Below are positions 1-60,049 of a DNA stretch of 60,049 nucleotides, one piece after another. The stretch is from positions 1 through 60,049 of the forward strand of contig JARLJS010000122.1 in assembly GCA_031291075.1 (NCBI GenBank). Direction: 5' to 3'. A model generated the notes under the pieces. That model made no database searches and had not been told where the DNA came from. It was given only the letters and a program-made list of their open reading frames with translations. The position numbers and the translations under genes are program-made. Position 1 is the first letter of the stretch. The number at the start of each line of letters is the position of its first letter. The DNA is from Nevskia sp. Its GTDB lineage: Bacteria; Pseudomonadota; Gammaproteobacteria; Nevskiales; Nevskiaceae.

Positions 1-1
1 C

Positions 2-196
2 GCCAACATGCTGGGTGTGCGCCGCGAAGGCGTTACCGCCGCCGCCGGCAAGTTGCAGAAGCTGGGGGCGATCGAATACAGCCGCGGCCAGATCACGGTG
101 CTGGACCGGCCGAAGCTCGAAAAGCTGTGTTGCGAGTGCTATGCCGTGGTCAAGAAGGAAACCGATCGCTTGCTGCCTTACGTCCCCGCCCACTAG
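2..196 (+). CDS. Crp/Fnr-family transcriptional regulator, C-terminal part
   Basis: This is the 3' end of a gene that begins before the window. The 64 visible residues match the winged-helix DNA-binding end of Crp/Fnr regulators: a recognition-helix stretch (NMLGVRREGVTAAAGKL), then a wing with the GAIEYSRGQITVLDR pattern. A short helical tail with CCECY closes the protein. The sensor domain lies outside the window, so the signal it responds to cannot be told. It sits upstream of a group of stress-type genes on the same strand and could regulate them, but that is only positional inference. Confidence 0.75.
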   Translation, partial: ANMLGVRREGVTAAAGKLQKLGAIEYSRGQITVLDRPKLEKLCCECYAVVKKETDRLLPYVPAH

Positions 197-306
197 GGCG
201 GCCCGGAAGCCGCGGGCAGGCATCGGGTCTGGCTGCCGTGGTGGGGACATTAACCCAAGTGCCTCACGCCCAAACCGCGGCCCATGTCGAAGCCGTCTTC
301 GAAATT

Positions 307-324
307 CCGCTTCAATATAAGCGG
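307..324. promoter_or_regulatory. 18-bp inverted repeat upstream of the csbD-like gene
   Basis: CCGCTT and AAGCGG form a perfect 6+6 inverted repeat around a 6-nt AT-rich spacer, about 100 nt before the csbD-like start. It could be an operator or a small hairpin. No recognised -35/-10 pair was seen around it. Confidence 0.3.
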
Positions 325-421
325 CACCGCACCGACGCCGTGCTCGTTCACCGCTATCGTGTGTAGGTCATACATCCCGGTGAACCGCAATTTCGCGGGT
401 CGCGGGATTCAGAGGTCGACC

Positions 422-820
422 ATGAACAATTCAAACCAGCACAACGCATCCACGGCCACCGGCCAGGCCGACAAATCGGTGCTCAACAACAGCGGGCCTG
501 CGCCCGTCGGCAGCGGTCCGTTCAGCCAGATCCCGGCGAAGAAAGTCACGACCCCGCCGCCGCTCGCAGCCAAGGGCGACGACGTCATCATGAGCAAGCA
601 GCAGCACCAGTCCATCCCCAGCGTGGACGCGATCAAGGGCCAGTGGAAGCAGCATGTCGGCAACGCCAAGATCGCCTGGGGGAAGCTGACCGAGGACGAG
701 TTGCTCAAGTCGGAAGGACATGAGCAGAAACTGGCGGGGCTGGTGCAGGAGCGCTACGCCGTCACGCGCGACGAAGCCGACAAGCAGGTCAAGAGTTTCT
801 TCGCCAAGCACAAGTCCTGA
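422..820 (+). CDS. CsbD-like stress protein with N-terminal extension
   Basis: The last ~75 residues (from SVDAIKGQWKQHVGNAKIAWGKLTEDEL on) fit the CsbD family of small hydrophilic stress-induced proteins, whose biochemical role is unknown. The ATG at 422 follows an AGAGGT ribosome-binding site and gives 132 aa, about twice the usual CsbD length. The extra ~56 N-terminal residues are low-complexity, rich in Asn, Ser, Pro and Thr, with no signal peptide. A second ATG at 590 would give a standard 76-aa CsbD protein, so the extension may be untranslated. The family assignment is firm and the start is uncertain. Stress genes follow on the same strand. Confidence 0.75.
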   Translation: MNNSNQHNASTATGQADKSVLNNSGPAPVGSGPFSQIPAKKVTTPPPLAAKGDDVIMSKQQHQSIPSVDAIKGQWKQHVGNAKIAWGKLTEDELLKSEGHEQKLAGLVQERYAVTRDEADKQVKSFFAKHKS

Positions 821-901
821 AGCAGGCCGCAACGCCTGCCGGTCCGCCCAGGCGGGCTGGCAGGCTCTGGAGCCGTAAAATCCGGCGAAAGGGGGCAGCT
901 T

Positions 902-1210
902 ATGACCGGCCTTGGAGATTTGCTCCAGAAGTCCTATGCTGCGGCCATTCCCACCGCATCGGCGGTGCTGAACGCCGCACCTTCCGCCGACGCCGAGGGC
1001 CTGAAGGCGTATGCGGACGATATGGTCACAATACGCGCGGTCCTGAGCACTTCTACGGAACCTGTTCCCTGGGGGATCGTCATACTTGTTACGTTGTTGC
1101 TGCTGGGCTGGCTGGCTGCCTTGACCGCGGCATGGATTCATTTGAATCGCCGCAGCCGCCGATTGGCAACCCCGGTGAGAATCGATACGGTGCGCACTGC
1201 TGCAACGTGA
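902..1210 (+). CDS. Small single-pass membrane protein, unknown function
   Basis: The 102-aa product has one clear transmembrane helix at about residues 58-79 (GIVILVTLLLLGWLAALTAAW), followed by a short basic tail (HLNRRSRRL), suggesting a cytoplasmic C-terminus and an N-terminal ~55-residue domain outside. An AAAGGGGGCAG ribosome-binding site lies 5-8 nt before the ATG, which supports real translation. No family was recognised. It lies between the csbD-like gene and zwf on the same strand with a 59-nt gap to zwf. Confidence 0.6.
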   Translation: MTGLGDLLQKSYAAAIPTASAVLNAAPSADAEGLKAYADDMVTIRAVLSTSTEPVPWGIVILVTLLLLGWLAALTAAWIHLNRRSRRLATPVRIDTVRTAAT

Positions 1211-1269
1211 GCGTACGCGACTCCCTTTCAGCGACGCGCCGATGACGGACGCAGAGAAGGTGGATCGGG

Positions 1270-2661
1270 ATGACGACTCCGAATTCTGATGCACTGGTGG
1301 TGTTCGGCGCCACCGGCGACCTGGCCCACAAGAAAATCTTTCCGGCGCTGCAGGCCATGATCAGGCGCGACGAGCTGGGCATGCCGGTCATCGGCATGGC
1401 CCGTGCCGGGTGGACGCTGGACAAGTTGCGCGAACGTGTCCGCAGCAGCCTGGAACAGAACGGCGGCATCGACCAGGCGGCATTCTCCAGGCTGTCGGCG
1501 CAACTGAAATATGTCGACGGCGATTACGAGGATCCCGCGACCTTCGAGCACTTGAAGCAGGCGCTGGCCGGCACCGCCCACCCCCTGTACTACCTCGCCA
1601 TCCCTCCCAGCATGTTCGGCCCCGTGGTGCGGGGGCTGGCGAAGGCCGGCTGTGCTGAAGGCGCTCGCGTCGTCGTCGAGAAGCCATTCGGCCGCGACCT
1701 TTCGTCGGCCCTGGCGCTCGATCGCGAGCTGCACGAGGTGTTCCAGGAATCCGCGGTGTTCCGGATCGATCACTATCTGGGCAAGGAGGCGGTGCAGAAC
1801 CTGCTGTACTTCCGTTTTGCCAACGCATTCCTCGAGCCGATCTGGAACCGCCGGTACGTCGACAACGTGCAGATCACCATGGCGGAGAACTTCGGCGTGC
1901 AGGGCCGCGGCGCCTTCTACGAGGAAGTCGGGACGATCCGCGACGTGGTGCAGAATCACCTGTTGCAGGTGATTGCCCTGCTGACAATGGAGGCGCCGGT
2001 AGGCCGTGATGCGGAATCGATGCGCACGGAGAAGCTGCGGCTGTTCCGTGCGATGCGCCCGCTGGACCCGGCCCAGGTGGTGCGCGGCCAGTTCCACGGC
2101 TACCGCGACGAGCCCGGTGTGGCCGCGGACTCGCGGGTCGAGACATTTGCGGCGCTGCGCCTGCACATCGATACCTGGCGCTGGGCTGGCGTGCCGTTCT
2201 ACATCCGCGCCGGCAAATGCCTGCCGATCACCGCCACCGAGATCGTGGTCGACCTCAAGTGCCCGCCGCTGGCGATCTTCGACGAGATCAGCGCGGCGAC
2301 CTCGAACTATTTCCGCTTCCGGCTCAGCCCCGAGGTGGTGATCTCGGCGGGGGCGAGGGTCAAGCAGGCCGGCGAGGACATGCGCGGCGAGCCGGTGGAG
2401 CTGGTCGCCCGCCATGAGCCGGGCAACGACGCATTGCCATACGAGCGCCTGCTGCGCGACGCGATCCACGGCGATCCCTCGCTGTTCACCCGCGACGACA
2501 GCGTGGAAGCGGCATGGCGGGTGGTCGAGCCGATACTTGGCAATGTCGAGCCGGTGCACGCGTATGCGCCGGGAAGCTGGGGGCCGGACGCCGCCGCGCG
2601 CATCGTGCACAACGAGGGGGGTTGGCACGATCCGCAGCCGGAGGAGAGCGCACCATGCTAG
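1270..2661 (+). CDS. zwf: Glucose-6-phosphate 1-dehydrogenase
   Basis: Oxidises glucose 6-phosphate to 6-phosphogluconolactone with NAD(P)+, the entry step of the oxidative pentose phosphate and Entner-Doudoroff routes. Visible motifs are the N-terminal dinucleotide loop FGATGDLA (residues 12-19), EKPFGRD near residue 138, and the active-site signature RIDHYLGKE at about 164-172, including the catalytic His. IRAGKCLP also fits the family. The 463 aa are slightly shorter than the usual ~490. The ATG follows GAGAAGGTGGA. No pgl or gnd neighbour is present; instead a HAD phosphatase overlaps its 3' end by 7 nt. In a stress cluster it probably supplies NADPH, which is inference. Confidence 0.95.
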
Positions 2662-3380
2662 ATCAGGCAGCGGCGGCGGGCGGCGCGGTGTTCCTGCTCG
2701 ACGTCGACAACACCCTGCTCGACAACGACCGCTTTGGCGCGGACTTGGGTACACGGCTGAAGCAGGATTTCGGCGCCGCCGGACATGATCGCTATTGGGC
2801 GCACTACACGAAGCTGCGGGACGAACTCGGCTACGCGGACTACCTCGGTGCGCTACAGCTGTTCCGCAGCGGGCTCGACGACGATCCGAAGCTGCTGCGG
2901 ATGTCGGCCTTCCTGCTGGACTACCCGTTCACCGAGCGGCTGTACCCGCGCGCGCTCGAAACGATCGCGCACCTGCACACGCTCGGCCTGCCGGTGGTGC
3001 TGTCGGACGGCGACGTGGTGTTCCAGCCGCGCAAGGTGCAGCGCTCCGGGATCTGGGACGCGGTAGCAGGCCGGGTGCAGATCCACGTGCACAAGCAGCG
3101 TGCGCTGGAGGCGGTGCAGCGGCGCTACCCGGCCGCGCACTACGTGATGGTCGATGACAAGCCGCAGCTGCTGGCGGCGACGAAGCGGATCCTCGGCGCC
3201 CGCCTGACCACGGTGTTCGTGCGCCAGGGCCATTACGCACTCGAATCGGCGGGCACGGCGATCGATCCGGAACCCGACCTGAGCATCGGGCGCATCGGCG
3301 AGCTGCTGGCCCAGGGCCTGTTCCCCATTCGCCAGCTGCTTGCGGATCGCCAGCAGTACAGGCCGGGAGAACCTAGTTGA
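2655..3380 (+). CDS. HAD-superfamily hydrolase
   Basis: A 241-aa haloacid-dehalogenase-fold phosphatase, probably acting on a small phosphorylated metabolite. Motif I is DVDNT (D16 nucleophile, D18), motif II is LSDGD near residue 115, a Lys (HKQRAL) follows, and motif IV is MVDDKP near residue 160. A helical cap lies between motifs I and II. The ATG at 2655 lies inside the zwf 3' end, preceded by GGAGGAGAG, giving a 7-nt overlap and likely translational coupling with zwf. The substrate cannot be deduced; a link to sugar phosphates is suggested only by the coupling. Its stop overlaps the stop region of the convergent P-type ATPase gene by 8 bp. Confidence 0.85.
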
Positions 3381-5739
3381 TCCGCAGGCCGCGAAAAACC
3401 GGGACCTTGACGAAATCCAGGACGACGGCGAAAGCCATGGCCGCGCCGAGCGTGCCGATCACGACCAGAACCGGCAAGGGCTTCATTGCGAATCCTCCGA
3501 CGGCCAAAGTCGAGGCGATCAGGACATCGGCGACGGATGAAACGACCAGCCAGAAGCTCGGACGGGAGGACCACAGCCGCCGGCGTTCGCGATTGGTATA
3601 GGTCGTCGCCTGGTTGCCGAACACGATGACGACAAAAGCCAGTGTCCTGAGCGTCTCCATGTCGAACCCCATCCTGTGGGCGCCGAACACCAGCACGGAC
3701 ACGCAAAAAGCCAGCTCGCCGATTCCCATGACCACGCCGGCGACGGTCAGGTTGCCTATTTTCCAGGCATTCGGCAACGGCGACGGCCGCACATTGTCGG
3801 TCGTGAGCGACATGCCGAGAAAGTCGCCGGTGATCATGATGATGACCATCAGCAAAGGCGTCAGGATCGAATGTCCGGTCATGATCAAGCCGACCGCCAG
3901 GAACAGCACCTGCACGATTTTCTTGGTGATGGAGTTGATCGTGTAGGTCAGGATGCGCTGGAACGCCACCCGCCCTTCCTTGACCGCGGCAACGATCCCG
4001 CCGAGTCCGGGTTGGGTCAGTACCATGCCGGCTGCCGACTTGGCGACGTCGGTTGCCGTCGAAACCGCGATTCCGATCTGCGCCTGGCGCAACGCCGGTG
4101 CGTCGTTGGCGCCGTCGCCGCACATGCCGACGGTATGGCCGCCCTTCTGGAACTCCTTGACGAGTTTGTACTTGTCTTCCGGAAGAACTCCGGAGAAGAC
4201 CGCGAACGTCGCCGGGCGAACGCCCTCCGGAATCGGCCCGGGTGGGCAGGCCGCGCCGTCGAGCCCCACCGCATGGGCTACGATTGCCGCGGTGGCCGGA
4301 GCGTCGCCCGTCACCATCACGGTGCGCACGCCCAAGCCGCGCAATTCGGCGACAAGCGCCGCAGAATCGCTGCGGGGCGGGTCGCTGAGAGCGACGAGCC
4401 CGACCAGCGTCATTGTCGCCGGCGGTCCGGCCGCGACCGCCAGCACTCTGAACCCCTGCCCCTCGAGTTCCTTCGCCACCGCCGCCGCACCCGGCGCGGG
4501 CTGGGCGAGGCCGACGACCACGGTAAATGCGCCCTTCACAAGCCGCTGCGTCCCGCCCGGAGCCGCTACCGTCGCCTCGGACATCTTCGTCGCCGGATCG
4601 AACGGCACGAAGCTCACCAATTTTGGAACATCGCCGATGTCCTTGCCGCTGGCGGCCGCGCGAACGGCTGCGTCCACCGGATCCTGCCCGCCCTCCGAAC
4701 TGGCCAGCGCGGCCAGCGCCAGGACATGCGCGATGTCGAAGCCGGGCATGGGATGGACGGTCGCCACTGTCAGCTCGTTGCGCGTCAGCGTACCGGTCTT
4801 GTCGGCACACAGGACCTCCATCGTTGCCGCTTCATCGACCGCGGACAGCCGGGTCGGAAGTACGCCCAGCTTTGCCAAGGCCTGCGCGCCGAGCGCTGCC
4901 GCAAGGGTGAAGGTGGCCGGCAGTGCGACCGGGATCGACGCCAGGACCGCCGTCAGGACGAGGGGGATGATCTCGGTGGGCGGCATCTTCAGAAAGAAGG
5001 CATAGGCCACCAGCAATGCGATGACGCCGCCGTTGAACACGGCGAGATTGCGCACCACGCGCAGCACAGCCTTCTGCTGCGAGCTCACGACATGGGCGGT
5101 GCGGACAAGCTCCGCGGTACGGCCGAACTTGGTGCGCGTTCCGGTCGCCGTGACCTCCGCCACAGCCTCGCCGCGCCGTACCAGGGCTCCGGCATAGGTT
5201 TCGATGCCAGGGCCGGCTTCGATGGCTACCGATTCGCCGGTGAGCATGGATTGGTCGAGCAGGACCTCTCCCCCGGTGAGCCGCACGTCTGCGGCAACCA
5301 CGCCGCCAAGCGAAAGCTTGACCACATCGCCCGGCACCAGCCCGATAGCGGGTATGGTTGCCCAGCCGCCGTCGCGCCGCACGGACGCGCTCAGCGCGAG
5401 CCGCGACTTCAGTGCGGCAAGGGTGGCCTGGGCCCGTCCTTCCTGGACCAGTCCTATCACCGCGTTGAACGCCAGGAGGCCGCTGATGATTGCCGCCTCG
5501 GTGTAGTCACCCAGCACCAGCTGGAGCACGACCGCAGCTTCCAGCATCCACGGAACGGGCGCCCAGAACTTGCCCAGGGCCCTGCGCAAAGGATGCACCG
5601 TCGTGTCCGGCACTGCGTTCGGACCGCACTTCTGCAGCCGACGGCGGGCCTCATCCGACGTCAGTCCGTCCGGCAGGCCGGCGCTGACCTTGCCCGCCGA
5701 TGTGGCGGGCAAGGCGCTTGCCGCAGACAACGCATTCAT
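3373..5739 (-). CDS. P-type ATPase, plasma-membrane H+-efflux type (P3A-like)
   Basis: A 788-aa cation-pumping ATPase resembling fungal, plant and archaeal plasma-membrane proton pumps rather than heavy-metal or Mg2+ pumps. It has the N-terminal 'GLTSDEARRRLQKCGPNAVP' cation-ATPase region, the actuator motif LTGES, PVALP in the M4 helix, the phosphorylation site DKTGTLT, VTGDAPATA and the hinge GDGANDAPA. There are no N-terminal CxxC metal-binding repeats. The length is typical of bacterial homologues. It would export protons, so a role in pH homeostasis or acid stress fits the neighbouring stress genes. Transport specificity is inferred from family resemblance. No strong ribosome-binding site was seen before the chosen ATG. 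Confidence 0.88.
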   Translation of the reverse strand: MNALSAASALPATSAGKVSAGLPDGLTSDEARRRLQKCGPNAVPDTTVHPLRRALGKFWAPVPWMLEAAVVLQLVLGDYTEAAIISGLLAFNAVIGLVQEGRAQATLAALKSRLALSASVRRDGGWATIPAIGLVPGDVVKLSLGGVVAADVRLTGGEVLLDQSMLTGESVAIEAGPGIETYAGALVRRGEAVAEVTATGTRTKFGRTAELVRTAHVVSSQQKAVLRVVRNLAVFNGGVIALLVAYAFFLKMPPTEIIPLVLTAVLASIPVALPATFTLAAALGAQALAKLGVLPTRLSAVDEAATMEVLCADKTGTLTRNELTVATVHPMPGFDIAHVLALAALASSEGGQDPVDAAVRAAASGKDIGDVPKLVSFVPFDPATKMSEATVAAPGGTQRLVKGAFTVVVGLAQPAPGAAAVAKELEGQGFRVLAVAAGPPATMTLVGLVALSDPPRSDSAALVAELRGLGVRTVMVTGDAPATAAIVAHAVGLDGAACPPGPIPEGVRPATFAVFSGVLPEDKYKLVKEFQKGGHTVGMCGDGANDAPALRQAQIGIAVSTATDVAKSAAGMVLTQPGLGGIVAAVKEGRVAFQRILTYTINSITKKIVQVLFLAVGLIMTGHSILTPLLMVIIMITGDFLGMSLTTDNVRPSPLPNAWKIGNLTVAGVVMGIGELAFCVSVLVFGAHRMGFDMETLRTLAFVVIVFGNQATTYTNRERRRLWSSRPSFWLVVSSVADVLIASTLAVGGFAMKPLPVLVVIGTLGAAMAFAVVLDFVKVPVFRGLRIN

Positions 5740-5819
5740 TCCGTATTGTACGGCTTTGATCTTCTGCTCATGCCGCAGGCTCAGTAAAAAGGGCTTGCGT
5801 ACCTGTGGGTTCCCGATGC

Positions 5820-6344
5820 TTATGCTGTTTCCAAGGTCCTGGACTTTGCCAGCACGGAGCGGGCATTGGCCTTCTCGTCTTCAGTTCCGTGCACCAGCAG
5901 AACGTACTTGTCCATTTTGAGGGCCGTCTCGTACTTGATCGCCTGATCCTTTGGAACGCCGATTTTGCTCAGCGCCGCGCCCAGGGCCGACACACCACCC
6001 ACGACCACGGCACCCTCGAGCGCCCCCACCAGCGTAGCCACCAGCGGCCCCGCCATCGCGATCAGGCCCAACCCGGGCAGGAAGAAAACCGCCGGCGCGA
6101 ACAGCAGGCCCCAGATTCCGCCCCAGAAGGCCCCCATGCCGCCCCAGGCCTTTACGCGATCACCTGTCGTGTAGAAGCCGACCGGGTGCTCTTCGGTGTG
6201 ATAGCCCTTGCCGACCACGGATAGTTTTTTCATGTCGAAACCTGAGGTGCTGAGGGAACGGATGGCCTCTTCGGCTTCGACGTGCGTGTTGAACACGTAG
6301 ACGGATGAATCAGGCGCTGTCACGGATGAATCCTTTGTTTTCAT
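5820..6344 (-). CDS. General stress protein 17M-like (YflT/DUF1269-type) membrane protein
   Basis: 174 aa. The N-terminal ~60 residues (VYVFNTHVEAEEAIRSL...GFDMKKLSVVGKGYH) fit the general stress protein 17M-like domain. A Gly/Ala-rich hydrophobic block follows (about residues 68-120, two or three membrane segments). The cytoplasmic tail contains KMDKYVLLVHGTEDE. Such proteins are stress-induced and of unknown biochemical role. AGGAAAGACC precedes the ATG. It lies 80 nt upstream of the P-type ATPase on the same strand and may share its transcript. Confidence 0.75.
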   Translation of the reverse strand: MKTKDSSVTAPDSSVYVFNTHVEAEEAIRSLSTSGFDMKKLSVVGKGYHTEEHPVGFYTTGDRVKAWGGMGAFWGGIWGLLFAPAVFFLPGLGLIAMAGPLVATLVGALEGAVVVGGVSALGAALSKIGVPKDQAIKYETALKMDKYVLLVHGTEDEKANARSVLAKSRTLETA

Positions 6345-6707
6345 GGTCTTTCCTTACAAGAATGCTGAATGGCTCGAAATACCGTCAGACCCGGGAACGT
6401 CCGGGCCTGTCGGCCCCTGATCGGTATCAATTGACAATCCTGCGCGGAAGCAATGCCCGGTTCGGTGCGGCAGCACGCTTAGGCCACACTTCGGCGGACG
6501 CTTTCCCGCCTGATCCCGATCGATCCACTCCTTGCGGACCAGGCCTGAGTGCGCAAGCGCACCGACAGCCGGCGTCGGACTTGCGATGCTTGGAGTCTAA
6601 AACCGATTCGTCCAATGTCCGTCTGTCCTCGCCACCGAGAACGCAGGGCATTGGGCGGACGAGGCCATACCTGAAGCCGCCACACTACGGGACTGAAGGA
6701 CAACAAC
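6345..6707. other. Divergent intergenic region
   Basis: 363 nt between the divergent stress-protein and VOC genes, presumably holding both promoters. A TTGACA hexamer lies at 6431-6436 but has no convincing -10 partner 16-18 nt away. Open frames here look like noise, and no RNA gene was recognised. Confidence 0.4.
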
Positions 6708-7703
6708 GTGGAGACCACGATGCATCCGCAACCCAGCTCAAATCCGAACGGTCCGAGCGCCCCAAATGAGTTCAGGCGACGCAACCTGCGGGCTGGACGG
6801 GCCCGCCTATTTGTCAGGCAAGGCATGCTCGTCGCGCTGCTTGGTTTTGCGGCTGCGGCGCCGGTGATGGCCTCACCGCTTCAGCTGCCGGCGCTTGTCG
6901 AGCCCGCCAGCCAGGAGCATCACACCGGCAAAGTGATCTTTGTCGAACTGGTAACGCCGGACCTCGCCGCCGCCAAGCAGTTCTATGGCGGGTTGTTTGG
7001 CTGGACATTCCGCGACATTCAAGCCGGCGGGACCGAGTATGCCGAGGCATCCGTCGATGGCCGGCCGGTCGCAGGGCTGATTCACAAGGATGTACCGGCG
7101 GGCGAGCATCGGCAGCCGGCATGGCTGAGCTTCATCGCCGTGAGCGACGTCGACTCGGCAAAGACGATGGCGGTGAAAAATGGGGCGAAAGTGCTGTTCG
7201 AGCCGCATAGCATCCCCAACCGGGGCCGGGAGGCGGTCTTCGCGGATCCGCAGGGTGCGGTTTTTGCGGTGCTTGCTTCCAGCAGCGGCGACCCGCCCGA
7301 TGTCCTGGCCGCACCCGGGGAATGGATCTGGAGTTCCCTGATTACGAGCGATCCCGACGCCGATGCCGCCTTCTACCAGGCGCTATTCGACTACGAAGTG
7401 TTCGATCTGCCCGCCGACGACGGCGCCCAACATCTCCTGTTGGCGTCGGACAACTATGCCCGTGCGAGCGCGAATACGCCGCCTGCGAACAAACCCAATG
7501 TCCATCCCCACTGGCTCAATTACATACGCGTCGAAGATACGGCGAAGATGACTGCAAGGGTCGTCGCACTCGGCGGCCGTGTGCTGGTGGAGCCGCGGGT
7601 CGATCGCCATGGCGGCAAGGTCGCGGTCGTCGCCGATCCGCTGGGGGCACCCTTCGGACTGCTCGAATGGCCGGACAGCGAGAGCAAAGAGGTGACCCAG
7701 TGA
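6708..7703 (+). CDS. Exported protein with two VOC (glyoxalase/bleomycin-resistance fold) domains
   Basis: 331 aa. A basic N-terminus (FRRRNLRAGRARLF) and hydrophobic stretch (MLVALLGFAAAAPVMA) form a signal peptide, then two tandem VOC domains. The first starts at KVIFVELVTPDLAAAKQFYGGLFGW (about residues 73-190) and the second at GEWIWSSLITSDPDADAAFYQALFDY (about 203-322), ending in the typical ADPLGAPFGLLEW. VOC enzymes are usually cytoplasmic metal enzymes or binding proteins, so an exported version is unusual. The substrate is unknown. GTG at 6708 has GAAGGA upstream; ATG at 6720 is an equally possible start. The next gene overlaps its stop by 4 nt. Confidence 0.8.
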   Translation: METTMHPQPSSNPNGPSAPNEFRRRNLRAGRARLFVRQGMLVALLGFAAAAPVMASPLQLPALVEPASQEHHTGKVIFVELVTPDLAAAKQFYGGLFGWTFRDIQAGGTEYAEASVDGRPVAGLIHKDVPAGEHRQPAWLSFIAVSDVDSAKTMAVKNGAKVLFEPHSIPNRGREAVFADPQGAVFAVLASSSGDPPDVLAAPGEWIWSSLITSDPDADAAFYQALFDYEVFDLPADDGAQHLLLASDNYARASANTPPANKPNVHPHWLNYIRVEDTAKMTARVVALGGRVLVEPRVDRHGGKVAVVADPLGAPFGLLEWPDSESKEVTQ

Positions 7704-8032
7704 ATACCTTGATCCTCCGCCGGTCTGCTGTCGCCTTGGTGATCGGGCTGTTCACAGCCTTGCCGTCCGGCTGCGCCGTAACCGGCGGCGGCTACGGCTA
7801 CGACGAAAGCGTGGGCGTCGGCGTGGACTATTATGAACCCTACGGTGCCGATTACGGCGGCTGGGCACCTGGCTACCGCGTGGGGCCGCCTCGCGGCAGG
7901 CGCGGAGGTCCGGATCATCGCGGCGGCGGCGGCGGAAGCCGCCCGTCGCCGCATGCTTACAGACCCGCACCGGCATCCCACCCGATGCCATCCATTCCGT
8001 CGGGTTCGCGTTCGGGTGGGGGGCGCCGTTAA
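7700..8032 (+). CDS. Small exported Gly/Tyr/Arg-rich protein, possible lipoprotein
   Basis: 110 aa from a GTG that overlaps the stop of the VOC gene (GTGA), preceded by AGAGGTGA. The N-terminus is a signal peptide (LRRSAVALVIGLFTALPSGC) with a Cys that could be lipidated, although the residues just before it (PSG) are a poor lipobox. The mature part is low-complexity: Gly/Tyr/Asp-rich, then Arg/Gly/Pro-rich to the C-terminus. Translational coupling suggests it works with the exported VOC protein. No family was recognised. Confidence 0.6.
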   Translation: MNTLILRRSAVALVIGLFTALPSGCAVTGGGYGYDESVGVGVDYYEPYGADYGGWAPGYRVGPPRGRRGGPDHRGGGGGSRPSPHAYRPAPASHPMPSIPSGSRSGGGRR

Positions 8033-8180
8033 TGCTGAGCTGCAGCCTGGCCCGTCGTGCCTTGGTGCTTGGCAATCAAATGGCTGTTAACTACCGAACA
8101 GACGGCCCATTTTTCCTGTGACATATTAATGCTGCTGCCTTCACGCATACGATGACGAAGAAGCGGCAGGAGACACCGTT

Positions 8181-8486
8181 ATGACTCAGACCTCTCGAAA
8201 CTCCTTCTACCGCCGGATGGCTGTGGCGGTCGTCGCCGTCGGAGCGGTGGCATCGATGCTGCCGGCGGAGGCGCAACACGGCGGTTGGCACGGTGGCGGC
8301 CGTGGACGGCAGGCTTACCATGGTCGCGGCGGCGGCGGCGGAGTGGTTGGCGGCATACTGTTGGGGGCGGTGGTCGGCGCGGCGATTGTCGGTGCAACGC
8401 AGCCGCCGCCGGTCGTGGTTTACACGGCACCCCCGCCGCCACCGCCGCCGGGAGTGGTTTACTACCCCTATCCTCCTCCTAACTAA
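8181..8486 (+). CDS. Small exported Gly/His- and Pro-rich protein
   Basis: 101 aa. A signal peptide (RRMAVAVVAVGAVASMLPAEA) is predicted to be cleaved before QHGGWHGG. A His/Gly/Arg-rich stretch follows, then a hydrophobic Gly-zipper-like segment (GGVVGGILLGAVVGAAIVGA) that could insert in a membrane, then a Pro-rich tail ending PYPPPN. A GGCAGGAGAC site precedes the ATG. Such glycine-zipper envelope proteins are common and poorly characterised. Confidence 0.6.
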   Translation: MTQTSRNSFYRRMAVAVVAVGAVASMLPAEAQHGGWHGGGRGRQAYHGRGGGGGVVGGILLGAVVGAAIVGATQPPPVVVYTAPPPPPPPGVVYYPYPPPN

Positions 8487-8630
8487 GCGTCGCACCGGCA
8501 GCCGGACCTGAGCTGCGCGGCCGGCACCCCCACCCCCGCACCTGCTTCCAAATGAGGCTTCGTAATATCCGACCTGCTGGGCATTCCGGCGGGGTACAGT
8601 GTTTTCTTGCCGCCTACCTGGAGAAGAACC

Positions 8631-9389
8631 ATGCTTTATCGTATGGAAAAGCTGGTGGGTATGTCGATCAGCGCATCTGACGGAGATATCGGCAAGGTCA
8701 AGGACGTCTATTTTGACGATCATCGCTGGGCCGCGCGCTATCTCGTGGTAGACGTGGGTGGCTGGCTTGAAGACAGGAGCGTGCTGATCTCGCCGTTCGC
8801 CATCGAACGCATCGACTGGGATTATCGCGTCATCCACCTCAATCTAACCAGGCAGCGGATCAAGGATAGTCCGCCTATCGACACGGACAAGCCGGTCTCG
8901 CGGCAGCATGAGATGGAGTTTTACAACTACTACGGCTACCCGGATTATTGGAGCGGCTCCATGCTATGGGGTGCGATGCCTTATCCACTGATGCCGGCGG
9001 TCACCAGTTCATCCGCCAACGTCCCGCTGGCCGCAGGCGCCAAGCCGGCCCCCGCCGATCCGCATCTGCGAAGTGCCCGGGAGGTGACCGGCTATCGCGT
9101 TCAGGCCACGGATGATTCGATCGGGCATCTGCAGGATTTTCTGATCGACGATCAAAGCTGGGGGATACGTTATATCGTCATCGATACGCGCAACTGGTGG
9201 CCGGGAAAGCACGTGGTGATTCCGCCCGAATGGATCAAGCGGCTGGATTGGGCGGGGCTGACCTTGATTGTCGACGTCACGCGCGATGCGGTGCGGGACG
9301 CACCCGAATTCGATCCGGCGCTGGAATTCACGCGTGAGTATGAGGCGAGCCTGTATCGGCACTACCACCGGCCGGCCTACTGGCAGTAA
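8631..9389 (+). CDS. PRC-barrel protein with two PRC-barrel domains
   Basis: 252 aa with two related halves. The first (about residues 1-85) runs through MEKLVGMSISASDGDIGKVKDVYFDD and RYLVVDVGGWLE. The second (about 150-235) runs through AREVTGYRVQATDDSIGHLQDFLIDD and RYIVIDTRNWWPGKHVVI. A Tyr/Trp/Pro-rich linker joins them. PRC-barrels are small beta-barrel modules seen in photosynthetic reaction-centre H subunits, RimM and many stress proteins. No signal peptide is present. The ATG at 8631 follows CTGGAGAAG. It is probably a cytoplasmic stress-associated protein, as its neighbours suggest. Confidence 0.8.
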   Translation: MLYRMEKLVGMSISASDGDIGKVKDVYFDDHRWAARYLVVDVGGWLEDRSVLISPFAIERIDWDYRVIHLNLTRQRIKDSPPIDTDKPVSRQHEMEFYNYYGYPDYWSGSMLWGAMPYPLMPAVTSSSANVPLAAGAKPAPADPHLRSAREVTGYRVQATDDSIGHLQDFLIDDQSWGIRYIVIDTRNWWPGKHVVIPPEWIKRLDWAGLTLIVDVTRDAVRDAPEFDPALEFTREYEASLYRHYHRPAYWQ

Positions 9390-9419
9390 ATCCGTCCCCC
9401 CGGGAGGACTGAATAAGAG

Positions 9420-9452
9420 GGCCCGTCCGCCGAGATATCCCGCGGACGGGCC
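9420..9452. terminator. Hairpin between convergent PRC-barrel and OmpA-family genes
   Basis: An 11-bp perfect GC-rich stem (GGCCCGTCCGC at 9420-9430 with GCGGACGGGCC at 9442-9452) and 11-nt loop lie 31 nt after the PRC-barrel stop. No strong T-run follows on the plus strand. On the minus strand the stem is followed by CTCTTATTC, so it may stop transcription from either side. Confidence 0.5.
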
Positions 9453-9673
9453 AAAATCGAATCCGCGCTGAGCTGTGGCTCGGGGGACACCGAACGGGAG
9501 GCTCGTCGGGGGAGATCTGCGCGTATCCGACTTGCCATCAACGATGGTATGTCTACACGGAATTTTGTTCTGTGCGTTCACGCACACATAGCAGACTCGC
9601 CTGTCGGCAAGGCTGGCGGTCTTTTGCCCGGTGCGGCATACAGGAAGCCCCTGGCTCTGGCACGGACGACGCA

Positions 9674-10642
9674 TCATCTTGTGCCGGAGACCTCGATTTC
9701 CACGCGCCGATCAGGCTGCAAGCAGGCGATCAGTTTCTTGGTCGCCTTCGTGCCCCTGCATTCACCCGGCTTCGTCATGGGATCCGATCCGTCCGTCCCT
9801 TTGGCCGCGATCTTGCCGGGAGGGATTCCCGCGGATTCCACCAGGTAGGTCTTGACGGCTTCGGCGCGCTGCGTCGAAAGCCTCATGTTGTACGCGTGCG
9901 AGCCGATCCGGTCGGTGTGTCCGGTTACGGTGATGACGTCGAAGCTGGCGCCACGCAGATCCGCGGCGAATTGGTCGAGGGCCTGTTTGCCTGCAGGCTT
10001 CACGGTTGCCTTGTTGAAGTCGAATAGAGAATCCGCGGAGAAGGTCACCTTTCTCGGGGGTGGTGGCGGAGGTGGCGGCGGCGGTGCGGCTACCGGCTGG
10101 GGCGCAGGCGCCGCGGCAACAGGTTCGGGCATCGCTGCGCGCGGCGCGGGAGGCGTGTTCCAGAACCGATAGACCAAGCCGGCCGAGGCAAGATCGACGT
10201 CGCCATTGTGGCCGACGGCATCGTCGACGCGGTAGCGTTCGGCCTCGACGCGCAATCCGAGACACTTGATGAAGTCGTATTCGAATCCCAGGCCGAATTT
10301 GTAGTTCGCAGTGCGCGTACGGCGGTCTGGATCGAGTACATTGACCGATCCGCTTCCGGCAAAGGAATCCTTGGCTTCGGCGTAATTCAATCCGAAGCGG
10401 CCGAAGCCGGAGAACCTTTCGGTGATGGGCAGAATGCCCACCAGATCGAAATTCAGGCCCCTGAGCCGGATGTTGCCGGCCAGCGTTCCGGGCGGCGCCG
10501 TGTTAGCCGTAAAGCCGAACCGCCCCAGGTCAAAATAACCGCCTTCAAGGGCAAAATACCTGTAAAACCGATACCCGCCATAGAGCTTGTAGCCGAGGTC
10601 GTGCCCGTCGTTGGCGGAATGGTTGCGTGCTGTTCGCTTGGT
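9674..10642 (-). pseudogene. OmpA-family outer-membrane protein gene lacking its start and signal peptide
   Basis: The open frame encodes an OmpA-like beta-barrel (DLGYKLYGGYRFYRYFAL near the 5' end, later YKFGLGFEYDF and LASAGLVYRFW). A Pro-rich linker and a complete C-terminal peptidoglycan-binding OmpA domain follow (FDFNKATVKP, VTGHTDRIGS, NMRLSTQRAEAVKTYL). Read upstream, the frame meets a TAA at about 10643-10645 with no ATG, GTG or TTG before a GTG at 10441 inside the barrel. A good start (AAGGACCGCC then ATG at 10650, MNKPSEQH) lies in another frame. So the signal peptide and first strands are deleted or out of frame. As it stands the product could not be exported; a sequencing error is the alternative. 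Confidence 0.75.
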
Positions 10643-10650
10643 TTATTCAT

Positions 10651-11221
10651 GGCGGTCCTTACGAGTTCAGGTGGCCCGCGAGAGCGCGGGACGCCCGGAT
10701 TGGGTATAACCTCCGAAGTGATGTTTGAAGCGGAGGCAACCGCTCATTTATGTGCTCAAATGCGCGGACACTCAGTGCGGTATCGCACATAGCAATCGCA
10801 TCATGTGGTGAGCGGCGTAGATGTGTCATCCTTTGTGCGTAGCGCATGGTCTCTGCGGCCCGTCAGCGCCTGGGTGCCAGGCGTGCGCCGGATATTTGTG
10901 AAAGGCGCGGCCGTGCGTCAGTTCCCCAGGCTCCAAACCATGCGGTAGCCACGAGAAGTCTGTCGTTGAAGAGGTTCGTTATGTGCGCTACCAGACAGAC
11001 GCTGCGGGAAATCGAGTGTATTCATATAGATCGCCGCCAGGCCCGAGATCTGTGCGGCTCCGGCCACTTCTCGAAAAGGGTTTGAAGCCGCTACAGCTCG
11101 ATCCGCGCAAGCACCCCATGCGGAGGCGCAGCGGCGTGCGGGCGATCTTTTCGAAAAGCACCGGTTCTTGCCGTGATCCACCTTCCGGCCCATGTTGGAT
11201 TTGAGTTGTCGGACGTAGACG
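10651..11221. other. Long intergenic region before the cyclic glucan synthetase gene
   Basis: About 570 nt without a gene I can support. It presumably holds divergent promoters. Small repeats are visible: GTGCG-GTAT-CGCAC near 10770-10785, and two near-palindromes of the form CTTYTCGAAAAG near 11070 and 11152. A 34-codon frame from an ATG at 10981 has no ribosome-binding site or recognisable product. Confidence 0.4.
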
Positions 11222-14200
11222 ATGAGCGGCGGACACTTGTTCAAGACCTTTATCCCGGCTGCCGCGGCGCGCTCCGGCAGGTGGCGCCGCAGGCGCTTCG
11301 GCCAGGATGAGCCTGACGATCAGACCCCGCTGCGCGCTGAACTCTTCAGCGCCGATCAGATGGAGCAACACGGCAAGGACCTGGCCGGCGCCCACGTTCT
11401 GGGCCGATCCGGTACACGGGACCGGCTGCTGAAGCGACTGGACGAGAATGAGCAGACCCTGATCGGAACCTGCAGCGTACTGACGGCGGCGGTCAAAGCC
11501 AAGCTCCGCATCGCCCCCGCGGGTGAGTGGCTGCTCGACAATTTCTACCTGGTCGAAGAGCAGATACGCACCGCCAGGCAGCATCTGCCCAAGGGCTACA
11601 GCCGGGAATTGCCGCGCCTGGCGCTAGGTCCGTCCGCCGGCCTGCCGCGCGTCTACGACCTCGCGCTGGAGACGATTTCCCACGGCGACGGGCGCATCGA
11701 TTCGGAAACGCTCGGTCGCTTCGTTGCGGCGTATCAATCGGTCACGCCGCTCGCGCTGGGCGAGTTGTGGGCGATCCCGATCATGCTGCGCCTGGCGCTG
11801 ATCGAGAATCTGCGCCGTGTCGGTACGCGCATCACCGCCGCCAGGATCCACCTGAACCAGGCGCAAGACTGGGCGAACCGGATGATGGAGATCGCCGAAA
11901 GCGACCCGAAGAGCCTGATCCTGGTGATTGCAGACATGGCGCGGTCGAACCCGCCGATGGTCAGCCCGTTTGTCGCCGAATTGGTGCGCCGCCTGCAGGG
12001 CCATGGACCGGCACTGGCCCTGCCGCTCACCTGGATCGAGCAACGGCTCGCCGAATCGAGCCTCACGATCGAGCAGATGGTACTGTCGGAGAACCAGCAG
12101 CAGGCGGCGGACCAGGTGTCGATCAGCAATAGCATCGGCAGTCTCCGCTTCCTCGGGGCGATGGACTGGCGCGTGTTCGTCGAGACGATGAGCTTCGTCG
12201 AACGGGTGCTGCTGGAGGACTTCGGCGGCGTTTATCGCGAAATGGACTTCGCCACGCGCGACCGTTACCGCCATGTCGTCGACAAGCTGGCGAAACGCAG
12301 TCCATTGTCTGAACCGGAAGTTGCGCGTGAAGCGGTCAGGCTGGCCCATCGCAGCGTCGCCGAGGACGGCGGCGGCGATCATACCGCGCACGTCGGCTAT
12401 TACCTCGTCGATCGGGGATTGCCGCAGCTGGAGCACGCGGTCAAGGCACGCCCTTCCGTCGTGCAACTGGCGCGGAGGTGGATCGGCCGCGCCCCGCTGG
12501 TTTTGCATCTGGGTTCCATCCTGCTGATGGCGGCGTTCTTCGCCGGATGCCTGCTGGCACGGGCGCATGCCGACGGCGTGGACGGATGGCGGCTCGTATT
12601 GCTTGGAATCCCGGCGCTGCTGGGTGCCAGCCAACTGGCGTCGGCGCTGACGAACTGGCTTGCGACCTTGCTGACGACGCCGCAACTATTGCCGCGCATG
12701 GACTTCTCGCGGGGGCTTCCGCCGGACATGCGCACCCTGGTGGTGATCCCGACGCTGCTCGGCAGCGCACAGAACGTCGATGAGCTGCTCGATGCGCTTG
12801 AAGTCCGGTTCCTGGGAAACCGGGACGAACACCTGCACTTCGGCCTGCTCACCGATTTCCCGGACGCGCAGGAGGAAACGCTGGCGCAGGACGAGCCGCT
12901 GTTGCGCATGGCCCGTGATGGAATCGAGAAGCTGAACGGAAAATACCGGGATGGAGGGAGCGACAGGTTCTTCCTGTTCCATCGCCCGCGCCGCTGGAAC
13001 CCGCCGGAGCGGACCTGGATGGGCTACGAACGCAAGCGGGGCAAGCTCGCCGACTTGAACGCGGCGCTGCGCGGCGGCGGACTGGAGCACTTTTCACTCG
13101 TCGGCGGCGGCATCGAAGCGCTGTCGAACGTGAGATATGTCATTACGCTGGATACCGACACGCAGCTGCCGCGCGACGCGGCCCGGCAGTTCGTCGGCGC
13201 CATGGCGCACCCCTTGAATCGTCCGCGCTACGACGAGGTCAGGCAGCGCGTCTGCGGCGGCTACGGCATTCTGCAGCCGAGCATGGCCGCGAGCCTGTCC
13301 GGGGCAAACCGGTCGCGCTATGCGCAACTGTGCGGCAGCGAGCCCGGCATCGATCCGTATACGCGCTCGGTCTCCGACGTTTACCAGGATTTGTTCGGCG
13401 AGGGCTCGTTCATCGGCAAGGGCATCTACGACGTGGATGCGTTCGAGCGCACGCTCAAGGGACGCTTTCCCGACAATCGGATTCTCAGCCACGATCTGCT
13501 GGAGGGCTGCTACGCGCGCTCCGGGCTGCTGAGCGACGTGCATCTGTTCGAGGAGTATCCCGCCCGCTACCAGGACGACGTGAAGCGCCAGCACCGCTGG
13601 ATCCGCGGCGACTGGCAGATCGCGCACTGGCTGTTGTCGTACATCCCCGGCCCGGACGGGCGGAAGCTGCGGAATCCGCTGTCGGCGCTGTCGTGCTGGA
13701 AGATTTTCGACAACCTGCGGCGCAGTCTCGTCCCTGGGGCTTCGACGCTGCTGCTGCTTCTCGGCTGGTCCGTGCTGCCCCGACCGTGGCTCTGGACCCT
13801 GGCGGTGGTCGGCGTCGTCCTGATCCCCCCTTTGCTGGTCTGCCTGGTGGACGGGCTGCGCAAACCCGGGCAAATGTCCCTGCGCCAACATCTGGCGTCC
13901 GTACTGCATTCGGCGGGACGCAACTTCGCGCTGGCCGGGTTCAGGATCGCATGCCTTCCGTACGAGGCACAGGTCAGCCTGGACGCGATCCTGCGCACGG
14001 CCTGGCGCATGCTGGTCGTGCACCGGCGGCTGCTGGAATGGAGTGTGTCCGGCGGACAGGCGCACCAACCCGAAGGCGGAATCGCGACATCGTACCGGTC
14101 GATGTGGATCGCCCCTGTCGCCGCCGTCACCGCGGCCGCGGTGGCCGTCTGGCGGGCCAGGCCCGATGCGCTGGCTGCCGCCGCGCCGGTTCTGTGCCTG

Positions 14201-17200
14201 TGGCTGGCGGCCCCGGCTATTGCGTGGTGGATCAGCCGGCCGCTGGCTCGCCGCAAGGCCAGGCTGGCGGCGGGCCAGGTGATCTTCCTGCGCAAAATCG
14301 CCCGCAAGACCTGGGCGTTCTTCGAGCGCTTCGTCGTCGCCGGGGAGCATTGGCTTCCGCCCGACAACTTTCAGGAGCACCCCGGTCCGGAGATCGCGCA
14401 TCGCACCTCGCCGACCAACATGGGACTGGCGCTGCTGGCGAATCTGGCCGCCTCCGACTTCGGCTACATACCGGCGGGATCGCTGATCGAGCGCACCGCG
14501 AAAACGTTCGACACGATGGCGGCGCTGGAGCGCCACCAGGGGCATTTCTACAACTGGTACGACACCCGGTCCCTGAGGCCGCTATCTCCCCGTTACATCT
14601 CATCGGTGGACAGCGGCAATCTCGCCGGCCATCTGCTCACCTTGCGTTCGGGTCTGCTCGCCCTGCCTGATCAAGAGATCGTTGGAACGCGCCTGTTCGA
14701 TGGACTGGCCGATACGCTCGGCATTCTTACCGACGCCCTCGCCGATGCCGCGCTCGCACCGGGCCAGGCGACGCTCGCCCGATTGCAGGCGCTGCTGGAT
14801 GCCGCCTGCGCCCTGCGTCCAGCGACGCTGCAGGCAGTATTGCAATGTCTCGAATCGTTGGCAGGCTGCACGGCGACGATGAGCGCAGCGTTCGGCACCG
14901 AATCTGAGGGTGAGGCGCTGGAGTGGGCGGGCGTGTTCCTGCAGCAGTGCCGGGATGCGCTCGACGAGTTGACGTTTCTCGCGCCATGGCTGGCGCTGCC
15001 TTGCGCCCCTGACGGTTTGAGCAAGCTCACGGGCCTGGACGACATCCCGACGCTGCGCGGCCTGGCGGGACGCGCCGTCAGCTTGCTGCCCGCCATCGAT
15101 GCCCGGCTCGACCAGGATATGACGGTGCCGGAACGGGGCTGGCTGATCGAGCTTCGCAGACATATCGGCACGGCGAGCGACCGGGCGGCGGAGCGCATCG
15201 CGGCCGGCGACCGCCTGGCGCGGCAGGCGACCGGATTCGCGACGATGGAGTACGGGTTCCTGTACGACGGGGCACGCCATCTGCTGTCGATCGGCTACAA
15301 CGTCGACGAGCAGCGGCGGGATGCCAGCTTCTACGATCTGCTTGCCTCGGAGGCGAGGTTGAGCACTTTCGTCGCCGTCGCCCAGGGACAACTGCCGCAG
15401 GAAAGCTGGTTTGCGCTGGACCGTTTGCTGACGACTGCCGGCGGCGGCCCGGTCCTGGTGTCGTGGAGCGGCTCGATGTTCGAGTACTTGATGCCGCTGC
15501 TGGTTATGCCGGCCTACGACGGCACGCTGCTCGACCAGACCTGCCAGGAAGCGGTGGCGCGGCAGATCGCATACGGTAGCCAGCGCTCCTTGCCGTGGGG
15601 CGTGTCGGAGTCCGGCTACAACACCCTTGATGCGAGCCTTGCGTACCAATACCGGGCGTTCGGCGTGCCGGGCCTCGGGTTGAGGCGCGGCCTGGCGGAG
15701 GATTTGGTCATCGCTCCGTATGCGTCTGCGCTGGCCCTGATGGTCGCGCCCGAAGCGGCGTGCGCGAATCTGCAGCGGCTGGCGGCCGGCGGGTTCGAGG
15801 GCCGGTTCGGGTTCTACGAGGCCATCGACTACACGCCCTCGCGGCTGGCCCGCGGCCAATCGAGCGCCGTGGTGCGGTCGTTCATGGCGCATCACCAGGG
15901 CATGACCCTGCTCTCGCTCGCGTATCTGATCCTGGACCGGCCGATGCAGCGGCGTTTCGAATCGGAACCTTTGTTCCAGGCAACCCTGCTGCTGCTGCAG
16001 GAACGGATTCCGAAGAGCTCCGGTCATTACACGCGCGTTACCGAATCGGCCGAAGGCCGCGCTTTCACGGATGCTCCGGAAAGGTCGGCGCTGGCGCCCA
16101 TCGGCGCGGATACGCCGACGCCTGAGGTGCAGCTGCTGTCGAATGGCCGCTACCACGTCATGGTCACCAACTCCGGCGGCGGCTACAGCCGTTGGAAGGA
16201 TTTCGCGGTCACCCGCTGGCGGGAAGACGCCACCTGCGACAACTGGGGCACGTTTCTTTATCTCCGTGATGTCGCCAGCGGCGAGTTCTGGTCGGCCACC
16301 CACCAGCCGACGCTCAAGCGGGCGGAGAGCTACGAGGCGGTATTCTCCGAGGGCCGCGTCGAATACCGCCGCCGCGATCACGACTATGAGACGTACTCCG
16401 AGATTGCCGTCTCGCCGGAAGACGACATCGAGCTGCGCAGGGTGCGCATCACCAACCGTTCACGCACGCGCAGAACGATCGAGGTCACCAGCTACGCGGA
16501 AGTGGTGCTCGCCCCGCCAGCCGCGGACATGATGCAGCCTTCGTTCGGAAACCTGTTCGTGCAGACGGAAATCATGGGTGCCCGCCGCGCCGTTCTCTGC
16601 ACGCGGCGGCCGCGCTCCGTCGGCGAACATACGCCGTGGATGCTTCACCTGCTGGCAGCGCACGGCACGGATATTGGCGAGGTGTCCTACGAAACCGATC
16701 GCATGCGCTTTATAGGCCGCGGGCGCACCGTCGCGGCGCCACAGGCGATGACTGGAGCCGCCGCGCTGTCCGGCAGCGAGGGGTCGGTGCTGGATCCGAT
16801 CGTCGCCATCCGCTGCCGGATTGTGCTCGATCCCGATCAAACCGCAACGATCGATCTGGTCTCCGGTGCCGGGGAAAGCCGCGATGCGTGCGTCGCGCTG
16901 GTCGACAAATACCAGGACCGGCACCTCGCCGACCGCGTGTTCGATCTTGCCTGGACGCACAGCGGTGTGATGCTGCGCCAGATCAACGCCGACCAATCCG
17001 ACGTGCAGCTTTATACGCGCCTTGCCGGCTCCGTCCTCTACGCCAATACCTCGTTGCGTGCCGAGGCCGCCGTAATGATCCAGAACCGGCGCTCCCAGTC
17101 CGGTCTCTGGGGCTACGCAATTTCCGGCGACCTGCCGATCGTGCTGCTGAAGATCACCGATATCGCCCATGTCGATCTGGCCCGCCAACTGATCCAGTGC

Positions 17201-20032
17201 CATGCCTACTGGCGACTGAAAGGCCTGGCGGTGGATCTGGTGATCTGGAACGAGGACCACGGTGGCTACCGCCAGCAGATCCAGGACCGGATCATGGGAC
17301 TGATCGCCACCGGCACCGAGGCCAATGCGATCGACCGGCCCGGCGGCATCTTCGTACGCTCCGCCGAGCATATTCCGAACGAGGACCGCATTCTGCTGCA
17401 GGCGGTCGCGCGTGCCATCATCGCCGACGGCCGCGGAACGCTGGCGGAGCAGGTCAACCGCCGCGGCCTGGCGGACAAGAGGATGGCACGCTTGACGCCC
17501 AGCAGGCCGCATCGTGCCGAATCCACGGTCTTGCCCGACAGGCCGCGACCGGACCTCATCCTCCGCAACCACCTGGGGGGATTCACCGCCGACGGCAGCG
17601 AGTACGTGATCACCACCGCGCAGGCGCAAATGACGCCGGCTCCCTGGGTCAACGTGCTCGCCAACCCGCGCTTCGGGACAGTCGTGTCGGAGAGCGGTCT
17701 CGGCTACACCTGGAGCGAAAACGCCCACGAATTCCGGCTGACGCCATGGAGCGACGATCCGGTCGGCGCCTCGGGCGGAGAGGCCATCTACTTGCGCGAC
17801 GAGGAATCCGGGCACTTCTGGTCGCCAACGCCGCAGCCCTGCGGCGGAGCGGCGCCATTCCTCAGCCGGCACGGATTCGGCTACAGCGTGTTCGAACACA
17901 CCGCCGGCGGCATCCGTTCGGAATTATGGGTTTACGTCGACCTGGAGGAATCGGTCAAGTTCTCGGTGCTCAAGGTGCGGAACGGCTCGGGCCGGATGCG
18001 GCGGCTCTCCGCCACCGGTTACGTCGAGTGGGTGCTCGGCGACCTGCGGCCGAAATCGGCCATGCACGTGGTCACGGAAATCGACGCGGCCAGCGGCGCG
18101 CTGTTCGCGCGCAATGCCTACAACACCGAATTCGGCGAGCGGGTCGCCTTCTTCGACGTCGACAGCCTGTCGCGCAGCCTGAGCGGCGACCGCACCGAGT
18201 TCCTCGGGCGCAACGGCACGCTGCGGAATCCCGACGTGATGACCCGGTCGCGGCTTTCCGGCAGGCTCGGCGCGGCCCTGGACCCTTGCGGCGCAATACA
18301 GGTTCCGTTCGATCTGGCGGATGGCCAGGAGCGCGAGATCATCTTCAGGCTTGGCGCGGGTCGCGACCGCGATCACGCCCGCGAACTGGCACGGCGGCTG
18401 CGCAAGCCGGGCTCGGCACGCGCCGCGCTGGAGAAGGTGGAGAAATACTGGAAGCACACCCTGGGAGCCGTGCGGGTCGAAACGCCCGATCCGGCCCTGA
18501 ACGTCCTGACCAACGGCTGGCTGCTCTACCAGACCTTGGCCTGCCGTATCTGGGCGCGCAGCGGCTACTACCAGTCGGGCGGCGCTTTCGGCTTCCGCGA
18601 CCAGCTACAGGACGTGATGGCGCTGGTGCACGCGGAGCCCGGGCTGGTACGCGAGCACCTGCTGCGTTGCGCGGAGCGCCAGTTCCCGGAGGGCGACGTC
18701 CAGCACTGGTGGCATCCGCCAGGCGGACGCGGCGTGCGCACGCGCTGTTCGGACGACTACCTGTGGCTGCCGCTGGCGACCTGCCGCTACGTACTGAGCA
18801 CCGGCGACACCGGCGTGCTCGAGGAAAGCGCGCACTTTCTCAACGGCCGTCCGCTCGGTGCCGAGGAAGAGTCGTACTACGACCAGCCCGGTCGCTCCGC
18901 GGAAGCGGCAAGCCTGTACCAGCATTGTGTGCGTGCAATCCTGCACGGCCTGCGATTCGGCGAGCACGGCTTGCCGCTGATGGGCTCCGGCGACTGGAAC
19001 GATGGCATGAACCTGGTGGGCATCCACGGCAAAGGCGAAAGCGTCTGGCTCGGATTCTTTCTCTACGAGGTGTTGTCGTCTTTCGCCAAGCTTGCGGCCA
19101 TCCACGGCGACCCGGCTTTCGTCGAACGGTGCCGTCGGGAAGCCGCGCAACTGCGGCGGAATATAGAGCAGCACGCCTGGGACGGCGAATGGTACCGCCG
19201 TGCCTGGTTCGACGACGGCTCGCCCCTCGGCTCCTCCGCCAACCCCGAATGTTCGATCGATTCCATCGCGCAAAGCTGGTCGGTGCTGTCGGGCGCGGCT
19301 ACCCCTGAGCATGCGCGCGCGGCGATGGCCGCGGTGGATCGGCGCCTGGTACGCCGCGATCGCGGCCTGATCCAGCTGCTTGACCCGCCGTTCGACAAGT
19401 CGGCGATGAACCCGGGCTACATCAAGGGTTACGTCCCCGGCGTGCGCGAGAACGGCGGACAGTACACGCACGCTGCGGTGTGGGCTGCGATGGCGTTCGC
19501 CGCCATGGGCGACAGCCGCCGCGCCTGGGAGTTGCTGGCGCTGATCAACCCGGTGAACCAAGCGCTGACCATGCAGGCGGTGGTCGCTTACAAGACCGAG
19601 CCTTATGCGGTCGCCGCGGATGTCTACGCCGTGCCGCCGCATACCGGCCGCGGTGGCTGGACGTGGTACACCGGCTCCGCCGGCTGGCTGTATCGCCTGA
19701 TCATCGAATCACTGCTGGGACTGAAGCTGGAAGACGGCAGCCTGCGTTTCACGCCGTGCCTCCCCGAGGATTGGAGAACATTCTCGCTGCGCTACCGTCA
19801 TCGCGACACGACGTACCAGATCGTCGTCCTGCAAACGCCTGCCGCGGAAGGAACGACGGCCACGACGACGACCGTCACGCTCGACGGCATCGCGCGAGCG
19901 GATGGCGCCATTCCGCTGACGGACGATCGCGGAAGACACCTGGTGGAAGTGAAAATCGACCGCGCTCGCGCTGACGACGAAAGGGCGTGGCCTGCGCGTC
20001 ATGGCAAAGAACCGGAGAAAGTCCGTTATTGA
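11222..20032 (+). CDS. ndvB: Cyclic beta-1,2-glucan synthetase
   Basis: 2936 aa, matching the ~2800-2900 aa NdvB/ChvB/Cgs family that builds periplasmic cyclic beta-1,2-glucan from UDP-glucose. In order: an N-terminal region; membrane segments near residue 430; the glycosyltransferase (TLDTDTQLP with D644/D646, [21 protein letters not shown] near 790-798); further membrane segments to about 1010; and a glucoamylase-like domain ([22 protein letters not shown] near 1105). Two beta-sandwich/GH94 phosphorylase-like regions follow, starting near 1640 and 2150, with GDWNDGMN near 2590. These domains initiate, elongate, set length and cyclise. The glucan acts in osmoadaptation and host interaction in rhizobia and Brucella. 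No ndvA/chvA exporter is nearby. The ribosome-binding site is weak. Confidence 0.93.
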
Positions 20033-20221
20033 GGCGGCCGGAATGAACTTGAAGGAAAGCAGTGGTGGTTGGGCAGTCTTTTACCCCCGGGGTGCGCGCA
20101 GGCCGCCTCGATGGGCCTCCAAAACGGCCTGAACACAGAGATCCATCTGCGCGCTGGCGAACAGACTTTTTCAACGCTTGGGCGCAGGATTGAAAACCCG
20201 CCGACGAACGGAGACATCTCG

Positions 20222-20674
20222 ATGAAAACCAATACGCAGATTCAGCAGCACGTGCCTGCGAACCGGAAGCGCAAGCCCTCGGTCAGCGCCTCCGAGTTCG
20301 GTGCGGAGGTCAGGAAGGGCGTAGTGACCCTGGCCGGGCATGTATACAGCGTCAACGCCTTCAACGTCAGGTCGTTCGCCGAGTCTTTTCTGAAGAGCCC
20401 GCTGGCCAACGCAATGCTCGAGCGCGGCGAACCGTTGAAATTCTTTTTGCCAATCCGGCGCAGTGACTGCGCCGAGTGGGGCGGTGTCGACATCACGATC
20501 GCCGGCGTGACGAAGGAGCGGATCGCCAGGGAGGAGCGGGAAGCCCATGCTCCCATACAGCACGGCAATGGCTACTCCGACAACCCACACGGCCCGCTGA
20601 AGCCAGGGGACTACGGCGTGCACTCATGGCCGCGCACGACGGAGCTCATGAAAAATGGTCCTGGCAAGCGCTGA
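20222..20674 (+). CDS. Hybrid protein with an N-terminal BON-like half-domain
   Basis: 150 aa. The start MKTNTQIQQHV and the segment PSVSASEFGAEVRKGVVTLAGHV match the first half of BON domains in periplasmic stress proteins of the OsmY type. Where BON proteins normally read LDELKWE it reads PANRKRK, and after AGHV the BON pattern is lost. The remaining ~100 residues (from YSVNAFNVRSFAESF on) match nothing I recognise, and no signal peptide is present. GGAGACATCTCG precedes the ATG. It looks like a decayed or recombined BON gene joined to another sequence; whether the product is functional is doubtful. Confidence 0.5.
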   Translation: MKTNTQIQQHVPANRKRKPSVSASEFGAEVRKGVVTLAGHVYSVNAFNVRSFAESFLKSPLANAMLERGEPLKFFLPIRRSDCAEWGGVDITIAGVTKERIAREEREAHAPIQHGNGYSDNPHGPLKPGDYGVHSWPRTTELMKNGPGKR

Positions 20675-20800
20675 TCGACTCGCCGGGGACGCCAACTCGT
20701 CGCCCTTCAGCCCCAGCGTTTTGTCCGGATAGTGGCCACAGTGCGGTGCCCCTCGCGTTCGTACCGAGGGACTACCGAATTTGCACCAAAAGCAGAGTCA

Positions 20801-20819
20801 GCGGCCTAAGGCGGCCTAA
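20801..20819. repeat. Tandem 10-bp direct repeat near the tRNA-Ser 3' flank
   Basis: GCGGCCTAAG is followed directly by GCGGCCTAAC. It lies in the 190-nt gap between the BON-like gene and tRNA-Ser. A function is not evident. Confidence 0.4.
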
Positions 20820-20839
20820 CACCGAAACTGCTGCTTTGC

Positions 20840-20864
20840 CTCTAACATATTGATCTTGTTAGAG
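20840..20864 (-). terminator. Hairpin immediately 3' of tRNA-Ser
   Basis: A perfect 8-bp stem (CTCTAACA at 20840-20847 with TGTTAGAG at 20857-20864) and 9-nt loop begin one base past the tRNA CCA on the minus strand. There is no T-run after it, so it may be a terminator, a 3' processing barrier, or a trace of an attachment site. Confidence 0.45.
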
Positions 20865-20865
20865 T

Positions 20866-20958
20866 TGGCGGAGAGGAAGGGATTCGAACCCTTGTGGGGA
20901 CTTTCGTCCCCCATCCGATTTCGAGTCGGCGCCGTTATGACCACTTCGGTACCTCTCC
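20866..20958 (-). tRNA. tRNA-Ser (anticodon CGA)
   Basis: 93 nt on the minus strand including an encoded CCA. The acceptor stem pairs GGAGAGG with CCTCTCC, with G as discriminator base. The anticodon stem-loop CCGA-CTCGAAA-TCGG places CGA at the anticodon position, reading UCG serine codons. A long variable arm (TGGGGGAC-GAAA-GTCCCCA) and GGTTCGAATCC T-loop are typical of serine tRNAs. It is a possible integration site given the accessory genes on its 3' side. Confidence 0.95.
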
Positions 20959-21197
20959 GGATTTGTTGCCCTGCAGCGTGACGGCCGGCGCGGCTTTGCG
21001 CTAAAACTGGCCTTCCACCGCCCGCACCCCCCGGAAGGGAAGGTTATTCTAGCAGTTTCGCCATCGATCCTGTGCATTGGCCGGCGCCGGGGGCGCCGGC
21101 GCAAGGGCGTCGACGGCACGGAATCCAGAGCCGAATTCCGCGGTCAAAGGGGTTTGCCCCGGCCGCACACAGCCGGAAAACCGCCCCGCCATAGCCG

Positions 21198-22667
21198 ATG
21201 AAAGCCCTGTTGCGCCAGACGAGCACCACAGTTTCACGTTGGCTGCTGTTGTGCAGCCTGCTGCCGCTGTCGACCTGCTCACCCAAGCCCACCGTGCTTG
21301 AGCGGGTGCAGGCGCTGGGCAAATTGACCGTGGCGACCACCAACAGTTCCACCACCTGCTACGACGGCCCGCAAGGCGTTACCGGCTTCGAGTGCGACCT
21401 GCTGCAGGGCCTTGCCCGCAAGCTGGGAGTGCAGCTGGATCTGCGTATCTTCGACAGCACACCGGAAACCGTGGACGCGGTGGCCCAGGGCAAGGTCGAA
21501 CTCGGCGCCGCCGGTATCAATGTCACCGCGGCGCGCAGCCAGCGCGTGCGCTTCTCCCGGCCGCTGCAGCAGGTGGTGCTGCAGCTGGTCTATCGCGGCG
21601 GCAACGAGATACCCCACGATTTCGGCGAGCTGGACGGCGAGCTGGCGGTGGTACCGGGCAGCGGCGGCGAGGAGGTTCTGACCGCGCTCAAGCCGCGCTA
21701 TCCGGACCTGAAGTGGAACCGCGCGGAAGCGGACAACGACGTGGAAGACCTGCTGTACCAGGTCGCCAACGGCGAGCTGGACTACACCATCGCCAGTTCC
21801 GACGTGGTCGCCATCAACCAGCGCTACTACCCGAACCTGCGCGTGGGATTCACCGTGTCGGACACGCAGCAGGTGGCCTGGGCGCTGCCGCTCGACACCG
21901 ACGATTCGCTCTACAAGGCGGTGCAGAAGTACCTGCACGAGCTGGGCGAAGGCGAACTGGCGCGGTTGCGCGACCGTTACTTCGGCCACATGGGGGAAAC
22001 GGATTACCAGGGCGTGACGCGCTTCACCGCCGACGTGCAGGAACTGCTGCCGCGCTACCGCGGCTATTTCGTGGCCGCAGGCACCCGCTGCGGACTGGAC
22101 TGGCGCATCCTCGCCGCGGTCGGCTACCAGGAATCGCACTGGAATCCCGCCGCGGTGAGCCCGACCGGGGTGCGTGGCCTGATGATGCTCACCACCGACA
22201 CGGCGGCGGCGATGGAGGTGAACCGCGAGAACGCCGCGGAGAGCATCCGCGGCGGCGCCCTCTACCTGCAGCGGATCCTGGCGCAACTGCCGCCGCAGAT
22301 CGGCGACCCGGACCGCACCTGGATGGCGCTGGCGGCTTACAACCAGGGCATCGGCCACCTGCTCGACGCGCGCGAACTGGCGGCGCAGCTCGGCGGCGAC
22401 CCCAACCGCTGGGTCGACGTGCGCAACGCCCTGCCGCTGCTGACGCGTGAGCGCTGGTTCAAGAAGACGCGCCACGGCTATGCCCGCGGCCGCGAGGCGG
22501 TGGGCTTTGTCGGCAACGTGCGCAACTATTACGACATGCTGTCCTGGATGACGCAGACCGACGCCGACGGCAAGCCCGCCGGCCCCGGCCAGCCGGTCGC
22601 CTCGGCCAAGGCGCCCGCCGAAACCGCGGTGCTCAGATCCGCAGACGCTGTACCACTTCTCCGTTGA
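21198..22667 (+). CDS. mltF: Membrane-bound lytic murein transglycosylase F
   Basis: 489 aa with the MltF architecture. A lipoprotein-type signal (WLLLCSLLPLSTC, with a non-standard Thr before the Cys) is followed by a solute-binding-protein-like domain (about residues 40-265, with KLTVATTNSSTTCYDG and GFECDLLQGLARKLGV). The C-terminal soluble lytic transglycosylase domain has the catalytic Glu312 in GYQESHWNP, then GVRGLMMLT and AAYNQG. It cleaves the peptidoglycan MurNAc-GlcNAc bond to form 1,6-anhydro ends and acts at the outer membrane facing the periplasm. Its 3' end overlaps the convergent ferredoxin-like gene by 35 bp. Confidence 0.93.
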   Translation: MKALLRQTSTTVSRWLLLCSLLPLSTCSPKPTVLERVQALGKLTVATTNSSTTCYDGPQGVTGFECDLLQGLARKLGVQLDLRIFDSTPETVDAVAQGKVELGAAGINVTAARSQRVRFSRPLQQVVLQLVYRGGNEIPHDFGELDGELAVVPGSGGEEVLTALKPRYPDLKWNRAEADNDVEDLLYQVANGELDYTIASSDVVAINQRYYPNLRVGFTVSDTQQVAWALPLDTDDSLYKAVQKYLHELGEGELARLRDRYFGHMGETDYQGVTRFTADVQELLPRYRGYFVAAGTRCGLDWRILAAVGYQESHWNPAAVSPTGVRGLMMLTTDTAAAMEVNRENAAESIRGGALYLQRILAQLPPQIGDPDRTWMALAAYNQGIGHLLDARELAAQLGGDPNRWVDVRNALPLLTRERWFKKTRHGYARGREAVGFVGNVRNYYDMLSWMTQTDADGKPAGPGQPVASAKAPAETAVLRSADAVPLLR

Positions 22668-22944
22668 CCAGGTGGCGGTCGACGATTTCGTCGATGTCGC
22701 GCTGATCGGCGTAGCGGTACCACACGCCTTCCGGGTAGACCACCACGGTCGGTCCTTCCTCGCAGCGGTCGAGGCAGCCGGACATGTTGATGCGGACCTT
22801 GCCCGGGCCGGCCAGGCCCAGCTCGCGCACGCGGCTCTTGCAGTAGTCGCGCAGGGCGGTGGCACCCTTGTCGTTGCAGCAGGTGCGACCGCCCTCGCGC
22901 TGATTGCAGCAGAAGAACACGTGGTGCTTGTAGTAACCGCTCAC
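22633..22944 (-). CDS. Thioredoxin-like [2Fe-2S] ferredoxin family protein
   Basis: 103 aa. The pattern FFCCNQREGGRTCC, then SGCLDRCEEGP, supplies the cysteine ligands of the thioredoxin-fold 2Fe-2S ferredoxins related to the NuoE C-terminus. The rest (VRINMSGCLDRCEEGPTVVVYP) is characteristic. The GTG start at 22944 follows CCTGAGGCATCC. It lies 7 nt after the DUF481 gene on the same strand, so both are probably co-transcribed. It is likely a soluble electron carrier; its partner is unknown. Extra Cys pairs beside the usual ligands (CC twice) are notable. Confidence 0.85.
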   Translation of the reverse strand: MSGYYKHHVFFCCNQREGGRTCCNDKGATALRDYCKSRVRELGLAGPGKVRINMSGCLDRCEEGPTVVVYPEGVWYRYADQRDIDEIVDRHLVNGEVVQRLRI

Positions 22945-22951
22945 GGATGCC

Positions 22952-23671
22952 TCAGGTCGGCTTCTTGCCGAAGGTGTAGCCGAAATTGACGGTGGTGACG
23001 GTGTCGGTGTGCACGTTGCCCGCCGGCACCGAGGTGTTGTGCCGCCAATCATACGCCAGCCCGGCGAAGACGTTGCCGATCACGGTGAGCTTGAGTTCGC
23101 TCACCGGGTTGATGAAGGTGTTGTCGCGGCCGGACTCGACGTGCAGCGTCTGCTTGAACTGCGCCGTCGGGCTGAACTTCCACAGGTAGGCGGCGTTGAA
23201 CACGCCGATGAGCTGACTGCTGTAGTCGGTGTCGCCGGCATTGCGCTGCTGGCTGTCACCGATACCGACATCGATGTCGAGCGTCTGCGTCGGGGTCTTG
23301 ATGAAGTGCCGGCCGTAACCGACCGCCTCGGACCAGCGCGAAACTACGCCGGCGAAGCGGTCGTCGGCGAAGCCGACACTGCCGAAGACGTAATCGTCGG
23401 TGAAGACGTTGCGGGTCAGCTTGTCACCGAACTGGTAGCTCTCGGCGGTGGTCTGCCCCTTGCTGCTGGCGTAGGTCGACAGCCCGTTGGTCTGGTTGTC
23501 CCACGGGCCCGACTTCCAGTCCAGCGCAGCTTTCACGTTGAGCGAGGTGCTGTCGGTGTTGCCGGTGCTGCGGATGTAGCCGGCCGAGGCGTCGCCGCTC
23601 CAGGGCGAGTCGGCCAGGCTGAGCCCGGGCAGCAAAGTGGCGGCCAGGGTGATGTACTGCCAACGCTTCAT
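22952..23671 (-). CDS. DUF481-family outer-membrane beta-barrel protein
   Basis: 239 aa with a cleavable signal peptide (MKRWQYITLAATLLPGLSLA). The mature part shows the DUF481 pattern: DASAGYIRSTGNTDSTSLNVKAALDWKSG, repeated amphipathic beta strands, and the aromatic C-terminal strand TTVNFGYTFGKKPT. The family is often called salt-induced outer membrane protein, although its function is not established. AGGAG lies upstream of the ATG. The ferredoxin-like gene follows after 7 nt. Confidence 0.85.
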   Translation of the reverse strand: MKRWQYITLAATLLPGLSLADSPWSGDASAGYIRSTGNTDSTSLNVKAALDWKSGPWDNQTNGLSTYASSKGQTTAESYQFGDKLTRNVFTDDYVFGSVGFADDRFAGVVSRWSEAVGYGRHFIKTPTQTLDIDVGIGDSQQRNAGDTDYSSQLIGVFNAAYLWKFSPTAQFKQTLHVESGRDNTFINPVSELKLTVIGNVFAGLAYDWRHNTSVPAGNVHTDTVTTVNFGYTFGKKPT

Positions 23672-23774
23672 GTCGGCGTGCTCCTGAGTGTCATGAATGA
23701 ATGTCGAAACGGTGCGGCGACGCGCCGCCCGTGGGGGTGAATTATACGAAAGCCGCTCTGATGTAGGATTCGCC

Positions 23775-25001
23775 ATGTCCTCGTCCGACCCGCACGCGTT
23801 CCCTCTCGAATTCGCGGACCTGTGCGTGAAATGCGGCCTGTGCCTGCCGCAATGTCCGACTTATCTCGACTTGCGCCAGGAGGGCGATTCGCCGCGCGGC
23901 CGTATTGCGCTGATGCAGGCGCTGGCCGCCGGCACGGTCGGGCCGACGCCGCGTCTGCAGGCGCATCTGGACGGTTGCCTCGGCTGCCGTGCCTGCGAGA
24001 AGGCTTGCCCGGCCAGGGTACCCTACGGCGCCCTGATCGACGCCGGCCGTGTACTGCTCGCCTGGCAGCTGCCGCGGCGCCGGCGCATCGGCGCCCTGTT
24101 CAGCGCGATACTGTCGCGGCGCTGGCTGCGGCGGCTGCTGGCGATTCTGCTGTGGACCTACCAGCACAGCGGCGCACAGGCCGTCTTGCGCGGCGGCCGG
24201 TTGCTCGGCGCAGGCCGCCTGGCGCGGCTGGAGTCGCTGCTGCCGCCCGGGGTCCGCCGCGCTGCCCATGCGCCGGCACCGCTGCCCGGCGCGCCGGGGG
24301 TGAAGCTGTTCACCGTCTGCGCCACCGACCTGGCCGAACCCGGGCTCGCCGCGGATGCCACCCGGCTGCTCCAGGCCTGCGGCTACGCCGTCGAGGCGCC
24401 TGCGCGGCAAACCTGTTGCGGAGCGCTCGACCAGCACGGCGGACGGCCGCACGCGGCGGCGGCGCTCGCCGGCCGCAACCTGCGCGCGTTCGGCGACGAC
24501 GACGCGCCGATCCTGCCGTTGGCCAGCGGCTGTGCCGCCACGCTGCTCGACTATCCCACCCTGCTCGGCGACGCGGAGGCGCAGCACTTCCGCCAACGCC
24601 TGCGCGATCCCGGCGAGTTCCTGTTGCAGCATGGGGCGGCGCTACGCTTTCGACCGCTGCCCGCGCGCGCGGCGCTGCACCTGCCTTGCACGCTGCGCAA
24701 CGTGGTCGGCGACAACGGCGCCTGGCGCGCCCTGCTGGGCCGCATCCCCGAGCTGGACATCGTGGAGCTCGACCCGGCACAGCGCTGCTGCGGTGCCGCC
24801 GGCAGCCACTTCCTGACGCAGCCGCAGGCCGCCGACCGCATCCTGGAGCCGAAGCTGGCGGCGGCGCGCGCGCTGCGCCCGGACCTGGTGGTGAGCGCGA
24901 ACGTGGGCTGCAGCCTGCACCTCGCCGGCGGCCTGCGCCGCAGCGGGCTCAGGACGGAGGTGCTGCACCCGCTGGCGTTACTGGCACGACAGATGGCGTG
25001 A
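23775..25001 (+). CDS. Two-cluster (Fe-S)-binding oxidoreductase subunit, GlcF-like
   Basis: 408 aa. Two N-terminal 4Fe-4S motifs (CVKCGLCLPQCPTY near residue 17, CLGCRACEKACP near 72) are followed by the two cysteine-rich CCG domains (QTCCGALDQHGG and QRCCGAAGSHFL). This is the architecture of GlcF, the iron-sulfur subunit of glycolate oxidase, also found in HdrD- and GlpC-like proteins. It would pass electrons from an FAD dehydrogenase to the quinone pool. No glcD or glcE gene lies next to it here, so the partner is elsewhere and glycolate specificity is not assured. Its 3' end overlaps the convergent lptE by 53 bp. Confidence 0.85.
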   Translation: MSSSDPHAFPLEFADLCVKCGLCLPQCPTYLDLRQEGDSPRGRIALMQALAAGTVGPTPRLQAHLDGCLGCRACEKACPARVPYGALIDAGRVLLAWQLPRRRRIGALFSAILSRRWLRRLLAILLWTYQHSGAQAVLRGGRLLGAGRLARLESLLPPGVRRAAHAPAPLPGAPGVKLFTVCATDLAEPGLAADATRLLQACGYAVEAPARQTCCGALDQHGGRPHAAAALAGRNLRAFGDDDAPILPLASGCAATLLDYPTLLGDAEAQHFRQRLRDPGEFLLQHGAALRFRPLPARAALHLPCTLRNVVGDNGAWRALLGRIPELDIVELDPAQRCCGAAGSHFLTQPQAADRILEPKLAAARALRPDLVVSANVGCSLHLAGGLRRSGLRTEVLHPLALLARQMA

Positions 25002-25590
25002 CCGGCGGCGCGGGCGGCGTTGCCGGCGGCGCGGACTCGGGCGCCGGCGGCGACGGCACCGTCCGCATCAGGGCGGCGTCGAGCCGCAGCAGGATCAGTT
25101 GCGCCAGCTCGTCCTGCATGTAATTGCGCAGGCGGTCCTCCTCCGCCTCCGTGCCGAGCACCTCGTCGACGCTGAAGCTGTAGGAACGGGAGATGCCCTG
25201 CGGTTGCGGCGGCACCAGCTCGTGCGCGCCGTCGTGCAGCTCGAAGGTGACCTGAGTCACCAGGCGGTACTCGTTGACCTTGCCGTCCGGCCCCACCGAC
25301 AGCACCTCGCGCGTCTCGCTCAGGTCGGACAGGCGCAGCACCGCGCGCGCGTCCTCGGCGTGCGACTTGACCTGGCCGCCGCGCGCGCCGATGCGAGCCT
25401 GCAGCGAAGTCTCCAGCGGCGGTGTGCCGACCCGGTAGGGCTGCACCAGGTCGATGTAGACCGAACTCAGCGCCGGCGGCACCGGCCGCTCACCGGCGAG
25501 CTGGAAGCCACAGCCTGCCAGCAGCGCGCACAGCGCTGCGCCCAGCCCGATCGGGCCGGACCGCCAAGTGCCACTGTGCGCCATCGCCAT
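24949..25590 (-). CDS. lptE: LPS-assembly lipoprotein LptE
   Basis: 213 aa. A lipoprotein signal with lipobox LLAGC is followed at once by GFQLAGERPVPPALSSVYID, the typical start of mature LptE. LptE plugs the LptD barrel and helps place lipopolysaccharide in the outer membrane. It follows leuS directly, as in many gammaproteobacteria, and its ATG at 25590 lies 3 nt after the leuS stop; a GTG at 25596 overlapping that stop is an alternative. The usual downstream holA is absent: the next gene is convergent. The C-terminal ~35 residues form a Pro/Ala/Val low-complexity tail that overlaps the convergent gene. Confidence 0.9.
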   Translation of the reverse strand: MAMAHSGTWRSGPIGLGAALCALLAGCGFQLAGERPVPPALSSVYIDLVQPYRVGTPPLETSLQARIGARGGQVKSHAEDARAVLRLSDLSETREVLSVGPDGKVNEYRLVTQVTFELHDGAHELVPPQPQGISRSYSFSVDEVLGTEAEEDRLRNYMQDELAQLILLRLDAALMRTVPSPPAPESAPPATPPAPPVTPSVVPVTPAGAAPPS

Positions 25591-25592
25591 GT

Positions 25593-28202
25593 TCACACCA
25601 CGAAGTTGATCAGCTTGCCCGGCACCACGATGGTCTTCCGGATCGGCTGGCCGTTGAGGAATTTCTGCACGTTCTCGTCGGCCAGCGCGGCGGCGACGAT
25701 GGCCTCCTCGCCGGCGTCCTTCGCCACCACGATCTTGCCGCGCAGCTTGCCGTTGATCTGCACCACCATCTCCACCACGTCCGCCACCCGCGCCGCGGCG
25801 TCGGCCGCCGGCCAGGGCGCGTCGATCACCGGCTGCGTATGGCCGAGATCCAACCACAGGCGGTGGGCGATGTGCGGCACGATCGGCGACAGCATGCGCA
25901 CCAGCGCGTCCAGCGCCTCCTGCATCACGGCGCGGCCGTTGACGCCGGTATCCTCGAAGCGGGCCAGCGCGTTGAACAGCTCCATGCAAGCGGCCACCGC
26001 CGTGTTGAAGCTGAAGCGCCGCTCGTAGTCGTCGCCGATCTTGGCGATGGTGTCGTGCAGCTTGCGCCGCAGGTCCTTCTGCGCGGCGGTCAGCGCGGCG
26101 ACGTCCAGCGCCGGCGCCGGGCCGCGCTGCACGTGCTCGTACACCAGCTTCCACAACCGGCGCAGGAAACGCGCGGCGCCGTCGATGCCGGCGTCGCTCC
26201 ACTCCAGCGTCTGCTCGGGCGGCGCGGTGAACATCATGAACAGGCGCACGGCGTCGGCGCCGTGCGAGTCGATGATCTCCTGCGGATCGACGCCGTTGTT
26301 CTTCGACTTGGACATGGTGCCCAGGCCCGCCGCCGTGACGGGCTCGCGGGTGGCCTTGTGCAGCGCGCGGACCACCAGGCCCTTGGCGTCGCGCTCCACT
26401 TCCACGTCCTTGGGCGCGATCCACTCGCGGCCGCCACCCTCGCTGGTGCGGTAGTACGACTCGGCCAGCACCATGCCCTGGGTGAGCAGGCGCTTGAACG
26501 GCTCGCCGACACCGGATACGCCGGTATCGCGCATCAGCTTCTGGAAGAAGCGCGCGTACAGCAGGTGCAGGATGGCGTGCTCGATGCCGCCGATGTACTG
26601 GTCCACCGGCAGCCAGTAGGCGGCGCGGTCGTCGAGCATCGCCTGCTGCTGGCCGGCGCTGGCAAAGCGGGCGAAGTACCAGGAGGAGTCGACGAAGGTG
26701 TCGAAGGTGTCGGTCTCGCGCCGCGCCGGCTTGCCGCAGCGCGGGCAGGCGCAGTTGACGAACCCGGGCAGGCGTGCCAGCGGGTTGCCGCGGCCGTCCG
26801 GCACCAGGTCCTCCGGCAGCCGCACCGGGAGTTGCCCGTCCGGCACCGGCACCGCCTCGCAGTCCGGGCAGTAGATGATGGGGATGGGGCAGCCCCAGTA
26901 GCGCTGCCGCGACACGCCCCAGTCGCGCAGGCGGTAGTTGGTGCGGCGGCGGCCCTGGTTCTGCGCCGCCAGCTTGGCCGCGATGGCATCGAACGCGCGC
27001 GCGAAGTCCAGGCCGTCGAACTCGCCGGAGTTGATCAGCACGCCCTTCTCGACGTAGGCGGCCCGCGACAGATCGGGGGCGCGGCCGGCTTCCTCGCCGG
27101 CGGCGGGAGCGATCACCGGCTTCACCGGCAGCTTGTAGGCCTGCGCGAACTCCCAGTCGCGCTGGTCGTGCCCCGGCACCGCCATCACCGCGCCGCTGCC
27201 ATAGCCCATCAGCACGAAGTTCGCGGCCCACACCGGCACGCGCTCGCCGCTCAGGGGATGGATCACGTCGATGCCGAGCGGCACACCGCGCTTTTCCATC
27301 GTCTCCAGCGTCGCCTCGGTGACGTCGCCGTGCTTGGCCTCTTCGACGAAGGTGGCCACTGCGGCATCGGCACGCGCCGCTTCCAGCGCCAGCGGATGCT
27401 GGGCGGCGACCGCCAGGTAGGTGACACCGCACAGGGTGTCCGGGCGCGTGGTGTACACGGTCAGGTGATCCCTGCCATCCGCGGCGGGGCGGGCCAGCCG
27501 GAAGTCGATCTCCAGGCCCTCGCTGCGACCGATCCAGTTGGCCTGCATGGTCTTGACCGCGTCGGGCCAGTGTTCCAGGTTTTTCAGCTCGTCCAGCAGC
27601 TCGTCAGCATAGGCGGTGATCTTGAGGAACCACTGCGGCACCTCGCGCTGCTCCACCACCGCGCCGGAGCGCCAGCCGCGGCCATCGATGACCTGCTCGT
27701 TGGCCAGCACGGTCTGGTCCACCGGATCCCAGTTCACGATCGAGTTGCGGCGGTACACCAGGCCGCGCTCGAACAGCCGGGTGAAGAACCACTGCTGCCA
27801 GCGGTAGTAGTCCGGCTCGCAGGTGGCGAACTTACGCTCCCAGTCGTAGGCGAAGCCGAGCTGGCGCAGCTGGCCGCACATATAGTCGATGTTGGAGTAG
27901 GTCCAGGCCGCCGGCGGCACGCCGTTCCTGATCGCCGCGTTCTCGGCCGGCAGGCCGAAGGCGTCGAAGCCGATCGGCTGCAGCACGTTGCGGCCGCGCA
28001 TGCGCTGGTAGCGCGTGATCACGTCGCCGATGGTGTAGTTGCGCACGTGCCCCATATGCAGGCGCCCGCTCGGGTACGGGAACATGGACAGGCAGTAGAA
28101 CTTCTCCCGCGCCGGGTCCTCGACCGCGCGGAAGCTCTGCTGGTCCTGCCAATACGCCTGGGCGGCGCGCTCGCACTCGGGCGCTGAATACTCCTGCTGC
28201 AT
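25593..28202 (-). CDS. leuS: Leucyl-tRNA synthetase
   Basis: 869 aa class I aminoacyl-tRNA synthetase charging tRNA-Leu. The HIGH-type motif is HMGH at residues 49-52 ([19 protein letters not shown]). MSKSKNNG near 627-633 is the KMSKS loop. The CP1 editing domain contains [16 protein letters not shown]. The start at [15 protein letters not shown] gives the standard length; a much longer in-frame extension upstream has no family resemblance and would run into wbpA on the other strand. No clear ribosome-binding site precedes the ATG. Confidence 0.96.
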
Positions 28203-28304
28203 GGGGGGAACGGCCGGTTCGGAAAGCGTGTAGTTTAGACTGCCGGTATGGCAAGTTGCTAAGACCCCAATAGATTCCGTTTCGAGAGAGAACCCCTGCG
28301 GCCC

Positions 28305-29618
28305 ATGATCGACCATGCCCACAACCTGCTGCAGCGAATCCGCTCCCACACCGCCGTGGTCGGCGTGGTGGGCCTGGGCTATGTCGGCCTGCCTCTGGCG
28401 CTGCGCTTCGCCGAGGCCGGCATCAAGACCGTCGGCTTCGACATCGACCCGGAAAAGCCGCGCAAGCTGGCCGCCGCCACCAGCTACATCAACTACATCC
28501 CGGATGCCGCCATCGCCGCCGCCCTCGCCGCCGGCTTCGAAGCGACCACCGATTTCGCCCGCAGCCGCGACGCCGACGCCCTGATCATCTGCGTGCCGAC
28601 CCCGCTCGACCGCCACCGCGAGCCGGACCTGAGCTACGTGCTCGATACCGCCCGCGAACTGGCCCGCCACCTGCGTGCCGGGCAACTGGTCTCCCTGGAA
28701 AGCACCACTTACCCCGGCACCACCGACGAGGAGCTCAAGCCGGTGCTGGAAAGCACCGGACTCAAGGTCGGCACGGACGTGTTCCTGGTCTACTCGCCGG
28801 AGCGGCAGGACCCGGGCAACAAGCGCTACGACACCCGCAACATCCCCAAGCTGGTGGGCGGCTGCACAGCAGCCTGCCGGGAGATCGGCGAAGCGCTCTA
28901 CGCCCTCGCCGTGGACCGCGTGGTGCCGGTCAGCTCCACCCGCGTGGCCGAGCTGGCCAAGCTGCTGGAGAACATCCACCGCGCCGTCAACATAGGACTG
29001 GTCAACGAGCTGAAAATGGTGGCCGACCGCATGGGCCTCGACATCTTCGAGGTGATCGACGCCGCCGCCACCAAGCCGTTCGGCTTCGTCCCTTACTATC
29101 CCGGCCCCGGCCTGGGCGGCCACTGCATTCCGATCGACCCGTTCTACCTGACCTGGAAGGCGCGCGAGTACGGTGTGCACACCCGCTTCATCGAACTGGC
29201 GGGCGAGATCAACCACGCCATGCCCGAATGGGTGCTGCACAAGACCACGGAAGCCCTCAACCAGCGCGGCAAGGCGGTGCGCGGCTCCCGTATCCTGATC
29301 CTGGGCATCGCCTATAAGAAGAACGTGGACGACCTGCGCGAATCACCCGCGCTGGAGTTGCTGGAACGCCTGCAGCAGCTCGGCGCCGAGGTGGACTACA
29401 GCGACCCCCACATCCCCGCCATCCCGCCGCTCCGGCGCGGCCACATCCCCTTGAGCAGCGTGGCACTGACCCCGGCCGTGCTCGCCGCCAGCGACGCCGT
29501 GATCATCGCCGCCGACCACGATGCGTTCGACTACGCTGCCATCGCCGCGCACGCGCCGACGGTGATCGACACGCGCGGGGTATACCGGAGACCCGGGGCG
29601 AATATCGTGCGCGCGTGA
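28305..29618 (+). CDS. wbpA: UDP-N-acetylglucosamine 6-dehydrogenase, WbpA type
   Basis: 437 aa nucleotide-sugar dehydrogenase. The N-terminal NAD+ loop is [25 protein letters not shown] and [21 protein letters not shown] follow, and the catalytic Cys274 is in [13 protein letters not shown]. Close resemblance to WbpA of Pseudomonas O-antigen clusters points to UDP-GlcNAc to UDP-GlcNAcA oxidation, feeding 2,3-diamino-uronic or related sugars. It stands at the left end of the glycan locus, divergent from leuS. A WecC-type activity on UDP-ManNAc is less likely from the motif pattern, but a WecB-like epimerase is present in the locus. Confidence 0.88.
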
Positions 29619-29676
29619 GACCGGCGCGGTCGGTCCGACAGGTCAAACCGTATGCCAATGCCTGGCGCCGACCGGG

Positions 29677-31008
29677 TCATGCGCGCCGCTGCCAGTAGGT
29701 TGATACCCCGGCAAGCGCAGTAGCAACAAGAATGATTTCGAGCGGCCGGAACGGTATGGAGTAACGCGGTTCCGACTGCAGCACGGTGTAAATCAGCGTC
29801 TCGTAGACCACCAGCAGAGCCGCGGCGTAAAGCGCGGGCGCCGCGGCGAGCCTCGCGGGCCGGGCCAGCACCAGCAGTGCCATGCCGCCCATCAACGCGA
29901 ACAGCAGCGGGTTCACGCCAACGCACAGCGACTCGAACAGGCGCAAAGCGGGCACGCTGTTGTAGATCGGGTGCTCGGTGGGGTAGGGGTAGACGTCGCC
30001 CACGCCGATGCGGATGCTCCAGGCCCACATCAATGCCGGCTTCCACGCATACCAGCCAAGGTAGCGCATTGGCTCGGCAGCGAAGCGCCGCGCGGTCGCC
30101 GCCAGCCAGCGTCGCGGGGAGGTGCCGGCGAGTTCGACATCCTTCGCCACGTCGGACTGAACCTGCTGTGCCTTGGCGTCGCCGAAGAATGACTTGATGT
30201 AGGACGAGTGATAAGCCGGCCAGCTCCCTTGCACCAGGTTCACTATCGCCCGGTTGCTCCCGCCGGCCGGCAGGCTTGCGCCGCGCACGGCCCAGGCGCC
30301 CGGCAGGAGCAGGGAGCCCAGCAGCAAGGCCAGGGCCAGCCGACGCGGCGCCGCCCCGCGTACGAGCAGGCTCAGGGCGAGCAGCGGACCGAGCAATACC
30401 AGCGTCGCGTTCACCATGGCGGCGGCGCCGAAACCCACACCGGCGCCGATCCAGCGCGGGACGCTGCGGGAACCCGCCGCCCACGCGTACAGCCAGAGCG
30501 CCAGCAGCGCCATGAAGCCGAACAGGGTCTCGCTGAGCAGGTAGCCGGCGATGGCGACGTTGTGCGGCCACAGCGCGACGGCAAGCCCGGCGCCCAGCGC
30601 CCAGCGCGGCCGCAGCCAGCGCAGCGCCAGCGCCACGGTGAGCCCGGCGGTGAGGGCGCCGATGAGGGCCTGCACCAGCAGCACCGTGTGATACCAGGGG
30701 TCGCCGGAGCCCCAGACCAGCAACAGGGAGGCGAGGAAAAGGGGGTAGCCCGGATCACGGAAGGCATCGGGGGGAACACTGTCGGATCCCGGGGCCGCCA
30801 TGGAGAACACGTGATAGTGCGCCAGGTTCCAGGCGTAGTCGCAGTACTGGATGGCATCGCCGATCATCGGATTGGCCACCAGGCCGCCGCGCTGGAACCA
30901 CAGCCGCATCGCGAACGCAACGGCGACCACGAAAGCGGTGCCGATCCATATTGCCGCGGCGTGGTGGCGGGTGACGGGCGCGTCATCGCGCCGGAAGGGA
31001 GTGCTCAT
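29677..31008 (-). CDS. Multi-pass GT-C-type glycosyltransferase
   Basis: 443 aa with about ten hydrophobic helices. After the first helix comes MIGDAIQYCDYAWNLA, the acidic first loop expected of GT-C enzymes of the ArnT/PMT type, and later RDPGYPLFLASLLL fits the same superfamily. Such enzymes use polyprenyl-phosphate-linked sugars and act on the periplasmic face. The acceptor is unknown; lipid A, a glycan or a protein such as the neighbouring pilin are all possible. It is transcribed toward wbpA and away from pilA, with pilA's promoter region upstream. Confidence 0.75.
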   Translation of the reverse strand: MSTPFRRDDAPVTRHHAAAIWIGTAFVVAVAFAMRLWFQRGGLVANPMIGDAIQYCDYAWNLAHYHVFSMAAPGSDSVPPDAFRDPGYPLFLASLLLVWGSGDPWYHTVLLVQALIGALTAGLTVALALRWLRPRWALGAGLAVALWPHNVAIAGYLLSETLFGFMALLALWLYAWAAGSRSVPRWIGAGVGFGAAAMVNATLVLLGPLLALSLLVRGAAPRRLALALLLGSLLLPGAWAVRGASLPAGGSNRAIVNLVQGSWPAYHSSYIKSFFGDAKAQQVQSDVAKDVELAGTSPRRWLAATARRFAAEPMRYLGWYAWKPALMWAWSIRIGVGDVYPYPTEHPIYNSVPALRLFESLCVGVNPLLFALMGGMALLVLARPARLAAAPALYAAALLVVYETLIYTVLQSEPRYSIPFRPLEIILVATALAGVSTYWQRRA

Positions 31009-31067
31009 GCTTGGCTCATTTTCTCGTTTCTGGATTGTGCACGGGCGCCCCCGGCGGTGATGCTGAC

Positions 31068-31096
31068 TGACAATTTATGTCAGTTTCTTACTGACA
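31068..31096. promoter_or_regulatory. TGTCA/TGACA inverted-repeat sites upstream of pilA
   Basis: Two nested palindromes share a half site: TGACA-ATTTA-TGTCA (31068-31082) and TGTCAG-7 nt-CTGACA (31078-31096). They lie about 60-90 nt upstream of the sigma-54-like promoter, where an enhancer-binding protein would sit. PilR in Pseudomonas recognises repeated (C/G)TGTC sites, so these are candidate PilR sites. The activator identity is inference. Confidence 0.5.
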
Positions 31097-31157
31097 GAAG
31101 GCGCCACAATGATCCCGCTTTCAATATTATGTTATTGATTTTAAATGTATTTATATT

Positions 31158-31173
31158 AGGCACAAAGGCTGCT
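31158..31173 (+). promoter_or_regulatory. Sigma-54 (-24/-12) promoter of pilA
   Basis: AGGCAC-AAAGG-CTGCT keeps the invariant GG and GC dinucleotides with the correct 10-nt spacing of the TGGCAC-N5-TTGC consensus. It ends about 72 nt before the pilA ATG. RpoN-dependent transcription of the major pilin is well known in Pseudomonas. Confidence 0.65.
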
Positions 31174-31245
31174 TCTGGATATGTTGGCGGTGCGGACCGC
31201 AAAGGAATTCAAAGTTTACGCAAGCAATCTACGGAGTGAAGGACC

Positions 31246-31716
31246 ATGAAAACGATGCAAAAGGGTTTTACGCTGATCGAACTGATGATCGTGGTAGCGA
31301 TCATCGGTATTCTGGCGGCCATCGCCATCCCCGCTTACCAGGATTACACGATCCGTTCCGAGGTGTCGGAAGGTGCGATCCTGGCTGACGGCGTGAAGAC
31401 GGCGATGACCGAGTACTACAACAACTACGGCAAGTTCCCGTCCACCAACACCAGCGCGGGCCTGGAGGCCAAGACTTCGATCGTCGGCAAGTATGTGAGC
31501 CAGCTGGACGTGGGCGTGATCCCGGGCAAGGCCGTGGTGACCTTCGGCGGCAACCAGGTCAACGCCAAGGTGTTCGGCGACGTGCTGGCCTTCTCGGCCG
31601 CCGCCTCCAGCACCCAGGGCAGCATCCTGTGGAACTGCAAGGCCAGCCAGTCGGGTACCGCCCCGACCGGCACCTACGTTCCCAACAAGTACCTGCCGTC
31701 TGCCTGCCGTTCCTAA
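31246..31716 (+). CDS. pilA: Type IV major pilin
   Basis: 156 aa. The class IVa leader MKTMQKG is cleaved before [20 protein letters not shown] by the prepilin peptidase PilD (encoded at 55.0 kb), leaving mature Phe1 and Glu5. The C-terminal disulfide loop is Cys131 to Cys154, and the protein ends ACRS. The loop is Ser/Thr-rich ([13 protein letters not shown]). A final Ser just after the loop Cys recalls Pseudomonas group I pilins glycosylated at that residue. GAAGGACC precedes the ATG. A sigma-54-type promoter lies upstream and a strong terminator downstream. The pilin polymerises into pili for twitching, adhesion or DNA uptake. Confidence 0.95.
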
Positions 31717-31731
31717 CGATCTGATCGTTGC

Positions 31732-31758
31732 AAAAGGGCCGCGCGAGCGGCCCTTTTT
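31732..31758 (+). terminator. Rho-independent terminator of pilA
   Basis: The stem GGGCCGC (31736-31742) pairs with GCGGCCC (31747-31753) around a 4-nt loop, extended by AAAA/TTTT pairing and followed by TTTTTG. It starts 16 nt after the pilA stop, and its T-run ends 4 nt before the next gene's ATG. Confidence 0.92.
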
Positions 31759-31762
31759 GTTT

Positions 31763-33739
31763 ATGCACAAGTTTGCCGCGTGCGCCGCCGGGCTCGGCGC
31801 CATGCTACTGCTGGCCTGGTGGGCTTATGCGCCGGGCCTGCACGGCGCGTTCCTGTTCGACGACTTCAACAACCTGAGCCAGCTCGGCGCCTACGGCCGG
31901 GTCGACAATTTCCGCACGCTGTTGTTCTACCTCAGCTCCGGCAATGCCGATCCGGTTGGGCGGCCGCTGTCCCTCCTCAGCTTTCTCCTCGACGCCGACA
32001 ACTGGCCTGCAGCCCCGACGCCATTCAAGCACACCAACCTGCTGCTGCACCTCCTCAACGGCGTGCTGCTGGCGCTGCTGCTGCGGCGACTGGGGCGGCG
32101 CCTGGGCTGCAGTGAAGGGCGTGCGCTGGCGGCGGCGCTGCTCGGGGCTACGCTGTGGACGCTGCACCCCCTGCTGGTCTCGACCACGCTGTACGTGGTG
32201 CAGCGGGAAGCGATGCTGCCGGCCACGCTGACCTTGCTGGGCATGCTGCTGTGGTTGGATGGCGGCGAGCGCTTGCAGCAGGGACGTCGTTTCGCCTTGG
32301 CCCGCATGGTGGCCGGGGCCTGGGCTTGCACGGTGCTGGCAGTGCTGTGCAAGGCCAACGGCGTGCTATTGCCGCTGCTGCTGCTGGTGATGGAGTGGAC
32401 ACTGCCGGAGTGTGAACCACGGCCGGAACGAACCCTCGCCGTGCGTCGCAGCCGCATCGTCCTGCTGGTGATACCGAGCGCCCTGCTGGCGCTGTGGCTG
32501 CTGGCCAAACTGCCGGCGGCATTCACTGGTGAAACGTATGGCCGCCCCTGGACGGTAGGGCAAAGGCTGCTGACGGAGCCGCGCGTGCTGGCGAGCTACC
32601 TGTCCTCGCTGTGGCTGCCGCGAGCCAGCAATTCCAGCCTGTTCAACGACGCCTTCCGCCCCTCCACCGGCTGGCTGCAGCCCGCCGCCACCCTGCCCTG
32701 CCTGATCGGCGTGCTGGCTCTGCTCGGCGCGGGCTTGGCCCTGCGCCGGCGCCATCCCGCGCTGTCATTCGCCATCCTGTTCTATTTCGCCGGTCAGTTG
32801 CTGGAAAGCACCGTCATCCAGCTCGAACTCTATTTCGAGCATCGCAATTACCTGCCGGCGCTGCCGATGTTCTGGCCGCTGGCGCTGTGGCTCACGGGCA
32901 GCGGCGGCCTGATCGCGGTGCGCCGCGGCTTGGCGATGCTGCTGCCGCTGCTGCTGGCCGGGCTGTGCCATTCGCGTGCCGTGTTGTGGGGCGCGCCCTA
33001 CGAGCAGGCGCTGCTGCTGGCGGCGAGCGACGCCGCCTCGCCGCGCGCCCAGGCCAACGCGGCTTCCTACGAGGTGGCGCACGGCCGCGCGGGACTGGCG
33101 GTGAAGCGGCTGACCGAGGCCACCGCACGCAAACCAGACGAGGCGCAACTCGCGCTGAACCTGGTCAGCGCCGAATGCGCTGCCGGCGGCGCCACGCCGG
33201 CGGCTCTCGAAGCCGCCCGCTACGCGTTGTCCCACAACGTCGAACAGGCCGAGCTGGTGCAGCGCTGGCTGGTCGGCTCGATCGCGCTCGCGGCCCGCGG
33301 CGGTTGCCGCGGCCTGGACCTGGACACGATCGCCAGCCTGGTCGCATCGATGCGCGCCAACCCCCACTACTCCAAGGGCGCCGGCCACAGCCGCGACGTG
33401 GAGGAACTGGAAGCACGCTTGTCGCTTGCCCACGGCGACGGTCAGGCCGCGCTGCGCCACCTCGACGCCGGCCTCAGGCTGTCCCCGACACCCGACGGAG
33501 CGCTGGTGGATGCGGCGCTGCTGGGCTCGGCCGGCTTTCCCGCCCTGGGACTGCAGCACCTGGACCTGTACCGGACACTCCCACCGGCCTACCGTGGCCT
33601 GCATGGCATGCCGGCCCTGCACCTGTGGCTGCTCGAGCGCGGCGGCTACTGGACCGCCGAGTTCCGGCACATGGAAAATCAGCTGCGGCAGGACGCCGCC
33701 GACCAGCCCCCCCATCCCAGCCGCCCCCCCTCATCGTGA
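31763..33739 (+). CDS. TMTC-like GT-C membrane glycosyltransferase, first of a tandem pair
   Basis: 658 aa: about ten transmembrane helices, then a ~200-aa helical soluble C-terminus with weak tetratricopeptide-like character. After the first helix comes FLFDDFNNL, then GRPLSLLSFLL, FKHTNLLLHLLNG, YVVQREAMLPATL and CKANGVLLP. This order matches eukaryotic TMTC O-mannosyltransferases and related bacterial TPR membrane proteins. The acidic pair DD is the likely catalytic site, using a lipid-linked sugar on the periplasmic side. Position right after pilA suggests pilin glycosylation; specificity is unknown. The ATG abuts the pilA terminator and has no Shine-Dalgarno, so expression probably depends on read-through. 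A downstream ATG at 31802 is a weaker alternative. Confidence 0.72.
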   Translation: MHKFAACAAGLGAMLLLAWWAYAPGLHGAFLFDDFNNLSQLGAYGRVDNFRTLLFYLSSGNADPVGRPLSLLSFLLDADNWPAAPTPFKHTNLLLHLLNGVLLALLLRRLGRRLGCSEGRALAAALLGATLWTLHPLLVSTTLYVVQREAMLPATLTLLGMLLWLDGGERLQQGRRFALARMVAGAWACTVLAVLCKANGVLLPLLLLVMEWTLPECEPRPERTLAVRRSRIVLLVIPSALLALWLLAKLPAAFTGETYGRPWTVGQRLLTEPRVLASYLSSLWLPRASNSSLFNDAFRPSTGWLQPAATLPCLIGVLALLGAGLALRRRHPALSFAILFYFAGQLLESTVIQLELYFEHRNYLPALPMFWPLALWLTGSGGLIAVRRGLAMLLPLLLAGLCHSRAVLWGAPYEQALLLAASDAASPRAQANAASYEVAHGRAGLAVKRLTEATARKPDEAQLALNLVSAECAAGGATPAALEAARYALSHNVEQAELVQRWLVGSIALAARGGCRGLDLDTIASLVASMRANPHYSKGAGHSRDVEELEARLSLAHGDGQAALRHLDAGLRLSPTPDGALVDAALLGSAGFPALGLQHLDLYRTLPPAYRGLHGMPALHLWLLERGGYWTAEFRHMENQLRQDAADQPPHPSRPPSS

Positions 33740-35658
33740 GCACAGCGCGCGCCAGACCTTGGTTCTCGTCCCCCGCCGCATTGCTGCTCGCGGTGTTGAC
33801 GCTGACCGCCTGCGTGTACTGGCCCGGCCTGTCGGGCGGCTACCTGTTCGACGATTTCCCCAACATCGTCGAAAACGACGCCGTGCACGTCACCACTCTG
33901 GAGGCGCGCGACTGGCAGCAGGCGGCGCTGGCCTCGCCATCGGCGGACCTGCGCCGGCCGCTGGCGATGCTGAGCTACGCCGCCAACTACTATTTCACCG
34001 GCTCCGACCCGCGGCCGATGAAGCTGTGCAACCTGGCGATCCACCTGCTCAACGGCCTGCTGCTGTGGGCGGTGCTGGGCAAGGTGCTGCGGCTGTGGAA
34101 CGAACGGCGCGCGCAGCCGCTGCCGCAGTCCACCCTGCACAACGCGGCGCTCGGGCTGACCGCCGCCTGGCTCTTGTGCCCGATCAACATAAGCTCGGTG
34201 CTGTACGTGGTACAGCGCATGGAGAGCCTGGCGCAGGTGTTCGTGCTGGCCGGCCTATTGGTTTACCTGCACGGGCGCGAGCGGATGCTGCGCGGCCAGA
34301 CCGGCGTGCTGCGCTGCGCTGCGGGCCTGGCGCTCGGCGCCGTGCTCGGGCTCGGCTGCAAAGAGTCATCGGTACTGCTGCCGGTGTACGCCTTCCTGCT
34401 CGAATTGACGCTGTTGCGCTTCGCCGGCGCCGAACCCGGCGCCGGCCGCAAGCTATGGACGATATACGTCCTGCTGCTGTTCCTGCCCACGGCGGCCGGA
34501 CTGGCTTGGCTGCTGCCGCGCACGCTGCCGGCCGCCGCTTATGCCAGCCGCCCCTTCACGCTCGAACAGCGGCTGCTGACCGAAACCCGCATCCTGCTCG
34601 ACTACGTGCGCTGGACCTTGCTGCCGCTGCCGCAGCAGCTTGGCTTCTACCATGACGATATCGCGCTGTCGCGCGGCTGGCTGAGTCCGCCGGCGACGCT
34701 GGCCAGCGCGCTGCTGATCGGCGCGAGCTGGATGGCGGCGGCGATCTGTCGGCGCCGGCTGCCGCTGCTGGCGCTCGGCATCGGCTGGTACTTCGCGGCG
34801 CACCTGCTCACCGCCACCGTCATCCCGCTGGAGCTGGTGTTCGAGCACCGCAACTACTTCGCCTCGGTCGGCCTGCTGTTGGCTGCCGGCGCGTTGATCC
34901 TGGAGATTCCCCCCGGGCTGCCGTTGCTGCGCTGGAGCATCCCGCTGCTGGGACTGACCCTGTTCGCGACGGGCACCGTCGCACGCTCGATTGCCTGGGG
35001 CAACCCGGTGCGCTTCGCCTACGGCGAGGCGCTGGAACATCCTGCTTCGCCGCGTGCCAACTACGAACTCGGCCGCACCCTCGCGATAACCTCGGGCTAC
35101 CGCCCCGATTCCAAGCTGATCACGCCGGCGCTGCAAGCGTTCGAGCGCGCATCGCGGCTCTCCGGCGGCGACGCCTCGTCGCTGGCCGGCATGATCATCG
35201 TCGCCAGCCACATGCACCAGCCGGTGCCGGCGGAATGGTGGCAGGAGCTGTCGAGGCGGTTGGCCGCGCAACCACCTTCGGCGGAGGACATCTCAGGCCT
35301 GCTGTCGCTGTCCGAGTGCCAGCGCAAGGGCGACTGCGACGCCAACCCGCAGCCGCTGCTTTCGGCGTTCCTCGCCGCCCTCGGCCACCCCCATCCGTCG
35401 GCCCGGCTGCTGGGCATCTATGGCGGCTTCGCCGCCAACCAGCTCGGCGACTACACCCTGGCCGAGCGCTCGTTCGCGGAAGCCGCGACGATGTCGCCGC
35501 GAAGCGCCGGGTTCCGCCTCGACCTCGCGCGCGTGCTGCTGCTGGAAGGCAAGCAAGCCCAGGCCCTGCAGGCGTTGGATGCGCTCGACCCCCGCTCGCT
35601 CAGCCGCGACGAAGAGCAACAGGTGAAGCGGATCCGCAGCGGTGCCGGCCCTCACTGA
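33736..35658 (+). CDS. TMTC-like GT-C membrane glycosyltransferase, second of a tandem pair
   Basis: 640 aa, paralogous to the preceding gene along its whole length: GGYLFDDFPNI after the first helix, RRPLAMLSYAANYY, MKLCNLAIHLLNG, YVVQRMESLAQVF, CKESSVLLP, and VIPLELVFEHRNYF matching VIQLELYFEHRNYL. The C-terminal ~200 residues have TPR-like helices (NYELGRTLA, LGDYTLAERSFAEAA, LARVLLLEGKQAQALQAL). The GTG start overlaps the previous stop (GTGA), so the two are translationally coupled. Two adjacent paralogues may add different sugars or use different acceptors. Function is inferred from GT-C family resemblance and pilA proximity. Confidence 0.72.
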   Translation: MSTARARPWFSSPAALLLAVLTLTACVYWPGLSGGYLFDDFPNIVENDAVHVTTLEARDWQQAALASPSADLRRPLAMLSYAANYYFTGSDPRPMKLCNLAIHLLNGLLLWAVLGKVLRLWNERRAQPLPQSTLHNAALGLTAAWLLCPINISSVLYVVQRMESLAQVFVLAGLLVYLHGRERMLRGQTGVLRCAAGLALGAVLGLGCKESSVLLPVYAFLLELTLLRFAGAEPGAGRKLWTIYVLLLFLPTAAGLAWLLPRTLPAAAYASRPFTLEQRLLTETRILLDYVRWTLLPLPQQLGFYHDDIALSRGWLSPPATLASALLIGASWMAAAICRRRLPLLALGIGWYFAAHLLTATVIPLELVFEHRNYFASVGLLLAAGALILEIPPGLPLLRWSIPLLGLTLFATGTVARSIAWGNPVRFAYGEALEHPASPRANYELGRTLAITSGYRPDSKLITPALQAFERASRLSGGDASSLAGMIIVASHMHQPVPAEWWQELSRRLAAQPPSAEDISGLLSLSECQRKGDCDANPQPLLSAFLAALGHPHPSARLLGIYGGFAANQLGDYTLAERSFAEAATMSPRSAGFRLDLARVLLLEGKQAQALQALDALDPRSLSRDEEQQVKRIRSGAGPH

Positions 35659-36557
35659 TGGATACCCTGCCGTTCGTGGTGATCCCGGTCTTCAACGGCT
35701 GGGAACAGACCCGCCGCTGCCTGCTGGCGCTGCGCGCCAGCGCCGGTCTGCTGCACGTGATCGTGGTCGACCACGGCTCCAGCGATGCGACCAGGACGGA
35801 GCTGCCGCTGCAGTTTCCCGAGGTCCGCATCGTGTGTGGCGACAGCAGCCTGTGGTGGACCGGGGCCACCAACCTGGGCATCCGCGCCGCGCTGGCCGCC
35901 GGGGCGGAACTGGTAATGCTGCTGAACAACGACTGCTACCTCGAGCGGGATGCGGTGGAGCACCTGTTGCGACACCACCGCCACCGCCCCGACGCCATCA
36001 TCGCGCCGCGCCAGTGCGACGAAAGGGGCGGTGACGCCGCGGTCGAACGCATGGCGAGCTGCCTGCTGCTCGGCTTTTCCAACCTGCGCCTGCCCCGCGC
36101 CCTGGCACCGCGGCCGGACGCGGACGGCCTGATCCCGGTGCGGCTGATCGGCGGCGGCCGCGGCGTGCTCATCCCCGCCGCGGTGTTGCAGCGGGTGGGG
36201 CTGTTCGACCAGGAGCGGCTGCCGCACTATGCCGCCGACAACGACTTCTATTTCCGTTGCCGCAAGCTGGGCGTCCCGCTGCTGATAGCCGGCGATGCCT
36301 GGGTGACCGTCGACTCCGCCCGCACCTCGCTGGCCGCGGCGGGCGCCCCGCACAGTTTGGCGGAGCTGCGCCGCCTGCTGTCCGAGCCGCGCTCGCACCG
36401 CAATCTCGACGCCCAGAGCGCCCTGTTCCGCAAGCACTATCCGATCCCGGGCCTGTACCGCGTGGGCGTGTTCCTGTTCGTGCTGCGCTACCTGCTGCTG
36501 TCGCTGGGCCGGCGCCTGTCCGGGCGCGCGGCAGGCGGCGCCGGACCGGCGACTTAG
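35658..36557 (+). CDS. GT2-family glycosyltransferase
   Basis: 299 aa cytoplasmic GT-A enzyme. The start FVVIPVFNGWEQTRRCLLAL, IVVDHGSSDATR, and LWWTGATNLGIRAALAAGAELVMLLNNDCYLE resemble rhamnosyltransferase-type GT2 enzymes, in which NND takes the DxD role. The tail has a hydrophobic stretch (YRVGVFLFVLRYLLLSLG) that may bind the membrane. The ATG overlaps the previous stop by one base (TGATG). It probably adds a sugar to a lipid-linked intermediate in the cluster's glycan. Donor and acceptor are unknown. Confidence 0.82.
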   Translation: MDTLPFVVIPVFNGWEQTRRCLLALRASAGLLHVIVVDHGSSDATRTELPLQFPEVRIVCGDSSLWWTGATNLGIRAALAAGAELVMLLNNDCYLERDAVEHLLRHHRHRPDAIIAPRQCDERGGDAAVERMASCLLLGFSNLRLPRALAPRPDADGLIPVRLIGGGRGVLIPAAVLQRVGLFDQERLPHYAADNDFYFRCRKLGVPLLIAGDAWVTVDSARTSLAAAGAPHSLAELRRLLSEPRSHRNLDAQSALFRKHYPIPGLYRVGVFLFVLRYLLLSLGRRLSGRAAGGAGPAT

Positions 36558-36630
36558 ACGGCGGGCGGGGCGCCCCTTTAATATGGCCACATCACCCGAA
36601 CCGGATTCCGAAGGACACTACCGCCGCACA

Positions 36631-36870
36631 ATGAACGCCACGGACAAGCTTCGCGCCGCCTTTGCGCGCGCGCTCTACATCGATTCCGGCAGGATCGCGG
36701 ACGAACTGGCCTACAACAGCATCCCGGAATGGGATTCGGTCGCCCACATGGCCCTGGTAGCCGAGCTGGAGCGGACCTTCGACGTAATGCTGGACACCGA
36801 CGATATCATCGACATGAGCTCCTTCGGCCGCGCCAGGCAGATCCTGGCCAAGCACGGCGTCGAGTTCTGA
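36631..36870 (+). CDS. Acyl carrier protein
   Basis: 79 aa, the standard ACP size. The 4'-phosphopantetheine attachment Ser is Ser36 in EWDSVAHMALV, the same position as in classical ACPs, followed by LERTFDVMLDTDDI, an acidic helix II region. It differs from housekeeping ACPs, whose motif is DSL, and no fab genes flank it, so it is a dedicated carrier for the genes that follow. An ATG at 36583 would add 16 residues without family support. The gap to the SDR gene is 8 nt. It is the presumed carrier of the acyl chain handled by the next four enzymes. Confidence 0.85.
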   Translation: MNATDKLRAAFARALYIDSGRIADELAYNSIPEWDSVAHMALVAELERTFDVMLDTDDIIDMSSFGRARQILAKHGVEF

Positions 36871-36878
36871 GACCGGCC

Positions 36879-37625
36879 ATGCTGCTGCAAGGGAAGGTGG
36901 CGCTGGTGACAGGAGCCGGCCGCGGCATCGGGCTGACCACCGCGGCCGTGCTCGCACGCGAGGGCGCGCACGTGGTGGTCACCGGCCGCGACCAGGCCCA
37001 GCTCGACGGCGCCTGCGCAGGCATCGCGGCCGAACAGCCGGCGGCGCAGCTGACCCCGCTGGTGTGCGACGTATCCCGGCCGGACAGTGTGCGCGACACC
37101 TTCCAGGCGGTGTTCAAGCTGACCCGCAAGCTCGACGTGCTGGTGTCCAACGCCGGCGTACTCGACGACGCCCTCATCGGTATGGTGACCGAGGCGCAGA
37201 TCCGGCGCGTGTTCGAAACCAATACCTTCGGCGTGTTGTATTGCGCGCAGTACGCCAGCCGCCTGATGCAGCGCGCGGGCGGCGGCAGCATCGTCAACCT
37301 GGCCTCGATCATCGGCGTCACCGGCAACGTCGGGCAGGCCGTATATGCAGGCAGCAAGGCTGCCGTCATCGGCATCACCCGTTCGCTCGCCAAGGAACTG
37401 GCACCACAGAACATCAGGGTCAACGCCATCGCGCCGGGTTTCATCGACACCGGCATGGCTCGCTCGATCGGGCCGGACAAGTTCACCGAGCGCGTCGCTT
37501 CGATCAAACTCGGACGGATCGGCACTCCGGAGGAGGTGGCCAGGGTGGCGCTGTTCCTGGCCTCGGAGCTTTCCTCGTATGTCACCGGTCAGGTCATCGG
37601 GGTCGACGGAGGCATGCTGATTTGA
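36879..37625 (+). CDS. SDR-family oxidoreductase, FabG-like
   Basis: 248 aa short-chain dehydrogenase. The cofactor loop is TGAGRGIG (residues 10-17), SNAGV follows near 90, and the catalytic set is Ser near 142 with Tyr156 and Lys160 in VYAGSKAA. The tail VTGQVIGVDGGM is typical of 3-oxoacyl-ACP reductases. Beside a dedicated ACP it most likely reduces a ketoacyl group on that carrier, although it could act on another carbonyl. The stop overlaps the TTG start of the ligase gene by 4 nt. Confidence 0.85.
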   Translation: MLLQGKVALVTGAGRGIGLTTAAVLAREGAHVVVTGRDQAQLDGACAGIAAEQPAAQLTPLVCDVSRPDSVRDTFQAVFKLTRKLDVLVSNAGVLDDALIGMVTEAQIRRVFETNTFGVLYCAQYASRLMQRAGGGSIVNLASIIGVTGNVGQAVYAGSKAAVIGITRSLAKELAPQNIRVNAIAPGFIDTGMARSIGPDKFTERVASIKLGRIGTPEEVARVALFLASELSSYVTGQVIGVDGGMLI

Positions 37626-39013
37626 GTTTTGCTACGCGCCTGGAGCAGTTCGCCGATCAGCCCGCGGTGATCGCAGACGACGGCTCGCGCCTGAGCTATG
37701 CCGGACTCGCGCAAGCCGCCGATCGCGTCTTCGCCTCGCCCGGGGCGCCGGCCGCGCCGCGCACGCTGATCGCGGTGGAATGCGACAACACTCTGCCGGC
37801 CCTGTGCGGCTATCTCGGCGCCCTGCGGGCGGGACATCCGGCGCTGCTGGTCGACGCGGGCCTGCCGGACGACCTGCGCCGGCACCTGTACCGGCACTAC
37901 CAGGTCGCCACCGTCTGGCAGGCCGGCGGCACCTGGGCCGGCCAGGGCTGCAGTCCGCCGCCGCTGCACGCTGAGCTGACGCTGCTGCTGTCCACCTCCG
38001 GCAGTACCGGCGCCGCCAAGCTGGTGCGGCTGAGCCTCCGCAACCTCCAGGCCAACGCCGATAGCATCGCCGCCTACCTGGAGCTGACGGCGGCGGAACG
38101 CCCGATCACCGCGCTGCCGATGCACTACTCGTTCGGCCTGTCGGTGATCAACAGCCATCTCGCCGTGGGCGCCACGCTGCTGCTCACCGCGCATTCCATC
38201 GCGGCACGGCCGTTCTGGGATTTCCTGCGTCAGCAGGAAGCCACCAGCTTCTCGGGCGTGCCGGAGATGTACCTGATGCTGCGCCGGCTGCGCTTCGAGC
38301 GCATGGCGCTGCCCTCGTTGCGCACGCTCACCCAGGCCGGCGGCCGCCTCGACGCCGAGCAGGTGCGCTGGTTCGCCGCGCTGTGTGCGGAGCGCGGCCA
38401 GCGATTCTTCGTGATGTACGGCCAGACCGAGGGCACCGCGCGCCTGGCCTATGTGCCGCACCAGCGGCTGCCGGAGAAAGCGTCCACCATCGGCATTGCC
38501 ATCCCGGGCGGCGCGTTCGAGCTGGTGGACGAAAGCGGCCATGCCATCGCCGGGGCGGGCACGCGCGGCGAGCTGGTCTACCGAGGGCCGAACGTGATGC
38601 TCGGCTACGCATCCTGCGCCGGGGACCTGGCGGCCGGGGACGCGCTGCACGGCGTGCTGCGCACCGGCGACATCGCCTGGCGCGACGACGACGGCTTCTA
38701 CAGCATCGCCGGACGCCTCAAGCGTTTCATCAAGATCTTCGGCAACCGCATCGGCCTCGACGAGGCGGAAGCGCTGCTGCGCGCGGCGGGGCACGACGTG
38801 GTGGTGACCGGGCGCGACGGGCTGCTCGCCATCGCGGTGAAGGACCCGCAGGCCGATGCCGAGCGGATCGCCACCGAGGCGTCGGCGCGCCTCCGTCTGC
38901 ACCGCTCGGCGATCCGGGCGGTGCACACGGCCGAGATCCCGCTGTCGGGCAACGGCAAGCCGCGCTACGAGGAGCTGCTGCGGGAGATCGCGCCTGCGGC
39001 GGAGGGCGGCTGA
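37622..39013 (+). CDS. Acyl-AMP ligase (ANL superfamily)
   Basis: 463 aa adenylate-forming enzyme. The P-loop LSTSGSTGAAKLV lies near residues 122-134, MYGQTEGTARL near 266 is the A5 region, GELVYRGPNVMLGY and RTGDIAWRDDDGFYSIAGRLKRFIK hold A7 and A8, and SGNGKPRY near the end has the A10 lysine. It is shorter than typical acyl-CoA synthetases. With an ACP gene just upstream it probably activates a carboxylic acid and loads it on that ACP or CoA. The TTG start overlaps the SDR stop (TTGA), so translation is coupled. The substrate is unknown. Confidence 0.83.
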   Translation: MSFATRLEQFADQPAVIADDGSRLSYAGLAQAADRVFASPGAPAAPRTLIAVECDNTLPALCGYLGALRAGHPALLVDAGLPDDLRRHLYRHYQVATVWQAGGTWAGQGCSPPPLHAELTLLLSTSGSTGAAKLVRLSLRNLQANADSIAAYLELTAAERPITALPMHYSFGLSVINSHLAVGATLLLTAHSIAARPFWDFLRQQEATSFSGVPEMYLMLRRLRFERMALPSLRTLTQAGGRLDAEQVRWFAALCAERGQRFFVMYGQTEGTARLAYVPHQRLPEKASTIGIAIPGGAFELVDESGHAIAGAGTRGELVYRGPNVMLGYASCAGDLAAGDALHGVLRTGDIAWRDDDGFYSIAGRLKRFIKIFGNRIGLDEAEALLRAAGHDVVVTGRDGLLAIAVKDPQADAERIATEASARLRLHRSAIRAVHTAEIPLSGNGKPRYEELLREIAPAAEGG

Positions 39014-39015
39014 GG

Positions 39016-40122
39016 ATGGACGTGGACCGCAGCTGCTTCGATTGGCCCGTCTTCGGCCTCGCCGACGCCGACAAGCGCGGCCGGCTGGAACGCGGCCTGG
39101 GCGAACTGACCCGCCTGCACGCGCGCAACTGCGAACCCTACGGCCGCATCGTGCAGGCGCTGGGCGTCGACCCCATGCGCGACTACGGCCTCGAAGCGGT
39201 GCCGCTGCTGCCGGTGCGGCTGTTCAAGCAATACGAGCTGAAATCCGTCCCCGACACGGCGGTGTTCAAGGTACTGACTTCGTCCGGCACCTCCTCGCAG
39301 CAATTGTCGCGGGTGGTGCTGGATCGCGATACCGCGCAGGCGCAGACCCGCGCCCTGGTCCTGATCCTGCAGGACTTCCTGGGCAAGGCGCGCCTGCCGA
39401 TGCTGATCCTCGATCATCCCGGAGTGATCAAGGACCGCCGCTCGTATTCGGCGCGCGGCGCCGGCATCCTGGGCTTGTCGAGCTTCGGGCGCGACCACGT
39501 CTACGCCCTGCGCGACGACATGACGGCGGACCTGGAGGCGGTCGCGGCCTTCGCCGAGCGGCACCGCGGGCAGCGCGTGCTGCTGTTCGGCTTCACCTTC
39601 ATGGTGTGGAAGTACTTCGTCGGCGCGCTGCGCCGGACGCCGCTGCGGACGCCCTTGAGCGACGCCATCCTGATCCACAGCGGCGGCTGGAAGAAGCTGC
39701 AGGACGAGGCGGTGGACGCCGCCACTTTCGGCCGCGCGCTCGAAGAGTTCGCCGGGGTTTCCAGGGTTCACAACTTCTATGGCATGGTGGAGCAGGTCGG
39801 CTCGATCTTCGTCGAGTGCGAGCATGGGCGCCTGCACACGCCGGCCTTTGCCGACGTGCTGATCCGCGACGCGCGCAGCGGGCTGACGCTGCCCCCCGGC
39901 CAGACCGGACTGATCCAGGCCTTGTCGCTGCTGCCGGCGAGCTACCCGGGGCACAGCCTGCTGACCGAGGATCTGGGCGAGTGGACCGGGGTCGACGACT
40001 GTCCCTGCGGGCGGCTGGGACGCACGTTCAAGGTGCATGGCCGCGCGGCTCGCACCGAGCTGCGCGGCTGCAGCGACACCCACGCCGCCGCCGTGGAACA
40101 GGTCGCCGGAGCCAGCGCGTGA
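39016..40122 (+). CDS. LuxE-family acyl-protein synthetase
   Basis: 368 aa, the size of LuxE, the enzyme of the luminescence fatty acid reductase complex that activates an acid as acyl-AMP. Visible are LTSSGTSSQQLSR near residue 88, HPGVIKDRRSYSARGAGILGLSSFG, LIHSGGWKKL and the A5-like NFYGMVEQVGSIF near 255, plus CPCGRLGRTFKVHGR near the end. No luciferase genes are present. It begins 2 nt after the ligase stop with GAGG upstream, and its stop overlaps the LuxC-like gene by 4 nt. It probably delivers an acyl group to the LuxC-like reductase. Two separate acid-activating enzymes in a row are unusual. Confidence 0.83.
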   Translation: MDVDRSCFDWPVFGLADADKRGRLERGLGELTRLHARNCEPYGRIVQALGVDPMRDYGLEAVPLLPVRLFKQYELKSVPDTAVFKVLTSSGTSSQQLSRVVLDRDTAQAQTRALVLILQDFLGKARLPMLILDHPGVIKDRRSYSARGAGILGLSSFGRDHVYALRDDMTADLEAVAAFAERHRGQRVLLFGFTFMVWKYFVGALRRTPLRTPLSDAILIHSGGWKKLQDEAVDAATFGRALEEFAGVSRVHNFYGMVEQVGSIFVECEHGRLHTPAFADVLIRDARSGLTLPPGQTGLIQALSLLPASYPGHSLLTEDLGEWTGVDDCPCGRLGRTFKVHGRAARTELRGCSDTHAAAVEQVAGASA

Positions 40123-41330
40123 GCGAGCCCTACGAGGCACTCGTCCCCGGCTCGCCGGCGCCGGAGCTGCTGAGGGCGGCGGCTCCGTTGCGGCCGTTTG
40201 CGCCGGAAGCCTGCGCCTTCCTCGAAGCCCTCTCGGACCTGCTGCTGCAACAGCGCAGCGCCCGGGCTTATGCCGAACTCACCGCGCTGGCCTACTGGAT
40301 GCGCCGCGCCTCGATCCGCCGCCTGCAGGCGGACTGCGCGGCGCGGCAGGGCACCGCGCTGCTGCTGGCACGCGGCACCGTGTTCCACATCGCGCCGGCC
40401 AACGTCGACACCATCTTCGTATACTCCTGGGCCCTGTCGCTGCTGACGGGCAACCGTAACATCGTGCGTCTGTCCAGCCGTTCGTCGCCACAAACCGAAG
40501 TCCTGCTGGATGCCATCGCAGCGCTGCTGGGCGACGCCGCGCACCGTACGGTCGGCGAGCGCACCCTGCTGCTGCGCTATGCTCCGGACGACGCCCTCAC
40601 CGGGCGGCTGTCGGCGCAGTGCGACGCCCGTATCGTGTGGGGCGGCGACGCCACCGTGGCCGAGATCCGGCGCATCCCGCTGCCTGCCACCGCGATCGAG
40701 GTGGCATTCGCCGACAAGCAGTCGATCGCGCTGGTTGACGCGGCCCGCTGGAACGGGTTCGACCAGGCCCGGCGCGACGGGCTGGCGGAGTCGTTCTATA
40801 CCGACGCCTATTGGTTCGGACAGATGGCCTGCTCCTCCCCGCGCGTGGTGTTGTGGCTGGGGACGGCGGAGGCGACCGCGCAGGCGCGCGCCGATTTCTG
40901 GCCGCGGGTGGAACGGGTGATCGCCCGCCGACAGGAACGCTTCAGCGACATCGACTATGTCGACAAGCTGGTGGCCGCGGATTCGCTCGCAATCGAGCTG
41001 CCGGTGCGGATCGAAGCCTCGGCCAACAACGACCTTACGCGCTTGTGGGTGGACCGGCCGGGCCTGCGCGTGCCGCACTTCTGCGGAGCCGGCCTGTTCC
41101 TGGAATCGCGCATCGCCGCCTTGGACGAGCTGCGTCCCCTGCTCGACCGCAAGCTGCAGACCGTATGCTACGCGGGGCTGGACAGCGACGAGCTGCGCGC
41201 CTTCGTGGCCGCCGCGCCGCTGGCCGGAGTCGATCGGTTCGTGCCGTTCGGCCGGGCTCTCGAATTCGCGCCGGTGTGGGACGGTTTTGACTTGATGCGA
41301 GTGTTCGCACGCGAGGTGACGGTGATATGA
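40119..41330 (+). CDS. LuxC-family acyl-CoA/acyl-protein reductase
   Basis: 403 aa, somewhat shorter than luminescence LuxC (~480). LuxC forms a Cys-bound acyl intermediate and reduces it with NADPH to an aldehyde. The likely nucleophile is Cys238 in YWFGQMACSSPRVV, matching the QMCSSP-type LuxC motif; GTVFHIAPANVDTIF and SLLTGNRNIVRLS fit the N-terminal cofactor region. The GTG start overlaps the LuxE-like stop (GTGA). In the absence of luxAB the product is not for light. A LuxE-LuxC pair with ACP and ligase resembles the tetronate genes proposed in the Vibrio cholerae O1 O-antigen region (rfbKLMNO, where RfbN has LuxC and LuxE similarity), so synthesis of a sugar acyl substituent is plausible. 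Confidence 0.83.
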   Translation: MSEPYEALVPGSPAPELLRAAAPLRPFAPEACAFLEALSDLLLQQRSARAYAELTALAYWMRRASIRRLQADCAARQGTALLLARGTVFHIAPANVDTIFVYSWALSLLTGNRNIVRLSSRSSPQTEVLLDAIAALLGDAAHRTVGERTLLLRYAPDDALTGRLSAQCDARIVWGGDATVAEIRRIPLPATAIEVAFADKQSIALVDAARWNGFDQARRDGLAESFYTDAYWFGQMACSSPRVVLWLGTAEATAQARADFWPRVERVIARRQERFSDIDYVDKLVAADSLAIELPVRIEASANNDLTRLWVDRPGLRVPHFCGAGLFLESRIAALDELRPLLDRKLQTVCYAGLDSDELRAFVAAAPLAGVDRFVPFGRALEFAPVWDGFDLMRVFAREVTVI

Positions 41331-41373
41331 GCAGACTCCCACGATCACGGCAACACGTGCTGCAGGAATGCCC

Positions 41374-42033
41374 ATGCCGCTGCTGAATGCGCCGGCGGTG
41401 CGCTCCGTGGTGATCGCAGGTGCAGGCGGCTTTGCCCTGGAGATGTTCGACTACCTGCTGTCCGAGCGGGACGGCCCCGAAGTGCTGGGCTTCATCGACG
41501 ACCGGCCCGAAGCGCTGCCGCCGCCGGGCACCGGCCGTCCGCACCTGGGCCGCATCGACGCCTACCGACCCGCCGCGGACCAGGGGGTGGTGGTGGCCAT
41601 CGGTTCGCCCCAGGGACGTTCCAACGTGCTGAACACGCTGTGGCAGCTCGGCGCCGTCACGCCGGCCTACGTCCACCCGCTGGCACTGGTATCGCCGGCG
41701 GCGCGGCTGGGGCGCGGCACCATCGTCTGTCCCTATGCCATCGTCAACCGCAACGCCAGCGTCGGCGACGGCGTGCTCGTCAACGTGCACTGCTGCGTCG
41801 GCCATGGCGCCGCCGCCGGCGATTTCTCCGTGCTCTCACCCTACGCCGATCTCAACGGCGACTCCGCCATCGGCGCCGGCTGCTTCCTCGGCACACGTGC
41901 CACGCTATTTCCACGGGTGACGATCGGGCGGGAATGCGTCGTGGATTCGCATACCGCGGTGCGCGCCAGCGCGGAGGACCGGCAGATAATCTCGTCGCGC
42001 GGCCCCTACACGGTCAATCCACGCCGGACCTAG
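41374..42033 (+). CDS. PglD/NeuD-like sugar acyltransferase
   Basis: 219 aa. An N-terminal Rossmann-like domain (VVIAGAGGFALEMFDYLLSE, then VLGFIDDRP) precedes a left-handed beta-helix of hexapeptide repeats from about residue 95 (LVSPAARLGRGTIVCPYAIVNRNASVGDGVLVN, then the catalytic-His region HGAAAGDFSVLSPYA). PglD-type enzymes N-acylate UDP-4-amino sugars using acyl-CoA. Placed right after the acyl module, it is the best candidate to transfer that acyl group to an amino sugar. ATG at 41374 has GCAGGA 7 nt upstream and is preferred over ATG 41368. Confidence 0.82.
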   Translation: MPLLNAPAVRSVVIAGAGGFALEMFDYLLSERDGPEVLGFIDDRPEALPPPGTGRPHLGRIDAYRPAADQGVVVAIGSPQGRSNVLNTLWQLGAVTPAYVHPLALVSPAARLGRGTIVCPYAIVNRNASVGDGVLVNVHCCVGHGAAAGDFSVLSPYADLNGDSAIGAGCFLGTRATLFPRVTIGRECVVDSHTAVRASAEDRQIISSRGPYTVNPRRT

Positions 42034-42080
42034 GTTCCCCAAGACCGGGCGGCCCCGGTGATCGTCTCCACGATCACCTT

Positions 42081-42140
42081 CGATATCACGTCATGGGCCG
42101 CTCCGCCGCCCGGGCCACCCTCGAACAGGGTCGGCTGGTG
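42081..42140 (-). pseudogene. Remnant of a GT4 glycosyltransferase gene
   Basis: On the minus strand this reads HQPTLFEGGPGGGAAHDVIS, the donor-binding signature of GT4 enzymes, with no gene around it: the frame soon breaks into unrelated sequence on both sides. The DNA matches 43241-43300 of the intact glycosyltransferase at about 48 of 60 positions by hand count. It is probably what is left of a deleted paralogue and marks a recombination scar between the two convergent operons. Confidence 0.7.
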
Positions 42141-42172
42141 CAACCGCGGCGCTCGGCCACAGGATTCTCTCG

Positions 42173-42940
42173 TCAGTCCCAAGCGCAAGGCCGGGCGGCG
42201 TCCTGGCGCCGGAAAAAAGTGGCATTGAACTGCAGCACCCTGCCGCTGGAAGGATCGACTAAGTCCGAGGAGATGTCCCACAAGTCAAAACCCGCATGAT
42301 CCATGAACTTGATCAATTCGGGCATCAATTGCTGTCCGGCATAGAGCGGCACCAGGGAAAGTTCGAGGTGGATGCCCATCAAGCGTGGAAGGATGCGGGA
42401 AGCCCCGTCAAGCACCTGGCGTTCGTAGCCCTGCGTATCGATCTTCAGGAAAATCACGGAACGCTCGTCGATATAGTCCGCCGCGACCGTGTCGAGGCGG
42501 CGTAGCGGAACCTTCTCCACGCCGAGGCGGCGCGAGTGCGGCGCGACGCTGGAGTGCGATTCCAGCATCGGCAGGATCGAACTGCTGACGGAATTGGCCG
42601 CGACATTGATCTCAACCTCGCCATCACTGGCACCTATGGCACCGACCGGCGCCACGTCCCACAGGGGATCCTTCGCAGCATCCGCACTGAGCACGGCATG
42701 AGCAGCCTGGAGCGGTTCAAACGAAACGATGCGCTCCGTATAGGAGTAGTTGTCGCGAAGCTCCCGGCCGAATTGGCCGACATTCGCACCGACGTCGAGA
42801 ACCAGGTTGATGCCGTGATTGCGCAGCATCGCGCCCAAGCGCACCGCGCCGGAATGCGCCAGGCTGCGCCGATGGATGTCGAAGCCGAGCCAGCGCATCG
42901 CGGCGATTAGTTTCGAATCCAGATAGTATCGCGCTTGCAT
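42173..42940 (-). CDS. FkbM-family methyltransferase
   Basis: 255 aa. The SAM-binding loop is VLDVGANVGQFGREL (about residues 48-62), then VSFEPLQAAHAVL, and the FkbM-type IFLKIDTQGYERQVLDGASRIL. FkbM enzymes O-methylate sugars or other hydroxyl groups, so it likely methylates a sugar of the cluster's glycan. The ATG at 42940 has AGAGA upstream. It is the last gene of the minus-strand operon, 59 nt after the preceding glycosyltransferase, the widest gap in that operon. Just beyond its stop is the glycosyltransferase remnant. Confidence 0.83.
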   Translation of the reverse strand: MQARYYLDSKLIAAMRWLGFDIHRRSLAHSGAVRLGAMLRNHGINLVLDVGANVGQFGRELRDNYSYTERIVSFEPLQAAHAVLSADAAKDPLWDVAPVGAIGASDGEVEINVAANSVSSSILPMLESHSSVAPHSRRLGVEKVPLRRLDTVAADYIDERSVIFLKIDTQGYERQVLDGASRILPRLMGIHLELSLVPLYAGQQLMPELIKFMDHAGFDLWDISSDLVDPSSGRVLQFNATFFRRQDAARPCAWD

Positions 42941-42999
42941 CGAAATTTCTCTGTGAGCAGCTCTCGCGTCCGGGCGCGCAAAAGCAACGGGCCTAAGAA

Positions 43000-44190
43000 T
43001 CAACCACTGACCGCGGCGATGGCCTCCAGGATAACCTCCCCGCATTGGCGCCGACGCGAGCGTCCTGCCTGCAACAGGCTGTCGGCCCGCGCCTCGGCCG
43101 GAACACGTTGCGGCAGCGCCAGGGCCTGCTCCATGCGGTGCGCCAGTTCCTCGGGCGAATCGGGCCGGAAGTAGGCGCGATAGCCGGACTCAATCTCGCG
43201 GTTGACGGGGATGTCGGACAGCAGCAACGGCGTGTCCACCGATACCGCATCGTAGGCCGCGCCGCCGCCCGGCCCGCCCTCGACCAGGCTCGGCTGGATC
43301 ACCGCCACGCAGCGCTTGACCAGTTCCATCTGCTCGCGCTTGGGGATGTGACCGAGGATGCGCACGCGGCCGGCGACGCCGTGCCGGTCCAACAGCGCCC
43401 GCAGTTCCTGGAAGTGGCGCGGATGGCGGTAGTCGTGCGTGTCGCCCGTGCAGACCAGTTCCACCTCCGACCGATGCCGCAGCAACGCCAGCGCCTCGAA
43501 CGCACAGCGGTGGTTCTTGTGCAGCCAGAACTGGTTGCTGATGAGGAAGAAGCCGTCGCCAATGCCGTATTTCTCCACTACGCCGGGCAGCGCCTCCAGC
43601 CACTCGCGCCGCGGCGCCGGCGCGAACGGCAGGGCCACCAGCCGGGTCCGGTAGCCTGGATAAAAATGGTGGATGTCGTCGGCGACGGCGCGCGCGTTCA
43701 CCAGCACGGCCCTGGCCCTGCGCAGCACGCCGGTGAAGCGGGCGTCGCTGACCCGACGTTGCCGGCGGCTAAAGAAGTCCGGGTAGTGACGGTGCTGCAG
43801 ATCGTAGATGTAGCCGAGCCACGGCTGGCGCAGCACCGGCCCGGGCGCATCCATGGCAGGCAGCAGGCAGTCGAGCCGCAGCCGCCCTGCGGCGCGCGCC
43901 AAGGCGAGCGGGCCCAGGTCGATGACGTGGATATGCAGCTGCGGAAACTGCTCGGCAAAGAACTCGTGGTAACGCTTCAGCTCCGCTGCCGGCGCCGGAA
44001 ATTCCGGACGCGTGCGGCGCTCCATCGCCCGTTTGAGGTTGCGCAGATTGATCAACGGCCCGGCGGCAGGCACCAGCAGGTGCAGTTCCACATCATTGCC
44101 GGCGGCGTACAGCGAATCCATGATCATGCGCAGAAAATCCAGGCCGCCGGCCCAGCCGGTCAGCCCGGCCGCGACAATGCCGAGCTTCAT
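43000..44190 (-). CDS. GT4-family glycosyltransferase
   Basis: 396 aa GT-B enzyme. The N-terminal part begins MKLGIVAAGLTGWAGGLDFLR. The C-terminal donor-binding part includes FFLISNQFWLHKNHRCAFEAL and VIQPSLVEGGPGGGAAYDAVS, where the EGGPGG acid region is typical of this GT4 subgroup, followed by PLLLSDIPVNREI. It adds a sugar from a nucleotide donor to a lipid-linked glycan in the cytoplasm; the sugar is unknown. The ATG overlaps the aminotransferase stop by 4 nt (ATGA). A remnant of a close relative lies at 42081-42140. Confidence 0.85.
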   Translation of the reverse strand: MKLGIVAAGLTGWAGGLDFLRMIMDSLYAAGNDVELHLLVPAAGPLINLRNLKRAMERRTRPEFPAPAAELKRYHEFFAEQFPQLHIHVIDLGPLALARAAGRLRLDCLLPAMDAPGPVLRQPWLGYIYDLQHRHYPDFFSRRQRRVSDARFTGVLRRARAVLVNARAVADDIHHFYPGYRTRLVALPFAPAPRREWLEALPGVVEKYGIGDGFFLISNQFWLHKNHRCAFEALALLRHRSEVELVCTGDTHDYRHPRHFQELRALLDRHGVAGRVRILGHIPKREQMELVKRCVAVIQPSLVEGGPGGGAAYDAVSVDTPLLLSDIPVNREIESGYRAYFRPDSPEELAHRMEQALALPQRVPAEARADSLLQAGRSRRRQCGEVILEAIAAVSG

Positions 44191-45293
44191 GCCGCCCGGG
44201 CGAAGAAATCACGGATGGCGTCGGCGACCTCCGTGACACCATCTTCGCCGAGCGCCGGCCAGCTCGGCAGGTTGATGCCCCGCCAGGCTAGTTCCTCGGC
44301 AACCGGATGCTTCTGGTAACGCACCGAATACATCGGCATGGTGTGCACCGGGTAGAACAGCGGGCGCGTCTCGATGCCGCGGGCGCGCAGGTGCCGGCGC
44401 AACGGCTCGCGCTGCTCCGGGCGCTCGACCAGGATCGAGATCATCCAGTAGGTATGGCGGCCGCCCTCGAAATCCTTGTGTACCGACACCGGCAGGCCGG
44501 CGAGCTGCCTGCGGTAATGCTCGGCGAGACGGCGCTTGCGGCCGATGAAATCCTCCACGCGCTCGAGCTGCGCCAAGCCGATCGCCGCGCAGATGTTGGT
44601 CATGCGGTAATTGTAGCCGACGACGTCGTGCCAGTATTCCCGGTACGCGGCGAGCCCCTGCCCCTTGAAATGCTTGGTGCGCTCGAACAAGGTCTTGTCG
44701 CTGGTCGATACCATTCCACCCTCGCCGGTGGTGATGGTCTTGTTGCCGTAGAAGCTGAAGGTGGCGATGTCGCCGAAAGTGCCGACGTGGCGATCCCGGT
44801 AGCGCGTGCCGATGCCCTCGGCGCAATCCTCGATCAGGAATACCCTGTGCTTCCTGGCCAGCGCGCATAGCGCTTCCATGTCACAGGGATGACCGTACAG
44901 ATGGACCGGCATGATCGCCTTGGTATGCGGGCCGATCTTGCGCTCCACGTCGGCCGGGTCCATCTGCCAGTCGACGGGATTGGAGTCGACGAACACCGGC
45001 GTGGCGCCGGTGTAGGCAATGGCATTCACCGACGCGATGTAAGTGAGCGTCGGTACGATTACCTCGTCGCCCGGCCCGATGCCAAGCGCCAGCATGGCAA
45101 GGTGGAGAGCCACGGTGCCGTTGCACACCGCAGCCGAATAGGAAACGCCGACGTACTCCGAGAAACGCTCCTCGAACGCCGGGATGTACTTGCCCTTGGA
45201 CGAGATCCAGGACGAATCGAGGCAGTCCATCACGTAGCGCTTCTCGACCTCGCCGAGTTCGGGCTGGTAGACGGGGATTCTGATGTCGGTCAT
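44187..45293 (-). CDS. DegT/DnrJ/EryC1-family sugar aminotransferase, perosamine synthase-like
   Basis: 368 aa PLP enzyme. The start IPVYQPELGEVEKRYVMDCLDSSWISSKGKYIPAFEE..., NGTVALHLAMLALGIGPGDEVIVPTLTYIASVNAIAYTGA and IEDCAEGIGTRYR closely resemble GDP-perosamine synthases (RfbE/Per). The PLP-binding Lys is Lys185 in FYGNKTITTGEGG. It would transaminate a 4-keto (less likely 3-keto) nucleotide sugar to an amino sugar that the PglD-like enzyme could then acylate. No 4,6-dehydratase gene lies in the window, so the keto donor must come from elsewhere. It has 4-nt overlaps with genes on both sides. Confidence 0.88.
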   Translation of the reverse strand: MTDIRIPVYQPELGEVEKRYVMDCLDSSWISSKGKYIPAFEERFSEYVGVSYSAAVCNGTVALHLAMLALGIGPGDEVIVPTLTYIASVNAIAYTGATPVFVDSNPVDWQMDPADVERKIGPHTKAIMPVHLYGHPCDMEALCALARKHRVFLIEDCAEGIGTRYRDRHVGTFGDIATFSFYGNKTITTGEGGMVSTSDKTLFERTKHFKGQGLAAYREYWHDVVGYNYRMTNICAAIGLAQLERVEDFIGRKRRLAEHYRRQLAGLPVSVHKDFEGGRHTYWMISILVERPEQREPLRRHLRARGIETRPLFYPVHTMPMYSVRYQKHPVAEELAWRGINLPSWPALGEDGVTEVADAIRDFFARAA

Positions 45294-46648
45294 GGGCTGG
45301 GGTTCGGCGATGGTCGATGGATGGCTCTGCGGAGGCCGAGCAGGTAGCGTCGCAGGAAAATAAACTGCGCGGAAGCCGAAATCAGCAGATAGGCGACGAT
45401 TGTCGCGCCCACGGCGCCCGCCGGTCCATACATGGGGATCAGGTACAGCTTCCCGGCGAATGCCGCCGCGGCCATGGCCGTGGCCACTGTCACCTGAAAC
45501 ACGAATACGCCGGCCGCGTTGAATACGGCGGCGCAGGCGGTGCCGAGCATGTCGATGAAGGTCCAGAGCGCGAATGCCGTGACCAGCGGCCTTGGAACCG
45601 CCACCGGGGCGTGCAGCCAGATCGCGGCGATGCTGTCGAAGCCCCACCAGACGCCTGCGCAGGCCGCCAGGCCGAAGACGCCGATGGCGGCGAAGGAGGT
45701 GCGGAAGGTGTCCAGCACCCAGCGGTAGTCGCGCCTGGCCAAGGCATCGCCGTAGCTGGGCCACAGGCCGCTGATCGACATCGACACCACCATCGACAGC
45801 ACCAGGAACACACGCTGTACCACCGAGTACTGGGTCACCGCCTGCGGCCCGTCCATCGACGCCAGCAGGGCGGTATCGCTCTGGTAGGCCACGGCGGCCG
45901 CGAGTTGCAGCACGAAAAAAAGCACGCCGGTTCCGACGATGGTCCGCGCCTGCTGCAGGTTGGCGCGGCGGAACGCCGGCCGGGAGCCCGCGTGCCTGGA
46001 AAACCACAGCACGGTGTTGCCCAGGTGGGCCAGGGTCTGCGGCACGTAGAGACAGGCGACCAGTCCCGGCAGTCCTACGCCCAAGCGGATCGCCAGGGGC
46101 ACGGCGACCACCGTGGCAACCGAAGCCGAACCCTGCCAGATCCCGCCCACGTAGCCGCGCTGCAGGCCATGCTGCAGCTTGGTCACCAACCCCAGCGGCA
46201 GGTTGGCCAGGAAGCAGAACACGAACACCAGCAGCGCCGCGGCGGCCTCGTCCAGCATCCGCCGGTCGAGCTTGCGGAACACCAGGGCGATGGCGTCGGC
46301 CGACAGGGCCGCGCCGGCGGCCACCCCGAGCAGCAAGGTGATCAACAGCATCACCAGGTAGCCGGTGCCGGTGGCCGCGCGCAGCGCCTGGGTGTCGCCG
46401 CGGGCGTTGGCGGCGGTGATCACGTTGACCAGGCCGTTGCCCAGGCCGAAGTCGGCGAACGCCAGCAAGCCGGTGAAGGAACTGATGGTCATCCACACGC
46501 CGAAACGGTCGGGCCCGAGGTAGCGGTAGGCCATCGGGATGGTGAACAGCGTCACCAGCAACCCGCCCAGCCGGCTCAGATACTGCGCGCCCGCGTACAG
46601 AAACAGCCGGCGCGTGCGCGGCGCCCACAGCGCTTCCCGGGAGATCAT
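45290..46648 (-). CDS. Wzx-like polysaccharide flippase
   Basis: 452 aa with about 12-14 transmembrane helices and the start RLFLYAGAQYLSRLGGLLVTLFTIPMAYRYLGPDRFGVWM typical of MATE/MOP-superfamily Wzx proteins. It would flip an undecaprenyl-diphosphate-linked oligosaccharide to the periplasmic side. Its presence shows that the cluster's glycan is built on a lipid carrier in the cytoplasm and then exported. No Wzy polymerase or Wzz regulator was recognised in the window; one of the GT-C proteins may take over the next step. It is coupled to both neighbours by 4-nt overlaps. Confidence 0.85.
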   Translation of the reverse strand: MISREALWAPRTRRLFLYAGAQYLSRLGGLLVTLFTIPMAYRYLGPDRFGVWMTISSFTGLLAFADFGLGNGLVNVITAANARGDTQALRAATGTGYLVMLLITLLLGVAAGAALSADAIALVFRKLDRRMLDEAAAALLVFVFCFLANLPLGLVTKLQHGLQRGYVGGIWQGSASVATVVAVPLAIRLGVGLPGLVACLYVPQTLAHLGNTVLWFSRHAGSRPAFRRANLQQARTIVGTGVLFFVLQLAAAVAYQSDTALLASMDGPQAVTQYSVVQRVFLVLSMVVSMSISGLWPSYGDALARRDYRWVLDTFRTSFAAIGVFGLAACAGVWWGFDSIAAIWLHAPVAVPRPLVTAFALWTFIDMLGTACAAVFNAAGVFVFQVTVATAMAAAAFAGKLYLIPMYGPAGAVGATIVAYLLISASAQFIFLRRYLLGLRRAIHRPSPNPSP

Positions 46649-47775
46649 CGCGCGGTGTTCACCGGCCCGGGCACGCACAGGTCCCGCCGCAGCACCGCCT
46701 CGATACGCCCCGCCGCCTGCCCGTCGCCGTAGGGCGACACACCCCGGGCCATGGAACCGTAGTAAGCCGGGTCGTCCAGCAGACGGCAGCTCTCCTCGAC
46801 GATCCGCTCGGCCGAGGTGCCGACGACCTTGGCCACGCCGGCAGCCACCGCTTCCGGCCGCTCGGTCTGCTCGCGCAGCACCAGCACCGGCTTGCCCAGG
46901 GCGGGAGCCTCTTCCTGCACGCCGCCGCTGTCGGTCAGCACAAAGTGGCAGTTGCGCATGGCGGCAACAAATTGGAAATAGTCCAGGGGCGGGCACAACT
47001 CGATGCGCGCATGGCCGCCGAGCAGCCTGCCGGCGGTGCCGCGGACCGCCGGATTGGGGTGCACGGGGTAGAGCACACGGATGTCGGGATAGCGGTCCGC
47101 GAGCTCGCGCACTGCCGCGAAGATCCGCTCCAGCGGCGCCCCGAAGTTTTCCCGCCGGTGGGCGGTAAGCAGGATCAGGCGTCCGCGCTCATCGCCCACT
47201 GGTGCCTCGGGCAGTTGCTGCGCGCTGGACAACAGGGTGTCGATGGAGGTGTTGCCGGTGACGTGGATGGCGGCGGCCGCGATGCGTTCGCCGCGCAGGT
47301 TGTCGGCGGCGCCCGCGGTGGGCGCGAAATGCCAGTGCGTGATGCGCGCCACCATCTGGCGGAACGCTTCCTCAGGGAACGGCTGCTCCAGGTCATAGGT
47401 GCGCAGGCCTGCTTCGACGTGACCGAACGGCAGGCGTGCGTAGAACGCCGCCAGCGCGGCGGCGAACACGGTGGCGGTGTCGCCCTGGGCCAGCACCGCC
47501 GCGGGCTTGATCCGGGCCAGCGCGCCAGCGACGGCCGGGATCACCCGGGCCGTCAGATCGGTCAGGGTCTGGCCCTCGGTCATCAGGTCCAGGTCGATGT
47601 CCGGCACGATACCGAAGCCCGCCAGCGGTCCGTCAAGCAGATCGCGGTGCTGGCCGGTGGCCACCACCAGGCAGCGCGCCCAGCACGAAGCCTTCAGCGC
47701 GCGGATCACCGGCGCCATCTTGATCGCCTCCGGCCGGGTGCCGACGATACAGGCGATGGCGGGCGCGGCCGTCAT
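46645..47775 (-). CDS. wecB: UDP-N-acetylglucosamine 2-epimerase (non-hydrolysing)
   Basis: 376 aa. Family signatures are CIVGTRPEAIKMAPVIRAL at the N-terminus, ATGQHRDLL, LAQGDTATVFAAALAAF, HVEAGLRTYDLEQPFPEE, LTAHRRENFGAPL and TDSGGVQEEAPALGKPVLVLREQTERPEA. It interconverts UDP-GlcNAc and UDP-ManNAc. Paired with the WbpA-type dehydrogenase it could give UDP-ManNAcA or a related uronic acid. A WbpI-like role on a diamino sugar is an alternative that sequence alone cannot exclude. It sits in the coupled minus-strand operon, 4-nt overlap on both sides. Confidence 0.9.
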   Translation of the reverse strand: MTAAPAIACIVGTRPEAIKMAPVIRALKASCWARCLVVATGQHRDLLDGPLAGFGIVPDIDLDLMTEGQTLTDLTARVIPAVAGALARIKPAAVLAQGDTATVFAAALAAFYARLPFGHVEAGLRTYDLEQPFPEEAFRQMVARITHWHFAPTAGAADNLRGERIAAAAIHVTGNTSIDTLLSSAQQLPEAPVGDERGRLILLTAHRRENFGAPLERIFAAVRELADRYPDIRVLYPVHPNPAVRGTAGRLLGGHARIELCPPLDYFQFVAAMRNCHFVLTDSGGVQEEAPALGKPVLVLREQTERPEAVAAGVAKVVGTSAERIVEESCRLLDDPAYYGSMARGVSPYGDGQAAGRIEAVLRRDLCVPGPVNTAR

Positions 47776-48983
47776 ACTGCGACCCTCCCCACGCTCCGCA
47801 CCAGGCGCGCGGCATGGGCGTCGACGACGGCGTCCAGCGCCGCGGCGGCGATCCGTTCCCAGTTGTAGTCGGCCGGTACCGAGGCGAGCACGGGGGCCTG
47901 GAGCTGCAACCGCAGGGCGCGCGCCAGGCCCTCCACATCGCCGCATTCGAACAGGCACGACTCCAGCTCGGCTGCCTGCCGGGGAAAGTTGCCGACGAAG
48001 TTGGGCGTGCGGGAACTCACCACCGGGCGCCGGCACATCAGGTATTCGACCACCTTGCAGGAAGCCCCCATGTCCATGAACGAAGTGCGGCGGTACGGCA
48101 CCGCCACCACGTCGCAGGCATTGACGTACAAGGGCATCTGCGCGTGCGGCACCACCCCGCGGTAGTCGATCCAGTCGTGGTCGAGCGCGGTGTCGGGGTG
48201 GCGCTTGCCGCAGATCAGCAGGCGCAGGTCCAGGCCTTGCGCACGCAGCAGCGCCACCGCCGCCACCAGGTCGGCCACGCCGCGGTCCGCTTCCATCCCG
48301 CCGAAGTAGCCCGCGATCCGCGCGGCGGCCGGCAGGCCAAGCTCGGCGCGGCAGCGCTCCGGCGGCAGCGGCCGGAACCCGGCAGGATCGATGCCGTTGG
48401 GCACCGCGGCGTCTGGCGGTCCGCGGCGGGCCTCGCCGGCATAGCTCGCCGCCAGGGCCCGGCTGGCGAACAGGCAGCGGTCCGCGCCGCGCCTGAGAAA
48501 GCCGAACAGATCGAAGCCCGGCGGCGTACGGTAGGCACCGAAATCATCGTACTTGTCGTAGATGTCGAATACGAAGGTGGCGCCGCAGGCCCGGGCCAGC
48601 ACCCAGCCGAGCAGGCCGATGTAGCAGTCTCCGCTGGCGACCACTACCTCGGGGCGGAAACGCAGGGCGGCGCGCAACAGGCGCAGGCAGGACCAGCCGA
48701 GCGCCGGCGCACTGTCGATGCGCAGAGCGCCTTCCTCCACGCTGCGCGGCTCGCGGCTGTGATAGTCGACCAGCCAGCTCCGCACCTGCGGCAGGCGCTT
48801 CGACCACTCCAGCGGCAGGTGGTGGATGCGCCCGAAGCGCTCGCTCAGGGCGTCCTTGTTGGTGTAGAAGCGCTTGCCCAGGAACAGCAGGCGTGCCGGC
48901 GCGCCCGGCGCGGCGACGGGATCGCGTGGCGCGGTGGCGACGGGGTTGGCCGCCTGCGGCTCGCGGTCGGTACGCGCGTTCAT
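47772..48983 (-). CDS. GT4-family glycosyltransferase
   Basis: 403 aa GT-B enzyme. The N-terminal domain starts after a ~30-residue Pro/Ala-rich leader (ARLLFLGKRFYTNKDALSERFGR). FVFDIYDKYDDFGAYRTPPGFD lies in the middle. The donor-binding part holds VPNGIDPAGF, IAGYFGGMEADRGVADLVAAVALL and DVVAVPYRRTSFMDMGASCKVVEYL. It is a cytoplasmic sugar transferase of the cluster; donor and linkage are unknown. Start and stop overlap neighbours by 4 nt each. Confidence 0.8.
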   Translation of the reverse strand: MNARTDREPQAANPVATAPRDPVAAPGAPARLLFLGKRFYTNKDALSERFGRIHHLPLEWSKRLPQVRSWLVDYHSREPRSVEEGALRIDSAPALGWSCLRLLRAALRFRPEVVVASGDCYIGLLGWVLARACGATFVFDIYDKYDDFGAYRTPPGFDLFGFLRRGADRCLFASRALAASYAGEARRGPPDAAVPNGIDPAGFRPLPPERCRAELGLPAAARIAGYFGGMEADRGVADLVAAVALLRAQGLDLRLLICGKRHPDTALDHDWIDYRGVVPHAQMPLYVNACDVVAVPYRRTSFMDMGASCKVVEYLMCRRPVVSSRTPNFVGNFPRQAAELESCLFECGDVEGLARALRLQLQAPVLASVPADYNWERIAAAALDAVVDAHAARLVRSVGRVAV

Positions 48984-49732
48984 CGCCCGTCGGCTCCCGC
49001 CGGGTGCAGCAGGTAGATCAAGGTGGGGATGACCCGTCGTAGCGCGTGCAGCCAGGACTCCGGTACGACCTCCAGGAGCGCATCCGCGGCCGAGCCGGGG
49101 CGCTCGATGGCGAAGGTGAGGCGGGTGGCGCGCGCGCACACATTCTCGAAGCTGAACTGCGCCTGCCGCAACAGCCGCTCCAGTTCGCCCGCCGTCAGAG
49201 GCTCGCAGTCGTAGAACTCCGCCCCGCGCATGCGCCGCAGGTACGGTGTCCGCCACGGCCGCGGCAACCAGCTCAGGAAGGCGAGCTGATAGTGCGGCTC
49301 GATCAGTTGCCAGCGGTTGGGCACGGCGAGGTAGCCACGTCCCTGCGGCTTCATCACGCGGTGGACTTCGGCGAGATGGTCGGCCTGGCGGGCGCGATCG
49401 CCGACGTGCTCGATCACGTGATTGCTGATGACCACGTCGAACTCGCCGGCGGCGAACGGCAGCCGCGTGTCGCTGACACGGGTGAAGCGATACCCCTCCG
49501 TCACCTGCCGCAGATCGTGCAGATCCACGGCGTCGACCTCGCAGCGGAGGTCAGGATGGGTGCCGAAGTAGTGCGAAATGCCGCCGATGCCGCAACCCAC
49601 CTCGAGCATACGCAGGGGCCGGGACTGCGGCCGCAGCTCCAGCAGCCGCTCGATCTTGAGCGCCTTGAGCCGCCGCGACGGCGCGTCGAGCACGGCGTGC
49701 GGCTTGCGCTCGGCGGCCACGGAACCGCTCAC
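48980..49732 (-). CDS. SAM-dependent class I methyltransferase
   Basis: 250 aa. The SAM loop MLEVGCGIGGISHYFG is followed by VDAVDLHDL, then LPFAAGEFDVVISNHVIEHVGD and the Methyltransf_11-type HRVMKPQGRGYLAVPNRW. The C-terminal tail has a hydrophobic stretch (LHALRRVIPTLIYLLHP) that may associate with the membrane. The GTG start overlaps the preceding glycosyltransferase stop (GTGA). The target is probably a sugar of the glycan or a glycolipid, but that is inferred from context only. Confidence 0.8.
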   Translation of the reverse strand: MSGSVAAERKPHAVLDAPSRRLKALKIERLLELRPQSRPLRMLEVGCGIGGISHYFGTHPDLRCEVDAVDLHDLRQVTEGYRFTRVSDTRLPFAAGEFDVVISNHVIEHVGDRARQADHLAEVHRVMKPQGRGYLAVPNRWQLIEPHYQLAFLSWLPRPWRTPYLRRMRGAEFYDCEPLTAGELERLLRQAQFSFENVCARATRLTFAIERPGSAADALLEVVPESWLHALRRVIPTLIYLLHPAGADGR

Positions 49733-50910
49733 GCCGCGGCCCCCAGGCCGCCCGGGCCGGCCAGCACCGCGCCGCAGACCGCCCGCATGCGCTGGCCGAA
49801 ACGGCTCCACTCGAACTCCGCCGCGAAGTCGCGCCGGCGCAGGCGCGCCGCTTCATCCTCGTCGGCCGCCGCACACAGCCGTTGCAGCGCCGCCGCCAGC
49901 GCGGCGTAGTCGCCGGGGCGGAACAGGCTGCCCGAGCGCGGCTCGGCCACCGCGTCCGGCACGCCGCCGACGGCGAAACCGAGGGTAGGCACGCCGTGCG
50001 CCGCCGCTTCGATCGCGACCATGCCGAAACCCTCCACGTCGCCAGGCAGGTCCAGCACCGGAAACACCAGCGCCCTCGACGCGAAGAAGGCGCCGCGCGC
50101 CGTGCGATCGTCCTGTTCCCCCAGCAGCCGCACCTGCCGTTCGAGGCCCAGGCGCCGGATGCTCGCCTGCAGGCGCTCAAGCTGTCCGCCCCCGCCGCCC
50201 TTCAAGGCATGCACCGCCTCGCCGCCGATCACCGCCAGCACCACCTCCGGCAGCACCCCGGCAAGGCCTGGCATCACCTGCTCGACGAACTCCACCAGCC
50301 CCTTCCTGGCGGTGAGCCGGCCCAGCGACAGCAGCAGCGGCCGGTCGCCCAGCCCGAAGCGCTGTCGGAATTCGGCGCCGAGAGCCGGCTCCCACGGCGG
50401 CAGCTCGACACCCGGGTGGACGATGCTGACCCGCTCCGCCGGCACACCGGCCCGCGTCGCCAGCCCGGCGGTATGGCGGCTGTTGACCAGCACCGCGCTC
50501 AGCGCCGGAAACTGCCGCACCCACAGGCGGCGATAGGCCCAGTGGTCGGCGGCGATATCGAGACCGTGCAGGTACGCCACCGAGCGCGCACCCACGGCCG
50601 CGGCGGCCAGCCTGGCCATCGGCGCGGTCAGGCCGCTGCCCGCCAGCACCAGGTCCGGACGGAAACGGACGGCCAGGGTCAGCGCCTTGACCGCGCTGGC
50701 CGCGACGAAACCGGGCAGGGGCCGCAGTGGCACCCCGCTTCCCACCAGGCCTTGCGGCAACGCCGCCAGGCATTCGTGCGGGCAGCACACCCGCACCTCG
50801 AACGCGGCGGCCAGCTCGCGCAGCAGGTGGTGGTTCAGGCGCTCCATGCCGCCGCGCAACGGCGGCAGGTTGCGGGTCACGACCAGGACGCGCGGCTTGC
50901 CCGGCGGCAT
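49729..50910 (-). CDS. GT4-family glycosyltransferase
   Basis: 393 aa. The start VLVVTRNLPPLRGGMERLNHHLLREL has the Gly-Gly-Met/Ile-Glu loop of GT4 enzymes; AYLHGLDI follows, and the donor domain has IVHPGVELPPWEP, LLSLGRLTARKGLVEFVEQV and FPVLDLPGDVEGFGMVAIEAAAHGVPTLGF, with the EGFGMVAIEA catalytic acid motif. It is very likely a retaining sugar transferase for the glycan. It starts 14 nt after the GT2 gene and overlaps the methyltransferase gene by 4 nt. Confidence 0.87.
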   Translation of the reverse strand: MPPGKPRVLVVTRNLPPLRGGMERLNHHLLRELAAAFEVRVCCPHECLAALPQGLVGSGVPLRPLPGFVAASAVKALTLAVRFRPDLVLAGSGLTAPMARLAAAAVGARSVAYLHGLDIAADHWAYRRLWVRQFPALSAVLVNSRHTAGLATRAGVPAERVSIVHPGVELPPWEPALGAEFRQRFGLGDRPLLLSLGRLTARKGLVEFVEQVMPGLAGVLPEVVLAVIGGEAVHALKGGGGGQLERLQASIRRLGLERQVRLLGEQDDRTARGAFFASRALVFPVLDLPGDVEGFGMVAIEAAAHGVPTLGFAVGGVPDAVAEPRSGSLFRPGDYAALAAALQRLCAAADEDEAARLRRRDFAAEFEWSRFGQRMRAVCGAVLAGPGGLGAAA

Positions 50911-50924
50911 ATCTCTCGGCCTGC

Positions 50925-51773
50925 TCAGTCCTGGCGGCGGTAAGTCAGCGCGGTGATCTGCTCGGAGATCAGGCCGATCAGGAACACGATGACCGCTGCG
51001 CTGAACAAGAGCACGCTCATGTTGGTGAACCGGTGCAGTGTGATGAAGGTATAGACGTAGTGCGCCAGGCCGAGCGCGAAGAACACGCCGGCGGCGGGCA
51101 CGAACAGCTTGAGCGGCGAATACAGCGTGGCGATCTTGAAGATGATCAGCAGGAAGCGCACGCCGTCGCGCAGGGGCCGGATGTGGCTGGTGCCGATGCG
51201 CGCCGCCACCGGAATGGGTTCGTAGCGCACGGCGTAGGCGCTGCGGAAGAACGCCATGGTGACGGTGGTGGGATAGGAAAAACCGTTCGGCAGCAGGTGC
51301 AGGAATTCGCGGAACTTGTCGGCCCGCACGGCGCGGAAGCCGGACGTGAGGTCCAGCACGCGGAAACCGGTCATCCAGGTGGCGACGCGATTGTAGAGGG
51401 TGTTGGCCAGGCCGCGCCCCACCCCGGCCTGGCCCGACCAGGAGCGGCTGCCCACTACCATGTCATAGCCCTGCTCCAGGCGGTCCAGCAGGGGCTGGAT
51501 GCAGTCCGGGGAATGCTGCCCGTCCGCGTCCATGAACACCAGGATGTCGCCGCCGGCGGCCCGGGCGCCGCGCTTGATGGCGGCACCGTTGCCCATGGAA
51601 TAGGGCGAGCTGAGGCAGCGCACACCATGCTCACGGCAGAGGGCGGCCGTCTCGTCGGTGGAGCCGTCGTCGACCACGATGATCTCGGCGCCGGGCTGCG
51701 CCATGCGCAGCCTCGGCAGCAGGCCGCGCAGGGCCGCCGCTTCATTCTTGGCCGGCAGGACTATGCTGATCAA
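50925..51773 (-). CDS. GT2-family polyprenyl-phosphate sugar transferase (DPM1/GtrB-like)
   Basis: 282 aa. The N-terminal GT-A domain shows SIVLPAKNEAAALRGLL, IIVVDDGSTDETAALC, ILVFMDADGQHSPD (DADG metal site) and VVGSRSWSGQAG. Two C-terminal membrane helices follow (FVPAAGVFFALGLAHYVYTF and VLLFSAAVIVFLIGLI). This is the layout of enzymes that load a sugar on undecaprenyl phosphate, such as GtrB. Its lipid-linked product would be the natural donor for the GT-C membrane enzymes at 29.7-35.7 kb. It is the first gene of the minus-strand operon. Confidence 0.87.
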   Translation of the reverse strand: MISIVLPAKNEAAALRGLLPRLRMAQPGAEIIVVDDGSTDETAALCREHGVRCLSSPYSMGNGAAIKRGARAAGGDILVFMDADGQHSPDCIQPLLDRLEQGYDMVVGSRSWSGQAGVGRGLANTLYNRVATWMTGFRVLDLTSGFRAVRADKFREFLHLLPNGFSYPTTVTMAFFRSAYAVRYEPIPVAARIGTSHIRPLRDGVRFLLIIFKIATLYSPLKLFVPAAGVFFALGLAHYVYTFITLHRFTNMSVLLFSAAVIVFLIGLISEQITALTYRRQD

Positions 51774-51980
51774 ACGCTATCCTCGTTGGCGGGTGGGAGG
51801 CCCTATCCTGGCTCTTCGACGGCCGGTTTGGAGCATCTGCTATTCATTGTACGGCCCAGCGGTAGCGAACCGCAGCCTGGACGGCTGGCCGGCGCGGTTT
51901 CACGGCATTGACGCTGTGCGGCGGTAAGTATAGGTTCTTTCACCTAAAATCCCATTTCTCCGTCGAGCATCCGGTATACC
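51774..51980. promoter_or_regulatory. Divergent promoter region between the glycan operon and pilB
   Basis: 207 nt holding the promoters of two operons. On the plus strand, TTGACG (51908-51913) and TATAGG (51929-51934) form a possible -35/-10 pair with a short 15-nt spacer. No sigma-54 pattern like that of pilA was seen. Confidence 0.35.
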
Positions 51981-53714
51981 GTGGCCCTGAGTCCTAACGC
52001 TACTGTTTCCGCACCGCCGCTGAGCGGTCTCGCCCGGCGTTTCGTGGCCAATCAACTGCTGTCCGAGGAGCAGGCCCGCGACTCCCAGGCCAAGGCCCTG
52101 CGCAACAGCCGGCCCTTCGTGACCCAGCTGATCGACGACAAGCTGATCCCTGCGTTCCGGCTGGCGGAAGTCGCTAGCACCGAGTTTGGCACGCCGCTGC
52201 TGGACCTGAGCAGCGTGGAACCGGACGTCAACGCCATCCGCGAGCTCGGCGAGAAGCTGATCCGTACCCAGCACGCGCTGCCGCTGTTCAAGCGCGGACG
52301 CAAGCTGTACCTGGCCCTGTCGGACCCGACCAACCTGCAGGCGCTGGACGAGTTCAAGTTCGCCAGCGGTTTCGCCACCGAGGCGATCCTGGTGGAAGAG
52401 GACAAGCTGGCCAAGGCGATCGAGGTGGCCGCCAGCGCCATCCAGGCCTCCAGCATCGGCACCGGCGACTCCGACCTGGAGAACCTGAGCATCGAGGCCG
52501 GCGACGAAGCCGGCGCCGCCAACGAACCCGCCGCAAGCGAAGAGGAAGATGCGCCCATCATCCGCTACGTCAACAAGGTGATGATCGACGCGATCAACCG
52601 CGGCTGCTCGGATATCCACTTCGAACCCTACGAGAAAAAGTACCGCATACGGTACCGGATGGACGGCGAACTGAAGGAGATCGCCAGCCCGCCCGTGCAA
52701 CTGGGCGGCCGCTTGGCCGCCCGCCTGAAGGTGATGTCGCGCCTGGACCTGGCCGAGCGGCGCGTGCCGCAGGACGGCCGCATCAAGCTCAAGCTGTCGG
52801 CCAGCAAGTCGATCGACTTCCGCGTCAGCACCTGTCCCACGCTGTGGGGCGAAAAGGTGGTGATGCGTATCCTGGACTCGTCCAGCGCCATGCTCGGCAT
52901 CGACGCCCTCGGCTACGAGCAGGTGCAGAAGGACCACTACCTCAAGGCACTGGGTAAGCCGCAGGGCATGATCCTGGTCACCGGCCCGACCGGTTCCGGC
53001 AAGACCGTGTCGCTGTATACCGGCCTGAACATCCTCAACACCGAGGACTGCAACATCTCCACCGCCGAGGATCCGGCGGAAATCAACCTGCCCGGCATCA
53101 ACCAGGTCAACGTCAACCCCAAGGTGGGCCTGACCTTCGCCGCCGCCCTGAAGGCCTTTCTGCGCCAGGACCCGGACGTGATCATGGTGGGCGAGATCCG
53201 CGACCTGGAAACCGCCGAGATCGCCATCAAGGCGGCTCAGACCGGCCATCTGGTGCTGTCCACCCTGCACACCAACGACGCGCCGCAGACCCTGACCCGC
53301 CTGCTCAACATGGGCGTGCCGGCATACAACGTGGCGTCCTGCATCACCCTCATCATCGCCCAGCGCCTGGCGCGCAAGCTGTGCAAGATCTGCCGCCAGC
53401 CCGACTCGGTGCCGCGCGAGGAGTTGCTGCGCGAGGGATTCACCCCCGCGGACGTCGATTCGCCCGACTTCGTGATCTACAAGGCGGTCGGCTGCGAGCA
53501 GTGCAATGACGGCTACAAGGGCCGTACCGGCATCTATCAGGTCATGCCGGTGACCGATGCGATCGCACGCATCATCATGGAAAACGGCAACGCCATCGAG
53601 ATCGCCGACCAGGCGCGGCGGGAAGGCGTGTCCGATCTGAGGCAGTCGGCGCTGAAGAAGGTGCGCGACGGCGCGCTGGACCTGACCGAGGCCAACCGTG
53701 TCACCACGGATTAA
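51981..53714 (+). CDS. pilB: Type IV pilus extension ATPase
   Basis: 577 aa. The N-terminal GSPII_E domain precedes the secretion-ATPase core: Walker A GPTGSGKT near residues 335-342, Asp box, Walker B DPDVIMVGEIRD near 395-406 and the His box STLHTNDAPQTL. A tetracysteine zinc site follows (CKIC near 470, CEQC near 505). PilB powers pilin addition at the inner membrane. The GTG start at 51981 has no clear Shine-Dalgarno but fits family length. pilC and pilD follow; pilA is 20 kb away with the glycan cluster between, instead of the common pilA next to pilBCD layout. Confidence 0.95.
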   Translation: MALSPNATVSAPPLSGLARRFVANQLLSEEQARDSQAKALRNSRPFVTQLIDDKLIPAFRLAEVASTEFGTPLLDLSSVEPDVNAIRELGEKLIRTQHALPLFKRGRKLYLALSDPTNLQALDEFKFASGFATEAILVEEDKLAKAIEVAASAIQASSIGTGDSDLENLSIEAGDEAGAANEPAASEEEDAPIIRYVNKVMIDAINRGCSDIHFEPYEKKYRIRYRMDGELKEIASPPVQLGGRLAARLKVMSRLDLAERRVPQDGRIKLKLSASKSIDFRVSTCPTLWGEKVVMRILDSSSAMLGIDALGYEQVQKDHYLKALGKPQGMILVTGPTGSGKTVSLYTGLNILNTEDCNISTAEDPAEINLPGINQVNVNPKVGLTFAAALKAFLRQDPDVIMVGEIRDLETAEIAIKAAQTGHLVLSTLHTNDAPQTLTRLLNMGVPAYNVASCITLIIAQRLARKLCKICRQPDSVPREELLREGFTPADVDSPDFVIYKAVGCEQCNDGYKGRTGIYQVMPVTDAIARIIMENGNAIEIADQARREGVSDLRQSALKKVRDGALDLTEANRVTTD

Positions 53715-53786
53715 ACTATTCTTGCGTAAATGCAGAGCGGGCGCCGCCGGCGCGGTCGTGCGCTAGAGGACGGGGGGAGGATCGAG

Positions 53787-55013
53787 ATGGCAGCAGCAGC
53801 ACCGGTCAAGGTCAAGGAATACTCGTTCATCTGGGAAGGCGTCGATCGCAAGGGCGCACGCATCAAGGGCGTGACCGAGGGTCCCAGCGAGAGCTACATC
53901 AAGGGCCAGCTGCGCAAGCAAGGCATCAACCCCCTGCGCGTGCGCAAGCAGACCAAGCTGTTCGGCAAGGGCAAGAAGAAGATTACCGGGCAGGACATCG
54001 CTATCTTCAGCCGGCAGATGGCCACCATGATGTCGGCCGGCGTACCGCTGGTGCAGGCGCTGGAGATCGTCGGCCGCGGCCACGCCAACCCCTCGATGGG
54101 CGAGATGATCATGAGCGTCAAAGCCAGCATCGAGGGCGGCTCCTCCCTGGCCGAGAGCCTGGCCAAGTTCCCGCGCTATTTCGACGACCTGTTCGTCAAC
54201 CTGGTGGACGCCGGCGAGAAGTCGGGCGCCCTGGAAACCCTGCTCGAAAAGATCGCCACCTACAAGGAAAAAACCGAATCCCTGAAGAAGAAGGTGAAGA
54301 AGGCGCTCACCTACCCAACGGCGGTGCTGGTGGTGGCATTCATCGTCACCGGCATTCTGCTGTACTTCGTCATCCCGCAGTTCAAGGACCTCTTCGTCGG
54401 GTTCGGTGCCGACCTGCCCGGTTTCACCAAGATGGTGATCTCGCTGTCCAACTTCGTGCAGACGGACGGCATCTGGATCGTGGTTGGCCTCATCGCGGCG
54501 TTCTTCGCCTTCCGCGAAGCGCATATCCGCTCCGCCGCATTCCGCCGCCTGGTCGACCGGCTGATGCTGAAGATCCCGGTGGTCGGCGAGATCCTCTACA
54601 AGTCCGCGGTGGCGCGCTTTGCGCGCACCCTGTCGACTATGTTCGCCGCCGGCGTGCCGCTGGTGGAGGCGATGGATTCGGTGGCCAAGGCCGCCGGCAA
54701 CATCATCTTCACCGAGGCCATCATGACCATGCGCGACCAGATCGCCACCGGCACCCAGCTGCAGCTCACCATGCAGCAGACCGGCCTGTTCCCCAACATG
54801 GCGGTGCAGATGGTGGCGATCGGCGAGGAATCCGGCTCGCTCGACCACATGTGCGCCAAGGTGGCGGAGTTCTACGAGGAGGAGGTCGACGTCATGGTCG
54901 ACAACCTTACCGCGCTCCTGGAGCCGATGATCATGGTCGTGCTCGGCGTGCTGGTCGGCGGCCTGGTGGTAGCGATGTACCTGCCGATCTTCAAGCTGGG
55001 CGAAGCGATCTAG
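53787..55013 (+). CDS. pilC: Type IV pilus inner-membrane platform protein
   Basis: 408 aa with the two GspF-type domains of PilC. The start F-WEGVDRKGARIKGV and ARQMATMMSAGVPLVQALEI pattern (here SRQMATMM), and the second copy RFARTLSTMFAAGVPLVEAMDSV, are diagnostic. Hydrophobic segments lie at about 180-200, 225-255 and 375-400. PilC couples PilB and PilT to the growing pilus. The ATG at 53787 follows GGGGGGAGG. It is 72 nt after pilB and 18 nt before pilD. Confidence 0.95.
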   Translation: MAAAAPVKVKEYSFIWEGVDRKGARIKGVTEGPSESYIKGQLRKQGINPLRVRKQTKLFGKGKKKITGQDIAIFSRQMATMMSAGVPLVQALEIVGRGHANPSMGEMIMSVKASIEGGSSLAESLAKFPRYFDDLFVNLVDAGEKSGALETLLEKIATYKEKTESLKKKVKKALTYPTAVLVVAFIVTGILLYFVIPQFKDLFVGFGADLPGFTKMVISLSNFVQTDGIWIVVGLIAAFFAFREAHIRSAAFRRLVDRLMLKIPVVGEILYKSAVARFARTLSTMFAAGVPLVEAMDSVAKAAGNIIFTEAIMTMRDQIATGTQLQLTMQQTGLFPNMAVQMVAIGEESGSLDHMCAKVAEFYEEEVDVMVDNLTALLEPMIMVVLGVLVGGLVVAMYLPIFKLGEAI

Positions 55014-55031
55014 GCCATCCCGATCCACGGC

Positions 55032-55898
55032 ATGTTTCTGGTCGAGGCGCTACGCGCCGATCCCCCGCTGCTCATCGGCACCGCGGCCCTGCTCGGACTG
55101 GTGGTCGGCAGCTTCCTCAACGTCGTCAGCCTGCGCCTGCCGCGCATGATGCAGGCGGACTGGGAACGTGAGGCCCGGCTGGTGCTGCAGGCGGCGGGAA
55201 CAGACCCGCAACCGGAGCCGGCGCGTCCGAGCCTGTGGTCGCCGCCGTCCTGCTGCCCCAGCTGCGGCGCGCGCATCCGGCCCTGGCACAACATCCCGGT
55301 GCTAGGCTGGCTGTGGTTGCGCGGACGCTGCGCCGATTGCGGCGCTGCCATCTCCATGCAGTACCCGCTGGTCGAGCTCGCCGCCGGCCTGCTGTCCGCC
55401 GCCTGCGCCTGGCGCCTGGGCTGGGGGCCGCAGCTTGCCGCCGGGCTGGTGCTGAGCTGGGCCCTGCTGGCGCTGGCGGTGATTGACTTGCGGGAGCAGC
55501 TGCTGCCGGACGACATTACCCAGCCGCTGCTCTGGATCGGCCTGCTGCTGAGCTGCTTCGGCGTATTCGTCAAACCCGTGGCCAGCATCGCCGGCGCGGC
55601 CGTGGGCTACCTGAGCCTGTGGTCGGTCTACCACCTCTACCGGCTGCTCACCGGCAAGGAAGGCATGGGTTACGGCGATTTCAAGCTGCTGGGCGCTCTC
55701 GGCGCCTGGTTCGGCGTGGCGGCGCTGCCGATGATCATCCTGCTGTCCTCCCTGGTGGGCTCGATGGTCGGCATCGGCCTGATCCTGCTGCGCGGGCGTG
55801 ATCGCAACCTGCCGATCTCCTTCGGACCCTACCTGGCCGGAGCCGGCTGGCTGACCCTGATGTGGGGTGAGGCTCTGCGCCGCCTCGCCCTGCCATGA
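55032..55898 (+). CDS. pilD: Prepilin peptidase / N-methyltransferase
   Basis: 288 aa polytopic membrane protease. The N-terminal part has GSFLNVVSLRLPRMM and the two zinc-site cysteine pairs (CPSC near 75, CADC near 100). The catalytic aspartates are in VIDLREQLLPDD (about 150) and GYGDFKLLGALG (about 217). PilD cuts the PilA leader after Gly7 and methylates the new Phe1. It lies 18 nt after pilC and overlaps coaE by 4 nt. Confidence 0.95.
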   Translation: MFLVEALRADPPLLIGTAALLGLVVGSFLNVVSLRLPRMMQADWEREARLVLQAAGTDPQPEPARPSLWSPPSCCPSCGARIRPWHNIPVLGWLWLRGRCADCGAAISMQYPLVELAAGLLSAACAWRLGWGPQLAAGLVLSWALLALAVIDLREQLLPDDITQPLLWIGLLLSCFGVFVKPVASIAGAAVGYLSLWSVYHLYRLLTGKEGMGYGDFKLLGALGAWFGVAALPMIILLSSLVGSMVGIGLILLRGRDRNLPISFGPYLAGAGWLTLMWGEALRRLALP

Positions 55899-56521
55899 CC
55901 CGTTCCGGGCCGCGCACGGGGCCTCTGACGGTCGGGCTGACCGGCGGTGTCGCCAGCGGCAAGAGCACGGTGGAAGTCCTGTTCGCCGGGTTGGGCGTGG
56001 CCTTGCTGGACGGCGACCAGGTGGCGCGCGAGGTGGTCGCTCCCCCTTCGCCGGCGCTGGCGGCGATCGCCGGCCGTTTCGGCCCGGAGTACCTGCAGGC
56101 CGACGGCAGCCTCGACCGCCGCCGCCTGCGCCAGATCGTATTCGGCGACCCCGCGGCGCTGCGCGACCTGGAGGCGATCACCCATCCCCTCATCCGCCAG
56201 CGCATCGTCGCCTGGCGCGACGCCCAGACCGCTCCCTACTGCATGATCTCGGTGGCCATCCTGGTGGAAGCCGGCATGGACACCCTGGTGGACCGGATCC
56301 TGGTGGTGGACGTGCCCGAGGCGGTCCAGCTGGAGCGTTTGCTGCGCCGCGACGGCATCACCGAGCCCCTGGCGCGCCAAATGATGACGGCCCAGGCCGG
56401 GCGCGGCGACCGGCTGGCGCGCGCCGACGACACCATCGAGAACAGCCAGCCGCCGCCGGCGCTGCCGCCGCAGGTGCAGCGCCTGCACCGGCTCTACCTG
56501 CAGATCGCCGGCGCCTCCTGA
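55895..56521 (+). CDS. coaE: Dephospho-CoA kinase
   Basis: 208 aa P-loop kinase for the last step of coenzyme A synthesis. The Walker A motif is GLTGGVASGKST (residues 14-25), then LLDGDQVAREVV, the ITHPLIRQRI motif and LLRRDGITEPLARQMMTAQ. Asp and Gly residues of the DxD-like site match the family. It overlaps pilD by 4 nt, the classic pilD-coaE order of gammaproteobacteria. Confidence 0.94.
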   Translation: MTRSGPRTGPLTVGLTGGVASGKSTVEVLFAGLGVALLDGDQVAREVVAPPSPALAAIAGRFGPEYLQADGSLDRRRLRQIVFGDPAALRDLEAITHPLIRQRIVAWRDAQTAPYCMISVAILVEAGMDTLVDRILVVDVPEAVQLERLLRRDGITEPLARQMMTAQAGRGDRLARADDTIENSQPPPALPPQVQRLHRLYLQIAGAS

Positions 56522-56590
56522 AAAGACGCGGGTTTGCCCTGTGCCTCACGGCACGCCACAATGCCCCGATATCCGTAGACTCGTGGGCCG

Positions 56591-57373
56591 ATGGACCAAG
56601 GCACGGACTGGGTTTCCTTCGAGCATCCGCTGAGTGAGCGGATCCGCTTTCTGCTGCGCCTTGAATTCCTGTTCAAGCAATATCAGCACGAGCGCAAGGA
56701 CTCATCGACCTGGGGACTGCGCGCCAGCCTGCACACCCTGCTCGACATCCTGTCGGTGATGGGCCGCTCCGACCTGCGCACCGACCTGCTCAAGGAAATC
56801 CTCGAACAGCACGCGGCAGTCACGCGCTACAGCAAATCGCCCGACATCAGCCGCGAGCGGCTCGGCGAGACGCTGAAAGACCTGAGCCGGGTGGCCACGC
56901 AGCTGCAGGGTATGAGCAGCTCGCATCCGGCCATGATGCTGCGCGAAAACGAATTCCTGTTCGCCATCCTCAACCGCAGCTCGATTCCGGGCGGCGCCTG
57001 CGGCTTCGACCTGCCGGCCTATTACCGTTGGCTGATGCGGCCGCACGACGACACGCAGCGCGACGTGGAAGCCTGGTTTTCCAGCCTGCGGCCGTTGCAG
57101 CACGCGATCAACCTGTACCTGCGGCTGCTGCGCGAGAGCACCGAGGCGGGCGAGCAGGTGGCGGAGGGCGGGGTCTACCTGCATGTGCCGCAGGCCGCCT
57201 ACCAGCTGGTACGGGTGATGGTGCCGACCGCGGCCGACGTTTACCCGGAGATCAGCGCCAGCAAGCACCGCGTGTCGATCCGCTTCATGCGGCTGGGCGA
57301 CGTCAACACCCGCAACCAGCAGGCGACCGGCAACATCCCGTTCCGCCTGCAGTGCTGCGTGCTGTCGCATTGA
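56591..57373 (+). CDS. zapD: Cell division protein ZapD
   Basis: 260 aa. The start FEHPLSERIRFLLRLEFLFKQ is characteristic of ZapD (formerly DUF1342/YacF), and ILNRSSIPGGACGFDLPAYYRWL and VRFMRLGD-type (here IRFMRLGDV) motifs follow. ZapD cross-links FtsZ filaments at the division site in the cytoplasm. Its position between coaE and yacG is conserved in gammaproteobacteria. Confidence 0.93.
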   Translation: MDQGTDWVSFEHPLSERIRFLLRLEFLFKQYQHERKDSSTWGLRASLHTLLDILSVMGRSDLRTDLLKEILEQHAAVTRYSKSPDISRERLGETLKDLSRVATQLQGMSSSHPAMMLRENEFLFAILNRSSIPGGACGFDLPAYYRWLMRPHDDTQRDVEAWFSSLRPLQHAINLYLRLLRESTEAGEQVAEGGVYLHVPQAAYQLVRVMVPTAADVYPEISASKHRVSIRFMRLGDVNTRNQQATGNIPFRLQCCVLSH

Positions 57374-57381
57374 AACCGCCG

Positions 57382-57570
57382 ATGGAAGCCCCGCTTACGG
57401 CAGCCTGTCCGCGCTGCAGCGCCAAGGCACGCCTCGACGCGCAGAACCCCTGGCGCCCGTTCTGCTCCGAGCGTTGCAAACTGATCGACCTGGGCAACTG
57501 GCTGGAAGGCCGCTACACCCTGCCGGCGGAGGAAGCGCCGGCGCCAGTCAGCGACTCCAATAAGCACTGA
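57382..57570 (+). CDS. yacG: DNA gyrase inhibitor YacG (zinc protein)
   Basis: 62 aa. The zinc motif CPRC (residues 11-14) pairs with FCSERCKLIDLGNWLEGRY, the YacG signature. YacG binds GyrB and inhibits supercoiling. The ATG at 57382 is preferred; a TTG at 57370 overlapping the zapD stop would add four residues. The 3' end overlaps the convergent Nudix gene by 23 bp. Confidence 0.9.
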   Translation: MEAPLTAACPRCSAKARLDAQNPWRPFCSERCKLIDLGNWLEGRYTLPAEEAPAPVSDSNKH

Positions 57571-58492
57571 TCCCGGCCACGCCCTGCGCGCGGTGCTCGA
57601 AGGCGACATCGAGTTGCTGTGGCCCCACCCCGCCCAGTGCATAGACCGGCATGGGCACTTCGCCCACCAGGTCCTCGAAGCGCTCCCAGCCCAGGCCCTG
57701 CGTGTGCGGATGGGTGGCGGTGAGCAGCACCGGGCTCAGCACGGCGAAGTCGGCGCCGAGGCGGTACGCTTCCCCCACCCCGAAGCTGTCGTGCACCGAC
57801 GCCCCGAACAGCAGCGGCCTGGGCAGGGGCCGGGAACGGCGTTGCATCAGCAGCGCGTGCTGCGTGGCATGGAAGCCGGCGGCGCCGACCTGCGCCACCA
57901 TACGCGGGTCGCGATCGAGCATCAGCCGGATGCCGCATTCGGCGGCCGGTTGCACCAGCCGCCCCGCGATCTCGGCGTAAGCCTCGTCCTCGAGGGCCGG
58001 GATGCGCAGCCGCAGCAGGCAACCGGCCGGCAGCTTGGGCAGTCCGGCCCGCACCACGGCTTCGGTCACGTTGGGCGGGGTGAACACGTAGTGGGACGGC
58101 AGACGCAGCGCGTGCACGATCGGCGCCACCGTCGGCAGGGTATCCAGGGCATGCAGGTTGTCCGGCTGGATCCAGGCGAAAGTCTGGCCCTCGTGCGGGT
58201 GCGGTTCGCCCTCGTAGCGGTGCACCACCCAGGTATCGAGCCGGACCACGCGGTCGACGTATTCGTGGCGGAAGCGGATCAGGCGTCGCGCCTTGCGTAC
58301 CTCGATGCCAAGCTCCTCGCGCAGCTCCCGCGCCAGCGCCTGCAGCGGCGCCTCGCCCGGCTCGATCTTGCCGCCCGGGAACTCCCACTTGCCCGCCGCC
58401 ACCTTGCCTTGCGGCCGCTGCGCGACCAGTACCTCGCCGCCGGCGTCGACCAGTACACCGCAAGCGACCGCGATGACCGGACGCGCGTTCAA
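57548..58492 (-). CDS. Nudix hydrolase (MutT-like) fused to a thiamine-phosphate-synthase-like domain
   Basis: 314 aa. The N-terminal domain (about 1-130) has the Nudix box GGKIEPGEAPLQALARELREELGI of 8-oxo-dGTP diphosphatases. The C-terminal half is a ThiE/TenI-like barrel (LPAGCLLRLRIPA, GASVHDSFGVGEAYRLGADFAVLSPVLLTATHP, LGWERFEDLVGEVPMPVYALGGVG). This fusion is common next to yacG in gammaproteobacteria; the first domain cleans oxidised nucleotides and the second is not a proven thiamine enzyme. The TTG start at 58492 has GCGGAG 9 nt upstream. argJ ends 56 nt before it on the same strand. Confidence 0.88.
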   Translation of the reverse strand: MNARPVIAVACGVLVDAGGEVLVAQRPQGKVAAGKWEFPGGKIEPGEAPLQALARELREELGIEVRKARRLIRFRHEYVDRVVRLDTWVVHRYEGEPHPHEGQTFAWIQPDNLHALDTLPTVAPIVHALRLPSHYVFTPPNVTEAVVRAGLPKLPAGCLLRLRIPALEDEAYAEIAGRLVQPAAECGIRLMLDRDPRMVAQVGAAGFHATQHALLMQRRSRPLPRPLLFGASVHDSFGVGEAYRLGADFAVLSPVLLTATHPHTQGLGWERFEDLVGEVPMPVYALGGVGPQQLDVAFEHRAQGVAGISAYWSR

Positions 58493-58548
58493 TTCAGGCG
58501 CTCCGCAGCGGTGAGGCGCAGCCTGCGGTGCCCGCGGGTCGGCAGGCC

Positions 58549-59769
58549 TCAGCTCCGATATTCGGCATTGATCCTGACGTAGTCGTAGCTGAAATCGCAG
58601 GTCCACACGCGCGCGTGGGCCGCGCCGCGTCCCAGCGAGACACGGATGCTGAACTCGGGCTTGGCCACCACCGCCGCCCCCAGCTCCTCGCGGTAAGCCG
58701 GATGGGGCTCGCCGTTCTCGATCAGCTGGACCTCGTCCAGCGCCACCGAAACCCGGCGCGGGTCCAGCCCTTCGACCCCGGCCTTGCCCACCGCCATGAT
58801 GATGCGCCCCCAGTTGGCGTCACCGGCGAACATGGCGGTCTTGACCAGGGGCGAGTGGGCGATGGAATAGGCCACCTGGCGCGCCTCGGCCACACTATGC
58901 GCACCGCCGACCTCGACCGTGATGAAGCGCGTGGCGCCCTCGCCGTCGCGCGCCACCGCCTGCGCCAGTTCCGTGCACACCGCGGTGACCGCTGCGCAGA
59001 TCGCGCCGAAATCGGGATCCTGCGGGCCGACGTCGCGCTCACCCTGCCGGCCGGTGGCGAACAGCACGCAGGAATCGTTGGTGGAAGTGTCGCCGTCGAC
59101 CGTGACGCTGTTGAAGGACACCTCCACCGCGCGGCGCAGGCACTCGTTCACCGCCTCGGACGTGAGCCTGGCGTCGGTGCCGACGAAAGCCAGCAAGGTC
59201 GCCATGTCAGGGCAGATCATGCCCACGCCCTTGGCGATGCCGGTGACCGTGACCTCGCCTTGCGAAGTGTGTACCCGGCGGCTGGCGCCCTTGGGCACGG
59301 TGTCGGTGGTCATGATGGCCTGGGCCGCCTGCAGCCACGCGTCGGCGTGCAATTCGGCGCCGGCGCGGGGCACGGCCGCCGTCATCCGTTCCACCGGCAG
59401 GCGCACGCCGATCACGCCGGTCGAGAACGGCAGCACTTGCGCGGGCTCGCAGCCCAGCACCTGGGCCACCGCCGCGGTCACCGCCCGCGCATCGTCGAGG
59501 CCGCCTTCGCCGGTGGCGGCATTGGCATTGCCGGCGTTGATCACCAGCGCGCGGATGGCACCGTCACCCGCCAGCCGCTCGCGGCACAGCTGCACCGGCG
59601 CGGCGGCAAACGCGTTGCGGGTGAACACCCCGGCGACACGGCTGCCGGGCGCCAGCTCGATCAGCAGCAGGTCCTTGCGGCCCGGCTTTTTGATCGCCGC
59701 CTCGGCGGCGCCGAGACGGACGCCGGGGACGGGGAGAAGGGATTCGGGGGGTTTGAGATTGACGGCCAT
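58549..59769 (-). CDS. argJ: Bifunctional glutamate N-acetyltransferase / amino-acid acetyltransferase
   Basis: 406 aa. ArgJ transfers the acetyl group from N-acetylornithine to glutamate in the cyclic arginine pathway. Motifs are VFTRNAFAAAPV, ALVINAGNANAATGEGG, VLPFSTGVIGVRLP, KGVGMICPDMATLLAFV (self-cleavage before the Thr gives alpha and beta chains, Thr as nucleophile) and DGDTSTNDSCV. The length is typical. It lies between secA and the Nudix gene, all on the minus strand. Confidence 0.95.
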   Translation of the reverse strand: MAVNLKPPESLLPVPGVRLGAAEAAIKKPGRKDLLLIELAPGSRVAGVFTRNAFAAAPVQLCRERLAGDGAIRALVINAGNANAATGEGGLDDARAVTAAVAQVLGCEPAQVLPFSTGVIGVRLPVERMTAAVPRAGAELHADAWLQAAQAIMTTDTVPKGASRRVHTSQGEVTVTGIAKGVGMICPDMATLLAFVGTDARLTSEAVNECLRRAVEVSFNSVTVDGDTSTNDSCVLFATGRQGERDVGPQDPDFGAICAAVTAVCTELAQAVARDGEGATRFITVEVGGAHSVAEARQVAYSIAHSPLVKTAMFAGDANWGRIIMAVGKAGVEGLDPRRVSVALDEVQLIENGEPHPAYREELGAAVVAKPEFSIRVSLGRGAAHARVWTCDFSYDYVRINAEYRS

Positions 59770-59776
59770 GCCTTAG

Positions 59777-59804
59777 TTTCCGGTTTCCGGTTTCCAGTTT
59801 CCAG
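59777..59804. repeat. Four tandem heptamers TTTCCRG between argJ and secA
   Basis: TTTCCGG occurs twice and TTTCCAG twice, head to tail. An inverted copy (ACTGGAAACC) lies about 60 nt away, at roughly 59861-59871, so the spacer between secA and argJ could fold into a hairpin. Function is unknown. Confidence 0.5.
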
Positions 59805-59881
59805 AGGGGCCCGCGCTGCAGCGCAGCAGGACCTGCTTTCCCGGACGCCGAAAACTGCCGACTGGAAACCGCAGTGCCGCA

Positions 59882-59905
59882 GGCGGCTCGCTTAAGCGAG
59901 CCGCC
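59882..59905. other. 24-bp perfect palindrome spanning the secA stop codon
   Basis: GGCGGCTCGC and GCGAGCCGCC flank TTAA, which contains the secA stop. The RNA could form a very stable 10-bp hairpin at the stop codon. No T-run follows, so it is not a standard terminator; it may act in termination with Rho or in mRNA stability. Confidence 0.5.
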
Positions 59906-60049
59906 CGTGGCACTGCTTGAACTTCTTGCCCGAGCCGCAGGGACAGGGGTCGTTGCGGCCGACCTTGGGCAGATCGCGCACGAAGGTATCGGGCCGCGCG
60001 GCGGCTGGCGCTGCGGCGGCCAGCGGCCGGCCGGCCGGTGCCGCGGCCG
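59892..60049 (-). CDS. secA: Preprotein translocase ATPase SecA, C-terminal end
   Basis: Only the last 51 codons are in the window; the gene begins beyond its right edge. The segment ends with the zinc-binding [14 protein letters not shown] motif (Cys-x-Cys-x8-Cys-His) that lets SecA bind SecB, preceded by PKVGRNDP and an Ala/Pro-rich linker. The stop is TAA at 59892-59894 on the minus strand. Confidence 0.93.

What the first reader, a model, noticed from the sequence alone, without database searches (positions are those of the whole stretch)
36631..42033. LuxC/LuxE-type acyl reductase module without luciferase, inside a glycan locus
Five consecutive coupled genes encode an ACP (Ser36 site), a FabG-like SDR, an acyl-AMP ligase, a LuxE-like acyl-protein synthetase and a LuxC-like reductase (Cys238), followed by a PglD-like acyltransferase. 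luxAB are absent. The set resembles the genes proposed for tetronate synthesis in Vibrio cholerae O1 (rfbKLMNO, RfbN similar to LuxC plus LuxE), where the acid acylates perosamine. Here LuxE and LuxC are separate genes, an SDR replaces the alcohol dehydrogenase, and a perosamine-synthase-like aminotransferase is in the convergent operon. The inferred output is an unusual short acyl group placed on an amino sugar.
Basis: partly seen in the sequence, partly recalled or inferred. Interest (0 to 1): 0.8.

Follow-up and report, generated by a model that had tools for sequence, protein, structure and literature searches.

The report
Sugar-acylation gene cassette beside pilus genes
Five bacterial genes that resemble part of the light-making pathway are, most likely, a widely shared kit for making a small, hydroxyl-rich acid and hanging it on an amino sugar of a surface glycan, here probably one that coats the type IV pilus.

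Summary
In detail: ACP, SDR, AMP-ligase, LuxE, LuxC and a PglD/VioB-type acyltransferase lie at 36631-42033 with the stated active-site residues. The five-gene set is already in print (Aeromonas flagellin-glycosylation islands; same gene kinds in Enterobacteriaceae), read there as fatty acid or 'liposugar' genes. In 83 related loci from many phyla the ligase-LuxE-LuxC core recurs in 78. Of 65 loci with enough flank (window included), 44 have an amino-sugar N-acyltransferase (PseH or PglD type) nearby; no FabF turned up beside a cassette. Three relatives have Fe-ADH instead of SDR, in V. cholerae rfbKLMN-like order; others add transketolase or another thiamine enzyme, both of which use aldehydes. 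Best reading: LuxE/LuxC reduce a C4 hydroxy-diacid, perhaps malate, to its semialdehyde; SDR makes 2,4-dihydroxybutyrate (3-deoxytetronate); the ligase loads it on ACP; PglD puts it on perosamine. The published 376.14 Da Aeromonas pseudaminic derivative fits this acyl group (376.148). The locus lies between pilA and pilB; no LuxC match was found in 17 same-genus relatives, so it looks like a swapped-in piece of a pilus-linked glycan locus. Substrate, product and target are inferred; nothing was assayed.

The parts
31246..31716 (+). type IV pilin (pilA), ends ...PSACRS; likely glycan acceptor (inferred)
   Evidence: PF00114, PF07963; a Ser beyond the Cys-Arg at which four relatives without the locus end
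31757..33739 (+). multi-helix membrane protein with TPR-like tail, candidate pilin glycosyltransferase (inferred)
   Evidence: no Pfam match; conserved DD and EHRNY motifs with paralogue and relative; low-confidence model; kept in relative G909
33742..35658 (+). paralogue of the preceding membrane protein with TPR tail
   Evidence: TPR_19 2.7e-5, just under Pfam's own cut-off; 33% identical to its neighbour
35658..36557 (+). family 2 glycosyltransferase
   Evidence: PF00535 7e-14
36631..36870 (+). acyl carrier protein, Ser36
   Evidence: PF00550; WDSxxH in 95 of 95
36879..37625 (+). SDR reductase, FabG-like; proposed to reduce the aldehyde
   Evidence: PF13561 8e-68; Ser, Tyr and Lys of the SDR pattern in 82, 82 and 83 of 83 (pattern recalled)
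37622..39013 (+). AMP-forming ligase, proposed acyl-ACP ligase
   Evidence: PF00501 6e-45; best PDB match oxalyl-CoA synthetase 6qjz, E 5e-26
39016..40122 (+). LuxE-type acyl-protein synthetase, candidate acyl-acceptor Cys352
   Evidence: PF04443 5e-41; Cys352 in 108 of 108 aligned (window and two non-cassette relatives included) and in 3 lux and 3 RfbN-like
40119..41330 (+). LuxC-type acyl reductase, Cys238
   Evidence: PF05893 8e-23; model pLDDT 92.7, first PDB match LuxC of 7xc6; Cys238 in 103 of 103
41368..42033 (+). PglD/VioB/PerB-type N-acyltransferase
   Evidence: TIGR03570 3e-42, under its cut-off; PDB VioB 7txp, pilin glycosylation protein 4m98, perosamine N-acetyltransferase 4ea7
42173..42958 (-). 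FkbM-type methyltransferase
   Evidence: PF05050 2e-19
43000..44190 (-). group 1 glycosyltransferase
   Evidence: PF00534 2e-13; 42% identical protein directly after LuxC in L015
44187..45281 (-). perosamine-synthase-type aminotransferase
   Evidence: PF01041 2e-126; PDB 3bn1 E 5e-109
45290..46648 (-). Wzx-type flippase
   Evidence: PF01943 3e-17
46645..47778 (-). UDP-GlcNAc 2-epimerase (WecB-type)
   Evidence: PF02350 6e-108
47772..51773 (-). two group 1 glycosyltransferases (47772-48983, 49729-50910), a methyltransferase (48980-49753) and a family 2 glycosyltransferase (50925-51773)
   Evidence: the last two glycosyltransferases are kept in G909 and G911, the methyltransferase in G911
51981..55898 (+). 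pilB, pilC, pilD; right-hand border of the variable glycan locus
   Evidence: PF00437 with PF05157, PF00482, PF01478; pilB used as anchor in 41 genomes

Best explanation
The cassette builds a short, hydroxylated acyl group and delivers it to the amino group of a 4-amino-4,6-dideoxy sugar. Proposed steps: LuxE activates one carboxyl of a C4 hydroxy-diacid, most likely malate, as acyl-AMP and holds it on Cys352. LuxC takes the acyl on Cys238 and reduces it with NAD(P)H to malate semialdehyde. The SDR reduces this aldehyde to 2,4-dihydroxybutyrate (3-deoxytetronate). The AMP-ligase loads the acid on the ACP. The PglD/VioB-type acyltransferase moves it to the amine of nucleotide-perosamine made by the aminotransferase at 44190-45281. 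The acylated sugar then enters a glycan assembled by the neighbouring glycosyltransferases and flippase, and probably ends on the pilin. Shown: gene content, order, conserved active-site residues, kinship, frequent neighbourhood with N-acyltransferases, pilus context. Inferred: every reaction, the substrate (malate), the product, the acceptor sugar and pilin as target.
For: Genes and residues; LuxC model matches LuxC of 7xc6 first. Of 83 related loci, 78 have ligase upstream and LuxC downstream of LuxE, 72 have ACP, 65 SDR, 62 all five. Of 65 loci with at least 4.5 kb on both sides of LuxE (window included), 44 have a PseH- or PglD-type N-acyltransferase within 6.5 kb: 28 PseH only, 14 PglD only, 2 both; 21 neither. 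With the window left out, a DegT-type aminotransferase is in the locus in 8 of 13 PglD-only, 21 of 28 PseH-only, 0 of 2 both and 4 of 21 neither. Three loci have Fe-ADH in the SDR slot with LuxE and LuxC fused. Transketolase or acetolactate-synthase-like genes, aldehyde-using enzymes, lie near 26 of the 79 classified rows, and this trait follows the LuxC tree (6 changes against 22.1 shuffled, 0 of 500 as low). No FabF hit beside a cassette; FabH-like in 5 of 114 loci scanned. L015 joins a 69%-identical aminotransferase, PglD and cassette. Gmd, which makes the 4-keto sugar, is in the genome. Mass: published 376.14 Da sugar of Aeromonas AH-3, a strain with this cassette, against 376.148 for mono-acetyl Pse plus C4H6O3.
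Against: No assay, mutant or glycan structure exists for this locus. 21 of 65 full-flank loci show neither acyltransferase with my profiles, and the PseH profile may also catch other GNAT proteins. The RfbKLMN-like proteins are distant: against cassette profiles they score 285-306 (LuxE), 102-121 (LuxC), 41-56 (ACP) and 141-161 bits (ligase), where the lowest other cassette rows score 514, 264, 103 and 299; light-operon LuxE and LuxC score 47-54 and 55-67. Conserved LuxC columns do not favour either side (3 shared with RfbN-like only, 4 with lux only). C4H6O3 is not unique: O-methylglyceryl and other dihydroxybutyryls have the same mass, and C3H2O4 falls within 0.03 Da. The 376.14 value was seen in passages; the original 2012 paper is not held. 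Gmd sits beside a GDP-fucose synthase in another locus and may serve that. Aminotransferase and PglD are on opposite strands here. V. cholerae O1 itself was not read.
Confidence: 0.53

Rival explanations
1. Liposugar: the cassette makes or handles a fatty acyl chain (ACP, FabG, FadD-like ligase, LuxE, LuxC), so that the glycan carries a lipid. This is the published guess for the flagellin islands.
For: Annotations as fatty acid genes and the authors' reading. LuxE/LuxC of light-making bacteria act on long-chain acids (established knowledge).
Against: No FabF-like frame beside a cassette and FabH-like ones in 5 of 114 loci scanned. Split transketolase in 12 of 83 loci and an acetolactate-synthase-like enzyme in 10 of 83. 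On the LuxE tree the cassettes lie apart from light-operon LuxE. 376.14 Da is 60 above Pse5Ac7Ac, too little for a lipid.
Confidence: 0.13
2. A different short acyl: 3-hydroxybutyryl, 4-hydroxybutyryl, glyceryl/O-methylglyceryl or another C3-C5 acid, with LuxE/LuxC and SDR acting on another substrate than malate.
For: FabG-like SDRs usually act on 3-oxoacyl-ACP; 3-hydroxybutyryl is known on the viosamine of P. syringae flagellin. O-methylglyceryl has the same formula as dihydroxybutyryl.
Against: 3- or 4-hydroxybutyryl predicts 360.15, not 376.14. A plain 3-hydroxyacyl needs no LuxE/LuxC reduction. Fe-ADH in the SDR slot of three relatives points to aldehyde reduction.
Confidence: 0.23
3. The LuxC aldehyde is itself the product, used to alkylate an amine or as a building block in an aldol step by NeuB-like enzymes, and the ACP/ligase serve another acyl group.
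For: NeuB-, TPP- and transketolase-type genes near many cassettes could use aldehydes.
Against: None of these profiles matched near the window's cassette, while ACP, SDR and often an N-acyltransferase travel with the core.
Confidence: 0.07
4. Relic or light-related set: genes left from a bioluminescence operon without function in the glycan.
For: LuxC and LuxE family matches.
Against: Active-site residues intact, tightly coupled genes, the same core in 78 of 83 related loci, LuxE outside the light-operon branch.
Confidence: 0.02

Closest known systems
Five-gene set orf1-orf3-luxE-luxC of Aeromonas group II flagellin glycosylation islands (PMC7874193) and the fatty acid genes of enterobacterial islands (PMC4875605)
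   Same: Same five gene kinds (order stated for Aeromonas, and seen in loci L057, L070, L077); glycan locus; ligase-LuxE-LuxC core
   Different: In Aeromonas beside pseH and pseudaminic acid genes; here beside PglD, a perosamine-type aminotransferase and the pilin. Authors suggest a liposugar.
Tetronate genes of Vibrio cholerae O1 (rfbK-O / wbe, VC0248-VC0252)
   Same: ACP, ligase, aldehyde/alcohol reductase and LuxC- and LuxE-type activities proposed to supply 3-deoxytetronate to perosamine (proposal cited in PMC3441752; gene-by-gene roles recalled)
   Different: In the rfbKLMN-like loci read here (L146-L148) Fe-ADH replaces SDR, and LuxE and LuxC are fused; sequence kinship is distant; V. 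cholerae itself was not read
[quoted passage not shown]
   Same: Core LuxC-LuxE-ligase-FabG-ACP with an aminotransferase and FkbM
   Different: Adds split transketolase and a second FabG; I predict that it lengthens the chain by two carbons
Bioluminescence fatty acid reductase LuxC-LuxE (7xc6)
   Same: Fold of LuxC; the acyl-transfer cysteines of both proteins
   Different: No luciferase among 25 window genes scanned; separate branch of the LuxE tree; ACP, SDR and ligase added

Membership tests
ACP-SDR-ligase-LuxE-LuxC glycan cassette (Aeromonas group II type) | five genes in this order on one strand | tested here: met
   the same order on one strand within 4 kb in 32 of 83 loci
ACP-SDR-ligase-LuxE-LuxC glycan cassette (Aeromonas group II type) | lies in a glycan gene cluster | tested here: met
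   glycosyltransferases, flippase, aminotransferase around it
ACP-SDR-ligase-LuxE-LuxC glycan cassette (Aeromonas group II type) | pseH and pseudaminic acid genes adjacent | tested here: not met
   no PseG, PseH or NeuB profile match near the window's cassette; PglD instead
V. cholerae O1 tetronate pathway | ACP, ligase, aldehyde/alcohol reductase, LuxE and LuxC types in one cluster | tested here: met
   SDR here, Fe-ADH in rfbKLMN-like loci
V. cholerae O1 tetronate pathway | LuxE and LuxC fused, Fe-ADH present (rfbN, rfbM) | tested here: not met
   separate genes and SDR in the window
V. cholerae O1 tetronate pathway | perosamine as acceptor | tested here: inconclusive
   perosamine-type aminotransferase and gmd elsewhere in the genome; sugar not determined
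V. cholerae O1 tetronate pathway | product is 3-deoxytetronate | not testable with these tools
   no glycan data for this organism; indirect mass fit in Aeromonas
Bioluminescence lux operon | luxA, luxB, luxD present | tested here: not met
   no luciferase match among 25 window genes scanned; genome not searched
Bioluminescence lux operon | LuxE groups with light-operon LuxE | tested here: not met
   split supported at 99 on a quick LuxE tree, midpoint root
LuxC / LuxE enzyme families | acyl-accepting cysteines | tested here: met
   Cys238 and Cys352; role of the LuxE cysteine recalled
NeuD/PglD/VioB sugar N-acyltransferases | curated family profile | tested here: inconclusive
   TIGR03570 144.5 bits against a cut-off of 160.8, residues 14-207; PDB VioB 8e-20

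The most novel reading that the evidence does not exclude
The ligase-LuxE-LuxC core is the heart of a general, modular pathway found in many phyla: it makes a hydroxy-acid semialdehyde that is either reduced (SDR or Fe-ADH) to a C4 acid or lengthened in two-carbon steps by transketolase or another thiamine enzyme to C6 and C8 polyhydroxy acids, which are then put on the amine of pseudaminic acid, perosamine or related sugars. One formula series would then cover three puzzling flagellin sugars: Aeromonas 376.14 (C4, calculated 376.148), Treponema denticola 450.2 (C6 plus methyl, calculated 450.185; structure recalled, not read) and Shewanella oneidensis 510/524/538 (C8 plus one to three methyls; the published increments C9H16O7, C10H18O7 and C11H20O7 are the same formulas). 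A cassette was not shown in the last two species.
Probability: 0.4. Interest if true: 0.85.

Novelty: new variant of a known kind. Interest (0 to 1): 0.6.

Why it matters
These genes are common in surface-glycan loci and have been annotated as fatty acid genes. If the reading is right, a whole class of loci can be assigned a chemistry (short polyhydroxy N-acyl groups), several unexplained flagellin masses get one explanation, and the 1995 tetronate proposal becomes testable outside V. cholerae with purified enzymes from environmental bacteria.

Tried and rejected
Single-sequence PDB search with LuxC found nothing; the predicted structure did. The model of the membrane protein at 31757 was too poor to use (pLDDT 61), so its role stays inferred. 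I first thought that conserved LuxC residues (Arg171, Trp387) tie the cassettes to RfbN; a count of all conserved columns does not bear this out (3 columns shared with RfbN-like only, 4 with lux only), so I dropped it. They do not fit the model and I cannot explain them. The S. oneidensis paper does not mention LuxE, LuxC or the genes SO_3266 to SO_3271, so that strain is linked by formula and by its NeuB, TPP and SDR genes only. The published liposugar reading was considered and set aside for the reasons given under rivals.

Rows dropped before counts: the tool kept 80 of at least 572 relatives. In one search, 20 of 100 labelled loci were unclassifiable; 79 of the other 80 had a usable LuxC. 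Labels came from profile matches within 9 kb for L010-L092 and the window, and by hand for 16 of the 30 loci L146-L175 (14 left out). The 5 of 83 loci failing the core rule are L010, L035, L051, L054 and L079; L010 has the core by tblastn, with its ACP on the other strand. The LuxC tree was cut in the output and I did not see where its light-operon rows fall.

Papers: PMC7874193, PMC4875605, PMC3441752, PMC3765264, PMC3958885, PMC4284686, PMC7575072 and PMC9413593 were seen as passages found by search terms; none was read whole. Wilhelms 2012 and Kurniyati 2017 are not held. Recalled, from no call: the T. denticola structure, the role of the LuxE C-terminal cysteine, the roles of V. cholerae rfbK-O gene by gene, the SDR catalytic pattern, and C-terminal pilin glycosylation in P. 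aeruginosa.


Full report
What is there. Six genes on the + strand at 36631-42033 encode an ACP, a FabG-like SDR, an AMP-forming ligase, a LuxE-type acyl-protein synthetase, a LuxC-type reductase and a PglD/VioB-type acyltransferase. The first five overlap or are at most 8 bases apart; the sixth follows after 37 bases. ACP Ser36, LuxE Cys352 and LuxC Cys238 are present in 95 of 95, 108 of 108 and 103 of 103 aligned sequences (window included, and in the LuxE set also the two non-cassette relatives L173 and L175). The two cysteines are also in the 3 light-operon and 3 fused RfbN-like sequences, and the Ser in the 3 RfbK-like ACPs. The predicted LuxC structure (pLDDT 92.7) has LuxC of the Photobacterium fatty acid reductase complex, 7xc6, as its first PDB match, followed by aldehyde dehydrogenases.

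Where it lies. The region between pilA (31246) and pilB (51981) holds two membrane proteins with TPR-like tails, a GT2, the cassette, PglD, and on the other strand FkbM, glycosyltransferases, a methyltransferase, a perosamine-type aminotransferase, a flippase and WecB. Among 61 genomes searched (the window's own, 17 of its genus, others of its family and order) only the window's own has a LuxC match at E 1e-20; several of the genomes are incomplete. For 12 relatives, up to 20 kb upstream of pilB was fetched and compared by tblastn. In G909 (PilB 90% identical) the two TPR membrane proteins and the last two glycosyltransferases before pilB are kept, while the middle is replaced by DNA of lower GC that includes a distant PglD (27%) and DegT (39%). 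G911 keeps the last two glycosyltransferases and the methyltransferase up to its contig end. The other ten show none of the locus genes under my cut-offs (one of them, L207, is only 3.4 kb); in four of them (L210-L213) pilA lies about 3-4 kb from pilB. Pilins of the two genomes with the TPR membrane proteins end in Cys-Arg-Ser or Cys-Arg-Thr (3 of 3 pilins); in L210-L213 the pilin stops at Cys-Arg, and in L208 (two pilins) and L214 it has a longer tail; no pilin was found by my pattern in L209, L215 and L216. This small sample suggests that the glycan is put on a hydroxyl at the pilin's C-terminus.

How common it is. A LuxE alignment found at least 572 relatives in species genomes, of which the tool kept 80; three more came from a class search in which 4 of 369 genomes, the window's own included, were positive. 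Over these 83 loci, ligase upstream and LuxC downstream of LuxE occur in 78; ACP in 72, SDR in 65, all five in 62; the exact window order on one strand within 4 kb in 32. Named carriers include Pseudomonadota, Bacillota, Bacteroidota, Ignavibacteriota, Planctomycetota, Spirochaetota and others. Nearest kin of the window are Duganella and Iodobacter. The set has been described before: ACP, 3-oxoacyl-ACP reductase, AMP-dependent synthetase, luxE and luxC in 98 Aeromonas group II strains, and Acp, LuxE, LuxC, CaiC and FabG in enterobacterial flagellin islands, both with the suggestion of a liposugar. Dickeya zeae has a transketolase-containing version upstream of fliC.

What travels with it. Of 65 loci with at least 4.5 kb on both sides of LuxE (window included), 44 have an N-acyltransferase of the PseH or PglD type within 6.5 kb: 28 PseH only, 14 PglD only and 2 both; 21 have neither. 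With the window left out, a DegT-type aminotransferase is in the locus in 8 of 13 PglD-only, 21 of 28 PseH-only, 0 of 2 both and 4 of 21 neither. In L015 the aminotransferase (69% to the window's), PglD and the cassette form one run, followed by a protein 42% identical to the window's GT1. In L146, L147 and L148 an iron alcohol dehydrogenase stands between the ligase and a fused LuxE-LuxC protein, with no SDR inside the set: a layout like V. cholerae rfbKLMN (gene-by-gene roles there are recalled, the assignment of VC0248-VC0252 to tetronate is from PMC3441752 passages). These proteins are distant from the cassettes, though nearer than light-operon LuxE and LuxC: profile scores are 285-306 against 47-54 bits for LuxE and 102-121 against 55-67 for LuxC, with cassettes at 514 and 264 or more. 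Split transketolase occurs in 12 of 83 loci and an acetolactate-synthase-like enzyme in 10 of 83. The extended kind follows the LuxC tree: 6 changes against a shuffled mean of 22.1, 0 of 500 shuffles as low, 26 extended and 53 simple rows. FabF-like frames gave 2 hits in 114 loci scanned, both in the non-cassette loci L173 and L175; FabH-like ones occur in 5 loci.

Mechanism. By family, the constant core can turn a carboxylic acid into an aldehyde (LuxE, LuxC) and load an acid on a carrier (ligase, ACP). What varies is what can be done with an aldehyde: reduce it (SDR or Fe-ADH) or join carbon to it (transketolase, TPP enzyme). What often follows is an amine acyltransferase. The simplest pathway that uses all window genes is malate to malate semialdehyde to 2,4-dihydroxybutyrate to acyl-ACP to N-acyl-perosamine. 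The choice of malate is inference, guided by the V. cholerae product and by mass.

Mass test. Aeromonas AH-3 carries the cassette next to pseH and has a flagellin sugar reported at 376.14 Da, plus an unknown 102 Da moiety. Pseudaminic acid with one acetyl replaced by C4H6O3 is 376.148; 3-hydroxybutyryl would be 360.153, malyl 390.127. Subtracting the published parts of the AH-3 heptasaccharide leaves 102.04, which repeats the authors' own subtraction and is compatible with a second C4H6O3. A. caviae Sch3N is listed with Pse5Ac7Ac; whether it lacks the cassette was not stated in the passages seen. The S. oneidensis increments C9H16O7, C10H18O7 and C11H20O7 on a C11H18N2O6 core equal a hexahydroxy-octanoyl chain with one to three methyls, and the recalled T. 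denticola group is the C6 member with one methyl. These are fits of formula, not proofs.

Verdict. The set itself is known; the pilus/perosamine setting and the cross-phylum chemistry are the new part.

Noticed in passing
window 31246-31716; L225 1742-2956; L208, L210-L214: Pilins ending in Cys-Arg-Ser/Thr occur in the two genomes with the TPR membrane proteins; six relatives without them end at Cys-Arg or have longer tails.
   Followed up: partly
L205 (G909), about 3000-16000: Low-GC replacement of the middle of the pilus glycan locus in a close relative, with a distant PglD and DegT.
   Followed up: partly
   Followed up: partly
L164, L076, L080: Loci with two LuxE-LuxC sets, one of them fused in L164.
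   Followed up: no
L157 8953-9672: A thioesterase-domain gene sits between ligase and LuxE in a transketolase-type cassette.
   Followed up: no
window 11222-20032: Single open frame of 2936 residues with two GH94 supersandwich stretches, a GH94 catalytic domain and a glucoamylase-like domain; looks like a cyclic glucan synthase.
   Followed up: partly
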